Origin: Branchiostoma floridae
Lineage: Eukaryota; Chordata; Leptocardii; Amphioxiformes; Branchiostomatidae
Assembly: GCF_000003815.2 (NCBI RefSeq)
Contig: NC_049995.1
Coordinates: forward strand, 7,771,626-7,835,625
Direction of reading: 5' to 3'
Length of the DNA: 64,000 nucleotides
A model generated the notes under the pieces. That model saw nothing but the letters and a program-made list of their open reading frames with translations, was not told the origin of the DNA and did not search any database. Numbering within the stretch: position 1 is the stretch's first letter; each line of letters opens with the position of its first letter. A program made the position numbers and the translations under genes. This document shows, in pieces, positions 1 to 64,000 of the stretch.

Positions 1-871
1 TACCGACTGTCAAGCTCCTTTGACCCTTTACTGACTTAGGTTTTGGGTCATTACAACTTGAGAAGGATCAGAGGACTGATCGAAAGCTTGTTGGTAAGCG
101 CTTTATTTTGTGTACGGATATAAAGTCTTAAAAATTGTATCATTTATTGTAGGTTATTCATTTTATTCATAACGTCCACCTTTATTCGGCACAGCAATAT
201 AATTCTTTAAATGTGCATATACTATTTTAACAATTGTTACCAACTGTTTTTTAAGAATGTAATTACACGGCAGTACAATTCAGGGTCTTACTGACCCTGC
301 TACCTGTATCGTGTAGTCTGATAAGAAAATAAACCATTATGATGATGATGATGATGTTCATGCCCAAAGGGTAATTGCCAAGACATACATGTGAAGGTAC
401 AAAAAAACAGACTCTGTTGTAGGGGTGAGTACAGTTTTCTTCTGTAGTGACCTTCCTTATCTCAATCAACTTACAATGTACATCCAGATAGGTTGATATT
501 GTAAGCTGTACATGTAAGTAAAAATTATGTAAGAAATATGTAGTAGCCATTGATCTAAATTTGCATAAATGTACATAATTATGCATGATTATGCATGAGG
601 TTCAAAGGATAAGTATAGTTATGCATTAAGTTCTAACATTTATTTATAATCCATGGCAAGTTACAAGGATTAATTGTTATGCATAATTCATGAAAATCTA
701 TGCATAAGCATGCATATCATTTGAACCTTATGTATAATTATGCATAACTGTAAATAAAACTTTATGCATAATTATGTACAGTTTTGCAAATCAAAATTAA
801 TCCCAAAGGGGTTGTTATACACTGTATTAATATTTCATCCTTGAAACAAGGTAACAGAAGAAACTCATTAC
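1..871. other. Intron or downstream part of the ACOX gene, AT-rich, no exon seen
   Basis: No coding exon can be supported here; the acyl-CoA oxidase gene presumably continues to the left of the window. Positions 555-790 are an unusual AT-rich stretch in which ATGCATAATTATGCAT-type words recur on both strands, giving many short palindromes. A (GAT)n run lies near 338-356. Confidence 0.5.
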
Positions 872-3800
872 CCTTGAGTATTTCATGAGCATGTTGTCTC
901 GCGGGATCCTGACGTTGTCGAAGCGTAGAAACCCGTTATCGTTCCCAGCATACCCAAACTTGGGGCCGATGTCACCTACAGTCACTCCTGGCATTCAATT
1001 AACAGAACATATAGAATAAATCATCTTTTGACTTATCTTTCTATTCGTTTGGAAGGATTGACATGCATGTAACAGGTAACTATCATATTTTCAAGATGTC
1101 AACTCAGAAACAGACTTTAAGTTAATCAGAATATGATATCAATTGAATTATCATATAGCCAGACAATGTTGATCAATCAGAAGCTTCTGTAGCATGTTTT
1201 GTTCTAAAAAAATCTGACCAAACTACCTGAAAATGCATTACAAAATAAAAATCATTTTAAGACAGAAAATCGCTTTGCTCACTTGGTAATTTTATTCCTT
1301 AATTTCAGCAATTGACCAGGCCTTCTGACACCATATACATGTACACCTTGGGGTGGGTCATAAACCCCAAATTAAACTTAATGGTAGGTAATCTTCATGA
1401 TCCGACCAGGAAGAAGATAAAATGTGGTCCACAAGTAAATAAACAAACAAACGTACCAGGCAGAGGTTTGTGGTCTTGGAGATTGCGGATCTGCACCATG
1501 AAGGGATGGGGGCCGTAAGACTTGCCGTGGATGTACAGCTGAGCCATCAGGACACAGTAGTTGGACGTCTTTCCCACTGGATAAGGTGCATCAACATTAA
1601 AACATAAAAATCAACAGATCTTGCAGGTTTACAAGTGGCTTACGGTATGGGAGCATATTCAAAAGCACAAATATTTTGGTAAACTGTAAGCAACGGGATA
1701 AAATTTAGAAATGGTTGGATGTTTGAGACAGCATCCTCTTTCTTTCATCAGTGACTGGAATAACATCTGGATCAGCTTTTAAAACATGACTCTGAATTGA
1801 TCTGTTAATGATGTGAATATACTTCTGAGATGGTTCCATACAAGACAAAGACAATATTTTATGCTAATAATTCAATTAGCTCCTGTTGTTTGAGTACAGA
1901 AGGTGTTGTTGTTTTGTGTTTTGTGGGGGTGGTAGGGCAAGTTCCCAAGTACCGGAAAGTTCTACTAGTAAGCCTCTTTTCCGGTTGATGGTTCCTGTTG
2001 TATTTTCTCTCATATATTGCCTAACTCCCCGTTTGAACCTGTCACAAGGACTGAGTCCTAGCTGAAAACAAAAGGCTCAACCCCTGAGGCTTTGCCAAAA
2101 ACTCACAGCATCCTGGCCACCACTTGGTTCCTGTGGGGGTGGGGGTGTTGAGGACAAACTCCTGGGTCTGGGGGTCATAGGTTGATGTTGTCTCCAGGCC
2201 TCTGAGGAAGGTTCCTGAAGATATGGACGAATGAAAATGAAGATTAAAAACATGAAATTTTAATTAACAGACAACAACCTTCTGTAACAACTTGTACATT
2301 TTGAAAACCGAAGCAATGTAACGCCAGTTCACCTTTATCCGTAGGGTGACCTATATCCGTTGCTTTCGAAAAACGGGTAGTTTAGGGGTATCAAGTCGAC
2401 GGACGACAGTTTCAAACTACAATATTTGAACATATTATAACTCAGGGCTCGAAATTCATTTTTGGGATTAGGTGCTCTGGTGCACCCAGCTTGAAAAATT
2501 GGGTGCACCAAAAAATTTTCGGCTGCACGGCTTAAATTTAAGTTATTACCTATTAATAAAACTTAGTTACAAGTTATCAAATTCTTAAACAAGTACCATG
2601 ACAGAGATTTTCATTATCTTTCTAACACTTAGATGTCAAAAATATGATGTATACTAGTGCACTTTGATATCTTTAGATACAGGAACCTAAGAAAATATTT
2701 GGGTGCACCCTGTGTGCAAGTACCACAGTATCGTCAGTTTGACTGAAAGAGTTAAAGATATCTCACCATGCCCCATCTCAGTCTGTGCGTATGTTCCGAT
2801 GATAGCGTAGTTCTCCGCCATCTTGAGCCACTTCGCTTTCTGTTCGGCCGTCGCCTGTCCTCGCAGTGTGGGCAGGAACATGCTGGTGTGAAGTCCGAAT
2901 GGTCCTGACATGCTTTTAAACACTCCATTGCTGTAAAATGCAGAGAACTTATTAACTGTTGGTTACTTACTACTGTAAATGCATTTAAATTTGCGGAGAT
3001 TTAATTTCGCGGTAGTGGGAAAAGGGACTTTTCGTGGTGGATTTAAGTTCGCGGTAACACAATAGACTGCAGTCTAATACCACGATAGAAAAACATTAAT
3101 CCACCGCGAACATTTCTGCATTTACAGTAGTTTTTTACTTCAATGTATGCTGAGAACGTTGTTTTCATACATAAGGCCACACCAGTTTTATTTCTTGCTT
3201 CTCAGATTCACCTGTCCATTTTTTTTATTTACCCCCCAAAAATTGAAGTCCAGAGGTAAAATAATACAGGTTTTGCTATCACAAACCTGTAGATATCACC
3301 ATTCAGAGCCGCATACACATCATTTCAACAATGCCTTTTATTCAGAACATTAGTAACAAATCAAATAAGGGATTGTATAAAATGTGCCATTTAACTCCTC
3401 AGACTGTTTTTTTATTTTGGCGTTATTTAAGCTGTATATCTTCACCCAAGACCTTTTGAAAAAAAAAGTTATTTTTTTTCCAACCTGTTGATATGTGTGT
3501 GTTACATGAATTACTTGGTTGCTTGTGTACTTTGGTTTTATACAGTCTTAAATGGCCAAACAACATCAGGGCTCAAAATACTGGGTGCATGTGCACCCAG
3601 GTGCACCCAAAATTGGAGATGTGCACCCAATTATTTTCTGTGGGTGCACAGGGTGCACCCAAATATTTTCTGATTTCTATGTATGTAAAGATATCAAAGT
3701 ATACTAGTATACATCATTCTTGACATCTAAGTGTTAGAAAGATAATAAAAATGTCTGCCATGGTACTTGTTTCAGAATTTGATAGCTTGTGACTAAGTTT

Positions 3801-6560
3801 TATGATTAGGTTGTTACTTAAATTCAAGTTGTGCACCCAAAAACTTTTTGGTGCACCCAATTTTTTAAGCAGGGTGCACCAGTGCACCTAATCCCAAAAA
3901 TGAATTTCGAGCCCTGGACATAAATATTTACTAGTTGTAGTTGCCCATATCCTCCGGTGAAACAAGCCCAAGTTCCTTCTGTTTCTGAACTACCAGGATG
4001 CTCTTCTTCAGCTGGGTCTCATACTGCTGTTCTCTCGACATGAAGTTCAAGTCTTCATGTTGGAAGTCAGGGTCATCCAGGGCAAGGGACACTGAAAAAA
4101 AAAAAGATAATAAATTAGGGTTAGCAAAGGGTAAGGCCTAGGAAAAAAAATGTTGTGTTTCCTGTTTCCCTACCTACCCTAAAAAAACCTGCCGACCCTA
4201 GACTTTTTTTGGGGGTGGGCAGTGGAGTCACATAGCTTCCACTTAGAATTTTTATTCAGCCTGCTTCCTATTGAAGTAAAACACTGCTTGTCCTGTCTAA
4301 TGAAGGATAAATGTATCTATCACGCACAAAATTAAAGTTTGACATTAAAAGACAAGTGTCCTCATGCATTTCAGTTTACTTTGTTCAACTGTATTGAAAT
4401 ATGTATCACTAGAGTTTTGGCCAGCCTAAAAAAGAATACAAGAAAAAGAAAGATAATCCCTACCTACCGACCCTAATTTTTTCAGGGCTGAAACAGGAAA
4501 CACAACATTTTTTTTCCTAGGCCTAGTGAAAATCTTTTTAGTACAGGGTACAGGGCAAAGAATATGCTTATTCTTCATTGAGGGTGTTTGTATGTTTTTC
4601 CGATTGAGGTACATTTGTATAAGCAAGCTATTTTACTGTAAATGCATTACTAAGTATATTAGTTTATTGCAAAGTTTAGTGGTTGTTTTAAATTTGCAGT
4701 ATTTGCACCCCTCCTTCACCATAAAAAAAAGGGTCAATGCCTGTCTGCCTGCTCATCTGTCGAATCAACAGGAGAATTAAAAAAAAGGGCCATATACTGT
4801 AGTCACAAACTGTAATGGAAAACTATTTGAACATTCTGTAGGTTGTAACGTTACCCTATAAAAAATGAAACAAAATTTCTTTTTCGTATTTCCAGTAATC
4901 TTTACTGTATCGAAGCTAGTTACCTTCTTGTGGCCCGTTAACTAGTAGTATAGAAATTCTCATAGGCTGAAGTGAAAACTGTGTTCCGCTATCTTATACA
5001 TTTCTTCTTTTTTTTCTGCACAACTTTTGCATTGAAATTTGAAACCATAATATGATATATTACAATAACACCCTTGATTAGAATAAAACATTTGAGATAT
5101 CATGCCCAGTTCCTGACGGTCCATCACAATTTAGTGGTTCAACCTATGAGAGAACAGTAAATTAAGTGCTTCAACCAATGGGACAGTGGCTGTTTATAAT
5201 TACAGTCAAACCTGTATTAGCGGCCACCTTTGCATAGCGGCCACCTGCCCATAGTGGCCACTTTTTGTCGGTCCCTTGGATTCGTAATGATTAAGAAATA
5301 GGCTTAGCGGCCACCTGCCCAACGCGGCCGCGGCCACACGATTTCCGGTCCCGCAGGTACAAAAACACTGCCGATTACGGCCACGCGGACCGCTGATCTA
5401 TGTTTCGGCACGCGTTCGGCCATATACAGCGGCCGTATCGTCACCCTACGCCGGATTTAAAACCTCTTTAATTCATTTTCAAAACAAAACTTCGTAAACT
5501 GGCGCTACCCATACCCGCTGACAAACGAGGTCATATAAGGTCAATAGACGACACCAATATTACGGAGGTGAATTGTGGTAAAGTTACGATCTAATACACT
5601 ATCGCTTATGTTAATTTACATCTCAAAAACGTTCAAAATAAATTGTTACAAAGACAAAATGATATGAACTTCAGGCTATGGCGGATTCTATTCTTACATT
5701 TATTGAAAGATAAGTCTAAAATGACGAGACTTTTCTTGTGAGGAACACATTAGCATAATGGGCGAATCTGACGTGTGAACGCGAGCGGGAACACACGGAC
5801 GGCGAAGTATCAAAGGATACAAGACGAAAGATCAAAGAAATATGACGATACCGGTCTCTTCAGACAATATCAACTGTAGAACATTTAAAACTTTTTATAG
5901 CTTTTGTTTTCTTAATACATATAGTGTAAAAACCATTGCAGTACATGTTCAGTACTGTATTATGTAAATAAAGATCAGTGGGTACTATTACCATGTGTAA
6001 CTTATTGCTTGTGGTCAATTAATTAGCATATTCTCTATAGTGGCCACCTCTCTATAGTGGCCAATTTTGACCAGTCCCTTGAGTGGCCGCTATAGACAGG
6101 TTTGACTGTAGTTTTTAGGTTTCATTTTGCACTTGGCAGGTGGGCGAAGCTTTATATAGCACGTAGTGGGGTCAACGACCTAAAGCACAATGACCTGCCA
6201 TTCACATAATTGTGTAACTCAGCTCGTGGATAGCCAATCTTAGCACAAAAGAAATGTAAAACTTCGTTAAACTAAAATAATAATAATCTCACACTTATTG
6301 TGATTCAATCTTTCCTGCTATTTCAGTTGGTAACTCTGCAGTAACGTTACAAGATCTTTGAAGTTTTACAACTTTTGCCAACAACTTATCCCAGTTCCAA
6401 CACGGCTTTTTGGAAGACAACGAACGATTCAAAAGGGTGAATAACTCTTACCGACTTCTCTCCTCCTTCTAACTCTGTCAGGACCGCCGTACAAGAAGTT
6501 AACGATCTTCTCGGGGTCAAAACTGGCTCCATCTCTCTCCTTTTTCAGGTCAGGATTCAT
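872..6560 (-). CDS. ACOX1: Peroxisomal acyl-CoA oxidase (ACOX1-type), first six coding exons, 3' part outside window
   Basis: This is a flavoenzyme family that performs the first, H2O2-producing desaturation step of peroxisomal beta-oxidation. Coding exons on the minus strand are 6452-6560, 3932-4091, 2767-2930, 2107-2214, 1457-1576 and 872-987. All have GT donors and AG acceptors, and phases agree through 259 codons, about 40% of the usual 660 residues. The start at 6560 gives [17 protein letters not shown], matching the vertebrate ACOX1 N-terminus. Later landmarks are [16 protein letters not shown] (exon 2), [13 protein letters not shown], the FAD/substrate-loop signature (exons 3-4), [14 protein letters not shown] and KWWPGCLGKTSN (exons 4-5), and [16 protein letters not shown] with [12 protein letters not shown] (exon 6). 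The reading frame upstream of the chosen Met stays open, but family alignment favours this start. Missing are the C-terminal oxidase domains and any peroxisomal targeting signal. Introns carry many transposons. ACOX1 versus another ACOX paralogue is inferred from the N-terminus. Confidence 0.93.
2318..2440. repeat. Half copy of a TTCACCTTTATCCG MITE
   Basis: It begins AACGCCAGTTCACC and continues with the TTTATCCG and CCTATATCCGTTG words found in the full palindromic copies at 22406-22628 and 31487-31640. The second arm is absent. It sits in an ACOX intron. Confidence 0.5.
2442..2711. mobile_element. GTGCACC-rich transposon fragment, copy 1
   Basis: It begins CAGGGCTCGAAATTC, the same terminus found inverted at the right end of the copy at 3566-3917. 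The two copies match over roughly 270 bp in opposite orientation and share clustered GGTGCACC words near the ends. The second terminus is missing, so this copy is truncated. The CAGGG-type end suggests a non-autonomous hAT-like element; no transposase is visible. Confidence 0.55.
2971..3129. mobile_element. Palindromic MITE with TACTGTAAATGCA ends
   Basis: The left end TACTGTAAATGCATTTAAA is mirrored by GCATTTACAGTA on the right, and inner arms share GCGGxxxTTAA-type words. Another copy lies at 19506-19627 in the SLC17 gene and a half copy near 4634. It is in an ACOX intron. Confidence 0.6.
3566..3917. mobile_element. GTGCACC-rich transposon, copy 2 (both ends present)
   Basis: The left end CAGGGCTCAAAATA and right end ATTTCGAGCCCTG form terminal inverted repeats. 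The interior carries about eight GTGCACC words, clustered at both ends, and is otherwise AT-rich with no coding potential. I see no clean target duplication. It is inverted relative to the copy at 2442-2711. A non-autonomous hAT-like element is the best guess from the CAGGG terminus. Confidence 0.6.
4133..4526. mobile_element. MITE with AAGGCCTAGGAAAA ends
   Basis: The left arm reads AAGGCCTAGGAAAAAAAATG followed by TTGTGTTTCCTG; the right arm is its inverted copy ending TTTTTCCTAGGCCTAG. A second family member is at 28281-28674 in the SLC17 gene. No open frame of note. It sits in intron 1 of the ACOX gene. Confidence 0.65.
5201..6110. mobile_element. TA-flanked non-autonomous transposon with CAGTCAAACCTG termini
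   Basis: The left end TACAGTCAAACCTGTATTAG and the right end CAGGTTTGACTGTA are inverted repeats, with TA at both outer edges, the duplication typical of Tc1/mariner/pogo elements. GGCCACC words recur in both arms. The central 700 bp contains no transposase frame, so it is non-autonomous. It lies in intron 1 of the ACOX gene. Confidence 0.7.
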
Positions 6561-7124
6561 TTTCGCAGCCATTTGCAAGCCAGGGGTCAGGGCACTTGGT
6601 GAAAGGTCAGCACAGTAGTGCCACCTTGCGAAATTTACACGAACTGTTTCTGCCCAACTTAGAACTTCTGCATCGAAACTCTTACTTCTTTCTTTGTGTT
6701 TTAGTGATTTCAACAACTTTTGTTGTGGTGTATAAGGGCAGTGCCCATCTCCGTTCCCATAGCCCTTTGGCCACACAGGATTGTGCACAACTATAATAGT
6801 CTTTTAAAACATTCATTATACGAATTCAAGTGCTGAGTGCTAGGCAATTAGTCTATATTCTACATGAAAATGATAACTAATATTTGAGTTATGGACATTC
6901 GTCCAAATAAATTCCACAAATAAAGGAATAGCAGACAAATTTAAACGAAGGTTTATTGATGACCATGGAGCTTTTTGACACAATGTATCGCCTAAAACCT
7001 GTATTGCCCACCAAATGTGAGGTATCACCATAATCTGAACATGTTTTCACTATCTTATCTATTCTACATAAATAAATATAGGGTGACAAAGACTGCAGGA
7101 AATAAAAGAAAATCAGAAATATGT

Positions 7125-7225
7125 TTAATCTCCAAGCAGATGCCTGGTTGAAATATTTTCAGGCTTCCGGGCTTTTCTGTCCGAGAACTTTACAATCTTC
7201 CTCTCAACATCTGCTTGGAAATTAG
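7125..7225. mobile_element. Short MITE with TTAATCTCCAAGCAGAT ends
   Basis: TTAATCTCCAAGCAGATG on the left is mirrored by CATCTGCTTGGAAATTA on the right, about 100 bp overall. A longer member of the family is at 10012-10180, upstream-flanking the ZNF706 coding exon 1. Confidence 0.6.
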
Positions 7226-8409
7226 CGTTATGTAAATTTGCATTCACTACACTGTAGGTAAAAATTTGAGGTCATTTGCATACACGGGAAGACTTAAAAA
7301 CTGGTACATGCTAATATTTGCCTTTCCCAAAAATGAATTGCTCTTTGAACTTCTCCGCTTGACTGTAACTATGCACTTTGGTGGGCTTTGGTGCAAACAA
7401 CGACCATGGGAAAAAATTAACACATCTCTTTAGTACAGTTGGAATACATTACTTTCTTCCCCTCCAAGAAACTTCTTAAAATAGTAACATTTAGATTAAA
7501 CTTAGAAGGAAACACCAGAAAATCTTGCATATAATTGTATAGCTAGGTTACTGCCGAGCTTATATGCTATGGCTTGAAATACTAAGAGGTGCCTCACAAT
7601 GATGTTCCATGTACAATGGTACTAGTAGTATGTTTTGCAAGCATGATTTGCATAAAATTTGCATTTACAGTTGGTGATTTGCATATCATCTCCATATTGC
7701 CTGTTGATATCAGTTGTTCAGTATAGATGACTCAATTTGAAGTACATGTATCAATCTCTTTTGACATATGTGAAGTGAATATAAACTTGAAAGTGTGAAA
7801 AAGGTTTTTTTAACTGTTTCTATTTCCACAGGGACTGCAAGAAACTTTGAAATTGCCAAGAAATTGCCATAAAATCTTAACTTTTAAAGACACGTGCAAG
7901 ACAAAGGTACAGAATCTGTATTGTTTTAAGCCAGTTTGACGAGACATGCTAACAGATGTAGAAGTTTTCTTATACTAACTCTGATCCTCTAACATCCTAT
8001 GATACAGTATAACTCTTGATGTTAGTGAATCAATGTTTGTAACCTAAAGGGCTAACTCCCCCTAAAGTGTCTTGAATAGTATGGCCCATTGCACAGAAAA
8101 ATATAGACTTTATTTGTGGAACGTTCCATGTCGGTGAGCTGAAGGGGTGAAAGCCCAGAGGTACTGCAGGTTGGCCTGGAGGGTAAGAAAATTGAACATC
8201 AAAATTTGTGAGTTTGGAGAAAATGGTATTATTCATAGAAGTATTTCTTTTGCGATTCATTACCATAACCATATTCTTGTTTAAGCTGCCTTACAAATAA
8301 TTCATTTATGATATAATGAATGCAAACATTCCAGGAGACTAACTTAAGAAACATAAACATCTGTGTGATACCTGCTAAAGTCACATCATGACGTGAACAT
8401 CTGACTTGG
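7226..8409. other. Intergenic, no gene recognised
   Basis: Between the ACOX 5' region and ZNF706. Mostly AT-rich unique-looking sequence; the short open frames have no recognisable content. Confidence 0.4.
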
Positions 8410-8920
8410 TGCATGATACACTCATGCTAGTCACACAAACATTTGCAAGAGACTAAGTCACATCACTGACAACAAATAACTGACATCTGTGTGAAACCAT
8501 GTCACATGAACCCATGTGATACCATGTCATGTGATACCCACTTAAAGTTACATGGGCAGATTAAGTCACATGAACATGTGTCAGACCAATTAAGTCATAA
8601 TAACATCTGTGTCAGACCAATTAAGTCACATGAACATCTGTAAGAGATCAAGCCACATGAACATCTGTCTGACATCAAGTCACATCAACATATATGTGAT
8701 ACCTACTAAGTCACATCAGCATCTGTGTGAGACCAACTAAGTCACATCAACATCTGTGTGATATCAAGATACATGAACAATGTCATCTGTGTGAGACCAA
8801 CTAAGTCAAATGAACATTTGTGTGAGACCAACTTAGTCACAACATCTTTATGAGACCAATTAAGTCATAACATCTGTGTGATACCCATGTAATTCACATG
8901 AACATCGGTGTGAGACCTAC
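8410..8920. repeat. Degenerate minisatellite, AGTCACATGAACATCTGTGT units
   Basis: About thirteen imperfect copies of a 35-40 bp unit built from AAGTCACAT, GAACATCTGTGTGA and GACCAACT. The array ends within about 10 bp of the ZNF706 stop codon on the minus strand, so it would lie in or just after the 3' UTR. Confidence 0.75.
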
Positions 8921-8925
8921 CTGTT

Positions 8926-10355
8926 TTATGCTGCTACGTTTTTGATCTCCTCTGGCATAGGTGCCTTGGGATGTTTGCTCTCAAAGTGCTGTTTGTAGGT
9001 CTTAGGGTCCGGCATCTGGGTCTGGCAAGGAGAGAGAAAAACTCAGTCATTACAAAGCATTCACACCACCACACTTATCGAAAAGAGTAGGGGTTCTTCC
9101 CGATGTGAGTGGTTAAAATAAATATGTCCGGATATGGATATGGAACTTGTAGTTGTACTCTCCAGTGAAAATCTGCCTTGAGGCAGTTTACCGGGTATGC
9201 AATACAAACAAACAAAAATGTAAGTTGGGAACAAATATCCTTGATGAGAAGAGATAATACATCATCATGAACACAAGTACCTAGCTCCGGCTAGAGGTGG
9301 CCCTTGGATAGGACGTTATATAGAGGTCCTGTGTTTGAGGAGAACCACTCCTCAAGCATGTTAAAGAACCCACCACACTCATCGAAGAGAGTAGGGGTCC
9401 TTCCATGTGTAAATGGATTAAAACGTACTGGCCTAACTAAATGAGTAAATAGGGCAGGGAATTTTCAGAGCAGCCTTTATAACCTCTGCTTTGCCTAATG
9501 AGTCAGTTAGTTGAGCTTGCCTGAACTTGATGTTTGTAACTTAAGCCATGTTGATTTGATTATATGGATGACATCCTCTGGAAATAAAAAAACCTGATGC
9601 GAGCATGCGAATAAAAAAAAAAGTTTGACAAGACTCACTAGGAAGTTGCCTTTATTTTGAAATCAAAGTGGTCAGGAACTGAAGGTTGAACTAAACACAC
9701 AGAATAAAGTATACCAAACAATAGATTCATCATTTTTATTCCTTCAGATATTCTTTGACCATGTAATATTCTGTGACATTAGTATACTTTTTGTAGTATT
9801 TATTATTGCAATCCACGGCATATTTTGAAGCTGCTTTGTAGTAAATTGTACAATTTAGAATATGGTTGAAAACTTTTATTTTATTTTGGAATTGACCAAA
9901 AATTGATGCGCGCACGGATATCATCCAAATAATCAAATTAACATGGCCTTAGGGAGAAGAGATGCTGCTAGAGTGAGCGTTAATAAAAGAAGTGGCCAAT
10001 GAGGCATTTCATTAATCTCCAAGCAGATTCTACAATGGCATAAGATAGTACCAAACTGGCCAAGGAGTGTAGTCAGTCAAGAGGTGTCTATTTGCCCGGT
10101 AGCGAAACTCACACCCGGCTTCATTCCTCTGTCAGCTTTTGATACTATCTTATGCTACCGTAGGATCTGCTTGGAGATTAGCCTTTCATGTCGCAAACTC
10201 ATTTTAAAAAGTCCACATACTTTGCACACCACACACTGGTAGATGAGCGCCTTCCCCGCCGCAGACTTCTGATCATGCCCCTGCTGTTTCTTCATCTTGG
10301 CTTGTTTCTCTGCATTCTTCTTCTGTGACTGGATCTTCTGGTGACCACGCGCCAT
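8926..10355 (-). CDS. ZNF706: ZNF706-like small C2H2 zinc-finger protein (complete, 76 aa)
   Basis: Two coding exons, 10221-10355 (45 codons) and 8926-9021 (31 codons plus TAA), joined in phase 0. The total of 76 residues equals vertebrate ZNF706, a small conserved protein implicated in transcriptional/translational control. The N-terminus MARGHQKIQSQKKNAEKQAK is the lysine/glutamine-rich basic segment of the family. The single C2H2 finger is CVVC...HFESKH and spans the exon junction (CVVCK | TQMPDPKTYKQHFESKH). The C-terminus PKAPMPEEIKNVAA resembles the human tail. Donor GTATGT at 10220-10215; acceptor AG at 9023-9022. The intron holds SINE pieces and a MITE. The start is fixed by homology and by length. 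Confidence 0.96.
9060..9450 (+). repeat. SINE body/tail fragments in the ZNF706 intron
   Basis: Two pieces (about 9060-9120 and 9285-9425) contain GAAxAGAGTAGGGGT(T/C)CTTCC followed by TGTGAGTGG-type sequence. The second also contains GGATAGGACGTTATA and GGTCCTGTGTTTGAGGAG, the central body also seen in SINE copies at 17160-17300, 35150-35335, 38600-38925 and 57385-57600. Confidence 0.5.
10012..10180. mobile_element. MITE with TTAATCTCCAAGCAGAT ends
   Basis: The left arm TTAATCTCCAAGCAGATTCT and GCATAAGATAGTA are mirrored by TACTATCTTATGC and AGGATCTGCTTGGAGATTA. It is the longer relative of the copy at 7125-7225 and lies in the ZNF706 intron next to coding exon 1. Confidence 0.65.
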
Positions 10356-10423
10356 GGCTGCAGGGGGTCGGACAGGACTGGACTGGACTGGGGGAAAACT
10401 GGAGTGGGTACAGAAAGGAGTGG

Positions 10424-10472
10424 GTACAGAAAATTCAGGTACAGAAAATTCAGGTACAGAAAATTCAGGTCA
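10424..10472. repeat. 15-bp tandem repeat upstream of ZNF706
   Basis: Three perfect copies of ACAGAAAATTCAGGT, about 70 bp upstream of the ZNF706 start codon on its 5' side. Confidence 0.8.
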
Positions 10473-12599
10473 GGCTTTTAGGTAAGATGTCTGTATCTGT
10501 ATCTGTACTAGTATCTATATAGCCGGTATAACCGCCCTTCGGCGTAACACACCAGCTTCGCAGGCACGCGGTGCGGCAGCAGCTGGTTATATTACACTGA
10601 ACGATCCGTCACACCTAACTTCTGCACATCTATCTGCAAGCGTTCTTGAAAACTATCCAGAGAAGATGCCTCTACTGTGCTTGGTGATAACAAGTTCCAC
10701 TCTACGATAGTTCTGGGAAAATACGAAGATTTTATAATATAGGGAGTCTAAATTTATTGGTGAGTCACGGTAAGTGACTATAGTAGGGGGTCCAAATTTC
10801 TTGGTATTCTAAGACAAGCGCGTCCAGATGACGCCTTGACGCGTGCCTGGCTAAAAGCCTGATTCAGGTACAGGTACATTTGTACAGTCCAGGTGCAGAG
10901 GATCAGGTCCAGACCTGAACCTGAAGCTAATTATCTGTGAAAACTTGTGAATGGGCAATACTCAAAACAATGGTGCATTTAGCTACAACTGAATCTGTTT
11001 GGTGAAGTATCCAGCTTTCACTGATGTTTTAAAATCCTAACCAAGTAATGTTAACATTATATAACAGTCAACACTAACTGCCTCTGTTTTAGACCAAGTT
11101 TGACTGTAGAAACCTGGTAAAAATAACTATCAACTCTCCTCTACTTCACTCTTGTTCTTTTCTTGGATCTGTAAGCCCCAAAACACATGAACGTCTGCCG
11201 GTATAATCTGTTCATTTTCGATAGTCCAGCATCTGCTCTACTAATTTTTTTTAGGTCCATTTTTTTTCTGGACCGGTCCAACAAGAAAAAAAAGGGTTTC
11301 ATACCAGGTAAGAAATAGCATTATCTGATTCTAACTAGTCAAGTGTCAGGCTTCTTTCATATTTTTTTTCCTGACAAAAATTAGATTGAACTTTTATATA
11401 CAGATCCGTATCTCGATGGAACGATTTGCACTGTAAATAATTGCACTGTGAAGTGTAAAGTTTTTTGTATGTGTTACGTGTACGTTATGTCATGTGTGAA
11501 CTTTTATGTCCAGGAAGACTAGCGGTGTACCATCTTGTATCACAGCTAATGGACGAATAAAGCCAATTGCTTGTAAATTTTGTACTCAGTTATAAATAAA
11601 TATTATACAATTAATGTAATGCTTTTCAATCTTATGTATCACAACTCTCAAGTCTCGAACATTCTATGCAGGAAGTTGAAACAAAAGATTTCAAAACTGA
11701 GCCATTTCAAGTATGAGCAGATTATAACTTCTACATGAAAAAATTGCGTGTAGTTATGCAATATTTCACACCATATTGAAAATGTAAACGTATGCAAATT
11801 TATTTTTGCCTTGTTCCGTTCCTTTCTCTAGCGATACATTAGAGTAGGGTACCGGTAGAGTAGAAACTAGAATTTAGGCTGGTATGAAAATGAATTTCTT
11901 TGTCATAATAACATATCAAGTTTGAATTTTATTATGGAATATTAGATTACCCAACTATGAATAATTAACACTCAGTCTCTTATCAACTCGAGACGACCAA
12001 AAATTATGACCAACGATTTCCATTAAAGTTCGACGTTTTTGAGTCTAAAAATAACGTAGAGAATAATTTTCTTCAAATAACCATGATTTTCATGGTTTCT
12101 AAATTCAAGAGAGAGTAAATGAAGATTGTTTTCTAACAGAAAAGTCGAGAAAAAATGACAAAATTGGAGCAAAAATGACAAAACTGTACTCACCAACTGG
12201 GCTTCGACCGGAAGTAACACGCGGGTCAGAGGTTACCCTCCCGGGAGATAATAAAAAACGTAATACCCCGAAATACCAAGTAATACCACGAATTACCAGG
12301 TTAAACATCACGGAACTCAAACATTATGTGCGCATATGTGTTCCCTATATATACAAACCAAACATTTTGTAGTTTATAGGCCCAAAAATTATATTTTCGC
12401 CAAAGAATTCCGCTAGCAAACCACCGCGCGTCGCACGGCATGATATTTCGTGGTATTACGTCTTTTAGCATCTCCCCTGCCCGTCATGCACCACTTCAAC
12501 TTTCGTGCGCTATTATTTCATCTAGCGGTTCAAAATATTATTGCACCTGTAACACGAACCGCCGCATTAATATCATCAGTCTTGTGAGCAAATATTCAC
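10473..12599. other. Intergenic, no gene recognised
   Basis: No exon with recognisable protein content on either strand; AT-rich with scattered short frames. Confidence 0.4.
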
Positions 12600-14600
12600 G
12601 ACATAAGTTACGCTATATCATATATATCGTTAGATTAGAACAATACAATGCAAATTGTGTCTTTCACTCGACTTTATTTTGAGCAAAGAAAACTGCAAAA
12701 ATTGAAGTGCATGCCTCGTTCGATTTGAGATATTTTGATTATAAATACAAACAGTTGTAAACTTATTATATATTAACATTAAGAGTTGCGTCAGTTTGCT
12801 TTAACAATAGTATTTACATGGCATCCGTGCGTTAAACAGGTGTTGTAGCATATGGTTGCTTTCTACGAGTGGTGCGTGATTTAGTATGGAGTCTGGTCTT
12901 GCTCGGCGCTTCAAACGGTCGCTGATTCCGGGCTAAATGCGCAACGAATTTGTTTCTGTGTAGAAATTGTCCATGATTTTGGCATGAAATTATGAGGATC
13001 GACCATTAACAATATTGAACTACTTTTTAAATTACTACTAGTGATAGTCAGTCCTCCTTCCGTGTTGGCCCACGTTCTTTTCGAACTTCGATGTTTCTTC
13101 TTACGGTGAACACATTGTTTTGGCTCGAGCTCTTCCATCACCCTCACATACAACGCTGAATGTGAACGTCCATCACAATTAGCAGATCAACCAATGAAAG
13201 CATGGCAAATAGGGACTCGGCCAATGATAGAGCGACAGTGTCGCAATATCAGTCATGTTTCGTCCAACACTGTCCCGGCGAGACTTTTCTCCTTTCTGTT
13301 TCGTTCTTGGGATGACAACTTTCTCCTGGTCGAACCCGCTTAGGCTATCTGGCGGGACAGACGACGATTTCTCCTGTACGTGGTCACGTTGTGTCCCGGT
13401 CCGGTCTTCAGTCGCCAAACAAATCATCTTGTCCCCTCATTCCCAGTCCATGGGCGTTTCGTCTTCTGACGACGACTTAGGAAACTGCAGCTGCCAGGTC
13501 AAGAACTCGGAATAAACGCTTGTCTGCCAATCCATGGGTTCGGGCTGTTGTACATATGGATGGAAAATGACAGGGGGCGCTACTGTGTAGAGATTGTGGA
13601 ATTTAGAGACAGGTGGGGTTGTTGAACGGAATGGATCTGGGTAGTGTGGGGGGTGGAGCCTTGGATCAAGACACTGAGAAATGTGCCTTTTCGTTGAGCC
13701 ATTGTTGACTGGCAAGCGTCTCTTCTTTGCCATGGAATCTCTACCATCCTGTATGATAAACATAATGAAAATATGGCTTATAACGCAACGCAAAATGGAA
13801 GACTGTTTACCTATTGTTACCAGTCCTACTTTACTCACTTTGTCAGACAACCGAGTTGCCATGAAGAAAACTGAAATAATGTACTTTTATATGTTTACCA
13901 TGGAAACAGTACAATCAAAACAATAATAATAACGATTATAAACAGCAATAGTTAATTGACAGCTTAGAAATGGTTACTCTTAATCTGGGCCGAGAGAAAA
14001 TATCTTAAGAAACAATCTTCATCCATAGTTCTATAGTTCCAGTGAACACTGGCAGCGTACCGACTTTCAAATGTGAACACATTTTACTTACCATAAAGGT
14101 TTCCCTGTGAATTGCATCGGTACGAGCCCGTTTGATAGCCATATCTAAAAAGATGTGTGACGATATTTCACTCGTTAATTTCGCGGACACAATAAGTTTT
14201 CTAGCACAGCGAGAAATTCACTGTAAACAGTGATTTGTTATCGCAAATGCTACTAGTGGTAGTAATGCTGCACTATGGCAACGACGATGGCAAAGAAACG
14301 CACGTGTTCTAACTTACCGGAATTATTACGTTTGATGTGAAATAAAACAAATCAAATCTAAATTACTGTAAGAACATTTGGCCTTTCCAAAACAGTTCAG
14401 AAATATTCTGTTTAATCATCAATATGCGTAATTTGTATGAAATAAGTGGGTGAAAATTGCATCGTTACCTTGTCGCGGTCTTTTTCTATTGTTGGTAATA
14501 GAACAAGTCGTGGTCTAGAAGGGTATGGTAGAATTGTTCTAGAACAACACAAACCGTGTTTCGATTTTTGTCGAGAATTAGGCGGAGAGATCTACCGGTA
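12600..14600. repeat. Segmental tandem duplication, left unit (partner about 15180-17050)
   Basis: Coding exons, intron borders and upstream DNA of the gene at 13437-14142 are repeated in the same orientation about 2.5 kb to the right. Shared upstream words include ACGACGATGGCAAAGAAACG (14283 and 16773 regions) and ACACAGCGAGAAATTCACT; shared downstream words include ATATCATATATATCGTTAGA (about 12613 and 15200). The copies have diverged mostly outside exon 2. Confidence 0.8.
13437..14142 (-). CDS. Unrecognised 120-aa basic/proline-rich protein with two PMDW motifs (copy A)
   Basis: I do not recognise this family. Two coding exons: 14092-14142 (17 codons) and 13437-13748 (103 codons plus stop), with donor GTAAGT, acceptor AG and phase 0. 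The start Met (MAIKRARTDA) is chosen because its equivalent is the first Met available in the neighbouring paralogue; an in-frame ATG 48 bases further upstream exists only here. The protein starts with basic clusters (KRAR, then MAKKRRLPVNNGSTKR, nuclear-localisation-like), followed by a proline/histidine segment (LDPRLHPPHYPDPF). It then has an EPMDWQ motif, an acidic SSSEDE stretch and the terminal TPMDWE. No signal peptide, membrane segment or cysteine pattern. Selection on the protein is suggested by the tandem copy keeping length and nearly all of residues 22-60. A small nuclear regulator is a guess only. Confidence 0.75.
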
Positions 14601-14899
14601 TATATTTTGTAAATGTTAGCGAATGTAGATCCCATTACAATGTCTATCACACCATTCACACCTATTTGTCATTGAAAAAAGCTGTTCACCTTTATTATGC
14701 AATACTAGCACTCCCGTGGAAGCCAGGGTTTCCCTTTGATTGGTGTATTGGAATATTCGTTAATGAATTATGCACACTTACTTTAAACACATCTATTTTA
14801 CTGCGTCCAAAGAGGTTGAAATCATTTTGTAACCTCATTGCTGTCCTTGGTGCTGAATTAACAGGCCATACGAGAACAGGCCTTCTTCTATTCTTCGTT

Positions 14900-15040
14900 T
14901 ATAGCCGAAGATACCCTTTAAGGGCAGCGAAACTTCCTTTGGGTTTAAACTCCCCGGAGCGCTAATATGAGATCGGTGGGCTGACTGTCTAGGGCCCCCG
15001 AATAAACTCGCTAACTGCCCGATACTGTCTGGCACCCAGG
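14900..15040. repeat. MITE-like fragment, GAATAAACTCGCTA end
   Basis: GGGCCCCCGAATAAACTCGC followed by TAACTG resembles the right arm of the MITE at 39862-39997 (GGGGCCCCGTGGAATAAACT). Only half an element is visible. Confidence 0.4.
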
Positions 15041-16009
15041 GTAAGCCGAAAAGAAAACTATTGTATTGGTCCCGTTAACTTCACAAAACCCACTCATTCA
15101 GAAAAAGGTGATACACCTCACTGCTTCCAAACAAAAGGTCAAACCCCAAAAGCATAGAACGTAGTTTATAGCAGTAATTATGCACAGCCTAAGTAACACT
15201 ATATCATATATATCGTTAGATTATAACAATACAATACAAACATGTGACTTTAATGAATTCACCCCGACTTTATTTTGATCATGAGCAAAAAACACTACAA
15301 AAAGTGCTTGCCACGTGCGTTCGAGTCGAGATGTTTTGATTAACGTTATATATACAAACAGTTGTACTCAGCTATATCAAAAGTTATAGCACTAACGCTC
15401 TTTGATGCGTCAACTTGCTTTGACAATACACTACATGACATCCGTGCATTGAACAGATGACACTACATATGGTTGCCTCTTACGACTGAAGTGTACTTTG
15501 GTATGCAGTACGGTCTTGTACGCTCTCTCAGTAAGTTCGCTTCCCACCTCGCTGATTTCTGGCTAAGTGCGGTACGGATTGTTTAGAAAGTTGCCGTGAA
15601 AATATAGGGATCAACCATGAACTGAGTTCAGCTAGTTTTTCAATTACTTCCTGCGTCCGTTTGGCCATACGTTGCGTTCGAACTTTGAAGTTCGCTTTTA
15701 CGCTGACACTTTGTTTGGTTCACGTACGATCCTGAATGTCCATCACAATTATCAGTTCAACCAATGGAGGCATGGCAATAAACGACTCGACCAATGAATG
15801 TGAGGCAGCTCACACCACTGTCTTTGAGGCGTCAGCTGTGTCACAATTTCTGTCCTGTTTAGTCCAAGGCTGTGTGAAACTCGTCTGCTCTCTGCTTTTC
15901 TTGGAGTGACAACTTCTTCGTTCCTGGGCTGACTGGCGGGACAGACCACGGTTTCTTGTAGTCACGTTGTGTCTTGGTCTTCAAACACCAAACAAATCAT
16001 CTTGTTCCC

Positions 16010-16645
16010 TCATTCCCAGTCCATGGGTGTTTCTTCTTCTGACGACGACTGAGGAAATTGCCAGGTCACGTACTCTGCATAAACGCTCGTCTGCCAATCC
16101 ATTGGTTCTGGCTGTTGTACATATGGATGGAATATGAAAGGGGGCGCTGCTGTGTAGGGAATGATATTGTGGAATTTAGAGACAGGTGGGGTTGTTGAAC
16201 GGAATGGATCTGGGTAGTGTGGGGGGTGGAGCCTTGGGTCCAAGGACTGGGAAATGTGCCTTTTCGTTGAGCCATTGTTGACCGGCAAGCGTCTCTTCTT
16301 TGCCATGAAATCTCTCACATCCTGTATAATAAACATAATGATAACAAGGTTTACTCAAAGCAACGCAAGGGAAAACGGAAGGCCCTTCGACGCCCACGTG
16401 AAATAAGGTGACGATTGAGAAAGCAGGGTACATTCAGACAGGCGGTTTCGCCGTTGGATGTCCCTGCGCAGGAGGATGACCAACGGTAACTCTGAATTGA
16501 AGAAAATATCTTGAAAAAGTTATCCTCGTCATAGTTTCATCATGACAACGAACGCTAGCGTACCGACTTTCAAATTTTAAAGCATTTTACTTACCATAAA
16601 GGAGTTCGCGTGTACTTCGTTTGTTCGGGCACGTTTGTTGGCCAT
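16010..16645 (-). CDS. Unrecognised 120-aa basic/proline-rich protein with two PMDW motifs (copy B)
   Basis: Paralogue of the gene at 13437-14142, in the same orientation and with the same two-exon layout. Exons are 16595-16645 (MANKRARTNEVHANSFM) and 16010-16321, again 17 plus 103 codons. Identical blocks include MAKKRRLPVNNGSTKRHISQ, LDPRLHPPHYPDPFRST and YVQQPEPMDWQTSVY. Differences cluster in the first exon and before the acidic tail; two small in-frame length changes (+2, -2 residues) cancel, so total length is unchanged. Splice donor (GTAAGT) and acceptor are intact. Preservation of frame in both copies argues that both are genes rather than one decaying duplicate. Function unknown. Confidence 0.75.
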
Positions 16646-17099
16646 GTTTCACTCGGTGATTTCGCGGATAGAGCACTAAGTAAGCTTTTCTGACACAGCG
16701 AGAAATTCACTACCACAGTGATTTGTTATCGCAAGTGTTACTAGTAGTAGTGATGCTGCACTATGGCAACGACGATGGCAAAGAAACGCACGTGTTCTAA
16801 AACTTATTCCGATTGATTGCGTTTGATGTAAAATGAATACATTAAATCTACATTACTGGAAGAATATTTGACCCCCCAAGAAATAACAGGTAAGAAATAT
16901 TCTATTCAATCCTTGATATGCGTGGTTTGAGTTGTAGAAAAAAAATTGCATCATTACATCTTGGCGTTCTTCTGCTGTTACTCGTACTAGAACAACTCGT
17001 GGCCGAGGAGGGCACGTGGTAAAATTGTTCTGGAACAACAGAAGTCAAAATTCAGTAGCCTTTCTATATATAGCTTTCTATATATAGCCATCCATATCA

Positions 17100-17300
17100 A
17101 GCTTAATCATTGGGCTGTGGTACGTTAGATGTAAACTAGACTGTATGTTACAACTAGAACGTGGTGGGTTCTTTTAACTTGCTCGAGGTGTGACTGTTCT
17201 CAAACACGGGAATTCCATCTATCGTCTTATCTGAGGGACGGCCCTAACCAAAGCTAGGTACTCATTTATACCTGAGTGAGAAAAGTGGCGTTACGTGCCT
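17100..17300 (-). repeat. SINE body fragment, minus orientation
   Basis: Read on the minus strand it contains the GGACG / CCGTGTTTGAGAACAG / AAGAACCCACCACG series that forms the shared body of SINEs elsewhere in the window. A clear head is not visible. Confidence 0.45.
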
Positions 17301-18799
17301 TTATCAAGGCTAAAATGGCAGAATTTCAAACCGGAACCTCTGAGTTCTGAAGCTGTTGTTGCTGTTACGTCCCGGGACCTGTCCTTGGTGCTGATCTCCG
17401 TTCTACGTATGTAATACACTTTCTGGGCTTTCGGCTTCCGCCCGGAACCACCAAATGCAATACATGTATGCTGTGTCTAATACTGGTCACAAAGAAAAAC
17501 TATTCTTAGCTTTAAAGAAAAAATATTTGGGATTTGGACCCCGAAATTGAAAATATTCTAGAAAACAAAACTTTCATGTTACAGCTTTTTTTTTGGCATA
17601 CTAGTATTTGCATCACTTCAAATCCCCCTTGTTTGTGAATCGCGTAAGAACAAGCTGCACATGGTATCCTGAGTGAGAAACAGCATCTCAAACCAGACCC
17701 TTCTATTGTAACCAAAGCAACAACATGCTGGTTACCGGTAGGTCATCATTTCTGTTCTTTTACATCTTCTTCGAAGCTTCTTTGACTTTATTTGGAATTC
17801 ACTTTTGCATTCTATGACATTAGTATCAATTTTCTAAACGAAAACTGATGTGTGCAGATATCATCCATATATATTATGAATTAGCATGTAAAAGCTGAAG
17901 TGCAACAACATTAATGTTAATGTCTAGAGTATTTTCTTCTTTTTTTTTTACAAAAACTAATTAGTGCAGCCTCACATCATCATAGCATCTGATTCAGTTG
18001 TAACATTAGGCTGGTAAGCATTGGAAATGATACACAGTCAAACTTGCTAACCATTCAAGTATGCTTTATTATTGCACATTTACTATGACCACTTTGAGGA
18101 AGCTGAATTGATTTTTTTTCAGTAAAGGTATCATTTAGCCCACAATGTATTGTTGTCGTTGGTCTTGTTCACATTGTAGTGTCCAGTAGCACATAAGTCA
18201 GCAAGGTTGTGAAGCCTTCCCTTTATCATGCTTGAGGTATCCTTTTTTGTAGACTTACAGAGGGGCANNNNNNNNNNNNNNNNNNNNNNNNNNNNNNNNN
18301 NNNNNNNNNNNNNNNNNNNNNNNNNNNNNNNNNNNNNNNNNNNNNNNNNNNNNNNNNNNNNNNNNNNCACAAACACTGCTCAGGAATACACAATGTATAT
18401 ACATATATTAAGTACAGACATTTCCAAGCATATTGTACAAATGATCAAGTACGTCTTGTTCAAATTGAAGACTTAGTCTAGTCTGCAAATTGTAATTTTT
18501 GTTGACAGCAACTTTGTTTGTTATTGAGAAGTTTATTACCAGATTTGTACATTCTAACTTGTGATCTGGTGTGCAATTTTTTCGTCAAAGTCTGAAATAT
18601 CCTAAAACCTCTCCATCCCTCTTCTGGCAAGATTTTGCAACAAAGCGTAAATTTTTGTTTACTGTATAGTTCACCTACTTTTCTCAGTAATGTAATTCTC
18701 ATATAAATATAGTGGTTGAGAGAAAAATTTGATGAATTAGATTTTTTTTTAAACAGGTGTATCAATTTAATGATAATCTATTGGTAATACATTAGACAT
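17301..18799. other. Intergenic region between copy B and the SLC17 gene
   Basis: No exon recognised. Positions 17740-17880 share words with 9730-9950 (ATTCTATGACATTAGTAT, GATATCATCCA), indicating an interspersed repeat. The 3' UTR of the SLC17 gene should lie at the right side. Confidence 0.4.
18268..18367. other. Assembly gap, 100 N
   Basis: Exactly 100 undetermined bases, a conventional size for a gap of unknown length. It lies about 430 bp downstream of the SLC17 stop codon. Confidence 0.99.
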
Positions 18800-21700
18800 C
18801 TAGGCATTATGATCGTGTGCTATAAAGCCATATGTTCTTGGATCTACATGCTCCTCATTTACAACCAGTCTCTCCCTATCTTCATCCAATGGAGCGGCCC
18901 GCTTTGCTTCTGATTGGCTCATAGCCCATGATTGGACTGTACCATCTCCCATCAGTACGTAGGTTATGGTGCCAAAAGCGTTGATTCCTGCTGTGATGTA
19001 GAACACGATCTGCCATTGATGCTTGCGAGTTATCCAGGTTTTCTGGGGAAAGAATTGTTGGCTGTAAATTGGATGTTTATTGACAAAAAATTGATAAAAC
19101 CTAAATCCAACCTATCCATACATACCTCCATGCATGCATGCAAATACTAGGTATTTTGAACCTGTACCTAATTGATTTTCATGGTACACCTATGATCTAT
19201 CCATCCCTCCATCCATCCCTCTCTCCCTCCATCCCTCCCTCCCTCCATCCATCCCTCCATCCATCCATCCCTCCATCTATCTCTTAGCTCTATATAAGTG
19301 TCAGTTCCTGATGTTCCTTACCGCATTTTGGGTGAGTATCCCCACCACTGCAGGTCCAGCAAAGCCCGGAATGGTGGCAACACAGTTAGATATCCCCATC
19401 AGTACACCTGCATACCTGTAAGAGGTTCAATAACAAGTCATGACAATTACAAGTGCTCAGGTTGTTAAGGTATAAGGAGTTTTGCCTGATATTGAAAAGA
19501 TCATATACTGTAACTGCATTTAAGTTTGCAGGGATTTATTTTTGGGTTCACAGATGGTTTTGGGTTTGCGGTGAGGAGATCACTAGGAATATACAACCAC
19601 TGTGGACATCTCTGCATCTACAGAAGTATAGTCTGTCCTGTTTTAATGATAATATTAAGCAGTGCAGCCTTCCCTTTGGTGTTCCCCTACCTTGGTGCGA
19701 TATCCAGATGATTGACATTAAACCCAGACATGCACAGTCCCCCCATCGCCACCGAGAATGTCAGGAACACGATGGCCAGCACCTGTTGGCTGCAGTTCAC
19801 GTATCCCGTGGCAACCATGAAGATACCTGGCAACACCAAACCTGGGGGGAAACGCAGAGAACAGTTGTTATTATCAATGCAATATGTAAAGAGGCAATGT
19901 GGTCTTGTGGTTAGGCTTCTTTACATAGAAAAGGTTTGGGGTTCGAATCCATCACAACCATGTGTATACATTTGTATGTTAGTTTAGGCTCCAATGTTCT
20001 TCTGAAAGGAAATTTACACTATAATCAATCACTTGAGGAAATGACTAACTGTTTCAACAGTTAGTCATTTACCTGAGTCAAGTTTAAAAACTGTTACTTA
20101 GTTTTGGTAAAGGGATGTTCCTGAAATGGCATGTTAAGTGGGACAACCATATGTATATTAGTTTAGTACTAAAAAAAAACAACCTGTCAGAACATGAGAT
20201 TCGTCGCCTTCATACATTTTCGTGAATGACTACATACTAATGACCTTGAACCCATGCCAGAATGCTGGGACCCCGACATGCTGCCTTTATACACTTGCTG
20301 AAGCTTCCAGTCTACCAACAGTCGTTACCAAACACGGTCAACAACAACAAACTGCATCAAACTGTCAAAACCCAGGACATCTGGACCATAAAATTTCTGT
20401 TCAGACGCTAAAAAAGCTGTCACCAACCAGATGTCTGCTGTGCCAATGAAAATCTAGAAAAAACTGTGTATAAAACGAACTTTTGTGCGTCCTTACCGCC
20501 ACAGTTGAAGACCTTCCTGACAGCTGTGGTACTGAGGAACTTGTTCTCTCGGAGGAAGTCTGCCAGCTGGCCTCCAAATATGATGACCAGCCAGATACAC
20601 AAGTAAGGTACAGCTGACAGGAACCCGGCCTGGAGATGGTAACATGAAGCATTGGATTTATGCCTATTTCACAATGCTTAAAGATGGCTTAAATATGCAT
20701 GTGCTACTTTAGATGCTTTAAATGAATGCAACATTTATCACTCACTCAGTTAAAAGTTTAAAAAAGTTAAAGTTGCTTGTATATCTGTACAGATGCTTAG
20801 GGGTGGCCCCCATCTCCAATTTGGGTAGCCCTTGGGCCACACATTTGTGCAAGTCACTACAGCAGGGGGCTGGTCCGCTGGTAGTGATGTGTGTTTAACT
20901 TCCATACTCTTCCTCATTAGTGCTGAGAGCTAAGCAGAGAAAGCAGCATGTACCATCTTTAGAGTCTTTGGTATGACTCAGCCGGGGATCGAACTTAAGA
21001 CCTACCGAATGCAAGGCAAGCACTCTACCTACTCGGCCATTGCACCGGTAGCAGTAGGGAAAAATTCATTTAAACTTGCTTAAAAGTAGCTTATGTGCCA
21101 ACTAAGGCTTTATGGTTAGTGAAAAGATACCCTAAATGTAGTTTCTAAGCAAGACTAAATATTCCAGCGATGAGGAAAAGAACACATCTTCATCCAACCA
21201 TCTTTCATTGACGTATGCAACTGGCTATAAAGGAGAGTTTCAACTTAGATCATGTCCTAGACCCAGGACTTTATAATTTCATCTGTGTTAGATCAAACAG
21301 TAGAATCCCCTTCATGTACGTCTAGGTAGATCAGTAAGGGGAGTATAGTTACTGATAATGTACAAAACTATACTTTACAAACCCACTTGTGTGAGATCAA
21401 ACAGTAGAATCTCCTTCATGTATGTAGGCAGGTCGGTGAGGAGAGTGTAGAAGCCCCAGTTGTTGCTGAAGTGAGACAGAACGATCGCCCAGACTGGTGC
21501 AGAGGTCGCAAAGGTCAACCACGGGATGGATTCATTCTGCGAAGGCATGAAAGTTGGTTAACATGAAGAAATAGTACCAAAATGGAAAAATACTTGTGTT
21601 GTAGGATAATGATTGTAGAAGTGACACTAGCGAGATAGCCTTGACAGTCACTGTTGTTAAAGAGGTGAAACTATATGTAGTTGGATAACATGATACCATG

Positions 21701-24700
21701 TTTCAATTCTTGTCACAATGTTTATGGTGTGTATTAAGTAACATTTAGCCATCTTGTTTTTGTACCCATCTTGTTTTTTTGCCTTGTCTCACTATTTCTG
21801 TAGTCTGCAGAGGATGTCATCCACGAAATGTACTTGCTGTGGCCTAAAGCTAAGGGCACAACCCGCCGTACATGCAATTTGTCTGTATGTTTATTTTTAG
21901 GCCACGTCCGCCACGTATTTCTGAAAACATTCAGGCTGTACAAGGCATGTGCGTCGCCTGTACTGGCACGTACGGGGGCGAATCCGCAGCCCGATGGCAC
22001 AAAGTTTTGCCTGACAGAAAGTTCTACGCCAGACTACGGCGTGTCTGCGTGCTCCAAAATCCAATGGATTTCCTACGAGTTTGTACGGAGGCGGTACTTA
22101 TCACTTACAGATCCCAAAAGACTGCCCACGTTTCGGCACGTAGACAGCACGTATTTGCACCTACGGCAGGTTGTGCCCATAGCTTAAGAGGAACAGCTCC
22201 TACTACACCAGTACCTTGCCGGTGGTCCCCTCCCTCCTGAGTTCCCCCTGTATGTATTCCCTCTCCACGTAGGATATCCGTGGATGTTCCTCGGGCGTGT
22301 TGTGAACCATCAGCATCCATATAACAAACCACAAACAGCCGAGAGCACCTGGGAGAAGAGGTGTATACAAAATGTACATGAAGGAACAACAAGTAAACCT
22401 AGTGACAAGTTCACCTTTATCCGTGGGGTAACCTATATTCGCTGTATTAAAACCAGGGGGTATTTAGGGATATCAAGTGGATGGACAGTGGTTTGAAAGT
22501 GCAATATTTCTAAAATACAGCTTGTTTACCAATTTAAAACCACTGTCCGTCACATTGACATCCCTAAATACCCAGTCTTTTTAAACAGCGGATAAAGGTT
22601 ACCCCGCAGACAAAGGTGAACTAGTGTTAAACTGACATTTGAAGGTGCTGTTAATGATACATTTAAAGCCAGTCAGACCATTCTCCGCATCCAAGATGTC
22701 CTGGTAGACATCTGAAATTTGGAGGTACGTTCTCTACCTTTAATAAACAGTCACCGTTAGAAAAAAATTGATATCGATAGTAACTGTAAACATACGTGAC
22801 TGATGAACCTCTTCAACGAAAGTCAGTCTTGCGGTCAAAAAAATTAGTTGCACAACTTTCACAGCAACATTCAAGTTACTTTCTTAGAATGCAAAAATAG
22901 CTACAGAGGATGGACGAAATAGATCATACAATGAATGAAGGAATTTCAAAGTAAATGTATAATCAAGACTAGACTATGATGTCAAATGTTAAACATGTCT
23001 ACGTCTTACCAAATGCGTAGAAGACAGAAGGCCATCCAAAGTGGTCACACAACAGTCCTGAGATGGGCAGGGAGAACACTGTCCCGAGGTGGGCACCTGG
23101 AACATGTGTGGAACATGTGTGGAACATGTATGGAACATGTGTGGAACATGTGTGGAACACAAGGCATTTCATCATCTCTCCTTAACCACCAAATATAAAT
23201 CAAGTATTCTAATGAAAAACCCTCCATGTCATTTATATCTATTAGATGAAAAGTGTCATCTAGAAGTTGAATTTCTTGGGTCTGTTGTAAAAAGATGCAA
23301 ATATGTGCAATACCCTGGGTGCCAGACCAATCATGCAAGCAGGCAGCTGGTTTCTTCCATAGTATGCCTGCCGAACTACATTTAGCATGCTTGTTTTGCC
23401 GAAGGGAGTTTAAGTCGGCCTTATTGCTAAGCCAGGGCTTGCCAAAATTTGCTCAGGCTTAAATCCCAGATTGCTTAATTCAACATTGGCAGGTCTACTG
23501 TCTTGAGCCACTTAAGAAACCGGCTGCTGGTCCGGTATGTAGTCTGGTAACCAGGGTACGGATGTGCCATCAGCAGGACATAACCTGTACCCACCTGAGT
23601 AAGTGATGGTGACCAGTTTACTCCTCTCTATAGGAGGAGCCCAGCTCTTCCACATGGCATGCATGGCTGGGAACGTCACACCCTGGGGGGAGGGGGGTGG
23701 GGGTAATGTGAAATAATGATAAGTTAATGTTAGAACAGCTCATGATCAGATTTTTGCCAAGAAAAAGGAGCAACCCATACTCTTCTTCATAAGCATGTTG
23801 CATAGGGTTAACCCAAAGATATCAAACAGCCACTAATGCTTCGAGGGTCTCCATGTCCTTTTATAGGCTATTTCAATTCACCGTTAACATAGCTGGCCCA
23901 TTCTGATTCAAAATTCCTGATAAACATATTGTATATTGCGTTGCAAGCATCCCCCATGCAGACCCTCTGCTTTGTCACAAGTTTGTTTGTTTAATTGCGA
24001 TCTCCATTAGTGTACATCATAAAATCATGCCACTACTCTTCCTGGAGTCATGATAATAAGAATAAATGAAATACATGAAATGAAAAAGAAACAACTTAAC
24101 ATCAAAAGCGGATAATTAGCGTAAAATAATAAGCAGAGGTCAGAGGTCAAAATAAAGAAGTGATCATACATAACGAATAATGAATAGCAGAAGAAGTTAA
24201 CTTAATTGATTGAAACGCAAACCAATCAAAAGTGTACTAATAACACAACATAAATATAGAACTTAGATATACTGAAATATAAAATTATTACCACCATGTG
24301 CTCAGGGGTTGCCTTTTGTCTCGTGTTTTCGCAAGCTCTTTTATCCTAGATTTGAACTCAATGTTGTTGTATGATGTCGTTGTGTTTGGCAATGTGTTAT
24401 AGGTTTTGATGCATCTGTAGCCAAACGTCCTTGTTTTAGCGTTTGTTTTGGGTTTTGATTGAGTGAATGCTCCTCTAGTAGACAGCCTCGTGTGATGCTC
24501 ATGTGTGGATTGAATTGTTTGTAATTGCTTGAAGATGCATTGGGGTTGCCTTTCCTTAACAATTTTGTGGAATGTACATACAGTATTTGTGAAGAGTCTT
24601 TCTTTAACGGTTTGCCACTTTAACTGCATGTGTAGGTCTTCCAGGTTGGTGTCAAAGGGTTTGTTTGTGGCCAGGCGAGCAGCGTGATTTTGGATTACCT

Positions 24701-27700
24701 GAAGATTATCTATGTGTGTTTGTGGTGTGGAGGATAGTAGTGCTGAGCCGTAGTCAATGTGTGATAAAACCAGGGTTTGAATAACAGATCTTAATGTACT
24801 TTTTGTGAAGTACTTCCTGTGTCGTCTTATTGTGGCTAGTATGCCTGCCATTTTCTTCTTCGTTTTATCGATATGCGGTGCCCATGTGAGACGTTGGTCT
24901 ATAGTGAGACCTAACAGTTCAGCCTGTTCTACATGTGTAATGTCGGTTGTGATAGTGATACGCTAAGAGTTGAACATGCTTTACTTTTTTCACAATACAA
25001 TATACAATATACAATAGCTTACAGTGATACAATGTATATGGTTATTACTGTTGTACTGAGGTCACTAATGTTAAGTGCCAAATGGCAGGTGCTCTATGCC
25101 AGGTTGCGATTTAGCTGCACGTATAATGTATAAGCCCCGACTTCATAGAGAGTAGCTATAGTCAGCTCATATAATAACAAATTAATGATAACATAACTAT
25201 CAGCCATGAAAAAAGTGTCATGTTAATGTTTTAATAACCAGATATAAACCAACCTCCCCGAGCCCCTGTATGACTCGTACAGCGATGAAGAGATACTTGT
25301 TTGCTCTGGCTGCGACCGGTGTGACCAGAGTGAAGAGAGCTGTACACAGGATACCCAGCCCAAACACTGGCTTCCCACCATACCTCCCTGTGGAACACAT
25401 ACAGTAATGTTTATCAGTAACCCAGCCCAAACACTGGCTTCCCACCGTACCTCCCTGTGGAACACATACAGTAATGTTTATCAGTAACCCAGGAAAACAC
25501 TGGCTTCCCACCATACCTCCCTGTGGAACACATACAGTAATGTTTATCAGTAACCCAGCCCAAACACTGGCTTCCCACTGTACCTCCCTGTGGAACACAT
25601 ACAGTAATGTTTATCAGTAACCCAGCCCAAACACTGGCTTCCCACTGTACCTCCCTGTGGAACACATACAGTAATGTTTGTCAGTAACCCAGCCCAAACA
25701 CAGTGGCTTCCCACCATACCTCCATGTGGAACACATACAGTAATGTTTATCAGTAACCCAGCCCAAAGACTGGCTTCCCACTGCAGGGCTCGAAGTTAAC
25801 TATGTCCCGATGTCCCGAGACCACTAAAATTTAGGCCGGGACAACTGAAAAATCTTTTTGGGACACTTTTGGGACAATAGGAAAACGAATCAACATCAGA
25901 ATGTCCGATCTCCCCGCGGCAGGCTTTTAGCTAGCAATGCGTACAGCCGTACAATGTACGGCCTTCGCTAAAAAAATCGCAAAATGTACGCCCTGTTTTT
26001 TGGATATAAGCCTTTGGTACGCCCTTATTTTCCCCCGGAAACTTCGCTCGAAGTTCAAATTCGCCGATTCCGGCGCACCGAGCCGCCATTTTGGGTGATT
26101 CTACCTCAAGTCTCGCGCAATCTCGCACTCACTCACATCTCGCGAATCGCGAGAGTCACACCCCATTGGCCATTTCGGCGTGACGTAGCGCGCCCAGGGG
26201 CCATTATTGGTGGAATATCTGATATCCCCGCTGTTTTCGCGGGAAAAATCACGCAGGGAAGCGTAAAAACTTTGATTTGTTTACGAAAACTCGTCGAATG
26301 CCTGAAGTCATTGGTGATAAGTACATGTATAGGATTTTTTTGGAGGTTTTTTTTGCTTGTTTGTCGGTGGAATGTGGGAAAAATAACAGCTAATGTGACG
26401 ATGACATACTGGGGAGGGGGGCGGTGTCGGCACTGAATTCGTAGAAAATGTTGAACGGAGGTCGCGATTTTTTCACGGTAACTTGAGATATTACTTTTGT
26501 TGCAGTCTTTAGTTTTAAAATATTGATAAATGGATGTTGTTTGTTGAGAAAATTTCGCTTAATTTGCCCTTGGAACACATCTTTTCTGCTATATATTTTC
26601 AATGAATTAAATGTTTGTACACATTTTTCTGTACTGTGTAAAGTTACAACGGTGATGTTACAGGCTACAAGTAACTTTTCAGTGCATTTATTTTCAGCTA
26701 TGTTCTTAACAGAGTAGATACACAAAAGAAATATAAGATGTACCTGGCAGTCCTGGCTACACTTTCTCCTCTGTTGGTTTGCAGATTTTCTTGTAGACTT
26801 CTTTAGCTTGCTGTTGTTATATATGTAACAGTCAAGTTTCACCTTTAGCTGTAATGTTAATTTACTCTCCCTGATTGTATGTATTAACTCATGAAACATT
26901 TTATTGTAAGGAATCAGTGTTATATTACTTGAAAATTACCTCATGTATTCTTTAAGCCATACCCACCTCAAATCAAGAACACATACCTCCCATTCTCAGG
27001 ACAAAAGTAGTTTTGCAGCAAAGACAAAAATTTGGCTATATTCTACTTCAAAATGCAGGAAATAGCATTTCAGAGGCTTTAAATTTCAAAATTTTCCGGG
27101 GGAAGATACCCCCGGACCCCCCTACAATGCTCGCGCCTTCGGCGCTCATCGCGCGGCTCTGCCGCGCAGTGCGGAAAGTACAACACATTACAGATATACA
27201 CCCTAAAAAAATTCCTAGCTAAAAGCCTACCCCGCGGTTGTCAGGCGTGCGTACTCTGACTTACAGTTGTTGTAATACATAATTTCTGAAAATAGGGTTG
27301 GGACAGTCCATCCTCACTTCGGGACAGTTGAAATTTATTTTTGGGACAATGCGGGACAGTAGGGAAAAAAGTTAAGTTTGAGGCCTGCCACTGTACCTCC
27401 CTGTGGAACACATACAGTAATGTTTATCAGTAACCCAGCCCAAACACTGGCTTACCACCGTACCTCCCTGTGGAACACATACAGTAATGTTTATCAGTAA
27501 CCCAGCCCAAACACTGGCTTACCACCATACCTCCCTGTGGAACACATACAGTAATGTTTATCAGTAACCCAGCCCAAACACTGGCTTACCACCATACCTC
27601 CCTGTGGAACACATACAGTAATGTTTATCAGTAACCCAGCCCAAACACTGGCTTACCACCATACCTCCCTGTGGAACACATACAGTAATGTTTATCAGTA

Positions 27701-29912
27701 ACCCAGCCCAAACACTGGCTTACCACCATACCTCCCTGTGGAACACATACAGTAATGTTTATCAGTAACCCAGCCCAAACACTGGCTTACCACCATACCT
27801 CCCTGTGGAACACATACAGTAATGTTTGTCAGTAACCCAGCCCAAACACAGTGGCTTCCCACCATACCTCCATGTGGAACACATACAGTTAGGTTTATCA
27901 GTAACCCAGCCCTAACACTGGCTTCCCACCTCCCTGTAGAAGTTGGGTGACCGTGTCAATGAAGGTTAGACATCCAGGTAGTAAGATATGCCGAAAAGCA
28001 GTTACTCAAGCAACTGGATATGATTTTGGAAATTTTCAGTCATCATTTCAGACACCATCCAGTCAGTGTCTTTCGTCAGTGACACTGAGGAAGGCTGTTT
28101 GAAAATTGCCCTTTCACCTACCTGCAAGAAAGCCCCCTGGGATCTGTGTGACGATGTAGCCGTAGAAGAAAGCTCCCAGGATGATACTCTGTTCACCGGA
28201 GTCCCATCCAAACTCTCCGGGCTGCAAACAACAGAAACAGGACAATCAGAGATGGCAGACTTCACTCCCTTACCCATACTGATATTGGGCCTAGGAAAAA
28301 CAAGGTTGTACTTCCTGTCCTGAAATTAGGATGAGGGTCCATTATAGGTAGGGATGATCTTTTTTCTTGTAATCTTTTTAGGCTGGCGAAAACTGTAGAT
28401 GACAATACAGTTGAACAAAGTAAAATGAAATGCATGAGGACACTACTAGTAAGTGTCTTTCAATGCTTGCATATTGTGCATAATAAAATTTAGATGCATT
28501 TAACCTTTATTTGATAGGACAAGCCGTGTTCTTATTTCAATAGGAAGCAGGCGGAATAAAAATTCTAACTGGAAGCTATGTGACGCCACTGCCCACCCCA
28601 AGTGAGGGTTGACACCAGGTTTTTCTATGGTAGGGAAACAGAAAACACAACATTTTTTCCTAGGCCTAATATCAATATGCTGTTGTGATTGTGCATACCT
28701 TGTCTTGGCCTGTGGTGTTCGTGTTCGGCACACAGTCTTCGGATCCGTTCAGCGCAGCTTTCTGGGTGTGGTTCACCATGGCGACCATGGCGACACTCAG
28801 GTTGACCCTCATGCCGTACGCGCTGAAGAAACCGAACGAGCCGAGAACGGCCAGGAGGTATCGTGTAGAGGTCCATACGGGCACTGGGAGGAAAGGCACA
28901 CATACTTATATTGTAATTTTCACATGTATCAAGAAGCTTTTATCAAGCTTCTTGGTCACAATTTTGCACAAATGACATAAGCTTAGCTTAAAGGTATGTA
29001 TTGCCATATCTGAGCGATCAAAACAAAGTCACTGTTTTTTAGACATAAAATACTTAGTTTAAAGGTATGTATTGCCATATCTGAGCGATCAAAACACTAT
29101 GTCACTGTTTTTATTATATTTTTCCACATTATACGTCGAGTCTACGTACCTTATAGACTAATACACTGCATGGAGCAACTTTCACAATGTATGAATGTGA
29201 CTTTGTTGTGTATGCCACTTAAGCAAATATTTCACAGCTTGTCCAACTTTCTGACGAACCAAGGATCTTCAACGTGAAACATTAATTGCATATGAAATGT
29301 GATAAAATAATGTGAATGTGTTGCATGCATACATTTACTACAAATGTCAATATAGTAAAAGAAATTTAAGAATAGTTTTGGGCCAAAATTTTACGACGCA
29401 TAACTTAACCAACATTTGTGTAACGCCTGGGTCCGACGTCTGGGTCAATATATAAGTTATTATAACTAACTTAGTAAAACCGGTTTATGTGGTCACGGTG
29501 GTTACAGTACTGTATTTCAAACACTCAGGCCAATACTGGTGGTCTACGATGAAAATATCCTATGCCTAGCAAGGCTCTAACATCACATTGTTGCACATAA
29601 CAGTCCATCAGTTTTTCTTAAGCTTATCCAAACTTCCAGGCTGCAAACACCGGTTGCAACAGAACTGTTGGACACAGTCCAAACCGCTGCACGCCCCCCT
29701 CCCCACTTCACTTCCGGGATCCGGATACGTAATGGTCAGTTCCAAAATAAGACGCAGGACGCGTGCCAAGTTTTCAACACAATTGATATCTACTATCCAG
29801 AAAGGGGGATGTCTGTGACTTGTCCAGGCAACGCAAAAGATACGGGAGGAAAGTTCTTACCTTTCTCTCCAGACTTTTTAGGCCGGAATGCGGACGAGCT
29901 TGCCCCGTCCAT
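18800..29912 (-). CDS. SLC17A5-like: SLC17-family anion transporter, sialin-like (complete, 516 aa, 12 exons)
   Basis: Major-facilitator anion/H+ or anion/Na+ transporter; sialin exports sialic acid from lysosomes. Exons (minus): 29861-29912, 28699-28883, 28122-28221, 25254-25387, 23595-23682, 23010-23096, 22215-22348, 21387-21536, 20497-20629, 19691-19841, 19322-19415, 18800-19042. Every junction is GT-AG and the phases close to 517 codons with stop; human sialin is 495. TM1 (about residues 23-45) holds [15 protein letters not shown], followed by a luminal loop with NHT, NGS and NTT glycosylation sites. Family signatures are [60 protein letters not shown] and the sialin-like end [13 protein letters not shown]...VQSWA. 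The start [13 protein letters not shown] is provisional because the frame is open to an upstream in-frame ATG at 29978. The N-terminus lacks an obvious dileucine lysosomal motif. Paralogue identity within SLC17 is inferred; the family is certain. Confidence 0.95.
19195..19285. repeat. (CCAT/CCCT)n microsatellite
   Basis: Imperfect run of CCATCCCTCCATCCAT-type units in the last intron of the SLC17 gene. Confidence 0.9.
19506..19627. mobile_element. Palindromic MITE, TACTGTAA(C)TGCA ends
   Basis: TACTGTAACTGCATTTAAGT on the left is mirrored imperfectly by TGCATCTACAGAAGTA. Same family as 2971-3129. It lies in SLC17 intron 10. Confidence 0.5.
19885..19990 (+). repeat. tRNA-derived SINE fragment
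   Basis: TGGTCTTGTGGTTAGG (A-box-like) and GGTTCGAATCC (B box) are about 45 bp apart, as in a tRNA-headed SINE. It is inside SLC17 intron 9. Confidence 0.5.
20765..21058 (-). repeat. tRNA-derived SINE
   Basis: On the minus strand, TGGCCGAGTAGGTAGAG (A box) and GTTCGATCCC (B box) form a tRNA-like head at 21055-20980. It is followed by a body of about 210 bp ending in TGTACAGATATACAAGC. It lies in SLC17 intron 8. Confidence 0.65.
21285..21345 (-). repeat. Partial duplicate of the 3' end of SLC17 exon 8
   Basis: GATCAAACAGTAGAATCCCC followed by TTCATGTACGT matches exon 8 at 21390-21440 (GATCAAACAGTAGAATCTCC then TTCATGTATGT). The copy sits 40 bp downstream of the real exon's donor, carries mismatches and small shifts, and is not needed for the reading frame. 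Confidence 0.7.
21572..21845. repeat. Interspersed repeat ending in GAGGATGTCATCCA
   Basis: AGTACCAAAATG, GTAGAAGTGACACT and CTGCAGAGGATGTCATCCA appear in the same order at 35895-36245. A related end is at 59110-59145. No coding content; a non-autonomous element is likely. Confidence 0.55.
22406..22628. mobile_element. Palindromic MITE, AGTTCACCTTTATCCG ends
   Basis: Left arm AAGTTCACCTTTATCCGTGG with GGTAACCTATATTCGCTGT; right arm ACAGCGGATAAAGGTTACCC then AAAGGTGAACTAGTGTTAA. Almost the whole element is one long inverted repeat around about 22515. It lies in SLC17 intron 6. Confidence 0.7.
23097..23162. repeat. 11-bp minisatellite abutting SLC17 exon 6 acceptor
   Basis: About five and a half copies of GGAACATGTGT directly follow the exon boundary at 23096. 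On the gene strand this is a run of ACACATGTTCC units ending in the acceptor AG. Confidence 0.85.
24285..24935 (-). mobile_element. LINE reverse-transcriptase C-terminal fragment
   Basis: A 187-codon open frame (24288-24851), extending upstream without Met to about 24935, encodes the typical end of a non-LTR retrotransposon polyprotein: [41 protein letters not shown] and [14 protein letters not shown]. Upstream RT and endonuclease domains are absent, so this is a 5'-truncated copy in SLC17 intron 4. Confidence 0.85.
25381..25783. repeat. 67-bp tandem array containing the SLC17 exon 4 splice acceptor (left block)
   Basis: Units begin at 25381, 25448, 25514, 25581, 25648 and 25717 (periods 67, 66, 67, 67, 69). 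Each unit holds roughly 34 bp of exon 4 coding sequence, the AG acceptor with CTGTGGAAC, and about 33 bp of intron. The leftmost copy is the genuine exon start at 25387. Using any other copy's acceptor leads to an in-frame TGA within about 14 codons. Confidence 0.92.
25784..27387. mobile_element. 1.6-kb hAT-like non-autonomous transposon inserted in the 67-bp array
   Basis: Left end CAGGGCTCGAAGTTAACT and right end (reverse complement) CAGGCCTCAAACTTAACT are inverted repeats. The sequence CCACTG flanks both sides (25778-25783 and 27388-27393), a 6-bp target duplication within a repeat unit. GGGACA words recur at both ends. A second inner inverted pair, AGGCTTTTAGCTAG near 25921 and CTAGCTAAAAGCCT near 27216, points to a nested element or long internal repeats. 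GC-rich CpG blocks lie at 26000-26230 and 27100-27180. A 169-codon minus-strand frame (26390-26899) resembles nothing I know. The CAGGG end suggests hAT, although that superfamily usually duplicates 8 bp. Confidence 0.75.
27388..27940. repeat. 67-bp splice-acceptor tandem array (right block)
   Basis: Continues the array at 25381-25783 after the transposon: units start at 27394, 27461, 27528, 27595, 27662, 27729, 27796 and 27865, the last one degenerate and ending near 27940. Most units here read GGCTTACCACC where the left block reads GGCTTCCCACC. Confidence 0.92.
28281..28674. mobile_element. MITE, GGGCCTAGGAAAAA ends
   Basis: GATATTGGGCCTAGGAAAAA on the left and TTTTTTCCTAGGCCTAATAT on the right; the inner right arm GAAAACACAACA matches the family member at 4133-4526. 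It lies in SLC17 intron 2, ending about 25 bp from exon 2. Confidence 0.65.
28985..29110. repeat. Two-copy direct repeat, about 62 bp
   Basis: AAAGGTATGTATTGCCATAT followed by CTGAGCGATCAAAACA occurs twice in tandem in SLC17 intron 1. Confidence 0.9.
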
Positions 29913-30225
29913 TTGTTTTTGAGACTCATGTGACGTTCGGTCTTGTGACCACTGAAAGTGCGACTGCGTTTCTTGCAAAACTCGGTAGGTGACGCACCTG
30001 ACTGGTTAACTTCAGAACCACCTGTTCAAACAAAAGAATGTACACAATGTATACGAATTCTTCATACGTATCGTACAGCGGTAGGTTTAGCAGCCAATCA
30101 ATGAGGCAATATCAAATGTGCTACCAAGCGCAATTTCCCAAACTTTTTGTGCTGAGATCGTAGTTAAAAAAGTATACCAACGTTAGCAGTTATCCAAGGA
30201 CGTTTAACGTAATATAACAGTTAAT

Positions 30226-31483
30226 CACTCGGCACAAAAAGTTTGGAATATCAACTTTGGTATGTCATATTTCCGTTATTTATGCATCGATTTCAATGTG
30301 TTATATATCAATAGAAAGCTTGTGTGATTTTCTTTCCTATGGTATCAAACTAATTCTGATTGTAAACACATGAAACGAGCACAAGGCCTGCTTACGTGCG
30401 TGGGTCACGAAAAAAAAGTGCCCAAATTCCCCTACTTCTGTTCAACACTGCATCATCCTGTTGATATTGGCGCGTGTGTCACTGGTTCAATCAATCCTCT
30501 TTTCACCTCACATTTGGTATACGGAACAAACAAGGTTTTAGTACACTTGAGTAGAGTTCATCTGCCCTTTCGATAGTTGGATGGCAGAATCAAAGCGTGG
30601 ATGCGGCAAGGAGAACCGCACGCTGACTAGGCAAGAGTAACTTTCGGCATTTGGTGGTGGAGGCAGCGTCATGGTGTGGGGCGGTATTAACCACCATAGG
30701 AAAAACAAGACTCGTCATCATTCCAGGCAAATTAATGTGGTGACATATAGGGACACCATTCTCCATCCAGGAGCAACATTCTACCTCTTCAATATTGGAC
30801 CAAATACCATTCTGCAAGATTACAACAGTCAACACCAGTCCACAGAGAGCAAGGACCATTGGATGTTGGAATAGCCTTCCTACAGCTTATGGCTAGCACT
30901 CGATTGATCACCTCTTGCCATGGTTCAGATTTTTTGCTTGAATAAAGAGTAATTATAGTAGCTTTGATTGACATGTCCTGTTTATTCAACTTGCCTTCAT
31001 TCACAAGTCAATACTGACGGAAGAAAATGAGCAGAATGGAGTGATTGACTTTAGTAGCGTAATTTTGGCACTTTATCTTTAGGACCCCCTGTACGTAAGC
31101 GGGCCTAGTCCTCGTTCCGTGAATTTACACTCATAAAATACTCCACTCAGATATGTTAAAAAGAAACTTGGATGTTCTGTATACCAAACATTAGGTGATA
31201 AAAGGATTGATTGAATCATTGTCACCCGCGGTCATAACAACAGCTGAACCGGACGATACAGTTTTGAACAGAAACGGGGGAATTTGGGCACTTTTTTTTC
31301 GTGACCCACTCACGTTAGCAGGCCTAGTGTATGTTCCATGAGTTAACAATGATAATGAGTTTGATACCATTGGAAAGAAAACCATGCAAGCTTTCTATAG
31401 ATATATAATATATTGAAATTGATGCAGAAACAACATAAATATGATCAACCGAAGTTGATATTCCAAACTTTTTGTGCTGAGTG
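30226..31483 (+). mobile_element. Decayed Tc1-like transposon with about 210-bp inverted termini
   Basis: Outer ends CACTCGGCACAAAAAGTTTG and its inverted partner AAACTTTTTGTGCTGAGTG bound the element. Similarity between arms runs inward to GTGCCCAAATTCCCC near 30420 and GGGGGAATTTGGGCAC near 31275, so the terminal repeats are long. Between them, a plus-strand transposase relic at 30600-30930 shows GGGGSVMVWGGI, VTYRDTILHPGATFY and IGPNTILQDYN, broken by frameshifts and stops. TA dinucleotides lie next to both ends. A partial outer end at 30131-30153 suggests an older, nested copy. Confidence 0.8.
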
Positions 31484-31486
31484 TAT

Positions 31487-31640
31487 ATAGCGCCAGTACA
31501 CCTTTATCCACAGGGTAACCTACAATCGTTGTTTTTAAAACGATGTTAGTGATATCAACTCCATGGATCCCTGAATTAGATACCCTGTAAGCAACGGATA
31601 TAGGTTACCCTGCGGATAAAGGAAAACTAGCGTTACTTGG
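31487..31640. mobile_element. Palindromic MITE, CACCTTTATCC ends
   Basis: GCCAGTACACCTTTATCCAC and GGATAAAGGAAAACTAGCGT are inverted arms; inner arms GGGTAACCTACAATCGTTG and CAACGGATATAGGTTACCC. Same family as 22406-22628. Confidence 0.65.
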
Positions 31641-31969
31641 TGAAATGACAATCCCAGTTTAGGATGCATGCTCGAATATTTATATGTGAGACTAGAAATC
31701 ACAAAAAGCAACACTATTGAATTGTATATACGCATTTGGAAGGAAAATTGAACCTGCCAAGTGTGACGTTACTTGTAGCCAATAACAACAAAAATCAACA
31801 ACAACCGGGAGATAAAATGCTATGACATTAACACGAAATCAAACATGAGTAAAGACTGGGTTTTGGTCATGGTAAATGAATATTTTGTGTGCTGAAAGTT
31901 TAGAGTTTGTATTTTGTAGTCGCCAAAAGCGGACACTTAGCTGGTCGATCACAAACAATTTTTACCTTT

Positions 31970-33300
31970 GCCAGAATGGCTAAGGTTATGTTTTGGGCTT
32001 GTGAGTCTGTGTGTGTGTCTGTGTGTCTGTTAACAGCATAACTCAAGAAGTCTTGGATGGATCCCGATAATATTTGGTAGGTGGGTAGGGGTCTGGAAAA
32101 CGAAGGTCAAGTTCGATAATGGGCCCCCTAGCGGCTTGCTAAGGTACTGCAGCAGAACCTCAATTTTTGATATCTCGTGTTCTGGACATGCTGTGATCAT
32201 GATTTTTGAGTGGTAGATAGCCCTCGAGGCAGAGAGTAAGTGCTGTGAGTTTGGGCTCCCTAGCGGCTTTTTTTGGAACTGCAGGCGCCGGTTTCCTTTC
32301 AAACTTTGGATGAGAATAACTCTACAACGTGTTGACGGATCGTCATGATTTTTGGTATGTAGATAGAATGAGTGATGACTTACATAATGGTATACTAAAT
32401 ATGCAAATCAGCAGCTAATTTGCATAATTAATGAGGAAAAATTATAAATCCACTACATTCCATGATAGGACTTTCAAACTTGTCACATATGTAGCTGGGA
32501 AGGAGAGAAATGTCGACAGATATCAATTATGCAAATGATGACCTCATTTGCATAATTAATGAGAAAATATGAACATGTTGACGGATCATCATGTTTTTTT
32601 GTATGTAGGTAGCGTAAGTGAAGACCTACATAATGAGATAACAATTATGCAAATCAACAGCTAATTTGCATAATTAATGAGGATATTTCATAAATTCACT
32701 ACATTCCATGATAGGGCTTTAAAACTTGTCACATATGTAGCTGAGAAAGAGAGAAATGTCAATACATATTTATCATGCAAATGATGATCTCATTTGCATA
32801 ATTAATGAGAAAATATTAATGTGTTGACGGATCGTCATGATTTTCGGCATGTAGATAGCCTAAATGAAGACTTATATAATGTGATACTTATTATGCAAGT
32901 TAACAGCTAATTTGCATAATTGATTAGGAAAAGTTCATAAATCCACTGCATTCCATTATAGTACTTTCATCAAAGTTGTCACATATGTAACTGAGAAAGA
33001 GGGAAGAGAGTAAGAGGTGTATTTAAAGACTTTGAAAGAGAATAAGTCAAGAATGGATCAAAGGATCATCATGATTTTTGGTATGCTGATAGCTTAAGTA
33101 ATGCTTGATACAATTTGATATCAATTAATTATAAATTGGGATCTAATTTGCATAATAAATGCCGAAATTTTATAAACCAACTCCAAGCATTTAATTATAA
33201 AGAAAATGAAATGAGTAACGCATTTGTCTACAGACATCATTCTACATAACAAACCTGGTTTATTTGGCAAAGGTATGTGTTCGTGGAACTCTAGTTACCA
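31970..33300 (+). repeat. Complex interspersed repeat with about 245-bp tandem units (ATTTGCATAATTAATGAG)
   Basis: Begins with a GTGTGTGTCTGTGTGTCT stretch and TATTTGGTAGGTGGGTAGGG, then four tandem units near 32342, 32588, 32836 and 33068. The units each carry CATGATTTTTGGTATGTAGA, ATTTGCATAATTAATGAG and TTGTCACATATGTAGCTG. It ends near GGCAAAGGTATGTGTTCGTG. Inverted relatives occur at 42590-42850 and 56400-57240. No protein frame; probably a non-autonomous element. Confidence 0.7.
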
Positions 33301-34439
33301 CTACGTTGTACGAGTAGTTCTTAAATATGCATGTCTTTGAGAACACTTTATAAAAGATATAGTTTGCAAGTGTCAATAAAAAATTGATGTTTTACAGTTG
33401 TGAACCGAGCGGGTGTTGAGGACGCCCAGCACCGGTAGTCAATACCCCAAGGACCGCTCTAACTCACCCGGATGAGAATTTGATTGCATTTGGCACACAA
33501 GAGGTGTTATTTCCTCCAGACCTTTCTTAACTTTTATGATTGAGGGAAATGGGTGATATAACGGTTACCCGAATAAGAGGACATCCTAAATCTTTCAATT
33601 TTTCTTACCTCGTTTGATATACAACTAGAGAGCCCAAACATAGGTCGCGTCTTTGCAACCATAAGCTAGACCTATCTAACAACAAAAAATCGTGACCATA
33701 GCGTCCCCAGCACGAGCTATCAAAACATAGAAACCTGCTACGCTCAAAATCTAATCATTTGGAGGGTGTCATCAACACCTACAGACCTTCCATATATGAA
33801 GACAATCCGTACAGGCATTCTCAAGCTTTTCTTTTTGAGACTGTCATTTTTGTACCCATTGGACTAACGTTATATTCATCTTGTTTATATATGACAATGC
33901 TTTCGCCTTGTTAGATTTATTACTGCTTGACAATATCAACCTTGCATGTATGATGTCTATATTTGGGGATGCATTTTAGCAGAAACACATACCTACAGTG
34001 TGAAGGTTGCAAAGGACGACAGGTAGACTTTTACCTTTTAAGGTTAAAACTTAAAAGTTTCTTACTTTGTTTTGGTGTCTTGATATCGAATCATAACATT
34101 ATGATCTATATGTACTGTGACTTAGCAATATAGTGTCTTATGTGACGTGTTTTAGATTGTTACATGTTGAAGGAGTTTTATGTTGACTTAAGTTTATTTT
34201 GATCCACAATTAGCTTTTTACCGCAGCTATTCTTGTAAAACATAATGATAATGCAAACACTTAAAAGTATTTGTTTATGGTATATAATACTTTATAAGTC
34301 ATTTTATGAATATCATAATGATAATCAAGTCAAAGAGTAGCACCCGTTCAGTTCCCAAAACATTGTTCAAGAAACATGGACATGTCCCCACGTATACACA
34401 CGTCGAAAGAAGCGAGAAGAAGTTGTCTCAGTTATAACC
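33301..34439. other. Intergenic, no gene recognised
   Basis: No supportable exon or complete repeat. AT-rich, with a short GC-richer patch at 33405-33470. Confidence 0.4.
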
Positions 34440-34642
34440 TAGCTTAGGCTTACATTTCCAAAGCGGGGCCAGGCCGGAATGTTTTAAGAAACGACAAATT
34501 AAAATGTATGGCTAGAAATATACATAAACCATGCCCACGAATCTTATTTTGACATTTGTGTATTTTTGATGTACTTTATATAATTCTTTTTTCTCCCGAA
34601 AGCTGCCCGGTCGGGCCTCAGTTTGGAAATGTGACCTAAGCT
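34440..34642. mobile_element. MITE, TAGCTTAGG..CATTTCCAAA ends
   Basis: TAGCTTAGGCTTACATTTCC on the left, TTTGGAAATGTGACCTAAGC on the right, with inner GGGGCC / GGGCC arms. Degenerate relatives are at 36370-36670 (three pieces) and near 39340. Confidence 0.6.
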
Positions 34643-34927
34643 TTAGTACAGCACTTTTGTCTACTATGTACGTATTGTTGCTTGTACTGCCCTGTATTCA
34701 TTCAGACCTTTGTAGTACCTAGTGGCACATAGGGCAGCAAATTTCCTTGCCGTTCCAGTAGCAAGGTAGATTTTATGCGGTGCGTAGCACCGGCTATGAG
34801 ACAGGAGAAGCGGTTCTTTCAACCCTTCGTTTGGTTTGCATGCATGGATGCATGCATGGATGCATGAATCGGTCAATTTAACCAAACCCTTCTAATAGCC
34901 CTTCTATACGCTCTATTGCGTAATCGA

Positions 34928-35018
34928 GCCAGCGTGGCCGAGCGGTCTTCAGCACGGTACCTATTGGAGCAGTTTGCTTCTCCAGCCGTAGATCGTGGGT
35001 GCGAAACCCACTTGCTAA
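34928..35018 (+). pseudogene. tRNA-Leu-like pseudogene or SINE head
   Basis: GCCAGCGTGGCCGAGCGGTC matches the 5' half of leucine tRNAs and GTGGGTGCGAAACCCAC is an intact T-arm stem, but its loop is not TTCRANN. The 3' acceptor strand does not pair with GCCAGCG, and no good anticodon arm is evident. Not a functional tRNA as far as I can see. Confidence 0.45.
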
Positions 35019-35149
35019 AATGTTTTTTCTTTGTTAGACAAATCTCATGTAGTTTTTTTTAATAGAAGAAAGACCAATTCAGTAATTCAATGTCTAAAAA
35101 CTCTTTTTTTTTTGTGATTTTGTTTAACATCCAGGCTTTTTCCAAAATA

Positions 35150-35335
35150 CGCACCGGCCAGCTTTTTTCAGAAGCTTTCTTGTTTCACAGGAAGGGGTTT
35201 CTAAACTGTCGCGTCTAACAAGCTCATGGCACCTCCTCGAATATGAGATCCCAGTTTTACGTCCCTCCCGGAAGATGGAAGCAGGAGTTCAACTGTGAGA
35301 CTGCTACCAGTTGAGCCACACGGACACCTGTTATA
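35150..35335 (-). repeat. tRNA-headed SINE with shared body
   Basis: On the minus strand: GTGTGGCTCAACTGGTAGCA (A-box region) and GTTGAACTCC (B box), then the body TTCCGGGAGGGACGTAAAAC and GAGGAGGTGCC. The same body follows a 5S-rRNA-like head at 57385-57600. Confidence 0.65.
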
Positions 35336-35894
35336 CTTTCCTATATATTCTTGTTATATGTTTACGATACGATAGACGATATGTGCCAAGACCTTCGACG
35401 CTTGAATGTGCAATAAAGATCTTTTAATTTTATTCATTCATTATAAAACAATCATCCTCTCGTCTGGAAATTGAGCACCTCTCGTCACAAGAGTGCCATA
35501 AAGCCGTAAGTGGGACTCAGGTAAGGTCCTCCGACTGCTTATAACCGGTTTTGGAGTACCAACATCTGCTCCTGTTCTCAACCGTGCAATAAAGTCATAA
35601 GGAGTTTACTGTATGAAGGTGATAGGGTTTTTTTATAATGTAAAGGTCGCGGCCTTGTGTAGGTAAAAGGTAATATTCAAGCAGATGTTGGGCTGGCACG
35701 TTGTATAATTTCTGGCTGCATGCCCCATATCAATGTAAAAGTCAACCAGACCTATTTGAGGTTTAGTTAAAGGTGTCACTATCACAAGGCGACAGCAAGT
35801 AAATTTTATGGATGACATCAGCGCGCGCATTAAATTTCGCCTGATTTCAGAAAAAAAAACAAGAATTTTTTTCTTCTTCAGGGATGGTCATCAT

Positions 35895-36245
35895 GACAAT
35901 TAAGTACCAAAATGAGTAAATATGTTGTGTTGTAGCCTAATAATTGTACTTGTAGAAGTGACACTTGCGAAGTACCCAGGACATAGTTGTAGAAAAGAAA
36001 CTTATTGGATAGTTGTAAAAGTGACAGCAATTTGGAAGCTATGAGTGTGGTTACCAACTTTGTTGGTGATACCAGTCTAACACACTAGTGTCACTTTTAC
36101 CACACCAGTACATGTCTTGAATACAGGAATGAATGCCTTGTTGGCTCTGATGATTTTTGAAAATGTAGCCATCTTTTTTTTTAATCCATTTTTTTCGCCC
36201 TATCGCACTATTTTTGCAGTCTGCAGAGGATGTCATCCATAAAAT
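35895..36245. repeat. Interspersed repeat ending in GAGGATGTCATCCA
   Basis: Second copy of the element at 21572-21845; shares AGTACCAAAATGAGTA, GTAGAAGTGACACT and CTGCAGAGGATGTCATCCAT. Confidence 0.55.
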
Positions 36246-36289
36246 TTATTTGCTGTGGCCCAAATGAAGACATTGGAAAAAAGGGAAAT

Positions 36290-36680
36290 ACGGGAATTCC
36301 CTAAATACCTAAAAACAGCGGATATAGGCTACCTCGCGGATAAAGGTCAACGAGCAGGGCAATATTTCCAAACCCATGCTCGACCGGGCAGTACGTTTGC
36401 AAGGACGAGAAAACATTAAAAGATTAGTCATGAGGATAATTTGTGTACATTTCTTGTGTATATTCGCTTCGAGTTTCTTTCCTAGATCAGCCCGACCGGG
36501 CTCCGGTTTGGAAAGATAACCTTGGTATCAAGGTCACATTTAGAGCAATAGGCAAAAGAATACGCAAAAATTATTAGTCATTTTCATAATGTGTGCACAT
36601 TTCTTGACATACTTTAACTTGCTTTCCCGCAAATAATCCGGCCGGGCCCTGGTTTGGAAATTCACCCCAAGACAGGTTAG
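36290..36680. repeat. Cluster of MITE halves upstream of the protease gene
   Basis: 36290-36360 is one arm of the CACCTTTATCCG MITE (ACAGCGGATATAGGC...GGATAAAGGTCAAC). Pieces at 36370-36500 and 36620-36670 carry CCGGGC..GGTTTGGAAA words of the family at 34440-34642. Confidence 0.45.
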
Positions 36681-36950
36681 TGACAACTTTATGTTGGGGA
36701 TAGATCAGTTAACGTTACTTTCAACGTTAGCCTCCTGTTCATGAGAAAAGAATCACTATACATTTAGTCAACACGCCCAGGATTATTTCGAGGAAACATC
36801 TTCAGAATTAAAACAATTAAACTCAAGAGGCCATCCTAGATCCTCGAAAAGGAACTAAAACAGGACGTCGTAAAAATCTTGAAGTAATTCATCAAAATTT
36901 CTTATCAGAGGCGCTAGCAAACGTTACGTAAGAATTGCCCCCGCGAATCC

Positions 36951-36958
36951 TTTATAAG
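36951..36958 (+). promoter_or_regulatory. TATA box of the chymotrypsin-like gene
   Basis: TTTATAAG lies 80 bp upstream of the ATG at 37031, in GC-richer surroundings and followed by a short pyrimidine-containing leader. This spacing suits a transcription start near 36980-36990. Inferred from position only. Confidence 0.6.
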
Positions 36959-37030
36959 TGCGGCCCGGTCGAGGCTTCGGTACTTTCTTCCATCGAGCGT
37001 TGTCTTACACGTCCTTGGAACACAACAAGC

Positions 37031-40000
37031 ATGAAGGTTTTCGTAGCTCTTGCGGCATTGCTGGCTGTGGCCAATGGTAAGTCATGCAAACTTCATATCA
37101 TTACCTTCGTGTAGAAAGTTTTTTTTACAGGTTTGCGATAGCAGAACCTGTATCGTTTTTGTTGGCGTCCTTGGGCGCCGCCATATTTTTCAGTGTGTTT
37201 GAACGTTTGTGTTGTTGTCTCTTCCCGAAGGTGTAACTGGAGACTGGTAGGATGCAAAGGTCGACTTGAAGGTCGAAATGGTTTCTCGGTAGGCTAGCAG
37301 GAAGTGACAGAACATTTTCCATATGCTAGTCACGAAGGTTTTGTTTTTGTGGTGTCTGGATGTTTGTGTTCTTGTCCCTTCCCGAAGTTGCAATCGGAGA
37401 CTTGTAGGATGTAAATGTCGACTTGGAGGTAAACATGTTTTTCCCGCATGCGGGGTGTCAGGAATTGGGCTGCGCACCAGGCGTACCTGGGCTGGCTATT
37501 ACGTCAGGCTTCTCAGATACCCTCATTCATAGCTCCAATTCTTCTTTCACTTGCAAACACTACTTTTTGGGCGAGTCTAATGCTATAGTATTGTGTGCGA
37601 GTACCTTGACACAAGGCTAGAGGGAGAACATTATGCATTTTTATTTCAGAAATGTTGCCTTTCTAGTTTCATTTAGTTCACTTTCGGTACTCCGTTTCTT
37701 GCTACAGGATGCGGTCAGCAGGCCATCCAACCACGTACCATGGGCATGACTCGCGTGGTCAACGGGGAGAACGCGGCTGCACACAGCTGGCCGTGGCAGG
37801 TAAGGCCCGGTCACATCCATCGTGCGATCCCAAACTGATGGAAGTCTCGGGATAGTCGTGAATGGGTCGCGCGAAATCTATATGTCTTTTTACCGAAAAG
37901 GCTGTCTAAGATCCTTATCAATGGCTGGTTCGCACGACGACCCACAACGAATAAGACTGTGAACCACTGATAAGTTACTTATCTAAAGTATGCAGCCTAT
38001 ATTAGTAACTGTTATTCTTCGCTATAGTATAGCTCAATAAAGACGAAAAGTTCTAGAGCCGATAACTCTACTTTTGAGTGATACTTTCCATCACATCAAA
38101 AGTGGATGATATCTGAATCGTCTGAACGTTAACATTATGCAAACAATTGCTTTCTTGAATAACCTGTGTATTGTGTACGTCTATGTTACCGGGATGTCTT
38201 AACTACACTCTGTGCTTTTGTTGTCAGGTGTCGCTGCAAACCTCCAGCACCTGGCACTACTGTGGCGGAGTTCTGATCAGTGATCAGTGGGTTCTGTCTG
38301 CCGCTCATTGCTACCAATCCGAGTCAGTTTCATTCTCATTCTTTCAGTCTAAGTTGTCTTGCCTTAGTTGCTTCATGTCTGTTTATATGGTGTTTAAGGA
38401 TACAAGCCGAATCACGTGTATCACCTCTTGAGGGGCTCGTATGTTTTGCCAAGAAATATAGATGGTGAGTGACCAGCACGTCCAGGTCTGTCCTGCGACT
38501 TGCTACATAATGTAATAGAATACTCTACAGGGCGTCTGCTACGTTCACAGTTGCCATGGTGACAGCCGCCTGGTCCAGGTCATTGAGATTTACCACGTTT
38601 ATGGAAGGATTGACATAACTAGGTGACTATCACCTTTTCAAGATGTCAACCCGGAGACCAGATTGTAAGGTTTGATCCACTCACACCGGGAAGTTCCCCT
38701 ACTCTTTTCGACAAGTGAGGCGGGTTCTTTAATGTGCGTGGGGTGTGGCTCTCCCCGAACACGGTACCTCAATTTAACGTCCTATCCGAGCGACGGCCCT
38801 AGTCGAAGGTAGGTGTAAAAGCCGTGTAAAGTGCCTTTCCCAAGGGCATAAGATCGGTGCCACGGCAGGGTTCGAACTCGAGATCCTGACCCAAACACGC
38901 TGCAGCTGCGCCACGCGACCTCACAGTTTTAGACTGACCCTAGTTGTTTACAGAGGAAGGGGAAGAGAAATAAGATAAAAAACGATGTTTACCTTCCACG
39001 TAGGTAAACATTATCACATGTTGATTGTTGATAACCTCTGAACTTTGACCCGACAGCTACTCGACACACAGCGTCATCCTGGGTGAGCACGATCGCAGCT
39101 CCGGCAGTGAGGACATCCAGGTCATCCCCATCGAGCAGGAGATTATGCACGAGCGCTACAGCTCCAGGGTAAGGGGAGGTTTCTTTTCTTACAGGTCAGA
39201 CGCTGGTCATTCAATATACATCCTTTGAACAAAAAGGACTAGACAAAGTACAGCTGAGAAAGTTAATAAGTCAACTTTCTGACGAGATCTGCAGGCAAAT
39301 ATACCGTCATATGATCAAAAAGCCTCAATGAAAAATAGCCTTGCCGGGCCCCGGTTGGGACATGTGGCGTCAGCCTAAGCTTCGAATTCAGCATTGGTAA
39401 CCGAGTGCTGAGAGGATTTCCGCACTGGAAAATGAATGCTGAGACAAGGTTCAGCACTGGAATACCAGTGCTGAGGGAGCTTCAGCACTGGAACTTGAGA
39501 GCCAATCAGCACTGGAAAACCAGTGCTGAACTTCAGCACCGGGCGTCCAGTGCTGCGGCCTCTTTGACCATAGTGCGGAAGGCGAAGTTTTCGTAGACTT
39601 GTAAAACAGTAACTGTTATTCTCCAATTTAAATCCAACAGACCATCGAGAATGACATCATGTTGGTGAAGCTGTCCAGGCCCGCTGTCCTTGGTGATCAC
39701 GTGAGCGTGGCGTGCCTGCCGGAGCAGGGCGAGACTCACCACGACGTCGGCGGGACCTGCTAGATCACCGGCTGGGGCCGCACCAGTGGAACCGGTAAGT
39801 TGTTGTTGTTGTTGTTGTTGTTCAGCTTGTAGCACCTACCCTGGGAGCTAGACTGGATCTGGTAGCTAGCGAGTTTATTCCGCGGGGTCCCAAGGAGGTC
39901 AGACGGTCGACCTCATGGGCGCTCCGAGGAGCCTCATTCAGGCTCAAGTCGGCGGGCTGTCTGCCTTGGGGCCCCGTGGAATAAACTCGCTAGCTACACA

Positions 40001-40954
40001 AACACTTCTGGGATGGAGTGTATCTGGTATGGATCACCATCTGAACTCACAACCAGACTTAGTACCACGTACCAAAATCCCTGTCGCTAACACCCCCCTC
40101 CCCCATTCTTCAGCTGATGGCGCAATGGTCCTCCAGCAGGCCAACCTCCCCCTGAGGACCGACTCCCAGTGCGGCAGCTCCTGGGGCAGGAACTACGACT
40201 CCACCAGCATGCTATGTGCCGGACTCAACGGCTCCGGTGGATGCATGGTAAGGCTTCAGCCTGCGTCACAATTCAAGCTAACGTCGCCCGAATTTTTAGG
40301 TCGGATGGAACTCGCCTAATTTCAAAATAACCCGTTCGACGACCATTTTTTTCGCTGAAATTTTCCCCATCACAAATTGGACCGGCTTTTCACTGCAGGA
40401 AGTTTGAGTCAGGGTCCCCATTGGTCGAATCCCAAAACCACTTCGACCAATCACAATCAGTCTGATAGCGTCTATCTGATTGGTCTTTCCTACTCTTTTA
40501 AACATAGGATATTGGGGTTTTCTTTCCCACAGTCAGTAAAATCTCACCTGCTAACGTTTCGATGCCTTCTAACTGGAGCACTGCTTCTCGCCGCTACATG
40601 TAGGTGGCGCTTTTACTGCGAGAATACAACCCCCAACGTGGTTAAGTTTGTATCCCCCTCGTCCCGGTTCAACACTGTGGTTGATTTTTTTTCCAGACTG
40701 CCTTCTTGATCCAACGGATTCACCTGTTGTCTTTTCTGTTTATTACATTGAACCTTTTCATTGAAGACTTTATTCTTTTCATTCACTAGGGAGACTCTGG
40801 CGGCCCGTTCGTCTGTGAGAGGAACGGTGCGTACGACATTGTTGGTCTAGTGTCCTGGGGCTCCAGCTCCTGCAGCACTTCCTACCCAACAGTCTTCGCC
40901 AAGGTGTCCGCCTACAGGGACTGGATCGAGCAGAGGACCGGACTCACCTTCTGA
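37031..40954 (+). CDS. Chymotrypsin-like serine protease, seven exons, with an in-frame TAG
   Basis: Secreted digestive-type S1 protease. Exons: 37031-37076, 37708-37799, 38228-38322, 39057-39168, 39641-39794, 40114-40247 and 40790-40954. All junctions are GT-AG and phases sum to 266 codons with stop. Signal peptide [16 protein letters not shown]; propeptide starting CGQQ and ending at an activation site R|VVNGENA. Catalytic triad: AAHC (His, exon 3), ENDIML (Asp, exon 5), GDSGGP (Ser, exon 7). The S1-pocket segment is GGCMGDSGG, with Gly at the position where trypsin has Asp, so chymotrypsin/elastase-like specificity is likely. In exon 5 the expected GTCWITGWG reads GTC-TAG-ITGWG at 39761-39763, a TGG-to-TAG nonsense change. 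The protein would stop before the catalytic Ser. All other frame and splice features are intact, so a recent null allele, a polymorphism or a sequencing error are all possible. TATA box and polyadenylation signal are present. Confidence 0.93.
37130..37450. repeat. Two-copy direct repeat in protease intron 1
   Basis: The block GTTTGTGTT..TTGTC(T/C)CTTCCCGAAG and the following AGACT(G/T)GTAGGATG(C/T)AAA(G/T)GTCGAC occurs near 37205-37265 and again near 37360-37420. A relative of the left part (TTTGCGACAGCAAAGTTTGT) is at 60030-60060. Confidence 0.6.
38600..38925 (-). repeat. tRNA-derived SINE, near full length
   Basis: On the minus strand the head at 38925-38860 has CGTGGCGCAGCTGCAG (A box) and GAGTTCGAACCCTGCC (B box). 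The body contains GGATAGGACGTTAAATTGAG and CCGTGTTCGGGGAG. The tail contains AAAGAGTAGGGGAACTTCCC, GTGTGAGTGGATC and AAGATGTCAACC-type complement. A tail fragment of the same family is at 1050-1120. It is in protease intron 3. Confidence 0.75.
39393..39560. repeat. Cluster of small hairpins (CAGCACTGG / CCAGTGCTG)
   Basis: At least three near-perfect hairpins with 9-11 bp stems and 4-5 base loops: CAGCACTGGAATACCAGTGC (near 39452), CAGCACTGGAAAACCAGTGC (near 39508) and CAGCACCGGGCGTCCAGTGC (near 39534). A fourth, degenerate one is near 39391. They lie in protease intron 4, 80-250 bp upstream of exon 5. Confidence 0.8.
39862..39997. mobile_element. Palindromic MITE, GTAGCTAGCGAGTTTATTCC ends
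   Basis: GTAGCTAGCGAGTTTATTCC with CGGGG on the left is mirrored by CCCCGTGGAATAAACTCGCT and AGCTAC on the right. It lies in protease intron 5. Confidence 0.7.
40417..40485 (+). repeat. Intron 6 copy of a 65-bp block also present after the stop codon (40977-41042)
   Basis: CCATTGGTCGAAT..CAAAA..CTTCGACCAATCACAA and ATCTGATTGG occur here and in the 3' UTR. Each copy contains an inverted pair ATTGGTCGAA / TTCGACCAAT. Confidence 0.85.
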
Positions 40955-41102
40955 TTGGTCCACTGAAGCCGGGTCGCCATTGGTCGAATTTCAAAATCTC
41001 TTCGACCAATCACAACCAGTTTGGTAGCGTCGATCTGATTGGTTGAATTGGTCCGGTTCTTGCCGGATCGATACAAACAGTGACGCTGTCTGCATTTCGC
41101 TC

Positions 41103-41108
41103 AATAAA
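41103..41108 (+). terminator. Polyadenylation signal AATAAA of the protease gene
   Basis: AATAAA lies 149 bp after the stop codon of the chymotrypsin-like gene, a normal 3' UTR distance. Confidence 0.7.
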
Positions 41109-41324
41109 GCGAATGACCCGTCTGAAAAACATTGTGTCTGTCGCTTCTTTGTTTCATGCACGTTCGTTACAGGTGATACGAACATGTTGCGCCAGAAATT
41201 CAGAATACGAATCATTGTAGTCTGGTAGTATATACATGTACAAAATCCCATTTCGATGTTATGAAGGAGACAGAGAGGAAGAGAAAGACAGATAGAGAGA
41301 AAGGGTGAGAGAGAGAACAAATGA

Positions 41325-41455
41325 GTCTGTTCGTATGTGTGTGCGCGCGCGTTTCATTTGTGTGTATGTGTGATCTTGTGTGTGCGCGCGTTTGTGTGTA
41401 CACGTGTATGTATGTGTGTGCGCGCGCGCGTGTGTCATGTGTGTTATGTGTGTCA
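41325..41455. repeat. Alternating purine-pyrimidine tract (GT/GC)n
   Basis: Interrupted runs of TGTGTG and GCGCGC, for example GTGCGCGCGCGCGTGTGT, typical of Z-DNA-prone microsatellites. Confidence 0.85.
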
Positions 41456-42183
41456 AATTCATATACAATATTATTTCTCTTTCCATTTTAGCACAGAAAA
41501 GCAGACATTACAAATGAACCGTTGTTATCTGAATGCTTTATAATTTCAAATAAAACGGCGCTAGATTCTGACACATGAGACTTATTGAGACATACATGGG
41601 TAGTTCTGACAAAGCATGTACCAACGTCAACCATCTAAACCATCTAAAATCTATCAGGGTTACTAGTATTCCTTTGAGAATCGGGAAATATTGTATAAGA
41701 TCAAGAATAAGAAGAGAAGCAGTGGTAAACTTGTCGGTATCTGGAAGAAATGAACACCTACTGCAAACAGTGTGTAAGTCAGTCAGTCAGTCAGTCAACA
41801 ACTGGCAAAGTTCTCAAAATATTTTAATGTGAAGTATGGGGGGCTTCCAAGGCAAAAGTTATCGGTCTTTGATCTGAAAATACAGTCTATAATAAGCGTT
41901 AAAACGAAATAATCTGGTTAAAACGGCACAAGAACAAGCCGCGCTAGGATTCCTTAAATATTGTAACCCCAAAAATTAGGCCGTGATCCAGCCAGCAACC
42001 CTTTTGGGTCGAGTAATGTTCAATACCTTATGATTACGGCCGCACACAAAAAAGTCATAGTAAACCACGTAACAACTCATTTCCGATCGGGTCGGGGACT
42101 TTTCTGTACTGGTACCCACCCCTAGCATGCAGTCTAAGTTTTTTTTTCATAGATTGAATGTTACAAAGGATTTATAATTCTTT
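41456..42183. other. Intergenic between the protease and Roc-COR genes
   Basis: The two genes converge here. No exon recognised; the 3' UTR of the minus-strand Roc-COR gene probably occupies the right part. A short GTCAGTCAGTCAGTCAGTCA tetranucleotide run lies near 41775. Confidence 0.4.
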
Positions 42184-45100
42184 TTATTTGTCTTCATCAT
42201 GGCTAACGCCCCTGTTGACGTTTGCGGTCATCACGGCGACAGCATCCAGACGACCGAGAAGCTCCAGACCTTCCGTGATCTTTCTCGCGGCTTCAAACTT
42301 ATCCACCTAGTATTGATACAAGGAAAATTTTAGGAAGGTCATTATCACATCCGACAAAAGAAGAGACCAAAAATGTCCCATGTCTAGTTCGGAGCGAACC
42401 TTAATCGTAAACACACCCAAATAAACAAAGTCGAAGAATTCACAGAAATGTCTATAGCTAGTCAACAGACCTACTGATATATCTACTAGTAAGTATAAGA
42501 ATAGGTTTTTATATACCGATGGTCTCTTTCTCGATTCAATATGTTGCACGTTCAGAAAGGCCTATGAATGGAGAGTTTTATGAAATTTCCTCATTGATTA
42601 TGCAAATTAGATTCGGATTTGCATAACTACATCTAATTATTTCAAACATCACAAGTTATCTACATAGAAATCATAACGACTTCCCAGCCCTTTTTGAGTC
42701 ATTCTCTTTCAAATTGTAAAACTAACCTGGCTCCTGAGGTTAGAAAAATCCACCAGGGACCCGCCAGGGACCCGCCAGGGACCCAAACCTACACCACTTA
42801 GTCTCAGTCTTTACCACTCAAAAATCACGAGCATAGCATGTCAAGAACTCCAGATATCAACACAGGAATTTCTACTTCAGTTACGTAACAAGTCGCTAGA
42901 AATTTGATAATTTCACGGTGTTATCGGGACCTACCAATTACACATACCAATTACACATACCAACTATCAAATTCCATCCATCCATTCAGGCCTTCTAGGG
43001 TTATGCTGTTATTCCCCCTCCTACACACTATACCAAAAACATGCATAACCTTTTCACGGAGGTAAATGTAATTTGACAGTGAAGACTCACCTTGGTTCCA
43101 TAGTCGATGAGAAGCGCCATTGTTGGACTTTCCGTCCGTTGGAAGTTGAGGATCTCCGTCACTCCGTAGCCCAGATGATCGGCGAGACCCTTCCAGTCGT
43201 TCCCGAGGACTCGCGGGGGGTCCAGCAGGAGGGCGAGCTGCTGGATGTGGGAGTACTGCAGCTGGGTCTGAGGGCGGGACCTGCGGCTCACTAGGGGAAA
43301 CGTACAGCAGCATACTTAGTACTGAATGAAACACATTAGTTACGCAAATGAGGTCCCTATTTACACTAAGTGAGCTGCTGAATGTGGGAGAACTGCAGCT
43401 AGGACTGAGGGCGGGACCTGCGGCTCACTGAGTGAAAAGTACAGCAATATACTGAACGATACACATAAATTACGCAAATAAGGTCCTTATTTACATATGG
43501 CGAGCTGCTGCATGTGAGAGTACTGCAGCTGGGTCTGAGGATGGGGCCTGCGGTCCTCTACGGGAAAAGTACAGCAATATACTTAGTTTAGCACATCAAT
43601 TACGCAAATAAGGTACTTATTTACATAAAGCGAGCTGCTGGATGTGGGAGCCCGAGGACGGAACCTGTGGCTTACTAGGTGAAAAGTACAGCAGTATACT
43701 AAACGAAACACATTGATTACGCAAAGAATGTCTTTATTTACATAAAGAGAGCTTTTCATGGAGATAACAAGAAAAAATTGTACAGGACGTACCTGCAGTA
43801 CTCATTGCCCGCGCGACCTGGTGCTCTCGTCCGCAACACAGGAACATCAGAGGGTGGCTCTCATTCGGGAACATCTCCCCACTTCCTGCTAACTTCAGCA
43901 CGTGGATTCTCTCTGGTTCTGTGTAGTCCGAATGTGGTGCCTCGAAGGGACAGCAGACTCCACTGGTGTAGGACATGTTCGGGAAATCCCTGCGCCGAAT
44001 GGCCTCAAGGATGTCGTGTAGCATCCCAAGCAGGTCAAAAGGATTGCTTCCTGTTGCTGACGTCACAGTTATCTTCAGAACGTTTTGGTCAGGCGCTGGT
44101 CTCATCGGCTCAATGGTGAACCAGAAACGGTTGGCCACGTTGAAGCACCCCACGTTTCGGAAGACATGGGTGCGCGTGTGCGTTTTCTCCTTCACCTTAC
44201 ACAAGGCGAGGCACCTTGCGACGACTCTGGTGTACACGACGTCGGGGTTGAAGGTCTCAAAGTCGATGTAAAAGATTTGATCATCGTCGCCGTGCCGTTC
44301 CGAAAGGCTGCGATGCAGCTTGGGGTTGTATTCTGGTAGCCGGCTAGGTACAAGATATGTTGTGTGACCAGGGTCACAGTCGGCCTCCTCTCCTAACGGA
44401 CACAGCATGTCGTAAGCAACAAGCAGCTTCAGCAGTACGGAGGGCTCGTCGATGTTGAGTTGGGCAACCGCGCTATGGATGAAGTCGGAGCGAACGATTC
44501 CCTTCTTTTCGAGCAGAGTCAGATGTTCGACATACTTGGGCATCCCAATGTGAGTCGGTTGTGGACAGGTTATCTTGGCCATGGCATCCACAAGAAGCTG
44601 TGGGTCCAACACAACGTAGTTCTTCAAGGTTTCATCATTTCCTTGGTAGATGATGTCACCAGCCTGGTCGAAAGTCGTCAGTACATCGTAGAATTCTTCT
44701 TCGTTTTCCAGGCCAATTTGAGAACACTCTTGTCGTAGGTTATCCAAGGAAATGATGGGTTTTTCTGTACGCTTCATGACTTCTAAGAACTTCAGCCATC
44801 TGATGGGAAGTTGCCTGCGTACGTAGTTGGCTTGCTGAGTCATGGTCCATATGGCGTCGCGTAGACAGATCATGTCCTCATCAACGGGCTTCGAGTTCTC
44901 GACGGGAAACAAGGGCGTGTGGTCGGCATTTAGAACAAGCAGGGAAGAAAAGCAGGTTGATCTGTACAGGTTCTTAGAGAGAAACGTGGCGACATCTTGC
45001 CTTTGGAGTGAAGTCACGCTGTCTCGGTGTGTTCCCACCAGAAACACTGCGCAGTCCTCACTACTGGCGTGAGTCTTCACAGAATGAAGCCAAAACAGTA

Positions 45101-48100
45101 GGCGTTCCAGCGTTCTGTTCTGATTTCGGACAGCTTCAACCAGACTGAACACGAGTAAGTACACTGCCTCGTGGGCGAGGAAGATGTGGTGCATACTGTA
45201 GTACTCCTCGTCACCAGCGAAGTCCATCAACGTCAGGTTCGTTGGGAACGACTGCGCCCCATTTTCTTTCTCTCGCATGGACTCGTCGATCAGTGTGACA
45301 GGAATGCTCAAGTAGTATTGGTAGTACTGGTAGCATTCTATAAGCAATAGTGCCATAGCAGTAAAGACAGCAACGTAAGAAATATTGTCAGCGGGTGTCA
45401 GGTGCCATCCAGCAGCGAGACCGAAACACAGAGAGAGTAGCACGCCTCCAAAGACCTCACCACAGCATTTCAGGTACAGATGTCGGACTGGCACCATCGC
45501 CGACAAAGCACGACCTGTTACCAGACCAAAGCAGGTTCCAAACCCCGCGCAAAAGCCGGAGTATAGCATAAGGACGGTTTCCGGTATACGATTGAAAGTA
45601 CTCAGAGCAATAATGACAATAAAGAGGGACAGATAGGTTTTACCAGAGAACTGTCACTGTGCGAAAGGGTGTGATTTCCGGACAAAGTCGGAGTTGACAT
45701 ATTTTTGGACATGCTAAATATTCGGACTGTGTCCGGGCACGATGTTCAATATTTCCCATATCTGGAAATATCATGAGTCAGGAATTGTCTTGTTATGTAT
45801 CCGGACAAATAAGACTTTCCTGCTTTTCAAGATACGCGCCATTGACGTTTCTTGCCTCCGAATACGTGATATGTTCTACATTCTTTACATATCCAAGGTC
45901 CATATATTTCGATAAGGAATGCCCGGACAAATTAGGAGTTTGCACGAAGCATGATGTGCATTATTTCTGGGCCATTGTCATATGACATTTTCAATTCATT
46001 ATGTCTCAGAATATCATGAGTCATGAAATGTTTCAGCACATGCCCGGACGGATAGAATTTCCCGTTCTTCCGAATACGTGTCAGGGACGTTTCATGTTTT
46101 CGAATTCATACTATTTTCTTTTCTTTCCATTTACGAGACATATCCGCGACAGATATTCCATGGATTAGTTTTAGGACAGATTCGAAGTTAGCATATTCTG
46201 ACCGTTACCGATAAAGGTATTCTATACGTGAATTGTGAATCGGTGATTGTTTTATTGCGCATCTGAACAAATAAGACTGCATTTTTTTGCCGAAATTTTC
46301 GCTCCTTCCGAATTCATATTCCGTTCCATTTACGACAGATGTCCAAAACAGAAACATTCCAGAGATCAGTTTTCGGACAACTTAATGGTTAACAAATTAC
46401 TTTTCTTGTCATACATGAATCTGAGATTGTTTTGTTGGGTATCCTTAAAAAGGTTTCCTATCTTGTCAAATACACGTCATTAACGTTTTTGCTTCTGTAT
46501 ATTATTCTACAACGAGTATGCCCGATGTCAATGTATGTTTACACTTTAATTTTCTGGTAATTGAAGCTTAAGCTTCCATATACATGTGCAAATATACTGA
46601 CATCGACATTTACAATCAAATGACACAGAAAGTAATCTTTGCGATGGTAACAATTATGAGTCAAGTATTATTGTTTCTTTGCATATCCGGACAATATCTT
46701 GAACAAAGTTCAGTCAAAACACTCCACCCCAGCGGTGCAGTTTGGGATAGGTCCATATCCGGACAATATCATGAATAAAGTTCAGTCAAAACACTCCACC
46801 CCAGCGGTGCAGTTTGGGATAGGTCCATATCCGGACAATATCTTGAACAAAGTTCAGTCAAAACACTCCACCCCAGCGGTGCAGTTTGGGAAAGGTCCAT
46901 ATCCGGACAATATCTTGAACAAAGTTCAGTCAAAACACTCCACCCCAGCGGTGCAGTTTGGGATAGGTCCATATCCGGACAATATCTTGAACAAAGTTCA
47001 GTCAAAACACTCCACCCCAGCGGTGCAGTTTGGGATAGGTCCATATCTGGACAATATCTTGAACAAAGTTCAGTCAAAACACTCCACCCCAGCGGTGCAG
47101 TTTGGGATAGGTCCATATCCGGACAATATCTTGAACAAAGTTCAGTCAAAACACTCCACCCCAGCGGTGTAGTTTGGGATAGGTCCATATCGGGACAATA
47201 TCTTGAAAAAGTTCAGTCAAAACACTCCACCCCAGCGGTGTAGTTTGGGATAGGTCCATATCCGGACAATATCATGACAAAAAGTCACTCATGATATTGA
47301 ATACCAGCGTTGCTGTGTGGGAATGGTCCATATCCGGACAATATCACGAGGCAACTTTACTCGTAAAGCGGTTATGCAAGCTGTGCAAAGTGCCGAGCAG
47401 ACCAGTACGTTGGCATGTCAACGGTGCGCCTACTGGGGCAGTCGTTGCAGATAACAGCCTACACCGCGCCACAGCGTTTGCTGCTGTGTACAACTTTGAA
47501 ACTGGTAAGTACATGATGCATTTATTCACAAAAATAATGCACAATACCACGTGTTTCCGTGAAACAGGCATGATGGATGACACTAACTTGCTTGGAACCA
47601 TCTGGAGGAGTCCTTAGGTAACAAGACTATATTAGGAAGTCACATGACTTGACTAGACCAATAGTAGACCAGCTGGTGACAGCAGTTAGGTTTGAAACTA
47701 GATTTGAATCTCAGCCGCTGCCGCTAGCCGCTACCGGACCAAGAAGTGAGTAGTGTAGCTCTCTAGTACATAGATTGTATATACATAGCAGTTACCGTTC
47801 TTAGTTCCGTATATGTCTGTCAGCAATGTCTGTTATCCCTTCCTAGTGTTTTGTGTATTTAATGATTAGTAGTGTGATCTCTTTGTAAAGATTGTTGTAT
47901 GATAGATCACTTCTCTTTCAGCTGGAACCCCGCGTGTCATCCCCGGCTTGTTTACAAATTGCCCGTTCCATAGTTAGTTAAATTCTCATATTATTTTGTG
48001 CTGTATGTGCCGTAACGGCTGCTTCTAAACTTTCCTGTCCTGTTGTTTTGGCTGGCTAAATCTTTAATAGAACCAAGGAGAAACTGTAATCTCCTCACTA

Positions 48101-51100
48101 GTACCAATGTGATTGTGTGCATATAAAATTCCATTCGTTCTCTGGGGGTCCTTATAAAAAAGCGAGAATCTATTGTACAGTAACAGACCGACTTGTTTAA
48201 CTTGTATATTATAATTACACTATGTCAATGCGGCATTTATGTTCACATTCCTGTACTATACATGTATGTAGTTATAGATCTTAGACGAGTCATTGTATTG
48301 ATTGACTTATCACCGTTGCCTTACAATTGTACCATGTACAAATGTCGTGCAATAAAGTTCATTCATTCATTATCATGTGCCATCTGTGTGGCCCGCGCCC
48401 TTTGATGATAGCCGACTCCAGATTCCTGCCTTTGTCCCCGTCTTGTCCTGCTGTGATTTTTATGGCCGTGTTGTTTGAATAATTTTACATGTACCGTTCA
48501 TGGGTTCGGGGCAGTTACTAGCCGTTTTTTTTCCATTCCAGCCGCTGAGCCTCTGTTTCCCAATCGCCTGTCCTGCCATGCCGACGACCGAGGCCTACCT
48601 CCTGGTAACACTTACGACAATCTGTGCCCGTAACCGTTGTATCCTGCCAGAACTGTTTCTACTCTGAAGACGGACGGTGCCTGGACTATGCAATGGAGCG
48701 GACTGTCCTCGAGACGTGCCGTCGATATTGCGGGGTCTTGCCAGAGCATCTTCCGTCGCCAATGATCGTCCACTACCACAAAGACGCAGAAGAGGGCGCC
48801 CCGGACGATGATTCCAGATTCCCAATGATATCAAGCACGTCACCGGAACGTACTGCGCCTGCGCAAACCCTGGTAGTTTGGGGCTTGGTTTGGTCAACGT
48901 TGCATTAAAATCCCGCTTGTTGCACAGTATATGTTAGAGACATGGTTTCGTGTAAAACGTACACGGAGTTTTACGCTTATATACGCACGTACTTTCTTAA
49001 ATGCGGCCCTTTAGTAAACCGGGAGTTTAGCATGTCTATACTTTTCGCGCAGGCGCAGTACGTTCCGGTGACGTGCTATGATATCACAATGGAATGAACT
49101 CTCGCGAGATCTCCACTCGCGTGAGTTTATGACATGTGATATAACTCCCCCTCTATTCACAAGTGAATCATGAGCCGCACGAACAGGACGTTGCCAAGCA
49201 GAGCTCCTGTAGCGCGGTACCAGCCATGTGCAAGCCGGTGACATCTTTTACTTCTGGGAACGTATCTTGCCGGCAGCAAAGGACTGAGTAGTTTCCTTTG
49301 GCGTTAGTGTCACTAACCTAGAAGGTACGCAGTATTGCCTTGCCGCCTTATGGCGTGTTCTGGAATTTTCGTTTGGCGGTCTGTTTCCCGCGCTTTGGCG
49401 GGACAGTGTTCTCAGTGCAGAGACATTTTGCTGTCTGAATTTCGTTTTATTATTCTGTGAATTTGTTTGCTCACCTTTCCTAAGGCGTGCAGCTTGTGTT
49501 TTAGAGCATATTCGAGTTTTCAAATGTTCCTTCTGATACTCGTGTCATTTATGAGTGGAATTTGCATCTGTATGTGGAGCGCACGTGTTCGGGTGCGCAG
49601 GTGAGATTGATTCAACTTAGCGTGGTTAACTTGGCTTCGGATGCATTGTGATTTCCTTGTTTGTTTGTTTTTTCGCATGAGTTAGGTATTCAGACAAGGC
49701 TGTATCACCACCAGGACTGCCGTAATCCTTGTTTTCTCGCGCAAGGAGCCTAATGGAGCAGAACAACACTGAACTAATCACCGAGGGCCTGGAGGAGCAC
49801 CTGACATTCCTCCCCTGACGACAGTAGTGGTTAAACTTATTACTGACACCGCTGTGGGTGAGTTAAGCCATTTTTTGGAAACTTTGGGCAGTCGTCAAAG
49901 TGGTGGTCAGTGTTTTTCTGTGTGTGCCGAAGCGCCATGTTTCGGGTAGAGTTGCCTGATTGGGCTGCTCTCGTTTTAGCAGTGTTGCTTGTCTGTTTTA
50001 CCGTACAATTTTGCCATGGTTTTCTGTGCTAGGCCAGCATTTCTGCAATCTGTGGAGCAGTCAACAGCCCGGAAAGTGGTTGGACCAGGCTCAAAGACTT
50101 CATTACTCGGGCAGTAGTCAACAATTTGCAGCGGTGATTCCAAGTTGACTGTGATATCCTTTCTGAAAGTGTTTGTTTTTGCACTTCAGGTTGTCGGACA
50201 GTCTGTACGCTAGTAAGAGATCTTTTAACCGTCGTGAACTCGTGATGTTTCTGTTTTCTCAGTAATTTTTGCCGCGATGACGTAACATGTGATGTGCCCT
50301 TCTTCCAGTTTACCAGCTCCTGTCATGCTGATCGGCGGGGCGCAGTTCGGGGCGGGTCGCAGGTCTGCACTAAACCGGCGTTCTCTCCACCACAGCCCCT
50401 GTCGGGCTGATCGGCGGGGAGCAGTTCGGCACTAACCCGGCGTTCTTTCCTCCCCAGCTCCTGTCAGGCTGACTAGCGGGGAGCAGTTCGGCACTAACCC
50501 GGCGTTCTCTCCTCCCCAGCTCCTGTCAGGCTGACTAGCGGGGAGCAGTTCGGCACTAACCCGGCGTTCTCTCCTCCCCAGCTCCTGTCAGGCTGATCGG
50601 CGGGGCGCAGTTCGGCACTAACCCGGCGTTCTCTCCTCCCCAGCTCCTGTCAGGCGGACTGGCGGGGCGCAGATCGTTACTAACCCGGCGTTCTTTCCTC
50701 CCCAGCTCCTGTCAGGCTGATCANNNNNNNNNNNNNNNNNNNNNNNNNNNNNNNNNNNNNNNNNNNNNNNNNNNNNNNNNNNNNNNNNNNNNNNNNNNNN
50801 NNNNNNNNNNNNNNNNNNNNNNNNNNNNNNNNNNNNNNNNNNNNNNNNNNNNNNNNNNNNNNNNNNNNNNNNNNNNNNNNNNNNNNNNNNNNNNNNNNNN
50901 NNNNNNNNNNNNNNNNNNNNNNNNNNNNNNNNNAGCAGCACCGTCGGACGGTGTGGTACAGTAATTTGTGTTTATTGTATTTGCTGTTGGACAGCGGCAC
51001 CGTCGGACGGTTTGGTACAGTAATTGTTGCATATTGTATTTGCTGTCGGACAGCGGGCACCGTTGGACGGTGTGGTACAGTACATACATCGTGTATGTTG

Positions 51101-54100
51101 TATTTGCTGTTGGACAGCGGCACCGTCGGACGGTTTGGTACAGTAAATTGTGGCATATTGTATTTGCTGTCGGACAGCGGGCACCGTTGGACGGTGTGGT
51201 ACAGTACATACATCGTGTATGTTGTATTTGCTGTTGGACAGCGGCACCGTCGGACGGTTTGGTACAGTAAATTGTTGCATATTGTATTTGCTGTCGGACA
51301 GCGGGCACCGTTGGACGGTGTGGTACGGTACATACATCGTGTATGTTGTATTTGCTGTTGGACAGCGGCACCGTCGGACGGTTTGGTACAGTAAATTGTT
51401 GCATATTGTATTTGCTGTCGGACAGCGGGCACCGTTGGACGGTGTGGTACAGTACATACATCCTGTATGTTGTATTTGCTGTGGGACAGCGGCACCGTCG
51501 GACGGTTTGGTACAGTAATTGTTGCATATTGTATTTGCTGTCGGACAGCGGGCACCGTTGGACGGTGTGGTACAGTACATACATCGTGTATGTTGTATTT
51601 GCTGTTGGACAGCGGCACCGTCGGACGGTTTGGTACAATAATTGTTGCATATTGTATTTGCTGTCAGACAGCGGGCACCGTTGAACGGTGTGGTACAGTA
51701 CTTTGTTGTATATTGCATTTGCTGTCGGACAGCGTGGCCGCCGGACGGTGTGGTATAGTATATGACTGTATGTTGTATTTCCTGTTGGACAGCGGCACCG
51801 TTGGACGGTGTGGTACAGTACATGGTTGTATATTGTATTCGCTGTCGGACAGCAGCACTGTAGGACGGTGTGGTACAGTACATACATGGTTGTATGTTGT
51901 ATTCGCTGTTGGACAGCGGACTCCGTCGGACGGTGTAGTACAGTACATGGTTGTATGTTGTATTCGCTGTTGGACAGCGGCACCGCCGGACGGTGTGGCA
52001 CGGTACATACATGGTTGTATGTTGTATACGCCGTTGGACAGCGGCACCGTTGGGCGGTGTAGTACAAGTACATGGTTGTATGTTGTATTCGCTGTTGGAC
52101 GGTGTGGTACAGTACTTTGTTGTATCTGGTATTTGTGGTTGGACAGCGGCACCGTTGGAGGGAGTGGTGCAGTATATGACTGTATGTTGTATTTGCTGTT
52201 GGACAGCGGCACCGTCGGACGGTGGGGTGCAGTACATGGTTGTATATTGTACTCGCTGTGGAACAACGGCACCGGTGGACGGTGTGGTGAGATTGTTGGA
52301 CAATCGTGTAGAGAATTCGTTGTTGGACAGCGGGGTGCGTCAGACGGTATAGTGGATTTTCGCTGTAAGACAACGGGCGCCGGTGGACGGTAATCGTAAC
52401 TTTGTTTGATTTGAGTCGGTGTTTCATTTGATATGACGACAGGTTGTTGGACAACCTCAGATTTTGTTTGGTTTGTTGCATGGTTGGTGAACAAATCCAT
52501 GGTAGGTAACAAACCGTACGGTAGTACAGTGAAGACCTACCTTGTTGGACAGGTCAGAAGTAAAGGTCAAAGGAATGGAGGACACAATGGGAACAATGGA
52601 ACTTCGTTTGTCACAATTAGATTGTGACCTTGGACGACATGCAATTTTCGATAAGGTCCGCAGCGTCTGCACGGTAATGTTGGATGGTGATTTTACCGTT
52701 GACTGAACCGGTGTTTGCGTTTCTTGTTATGCAAGTTTGGAATAAAGACAAAGATCTTGACGAGTTTCTCGTGTCACATTCCTTCCTACCATTGGATTTT
52801 CTGTGTTCCTGTTTATTGGCTACCTTTAGCTGGCCTAGTTCTCACTCGTGGACCGTGTTCAGCTCCCTTAAGCTGTTGCCACCCATACTGGCTTCGGCCT
52901 GGTGGTCCGGGAAGCGAGTGGGGCCTGTCCAGACTGAAATACATAGAACTGTGCGTAAAGGTCGACAGTTACAGGTTAGATACGGAGCAAGCATTGTGGT
53001 GATAGCTTTCTCTGCAGCTGGAATATTGTTCTTGTATACGCAGAGAAATCAATGTTTGATTTCCAACACGACGCAGGATGAGTTGAACTACTGTAAACCT
53101 GGGAGAGGTTGGTCTCAGGTAATCTCTAAGGGTTCTCTATCTAATCGGACTGGTCGTCGACCATTCCGCTGAGTTCGGATTGGACAGGTCCCACTCGAGC
53201 CGGACCTTAGGCGCCCAAGGAACTTAGCTGAGAACCAGGGATCAATCTGCATTCCTGAGGAACACCTAAAGACTGATGACTGTGATAGTCTTACACCCAC
53301 CCTGTTGATAACAACAAGCATGCGCAGCAGACCATAGGGGATGCTGCTGTGTTGTCAAGGTGGCTTAATGCATACGTAGAGGGTTTTGTACGGAAAGGCA
53401 CAGAGGTGAGGGAGTAAATATAAGGGATTGGGGTAATGAAGACAATAAGGATTGGGAAAAGGGAATGGAGAAGAATAAGGATTGGGAGAGGATTAAATGA
53501 AGGGAAATGTAGGAACTTAAATTAGGGGAATAATGGCACTCGGGAGAAGCGGGTGCCGAGGTCTTCTCACCCCAGTCCTTAACTCTCCACTGAGGCAACG
53601 TGAGTGGGAATATATTATGATTCCCAATGATATCACAATGGAATGAACTCTCGCGAGATCTCCACTCGCGTGAGTTTATGACATGTGATATAACTCCCCC
53701 TCTATTCACAAGTGAATCATGAGCCGGACGGGAGGGACACAGCCTAGCAAGAGTAGACTAGTCTAGCTACAGTCCACGGTCAGAGGCAATGTAGGTTTCT
53801 AGCGTAGCCGTTTTTCACCAGAGGGATATCTCCGATCTGTGTGGATTATCCAAAGCTCCGAAGTTATATGCAACTACTACCCTACATGCGCTAGATGTTT
53901 GTGTACTGCAGGGACCAGAGTACACGAACAACCAAAGCAAGTAGTCAACTGGTTGTCCCAAAGCCTAAGCGAGAGACCTTCAGAAGATCAATAGCCTACC
54001 GTGGGCCCAATGTCTGGAACAGCCTACCGCCAGACACAAAGAGTGTATGGCTCTTTCTCATGTGGTACAGCAGTCGGAATAAAACCGAGTGTCAGTCATT

Positions 54101-57100
54101 TGGTACTTTGTGTAATAATAGTTGCCATATCATGTACAATTGTCGGGCAATAAAGTTCTGTTCAAGTGTAGGTGTCTTTTCTGTGTTATATCTGAACAAC
54201 AGAGCGCAACACATGATATCAAGTTTCGGAGCAATTCTTCACCTTTTCTGCTGAAGAGGATATTAGTAGATGGGGGGAGCACGGGAAAGAAGTGCAGTCA
54301 AATTTTTAGCCCCCCCACCCACCCACCCCCTAAGTATTTTACGGGTAAGCATGGAATCTCGGATTCCACGATGCCTCGGTCTTCTCACCCCAGTCCTTAA
54401 CTCTCCACTGAGGCAACGTGAGTGGGAATATATTATCAGTCAACACGATACGGACTTATAGAGGACTTGAAAATGGACTGTCGTACTGATTTCGTAATGA
54501 CATTTTTATCCTACGAATATTGATTGTATGGTTTATAACGTTAGACTTGTGTCGGATACTGTACATTTGATATTGTACATTTAAACTGATCAGTTTTGTT
54601 ATGATGTTATTGACTTGGGCTTGATATTATTGGATCTGACAGTGAACTGTTTAACTTTGGCTTCACTCGAGCTTCACTTTTTGTGAAGACCAATGAGGTT
54701 GTAGTGAGCTAAAACTTCCTTGGTAAGACTAAGAGACAAATGCATATTGATTTGCCCCTTGACGTTAACATGATCTGTTCCTCCACATAATGTATTTGTT
54801 GTGATACTTGTGTCATCTGATTTATACAGGAAAGTCTTTGAAAAGCTTTCACAAAATGTAGCCTTACCGAGTTAGCATTTTCGGGGTTAAAACGGACAGG
54901 AAACGCTAAATATTAGGTATTTAGCATGATCGTAAAGTTACTGGATATTCTGAAATAATGTGTTGTATTGTTCCTATGATGTTTCAGTATATCTTAAGTT
55001 TATGCAACCTTTCCGGGGCGTAATAGCCCCGAACGCGCTCAGAAAATATGAAATATTCGGAACGTGTTTTGTCTCCAAAGAGTCCTAGAACGTTCCATTA
55101 CTTGAAATCCGGATATGCGACATGATTATATGGTCCCATTCTTGACTCCTGAAATTATCCGGATTAATACGAAATATTCGGAACGTGATTTGTATCCAAA
55201 GAGTCCGAACACGTTCCATTACTGGAAATCCGGATATGAGACGTAATTATTTGGTCCCGTTCCGGACTTCTGAAATTATCCGGATATATACGAAATATTC
55301 GGAACGTGGTTTGTCTCCAAAGAGTCCGAAAACGTTCCATTACTGGAAATCCGGATATGAGGCAGGAATTAAATGGTCCCGTTCCGGACTCCAGAAATTT
55401 TCCGAAAACGCAGGGGAGTCATGTCAGATTTCGTCCGGATATTGTCCGGATATATCCAGAAACGGTCCCGATCCGGATGTATACAAACATAGAAACGTCC
55501 GGAAATGACACCCTTTCGCACAGTGTATAGGCATGTTGGAAGTCGGTGAGCAAGGAGGCCCCAGTACTGGTAAGTTATAACTCCAGTGGAAAGTCCCGCG
55601 GTAACCAGAGCGTTTGAAACAATCATGTCAAGGTCTGTTCCTAGTTCCGACATAAACCAGGTCCAGGACAAAGCTCGAACACTGAACACTTGAGAAGGAG
55701 AAGACATTAGACAAAGAACGATGCTCATCATTGGTCGAAAACCAAAACCCAAGGAAGCCGCCAGAGGGATGCAAACAAGTGCAAAGCACAGGCCAAGGAA
55801 AGGAAAACATGCTATCCGTCCGAAAACACGCAGACACTCCTGCGACATGGTTTTCAAGGCGAGTGGTGAAACTAAGCAACTTCTAAAAATAAGCGCAACT
55901 GTCATGCCTGTTCCCGTTCTGGTTGCTGTCATCAGATCAGTTACACAAGCCATGAAGACTATGAGAGAAATGAGAGCATAAGCATATCCTAGATTGAGCA
56001 TCAAGAAGACGGCGATGAACTCAACCAACGGAAGAAAGCAAAAGAAAAGAACGTCAAGCGCGACGGCATAAGACATTTTTCCCTCCGTTCCAAAATCTTG
56101 CTGGACTTTACTTTGCCCCGTCATCATAGCAGTGTACCAAGCCGCTCTCCTCTCATACTCGGACTCACGGCGCTGGGCTGGGCTGTGCCAGTGATGGTCT
56201 ATGTCCTTTGTTTCCACCATCTTGGCTTGAATGCCCTCGGTTTTCTCCTGGTTGGGGTCAAAAGGTTCTCCCGTCAGACGCTTCTTCAGACTCGTCTTAC
56301 CCTGCCGAGCATCTCCAAGAAACAGCACCTGTATCAGAAAAATACTAATAAACTAGAGTTCCACGACCCCATACCTTCGCCAAATGATTCTAACCTTTAC
56401 AACTGCTGTATCAATTGTTTGTTATTGATTATGCAAATAAGATTCTCATTTGCATAAATTATATTACTTGATCATCTTCTCCACCAAACAATGGGACATA
56501 CACAATCTATGTAAAAAACGTTTTTAGCACATTTTCTGATAATTTATGCAAATTAGGTAATCATTTGCATAATCAATGTTCAATGATGTTCACCTGTATA
56601 TAACTTGCAAATGCCACAAGTAAAAACTTCCCGTCATTTGCCACAATGCCATTATAGCATTTCCTCATTAATTATGCAAATTAGGTCTTTATTTTGCATA
56701 ACATATCTATCAACATTCTTCTCTTTCTCAGTTACAAATGCCACACGTTGCAATGGAACGGAACGTGTTTTGACGATTTCCTAATTAATTATGCAAATTA
56801 GATTCTGATTTGCATAATTGATACGTAATTATATGAAGCATCACTTAAGCTATGTACATACCAAAAATCATGACAATCCGTCAACTCCTTCTTGAGTTAT
56901 TCCCTTTCAAAATCTGACACTAAACCTGCCCTGCAGTTCCAAAACAAGCCGCTAGGGGGTCCAAACCTATACCTCTTACTCTCGGCATCAAGAGCTATCC
57001 ACCACTTAAAAATCATTGCCGCAGCATGTCCAGAACTCGAAATATCAAACCAGGAAGTTACGCTGCAGTACCATAACTGGCCACTAGGGGGCCACAAATC

Positions 57101-57897
57101 TAATCGTTTTTAGATTTTAACAAGACCTACCTACATACCGAATATTATTACAATCCATCCAGGCGTTATCATGGTCTTCTACAGACATAGAAACAAACAT
57201 ACACACATACACACGCTACCCAAAATATAACCTTCTCGGCGAAGGTAACAAATGGTAACAATGGTAATTTGTCAAACGTGAAGGCTCCTGAGACGTTTAC
57301 AGCACTTGGCGTTATTTCGGTTTTCGTGACAATAATCATCAGGTGTATTTTGCCAGCCAGTAGGTTACATTATGAGTAATGAGGCTGTTTAACGTGATCG
57401 AGGCACCTCCTCGAGCACGGGACCCCGTTTACGTCCCTCCCGGAAGACGATTTTCGTGGAAAGCTTCGTGAGGCTACAGCAATCCGGTCGTCGTTGGTTG
57501 GTCCCCCCCCCCCCTCTCCAAGAACTGACCGGACAGTCGCGTTGCTTAACTTCTGAGATCGACGGATCGGGTGTACCAACGCGCCACGCGGCCCGACGGT
57601 AATGGCGCCTGCAAAATGGCGGAATGTTGACAGTCGGGAGCCCTCATCTTTGAGATATTACTCAGAATTCCTGTCGCATGCGCATGCGTAGTCGAATCTG
57701 CGAAAGACCTTTTACAACAGGATGAATATGATGAATGATATGTTTCTCACCTTTCCCCGGTTGATGGGAAGCTTGCCGTGTATCCTGCCGTACCGGTACG
57801 TGAGATAGGCGGCCTTGATCTTGTCTTCATCCACGTACACACTGCCCGGCACGGGAGCGCCGTCTGCCATGCGGGACTTCCCCCACACCTTCCCCAT
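42184..57897 (-). CDS. Roc-COR GTPase with a multi-pass membrane module inside the GTPase domain and a C-terminal death domain
   Basis: Exons (minus): 57751-57897, 55526-56328, 43793-45650, 43091-43290 and 42184-42306. The Roc domain starts with a P-loop, LFLGDARQGKTSLKKRL, at an exon start, then a threonine-containing switch-I-like EKTEG. About 300 residues of hydrophobic segments follow, perhaps ten spans by eye (DVLFFCFLPLVEFIAVFL, ALISLIVFMACVTDL, CFALVCIPLAASLGF, YLSLFIVIIALSTF and others). Then come the G3 motif LMDFAGDEEYY and G4 VGTHRD. COR-type sequence follows (PIRWLKFLEVM, YVVLDPQLLVDAMAKI), then a death domain across the last two exons (LALLLDPPRVLGNDWKGLAD, LELLGRLDAVAVM). Known Roc-COR proteins signal in autophagy or cell death, and DAPK1 has a similar Roc-COR-DD end; the embedded membrane part is unlike any I know. 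The second coding exon is split by a 9.87-kb transposon; the two sides join in frame (1043 codons in all). Met at 57897 is provisional: an AG acceptor just upstream permits earlier exons. Confidence 0.85.
42580..42850 (-). repeat. Inverted fragment of the ATTTGCATAATTAATGAG repeat
   Basis: TTCCTCATTGATTATGCAAA and GACCCGCCAGGGACCCGCCA (a short tandem) belong to the reverse orientation of the repeat at 31970-33300. It lies in the last intron of the Roc-COR gene. Confidence 0.55.
43235..43755. repeat. About 130-bp tandem array containing the death-domain exon acceptor
   Basis: Units start with GAGCTGCTG at 43235 (genuine exon), 43372, 43502, 43632 and a truncated one at 43749 (spacing 137, 130, 130, 117). 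Each carries 40-55 bp resembling the exon 5' end (GGGAGTACTGCAGCTGGGTC, CTGCGGCTCA), the acceptor region, and an intron part with TTACGCAAAT and TATTTACAT. Outer copies carry substitutions and deletions in the coding part. Confidence 0.88.
46684..47283. repeat. 72-bp tandem array, about 8 copies
   Basis: Near-identical units beginning TATCCGGACAATATCTTGAA and ending GGGATAGGTCCA. The 72-bp length is a multiple of three, so both strands show spurious 24-residue repeat frames. It belongs to the left subterminal region of the CACTG element and repeats its TCCGGAC word once per unit. Confidence 0.95.
47284..48910 (+). other. Exon-like open segments inside the CACTG element (possible captured gene fragments)
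   Basis: 47345-47506 is open (APTGAVVADNSLHRATAF, VYNFETG) and ends at GTAAGT. 47929-47980 follows CTTTCAG and reads AGTPRVIPGLFTNCPFHS then stop. 48541-48604 follows CCATTCCAG and reads AAEPLFPNRLSCHADDRG, ending at GTAACA. 48624-48905 is a cysteine-containing frame (VSCQNCFYSEDGRCLDYAME, ETCRRYCGVLPEHLP). The first three join in compatible phase; the last does not join them simply. No family recognised. They could be pieces of a gene captured by the element. Confidence 0.35.
48193..48370 (+). repeat. LINE 3' end remnant
   Basis: TACAATTGTACCATGTACAA followed by TGTCGTGCAATAAAGTTCAT and TCATTCATT is the typical 3' terminus of a non-LTR retrotransposon; a similar terminus is at 54125-54165. 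Confidence 0.5.
49078..49172. repeat. About 95-bp block duplicated at 53628-53727
   Basis: GATATCACAATGGAATGAAC, TCTCGCGAGATCTCCACTCG and CCCCTCTATTCACAAGTGAA are shared almost perfectly with 53628-53727 in the same orientation, inside the CACTG element. The block contains the palindrome CTCGCGAG. Confidence 0.9.
49173..50328. other. Interior of the CACTG element, no gene recognised
   Basis: Short frame 49752-49817 (MEQNNTELITEGLEEHLTFL plus P and stop) follows an AG; nothing else resembles a protein. No repeat array. Confidence 0.35.
50329..50723. repeat. 62-bp tandem array, six-plus copies, cut by the assembly gap
   Basis: CAGCTCCTGTCAGGCTGA words start at 50331 and 50393 (variants), then 50455, 50517, 50579, 50641 and 50703: a constant 62-bp period. 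Each unit ends with TTCTCTCCTCCCCAG, which looks like a polypyrimidine tract and acceptor on the plus strand. Confidence 0.93.
50724..50933. other. Assembly gap, 210 N
   Basis: Undetermined bases between two different tandem arrays, so the true length is uncertain. Confidence 0.99.
50934..52400. repeat. 59-64-bp minisatellite with 124-bp higher-order structure
   Basis: About 24 units of GGACAGCGGCACCGTCGGAC then GGT..TGGTACAGTA and TTGTATTTGCTGT. From 50989 to about 51670, units alternate 59-60 and 64 bp as nearly identical dimers (starts 51112, 51236, 51360). To the right the array becomes monomeric and degenerate. The core ACCGTCGGACGGT can form a hairpin. Long frames are open on both strands and cross the gap, so they are unlikely to be genes. 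Confidence 0.93.
52401..53900. other. Interior of the CACTG element, no gene recognised
   Basis: A 162-codon plus-strand frame (52684-53172) contains one possible membrane segment (ASIVVIAFSAAGILFLYT), but no family is recognisable and no splice context supports it. The duplicate block at 53628-53727 (see 49078) and CCCAGTCCTTAACTCTCCAC at 53571 (repeated at 54388) are inside. Confidence 0.35.
53905..54180 (+). mobile_element. LINE C-terminal fragment
   Basis: 53930-54050 encodes QLVVPKPKRETFRRS and IAYRGPNVWNSLPPDTK, the usual end of CR1/L2/Jockey-like polyproteins, then TGTACAATTGTCGGGCAATA and AAGTTC at the 3' end. Confidence 0.7.
54850..55525. repeat. Right subterminal region of the CACTG element with about 120-bp repeats
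   Basis: Three copies (near 55048, 55168 and 55288) of GAAATATTCGGAACGTG, TCTCCAAAGAGTCC, ACGTTCCATTACTGGAAATC and CCGGATATGAG. ATCCGGAT and TCCGGAC words occur about a dozen times. Confidence 0.85.
56400..57240 (-). repeat. Inverted copy of the ATTTGCATAATTAATGAG repeat
   Basis: AATTATGCAAATTAGGT-type words recur near 56430, 56545, 56670 and 56790, followed by AAGCCGCTAGGGGGTCCAAA and the ACACACATACACACGCTACC end. This is the reverse orientation of 31970-33300. It fills the first visible intron of the Roc-COR gene. Confidence 0.65.
57385..57600 (-). repeat. 5S rRNA-derived SINE
   Basis: On the minus strand the head at 57598-57475 reads TACACCCGATCCGTCGATCT then CAGAAGTTAAGCAACG, GTCCGGTCAGTTCTTGGAGA and ATTGCTGTAGCC, which tracks 5S rRNA including its A-box region. 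The body TTCCGGGAGGGACGTAAACG then GGTCCCGTGCTCGAGGAGG is shared with the tRNA-headed SINE at 35150-35335. A 12-C run lies in the head. Confidence 0.75.
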
Positions 57898-60812
57898 GAC
57901 TGACAGCAGGGCTGGATATGTACAATGTGTATGTTACTAAGGGCAACAAGCTTGTGGTACAAAAAGTAGTGTTCTTCTGTAGTTCTGTTACTGACGAGAA
58001 AGAGAACTACTGTATTCTACTTATAGAAGTAAATGGTCCAGAAATCATAACATTAAACAAGAGTTAGTTGACCATGCAATATCTAGTCCCTTTTTTAAAC
58101 TGGTAGGTAGTGTCCGCACCAAGACTAATGATTACATTTTGGGCCCCCTTGTAAGTCTTCTCAAAAGCTCTCAAAATTTTATGGAGGTATGAGGTTGTCA
58201 AACTCTACTTGATAAGAGTTTGAGTGACTTTATTAAATAACATATGAAATAAAATGTAATCAGTAACAATCTTTCGTCTTCAGATATCATTCTACATGCC
58301 AAACCTGATTTGTTTGGCGAAGGTATGTGTTTGTGGAACTCTAGTTGTATTTGCTAGGTATCATCCAAAGGTACTAGGTCCTTAAATTTGTCTGATAACA
58401 AATTTCCAGTTAAACAAACACTCTTATTTGTGCATGGTATATCCCACGGCCAGGCTAACACTGCCAGAACACAAGGCAAGTGTAACCTGACCCTATAGCT
58501 AGCTATCCCTTATCAGCAACGCAACCTATAACTCACCAAGCAGATGTTAGTGGGGGAAGATTGTCACCAAACTGCCCCTGCATGTTCCTACGGCGGTTAC
58601 CCTTGGTCGTGCTTGATTGTTACTCTACGGATTAAAATCAGTGTTACCTCTTCACGCGGTTTACATAAAGTCCAGTATTGGTGCCTTAGATAATGAGAAA
58701 TCATTTATTCATGAATTTCCGCTTCCCATTCACTAAGGGGAACTGCAAGCGGCACATTATGCAGAGTCAGGTAGCTCACGTGATGGTATAGTTAACGCGT
58801 GACTTGTATTAGTTACGACATGAAACGAGATGTAGATATTTCAGATCCTAAAATTGGTAATATATTTTATGATCTTTTATGGTTGTCAGGGGTTCTGCTC
58901 ACAGGGTAAGGGGGTACATGGTCAGCGCATGGGACCACAGCGCACTTGTTCTCCTTTTTAAGCAAAAATGGCAATAAAAACATGATTCAAATAGCGACGA
59001 TTGTCTCTACAGTGATACTAAATGTGAGTATAAGACAGACCAGTATTAGGAAAGAATGGACTAGATGCAGCATTTTTTGCTGGATTTTTTTTCGCCCTCG
59101 CGCATTAGTCTTGGGTTACCAGAGGATGTCATCCATAAAATTAAGCATGTCCTTAACACCATCTGAACGGCCACGGAACAGCATACAGACATTTCCCAGA
59201 ACAATCTAAAAAGTCAACATGGACGATTGACATAGCTGGGTACGTCTAAATTTGACTACTAGTAGTAATAAGTGAATATACTACAGATCTCACAACCTTA
59301 TAAAAGTATAATACAGTGAAAAAAAAAGTTTTCAAAAAAATGCCATACTATCTACTCATAACAACTAATGGAGGTGCAGTTCTTTTAACGTAAAACTGGT
59401 CAAACGTCAGCCTGGAGAAGCAATATGCAAACTGAAAACTCAGCTGAACAAAGACACATCTGTGGTCATCTGACAAGTCGACACACAGGATCAACATGTA
59501 GGTACCTGTTAACGTGGGTAAAGACCGGCATTCCACAAGGAAGCAAGTCAACATACAGTTCCGCAAGTCGAGTGTACATGTCAACGTATGACGTTACATA
59601 ACGACGAAACATCAACTTCAGACAACTAGAACAATGATACAGCTGTCATACAAATCAACACACAAGATAAACATCATACCTATGCTAGCACGCAGCTTAC
59701 ACTACATCGGGCTGCTACGTCGAGAGTAGAGACCGCCTCCACCCGGAAGTTTCCGACGATCAAAAGCAAAAGAGGAACAATATGTCTGACCTTCGTGATA
59801 CGTCATGCACATTCGTATTCAACAAGAGTTCGGAGACGTAGACCTTATCCCTCAATGAAATATTCATATATTGTGTAAATTTCCTTATATTCCACTCCAC
59901 CATACCGTAGGTATGGGAGTGAAACATATTGTATATTTCGCTCCAACATACCGTATGTATGTGAGAGTGAAATATGGTGCATATTTCAATCCACCATACT
60001 GCAAGCATGGGAGTAAAATGTATTCTTTTCACAGGTTTGCGACAGCAAAGTTTGTATTGTTTTAATCGGCATCCATGGGTGACGCCATGTTGGCTCTGAC
60101 GTCAACGAAGGCCATCTTATTTTTTGGTGGGGATGGCGTCAACAGCGTGTTGTTGTTGCCTCGTCGAAAGGAAATGGACGGCAGCAATGAAGTGTTAGCC
60201 TGGTGTATGATATGACAGTGTATTGAGGTGTGATGGATATGTTGATTTTAATGTGGAATTAAAAAATGAAATTTAAGTTATATGGTGATGGTGTTGCTTG
60301 GATGGTGCCCTCAAAATATAGATGAACTACTCAGCGTGATTTTGATGACATGCATACATCAGTGTTTTTTGGCCGTGGAGATGATTTTGACGCATTTTCT
60401 ATATCTAGATTTTGAGAATTTTTGCAGTATACTCCATATTCCATCCTGTAAAATGTAGATATTTTTGGTAAAAGTGCTCGTGTCTTTTAGTCCCGAGCAG
60501 GATGAATCATGCTTACCATTTACAACTGTAGGGTAAGACGTAAAAGTTTTTGGTGTTGTAATCTGCAAAAGTAACTCAATTATTTAGTGTTTGAAAAGTT
60601 GAGACTATAAAAAAACACGCGTTTGTCAAGGAAAAGACAGACTCAAGCTTGTTTGCTTACCAATTTTATTGAATAACTGACACTCGACGTAGCTGCTCAA
60701 TAGCTGGTGATTGGTCAGGAAAAGAAGCTAGGCAACCAATCAGCTAGACGACGCCTTATAAAGCTTCGTGAAGGAGGTTGAGATTCAACCAATGAGAGAA
60801 CAGCAGACGATT
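57898..60812. other. Upstream of the Roc-COR gene, downstream of protease 2; no gene recognised
   Basis: No exon with recognisable protein content. Repeats include the element end GGCGAAGGTATGTGTTTGTG near 58315, GAGGATGTCATCCATAAAA near 59125 and a TTTGCGACAGCAAAG element at 60030-60200. A 5' untranslated exon of the Roc-COR gene could lie here, but I cannot point to it. Confidence 0.35.
59885..60020. repeat. Three tandem hairpin units (CCACCATACCGTAGGTATGG)
   Basis: Units of about 55 bp near 59893, 59940 and 59988, each with CCATAC or ACATAC opposite GTATGGGAG or GTATGTGAG, plus TGAAATAT- or AAATGTAT-type ends. Confidence 0.75.
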
Positions 60813-63654
<2,842 letters not shown>

Positions 63655-63682
63655 CTGGAAAAATACCAGTTATCGTTTATGA

Positions 63683-64000
63683 ACGAATGAATGAATAAAG
63701 ACCTTTATTGTACACTTTTACCCAAACGAGCTAAGTACAGGTCACTTCAAAGGCAAAGCATACAATCATATAAAAATAATACTTCGGCTTCTTTTCACTT
63801 CTTGGTAATGGTGAAAATGTATATATACATACGTAGGACTGCATGGATTTAGCTATAATCGGTTTGTTAAAACGCATGAGGAATATAGATTTGTTAGTGC
63901 TACTCATATGTCTAAGGCGAGGAACTATAATTTCAAGCGAAGTGATATCAAGAACGGAAATTGATATAATGATCTTTATTTGCATGTTCCTGCCCATGTG
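63683..64000 (-). mobile_element. LINE 3' end, minus orientation, running off the window
   Basis: On the minus strand the sequence ends ACAATAAAGGTCTTTATTCA then TTCATTC, the simple-repeat tail typical of amphioxus-type CR1-like LINEs. The preceding open frame (63731-63997) is compatible with a degraded polyprotein end but is not diagnostic. Confidence 0.5.

Follow-up and report, generated by a model that had tools for sequence, protein, structure and literature searches.

The gene on the minus strand of the 64,000-nucleotide stretch of Branchiostoma floridae DNA analysed here (the window) raises the question of whether a Roc GTPase domain can be interrupted by a polytopic membrane module and still belong to one protein with a downstream COR region and death domain. 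Our five-exon gene model encodes a product of 1044 residues, rather than the 1043 residues given in the original prediction (Table 1). Pfam analysis assigned Roc model positions 2-46 to exon 2 (28 bits; cut-off 27) and positions 47-119 to exon 3 (36.2 bits), both halves exceeding the cut-off and the two matches dividing at 46/47 without overlap, and the P-loop, switch and G3 motifs were present. This division of the Roc model around a hydrophobic module bears out the proposal that the P-loop and G3/G4 motifs lie in one Roc domain. Matches to COR-A (49.6 bits; cut-off 35.3) and to the Pfam Death model (35.5 bits) likewise confirmed the predicted COR and death domain downstream, COR-B scoring 18 bits, below its cut-off of 27. 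Before Roc, where members of the DAPK group carry a kinase, the exon 1 frame gave no Pfam match and the minus-strand frames from 57.95 to 64 kb were read by eye only.

Table 1. Features of the split Roc gene in the window.
Feature	Position	Strand	Description
exon 1	57751..57897	-	MGKV...PINRGK, start of Roc beta-1; from translation and splice sites
exon 1 donor			AAAG|GTGAGA
exon 2	55522..56328	-	P-loop, switch I TEGI, beta-2, then first part of hydrophobic module (from ~56058)
P-loop	starts 56319	-	LGDARQGKTSLKKRL; GDARQGKT from 56316
intron 2 (transposon)	45655..55525	-	29-nt terminal inverted repeats (CACTGTGCGAAAGGGTG...)
exon 3	43793..45650	-	second part of hydrophobic module (to ~45333), beta-3, G3, G4, COR-A, COR-B-like region
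G3	45224	-	DFAGDEEYY
G4	45032	-	THRD
COR-A in exon 3	44343-44807	-
exon 4 (death domain)	43091..43290	-	Pfam Death 35.5 bits
exon 5	42184..42306	-	end of death-domain region and stop codon

Searches of the same genome (513 Mb in 431 contigs, the window lying on contig C17) identified 11 places with exon 2 as query and 20 places when the beginning of exon 3 was used. Both G3 and hydrophobic-module sequence were present at 12 loci, on C17 (window), C18, C12, C1, C8 and C2 and at six tandem positions on C15, while the remaining eight exon 3 matches covered only the surroundings of G3. At 8 of the 12 loci, one stop-free frame of 934-981 codons runs from the P-loop through the module and G3 into the COR-aligned region; one of these eight (L029) diverged from the others close to the C-terminus, possibly through a late frameshift. 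The other four loci were the window with its intron, C18 and L025 (C15) with assembly gaps (N), and C2 in two frames. The single continuous reading frame that had been predicted was thus observed without splicing at eight loci, whereas in the window it is obtained only after removal of a transposon intron. When the loci were aligned, with L025 excluded because of its assembly gap, the Roc halves of the remaining 11 proved to be conserved on either side of the module. The distance between P-loop and G3 in these 11 members was 383-410 residues, so that the usual continuous Roc, which is not a defining feature of the Roco family, was absent. Continuous Roc domains are common elsewhere in this genome, as 49 of 147 listed Roc-model matches spanned positions 1-119 within 333-396 nt (hand count; 150 of 370 candidates scored), some of these 49 being small GTPases. 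Overall, 12 paralogous loci back the architecture originally predicted for the window, in which a polytopic hydrophobic module divides Roc, and COR and a death domain come next. It is very probable from sequence that this family combines a membrane-split Roc with COR, to which at least some copies add a death domain.

COR and death domain recognition varied between copies. Among the copies scored, only those of the window and C18 passed the Pfam COR-A cut-off, while three C15/C2 copies reached 27.7-27.8 bits against 35.3, L026 gave 20.7 bits for COR-A and 24 bits for COR-B, and the C12 copy (L022) had no Pfam COR match up to E 1. The COR assignment in copies below the cut-off therefore rests on alignment to the window protein from G3 through COR, with 188 bits for L022 and 148-165 bits for the C1/C2/C8/C15 frames, and on the LRRK2 profile match. 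Death domains followed two tandem C15 copies (47.1 and 45.6 bits) in the two C15 downstream stretches scanned, and the 8 kb following the C18 copy and the 7 kb following the C12 copy gave no recognisable match. Downstream of the death-domain frame at L072:1334-1618, an additional incomplete frame resembling a death domain (29.7 bits) was observed at L072:2608-2751 (+).

A tree calculated from the COR region alone (35 rows) placed the 11 split rows in one clade with support of 97/94, in comparison to 24 non-split rows that were the best COR-A and Roc matches after three duplicates were dropped, a sample of the genome's Roco genes and not the full set; the software warned of long branches that come together. 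This topology fits a single insertion of the module followed by fast divergence. Separate insertions could also account for the family, given these long branches and the module matches of the window and C12 copies, which were not distinguishable from chance (see below). Median dN/dS values for seven C1/C8/C15 sequences (21 pairs) were 0.17 for the N-terminal Roc half, 0.36 for the module, 0.19 for the C-terminal Roc half and 0.26 for COR, with module values ranging from 0.25 to 0.91. By median, all four regions are under purifying selection, which is weakest on the module. A sensing role would agree with the faster change seen in the module, although relaxed constraint on membrane helices would look identical. 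Identity between the window and C18 copies was 67% and 58% in the N- and C-terminal Roc halves, 33% in COR and 21% in the module. A search for prokaryotic relatives, using two peptide patterns drawn from the Roc C-terminal part and COR and not from the module, gave 586 pattern matches in genome contigs, none of which was confirmed by tblastn.

The transposon that forms intron 2 of the window copy has 29-nt terminal inverted repeats (TIRs) starting with CACTG at 45655-45683 and 55497-55525, the pair being 97% complementary. A 25-base TIR pattern returned 125 genome matches in comparison to none for the reversed control, and among the matches listed these places were mostly arranged in facing pairs approximately 3-10 kb apart. 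Elements of the EnSpm/CACTA type are characterized by CACT[A/G] termini in inverted repeat, a 3-bp target duplication and a transposase, and we presume that the intron 2 element is akin to these as its CACTG inverted termini match. The one other copy compared, on C1, matched both ends and an internal stretch of the window element at 97-99% identity, which suggests that the window insertion is young. The target duplication was a perfect 3-bp TTA/TTA at the C1 copy and ATA/ACA in the window. The C1 copy lacks approximately 5.6 kb of the window element (~48817-54436), the bases on either side being directly joined there, and this segment looks like, and probably is, a nested insertion. Tandem arrays were found within the transposon at 46682-47281 (unit of ~72 bases) and 50938-52288 (unit of ~124 bases), the latter adjoining an assembly gap at 50724-50933.

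The ends of intron 2 fall within or beside the TIRs. Its acceptor uses flank sequence outside the transposon, and its donor (CACT|GTGCGA) lies inside a TIR and appeared weak by eye in comparison to AAAG|GTGAGA, GCAG|GTACGT and CAAG|GTGAGT, so that the window copy may be disrupted. In that case the 9.87-kb element would not be cleanly spliced, and the window copy would give a truncated protein or none while several paralogues stayed intact. The apparently young insertion, together with the observation that the exon interrupted by the transposon is continuous and lacks an intron at that place in 8 of the 12 loci, agrees with such a loss. Against it stands an in-frame GT-AG pair (55522/45650) between two open flanking frames, and the reconstructed empty site keeps the frame open (CLQFSGK) if the right-hand target copy is used, although the left-hand copy gives a stop. 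We therefore regard a broken gene as a serious possibility that could well apply here; it concerns the window copy alone and is compatible with the membrane-Roco explanation for the family. The transposon intron also represents a natural case in which a mobile element has divided an exon.

The P-loop and G3 motifs were intact in all 12 copies, while the G4 aspartate was present in four (window, C18, C12 and L031) and replaced in the other eight, which comprise all of L023-L031 (the C1, C2, C8 and C15 copies) except L031. Some copies may thus be ordinary GTPases and others altered, replacement of the G4 aspartate with the P-loop and G3 kept being a possible sign of changed nucleotide specificity. 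The loss of this aspartate in 8 of 12 copies and the insertion between the switches can alternatively be interpreted as the mark of a pseudo-GTPase, where the Roc halves of the family form no working site and the protein, with its COR and death domain, serves as a membrane scaffold. We consider this unlikely, since the P-loop and G3 were kept in 12 of 12 copies, median dN/dS was lower in the Roc halves than in the module or COR, and the window, C18 and C12 copies retain every nucleotide motif examined.

The hydrophobic module accounted for approximately 256-293 residues of the distance between P-loop and G3 in the 11 members, in agreement with the roughly 300 mostly hydrophobic residues first noted between the Roc halves. 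It starts after beta-2 (T.G....V.T) and stops immediately ahead of beta-3 (P..TL.DFAGD). When a profile was built from eight copies, its alignment to LRRK2 began shortly ahead of DFAG (RDL-VLNVWDFAG), which puts the end of the module where beta-3 begins; the initial 36-37 positions of the profile aligned to bacterial Roco chains in their P-loop part. By alignment, the insertion site is shown to be the beta-2/beta-3 (interswitch) loop, between switch I and switch II. Core-hydrophobic residues made up 0.52-0.59 and charged residues 0.06-0.12 of the module in 11 sequences, in comparison to 0.39-0.42 and 0.25-0.30 for the COR region of the same number of sequences. Long hydrophilic extra sequence occurred directly before beta-3/G3 in seven other Roco frames of this genome (L035, L036, L037, L038, L045, L049 and L053), for which the even solution placed no membrane span in the 100 residues before G3 in any of the seven, L035 allowing one (odd). 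These extras, at about the place of the membrane module in the split family, suggest that the interswitch loop tolerates insertions.

Comparison of the module with other sequences gave no convincing family in Pfam (best E 0.08, by one of eight members) or match in PDB (best E 1.5), and hhalign of its two halves returned a probability of 0.2% for an internal repeat. The C12 module used alone as a genome query recovered only itself at E up to 1, a weak test that missed the other 11 family loci. When scored against the C1/C2/C8/C15 module profile, the C18 module was equalled by none of 300 local shuffles, in comparison to 29 of 299 shuffles scoring equal or better for the window module and 17 of 299 for the C12 module. 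Module homology across subfamilies, beyond shared position, is accordingly weakly indicated, being found for C18 and not for the window or C12.

Topology was predicted with a simple model of our own using a hydrophobicity scale. The model gave 6-10 spans, with 8 or 10 in 9 of the 11 sequences. Cytosolic-cytosolic (even) ends scored best in all 11 sequences, and the even solution contained no membrane span in the 450 residues after G3 in any of them. Variation of the model over 54 parameter sets and 10 sequences (C18 omitted because of its gap) showed that even numbers won all 360 runs that included the positive-inside rule, with 8 or 10 spans in 262 of these and 4 or 6 in the rest. Even numbers won 109 of the 180 runs that lacked this rule, and as the even preference depends on it, the parity call rests on charge distribution. 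The even span number of the original prediction is supported when charge is considered, and hydrophobicity by itself does not decide the parity. Odd counts won the other 71 runs and 12 of the 18 runs for the window sequence (even winning 6). An odd span number or a partly re-entrant module would leave the Roc halves on opposite sides of the membrane and prevent a single domain; we nevertheless consider this improbable given the uniform outcome with the positive-inside rule and the joint conservation of both Roc halves in the 11 aligned members. Lastly, the interpretation that the P-loop part and the G3-COR part are different proteins, joined through an artefact of the gene model, has in its favour the ~9.9 kb between window exons 2 and 3 and can be dismissed as extremely improbable, since 8 of 12 loci hold both parts in one uninterrupted frame, which excludes a two-gene or splicing artefact for the family, and the Roc profile divides without overlap.

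Our preferred explanation, held with moderate confidence, is that these loci encode a lancelet family of polytopic membrane Roco proteins whose module in the interswitch loop forms part of a nucleotide-coupled switch. A module of approximately 300 residues, most likely with 8 or 10 membrane helices, would be inserted in the Roc beta-2/beta-3 loop with both ends facing the cytosol, so that the two Roc halves could fold together around one nucleotide. That the two cytosolic halves do form one Roc is likely. The module would anchor the protein and, attached to both switches via beta-2 and beta-3, could bias the nucleotide state. Since switch I and switch II are connected by the loop that carries the insertion, a ligand, a lipid or a neighbouring protein that changes the module could affect how nucleotide is bound or hydrolysed, or in the reverse direction the nucleotide state could move the module; we put forward such coupling tentatively. 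Dimerisation would fall to COR, and the death domain, which would provide the output of the switch, would recruit adaptors. Still more speculative is a class of receptor or transporter formed by a Ras-like GTPase around an 8-10-helix module, in which membrane events would set the nucleotide state without a separate exchange factor and the signal would pass via COR to the death domain. Related behaviour is described in the sections of earlier reports cited here, where the interswitch region of Arf proteins differs with the bound nucleotide (PMC10994351), the beta2-beta3 loop of MglA is part of an allosteric contact (PMC6785124) and membrane-associated LRRK2 is more active and binds GTP better (PMC6337361).

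The split family resembles known Roco proteins (LRRK1/2, DAPK1, MASL1 and bacterial Roco) in having a Roc GTPase followed by COR, with a C-terminal death domain in the window protein as in DAPK1 and a family profile that matches Roc and COR-A of LRRK2. It differs in that Roc is broken by a membrane module and that no LRR or kinase was present in the frames scanned. The Arf family and MglA, in the sections consulted, share an interswitch (beta-2/beta-3) element that is linked to nucleotide or placed in allosteric contact, and we know of no polytopic insertion in the interswitch loop of either. Membrane segments inserted in a P-loop NTPase domain were reportedly described by Aravind et al. in 2004 for the KAP family. 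KAP P-loop NTPases include Kidins220/ARMS and PifA, and the KAP NTPase Tmn is similar to the split family in carrying membrane segments inside the P-loop NTPase domain, although it belongs to another NTPase class. No KAP match was obtained for the family frames (Pfam, up to E 1) or for the module (up to E 5). Two transmembrane domains are mentioned for Tmn in the section cited (PMC11846954), in comparison to most likely 8 or 10 in the split Roc family.

Aplysia TLRs are a membrane receptor family with Roc-COR members and in this respect resemble the split family; they have been proposed to signal (PMC9334734). Their ROC and COR are extra domains of a TLR, and the sections of that report consulted mention no membrane-spanning part within Roc. 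In brown-algal ROCO proteins, the relevant section mentions non-conserved sequence inserted in a ROC domain and no membrane helices (PMC11378527). The term 'transmembrane' was absent from the main text of a Roco review by term search (PMC6337361), and a search of open-access literature, subscription papers being outside its scope, gave no report of a transmembrane insertion in Roc in the titles and abstract starts among the matches listed. The view that no Roc-COR protein of such build had been described thus agrees with the open-access matches listed. Membrane insertion in a P-loop NTPase has a precedent in KAP, and a Roc interrupted by membrane helices is described neither there nor for Aplysia TLRs in the parts of the sources consulted. 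Gene models of split-Roc proteins may well exist in public databases. Interest in Roc-COR proteins stems from LRRK2 and Parkinson's disease, where the link between membrane association and nucleotide state is, according to the section cited, still debated (PMC6337361). If real, a Roc domain with a membrane module in its interswitch loop would offer a direct test of membrane state driving the Roc switch, and would indicate that the Ras-like fold tolerates a large integral-membrane insertion.

Two further kinds of coding sequence were observed by eye in the window. Frames resembling trypsin-type serine proteases (GDSGGPVVCE, WITGWG, SMLCAG) flank the Roc gene at 60788-62336 (minus) and 39866-40330 (plus), and a 224-codon frame at 24288-24962 (minus) resembles the end of a non-LTR retrotransposon reverse transcriptase.
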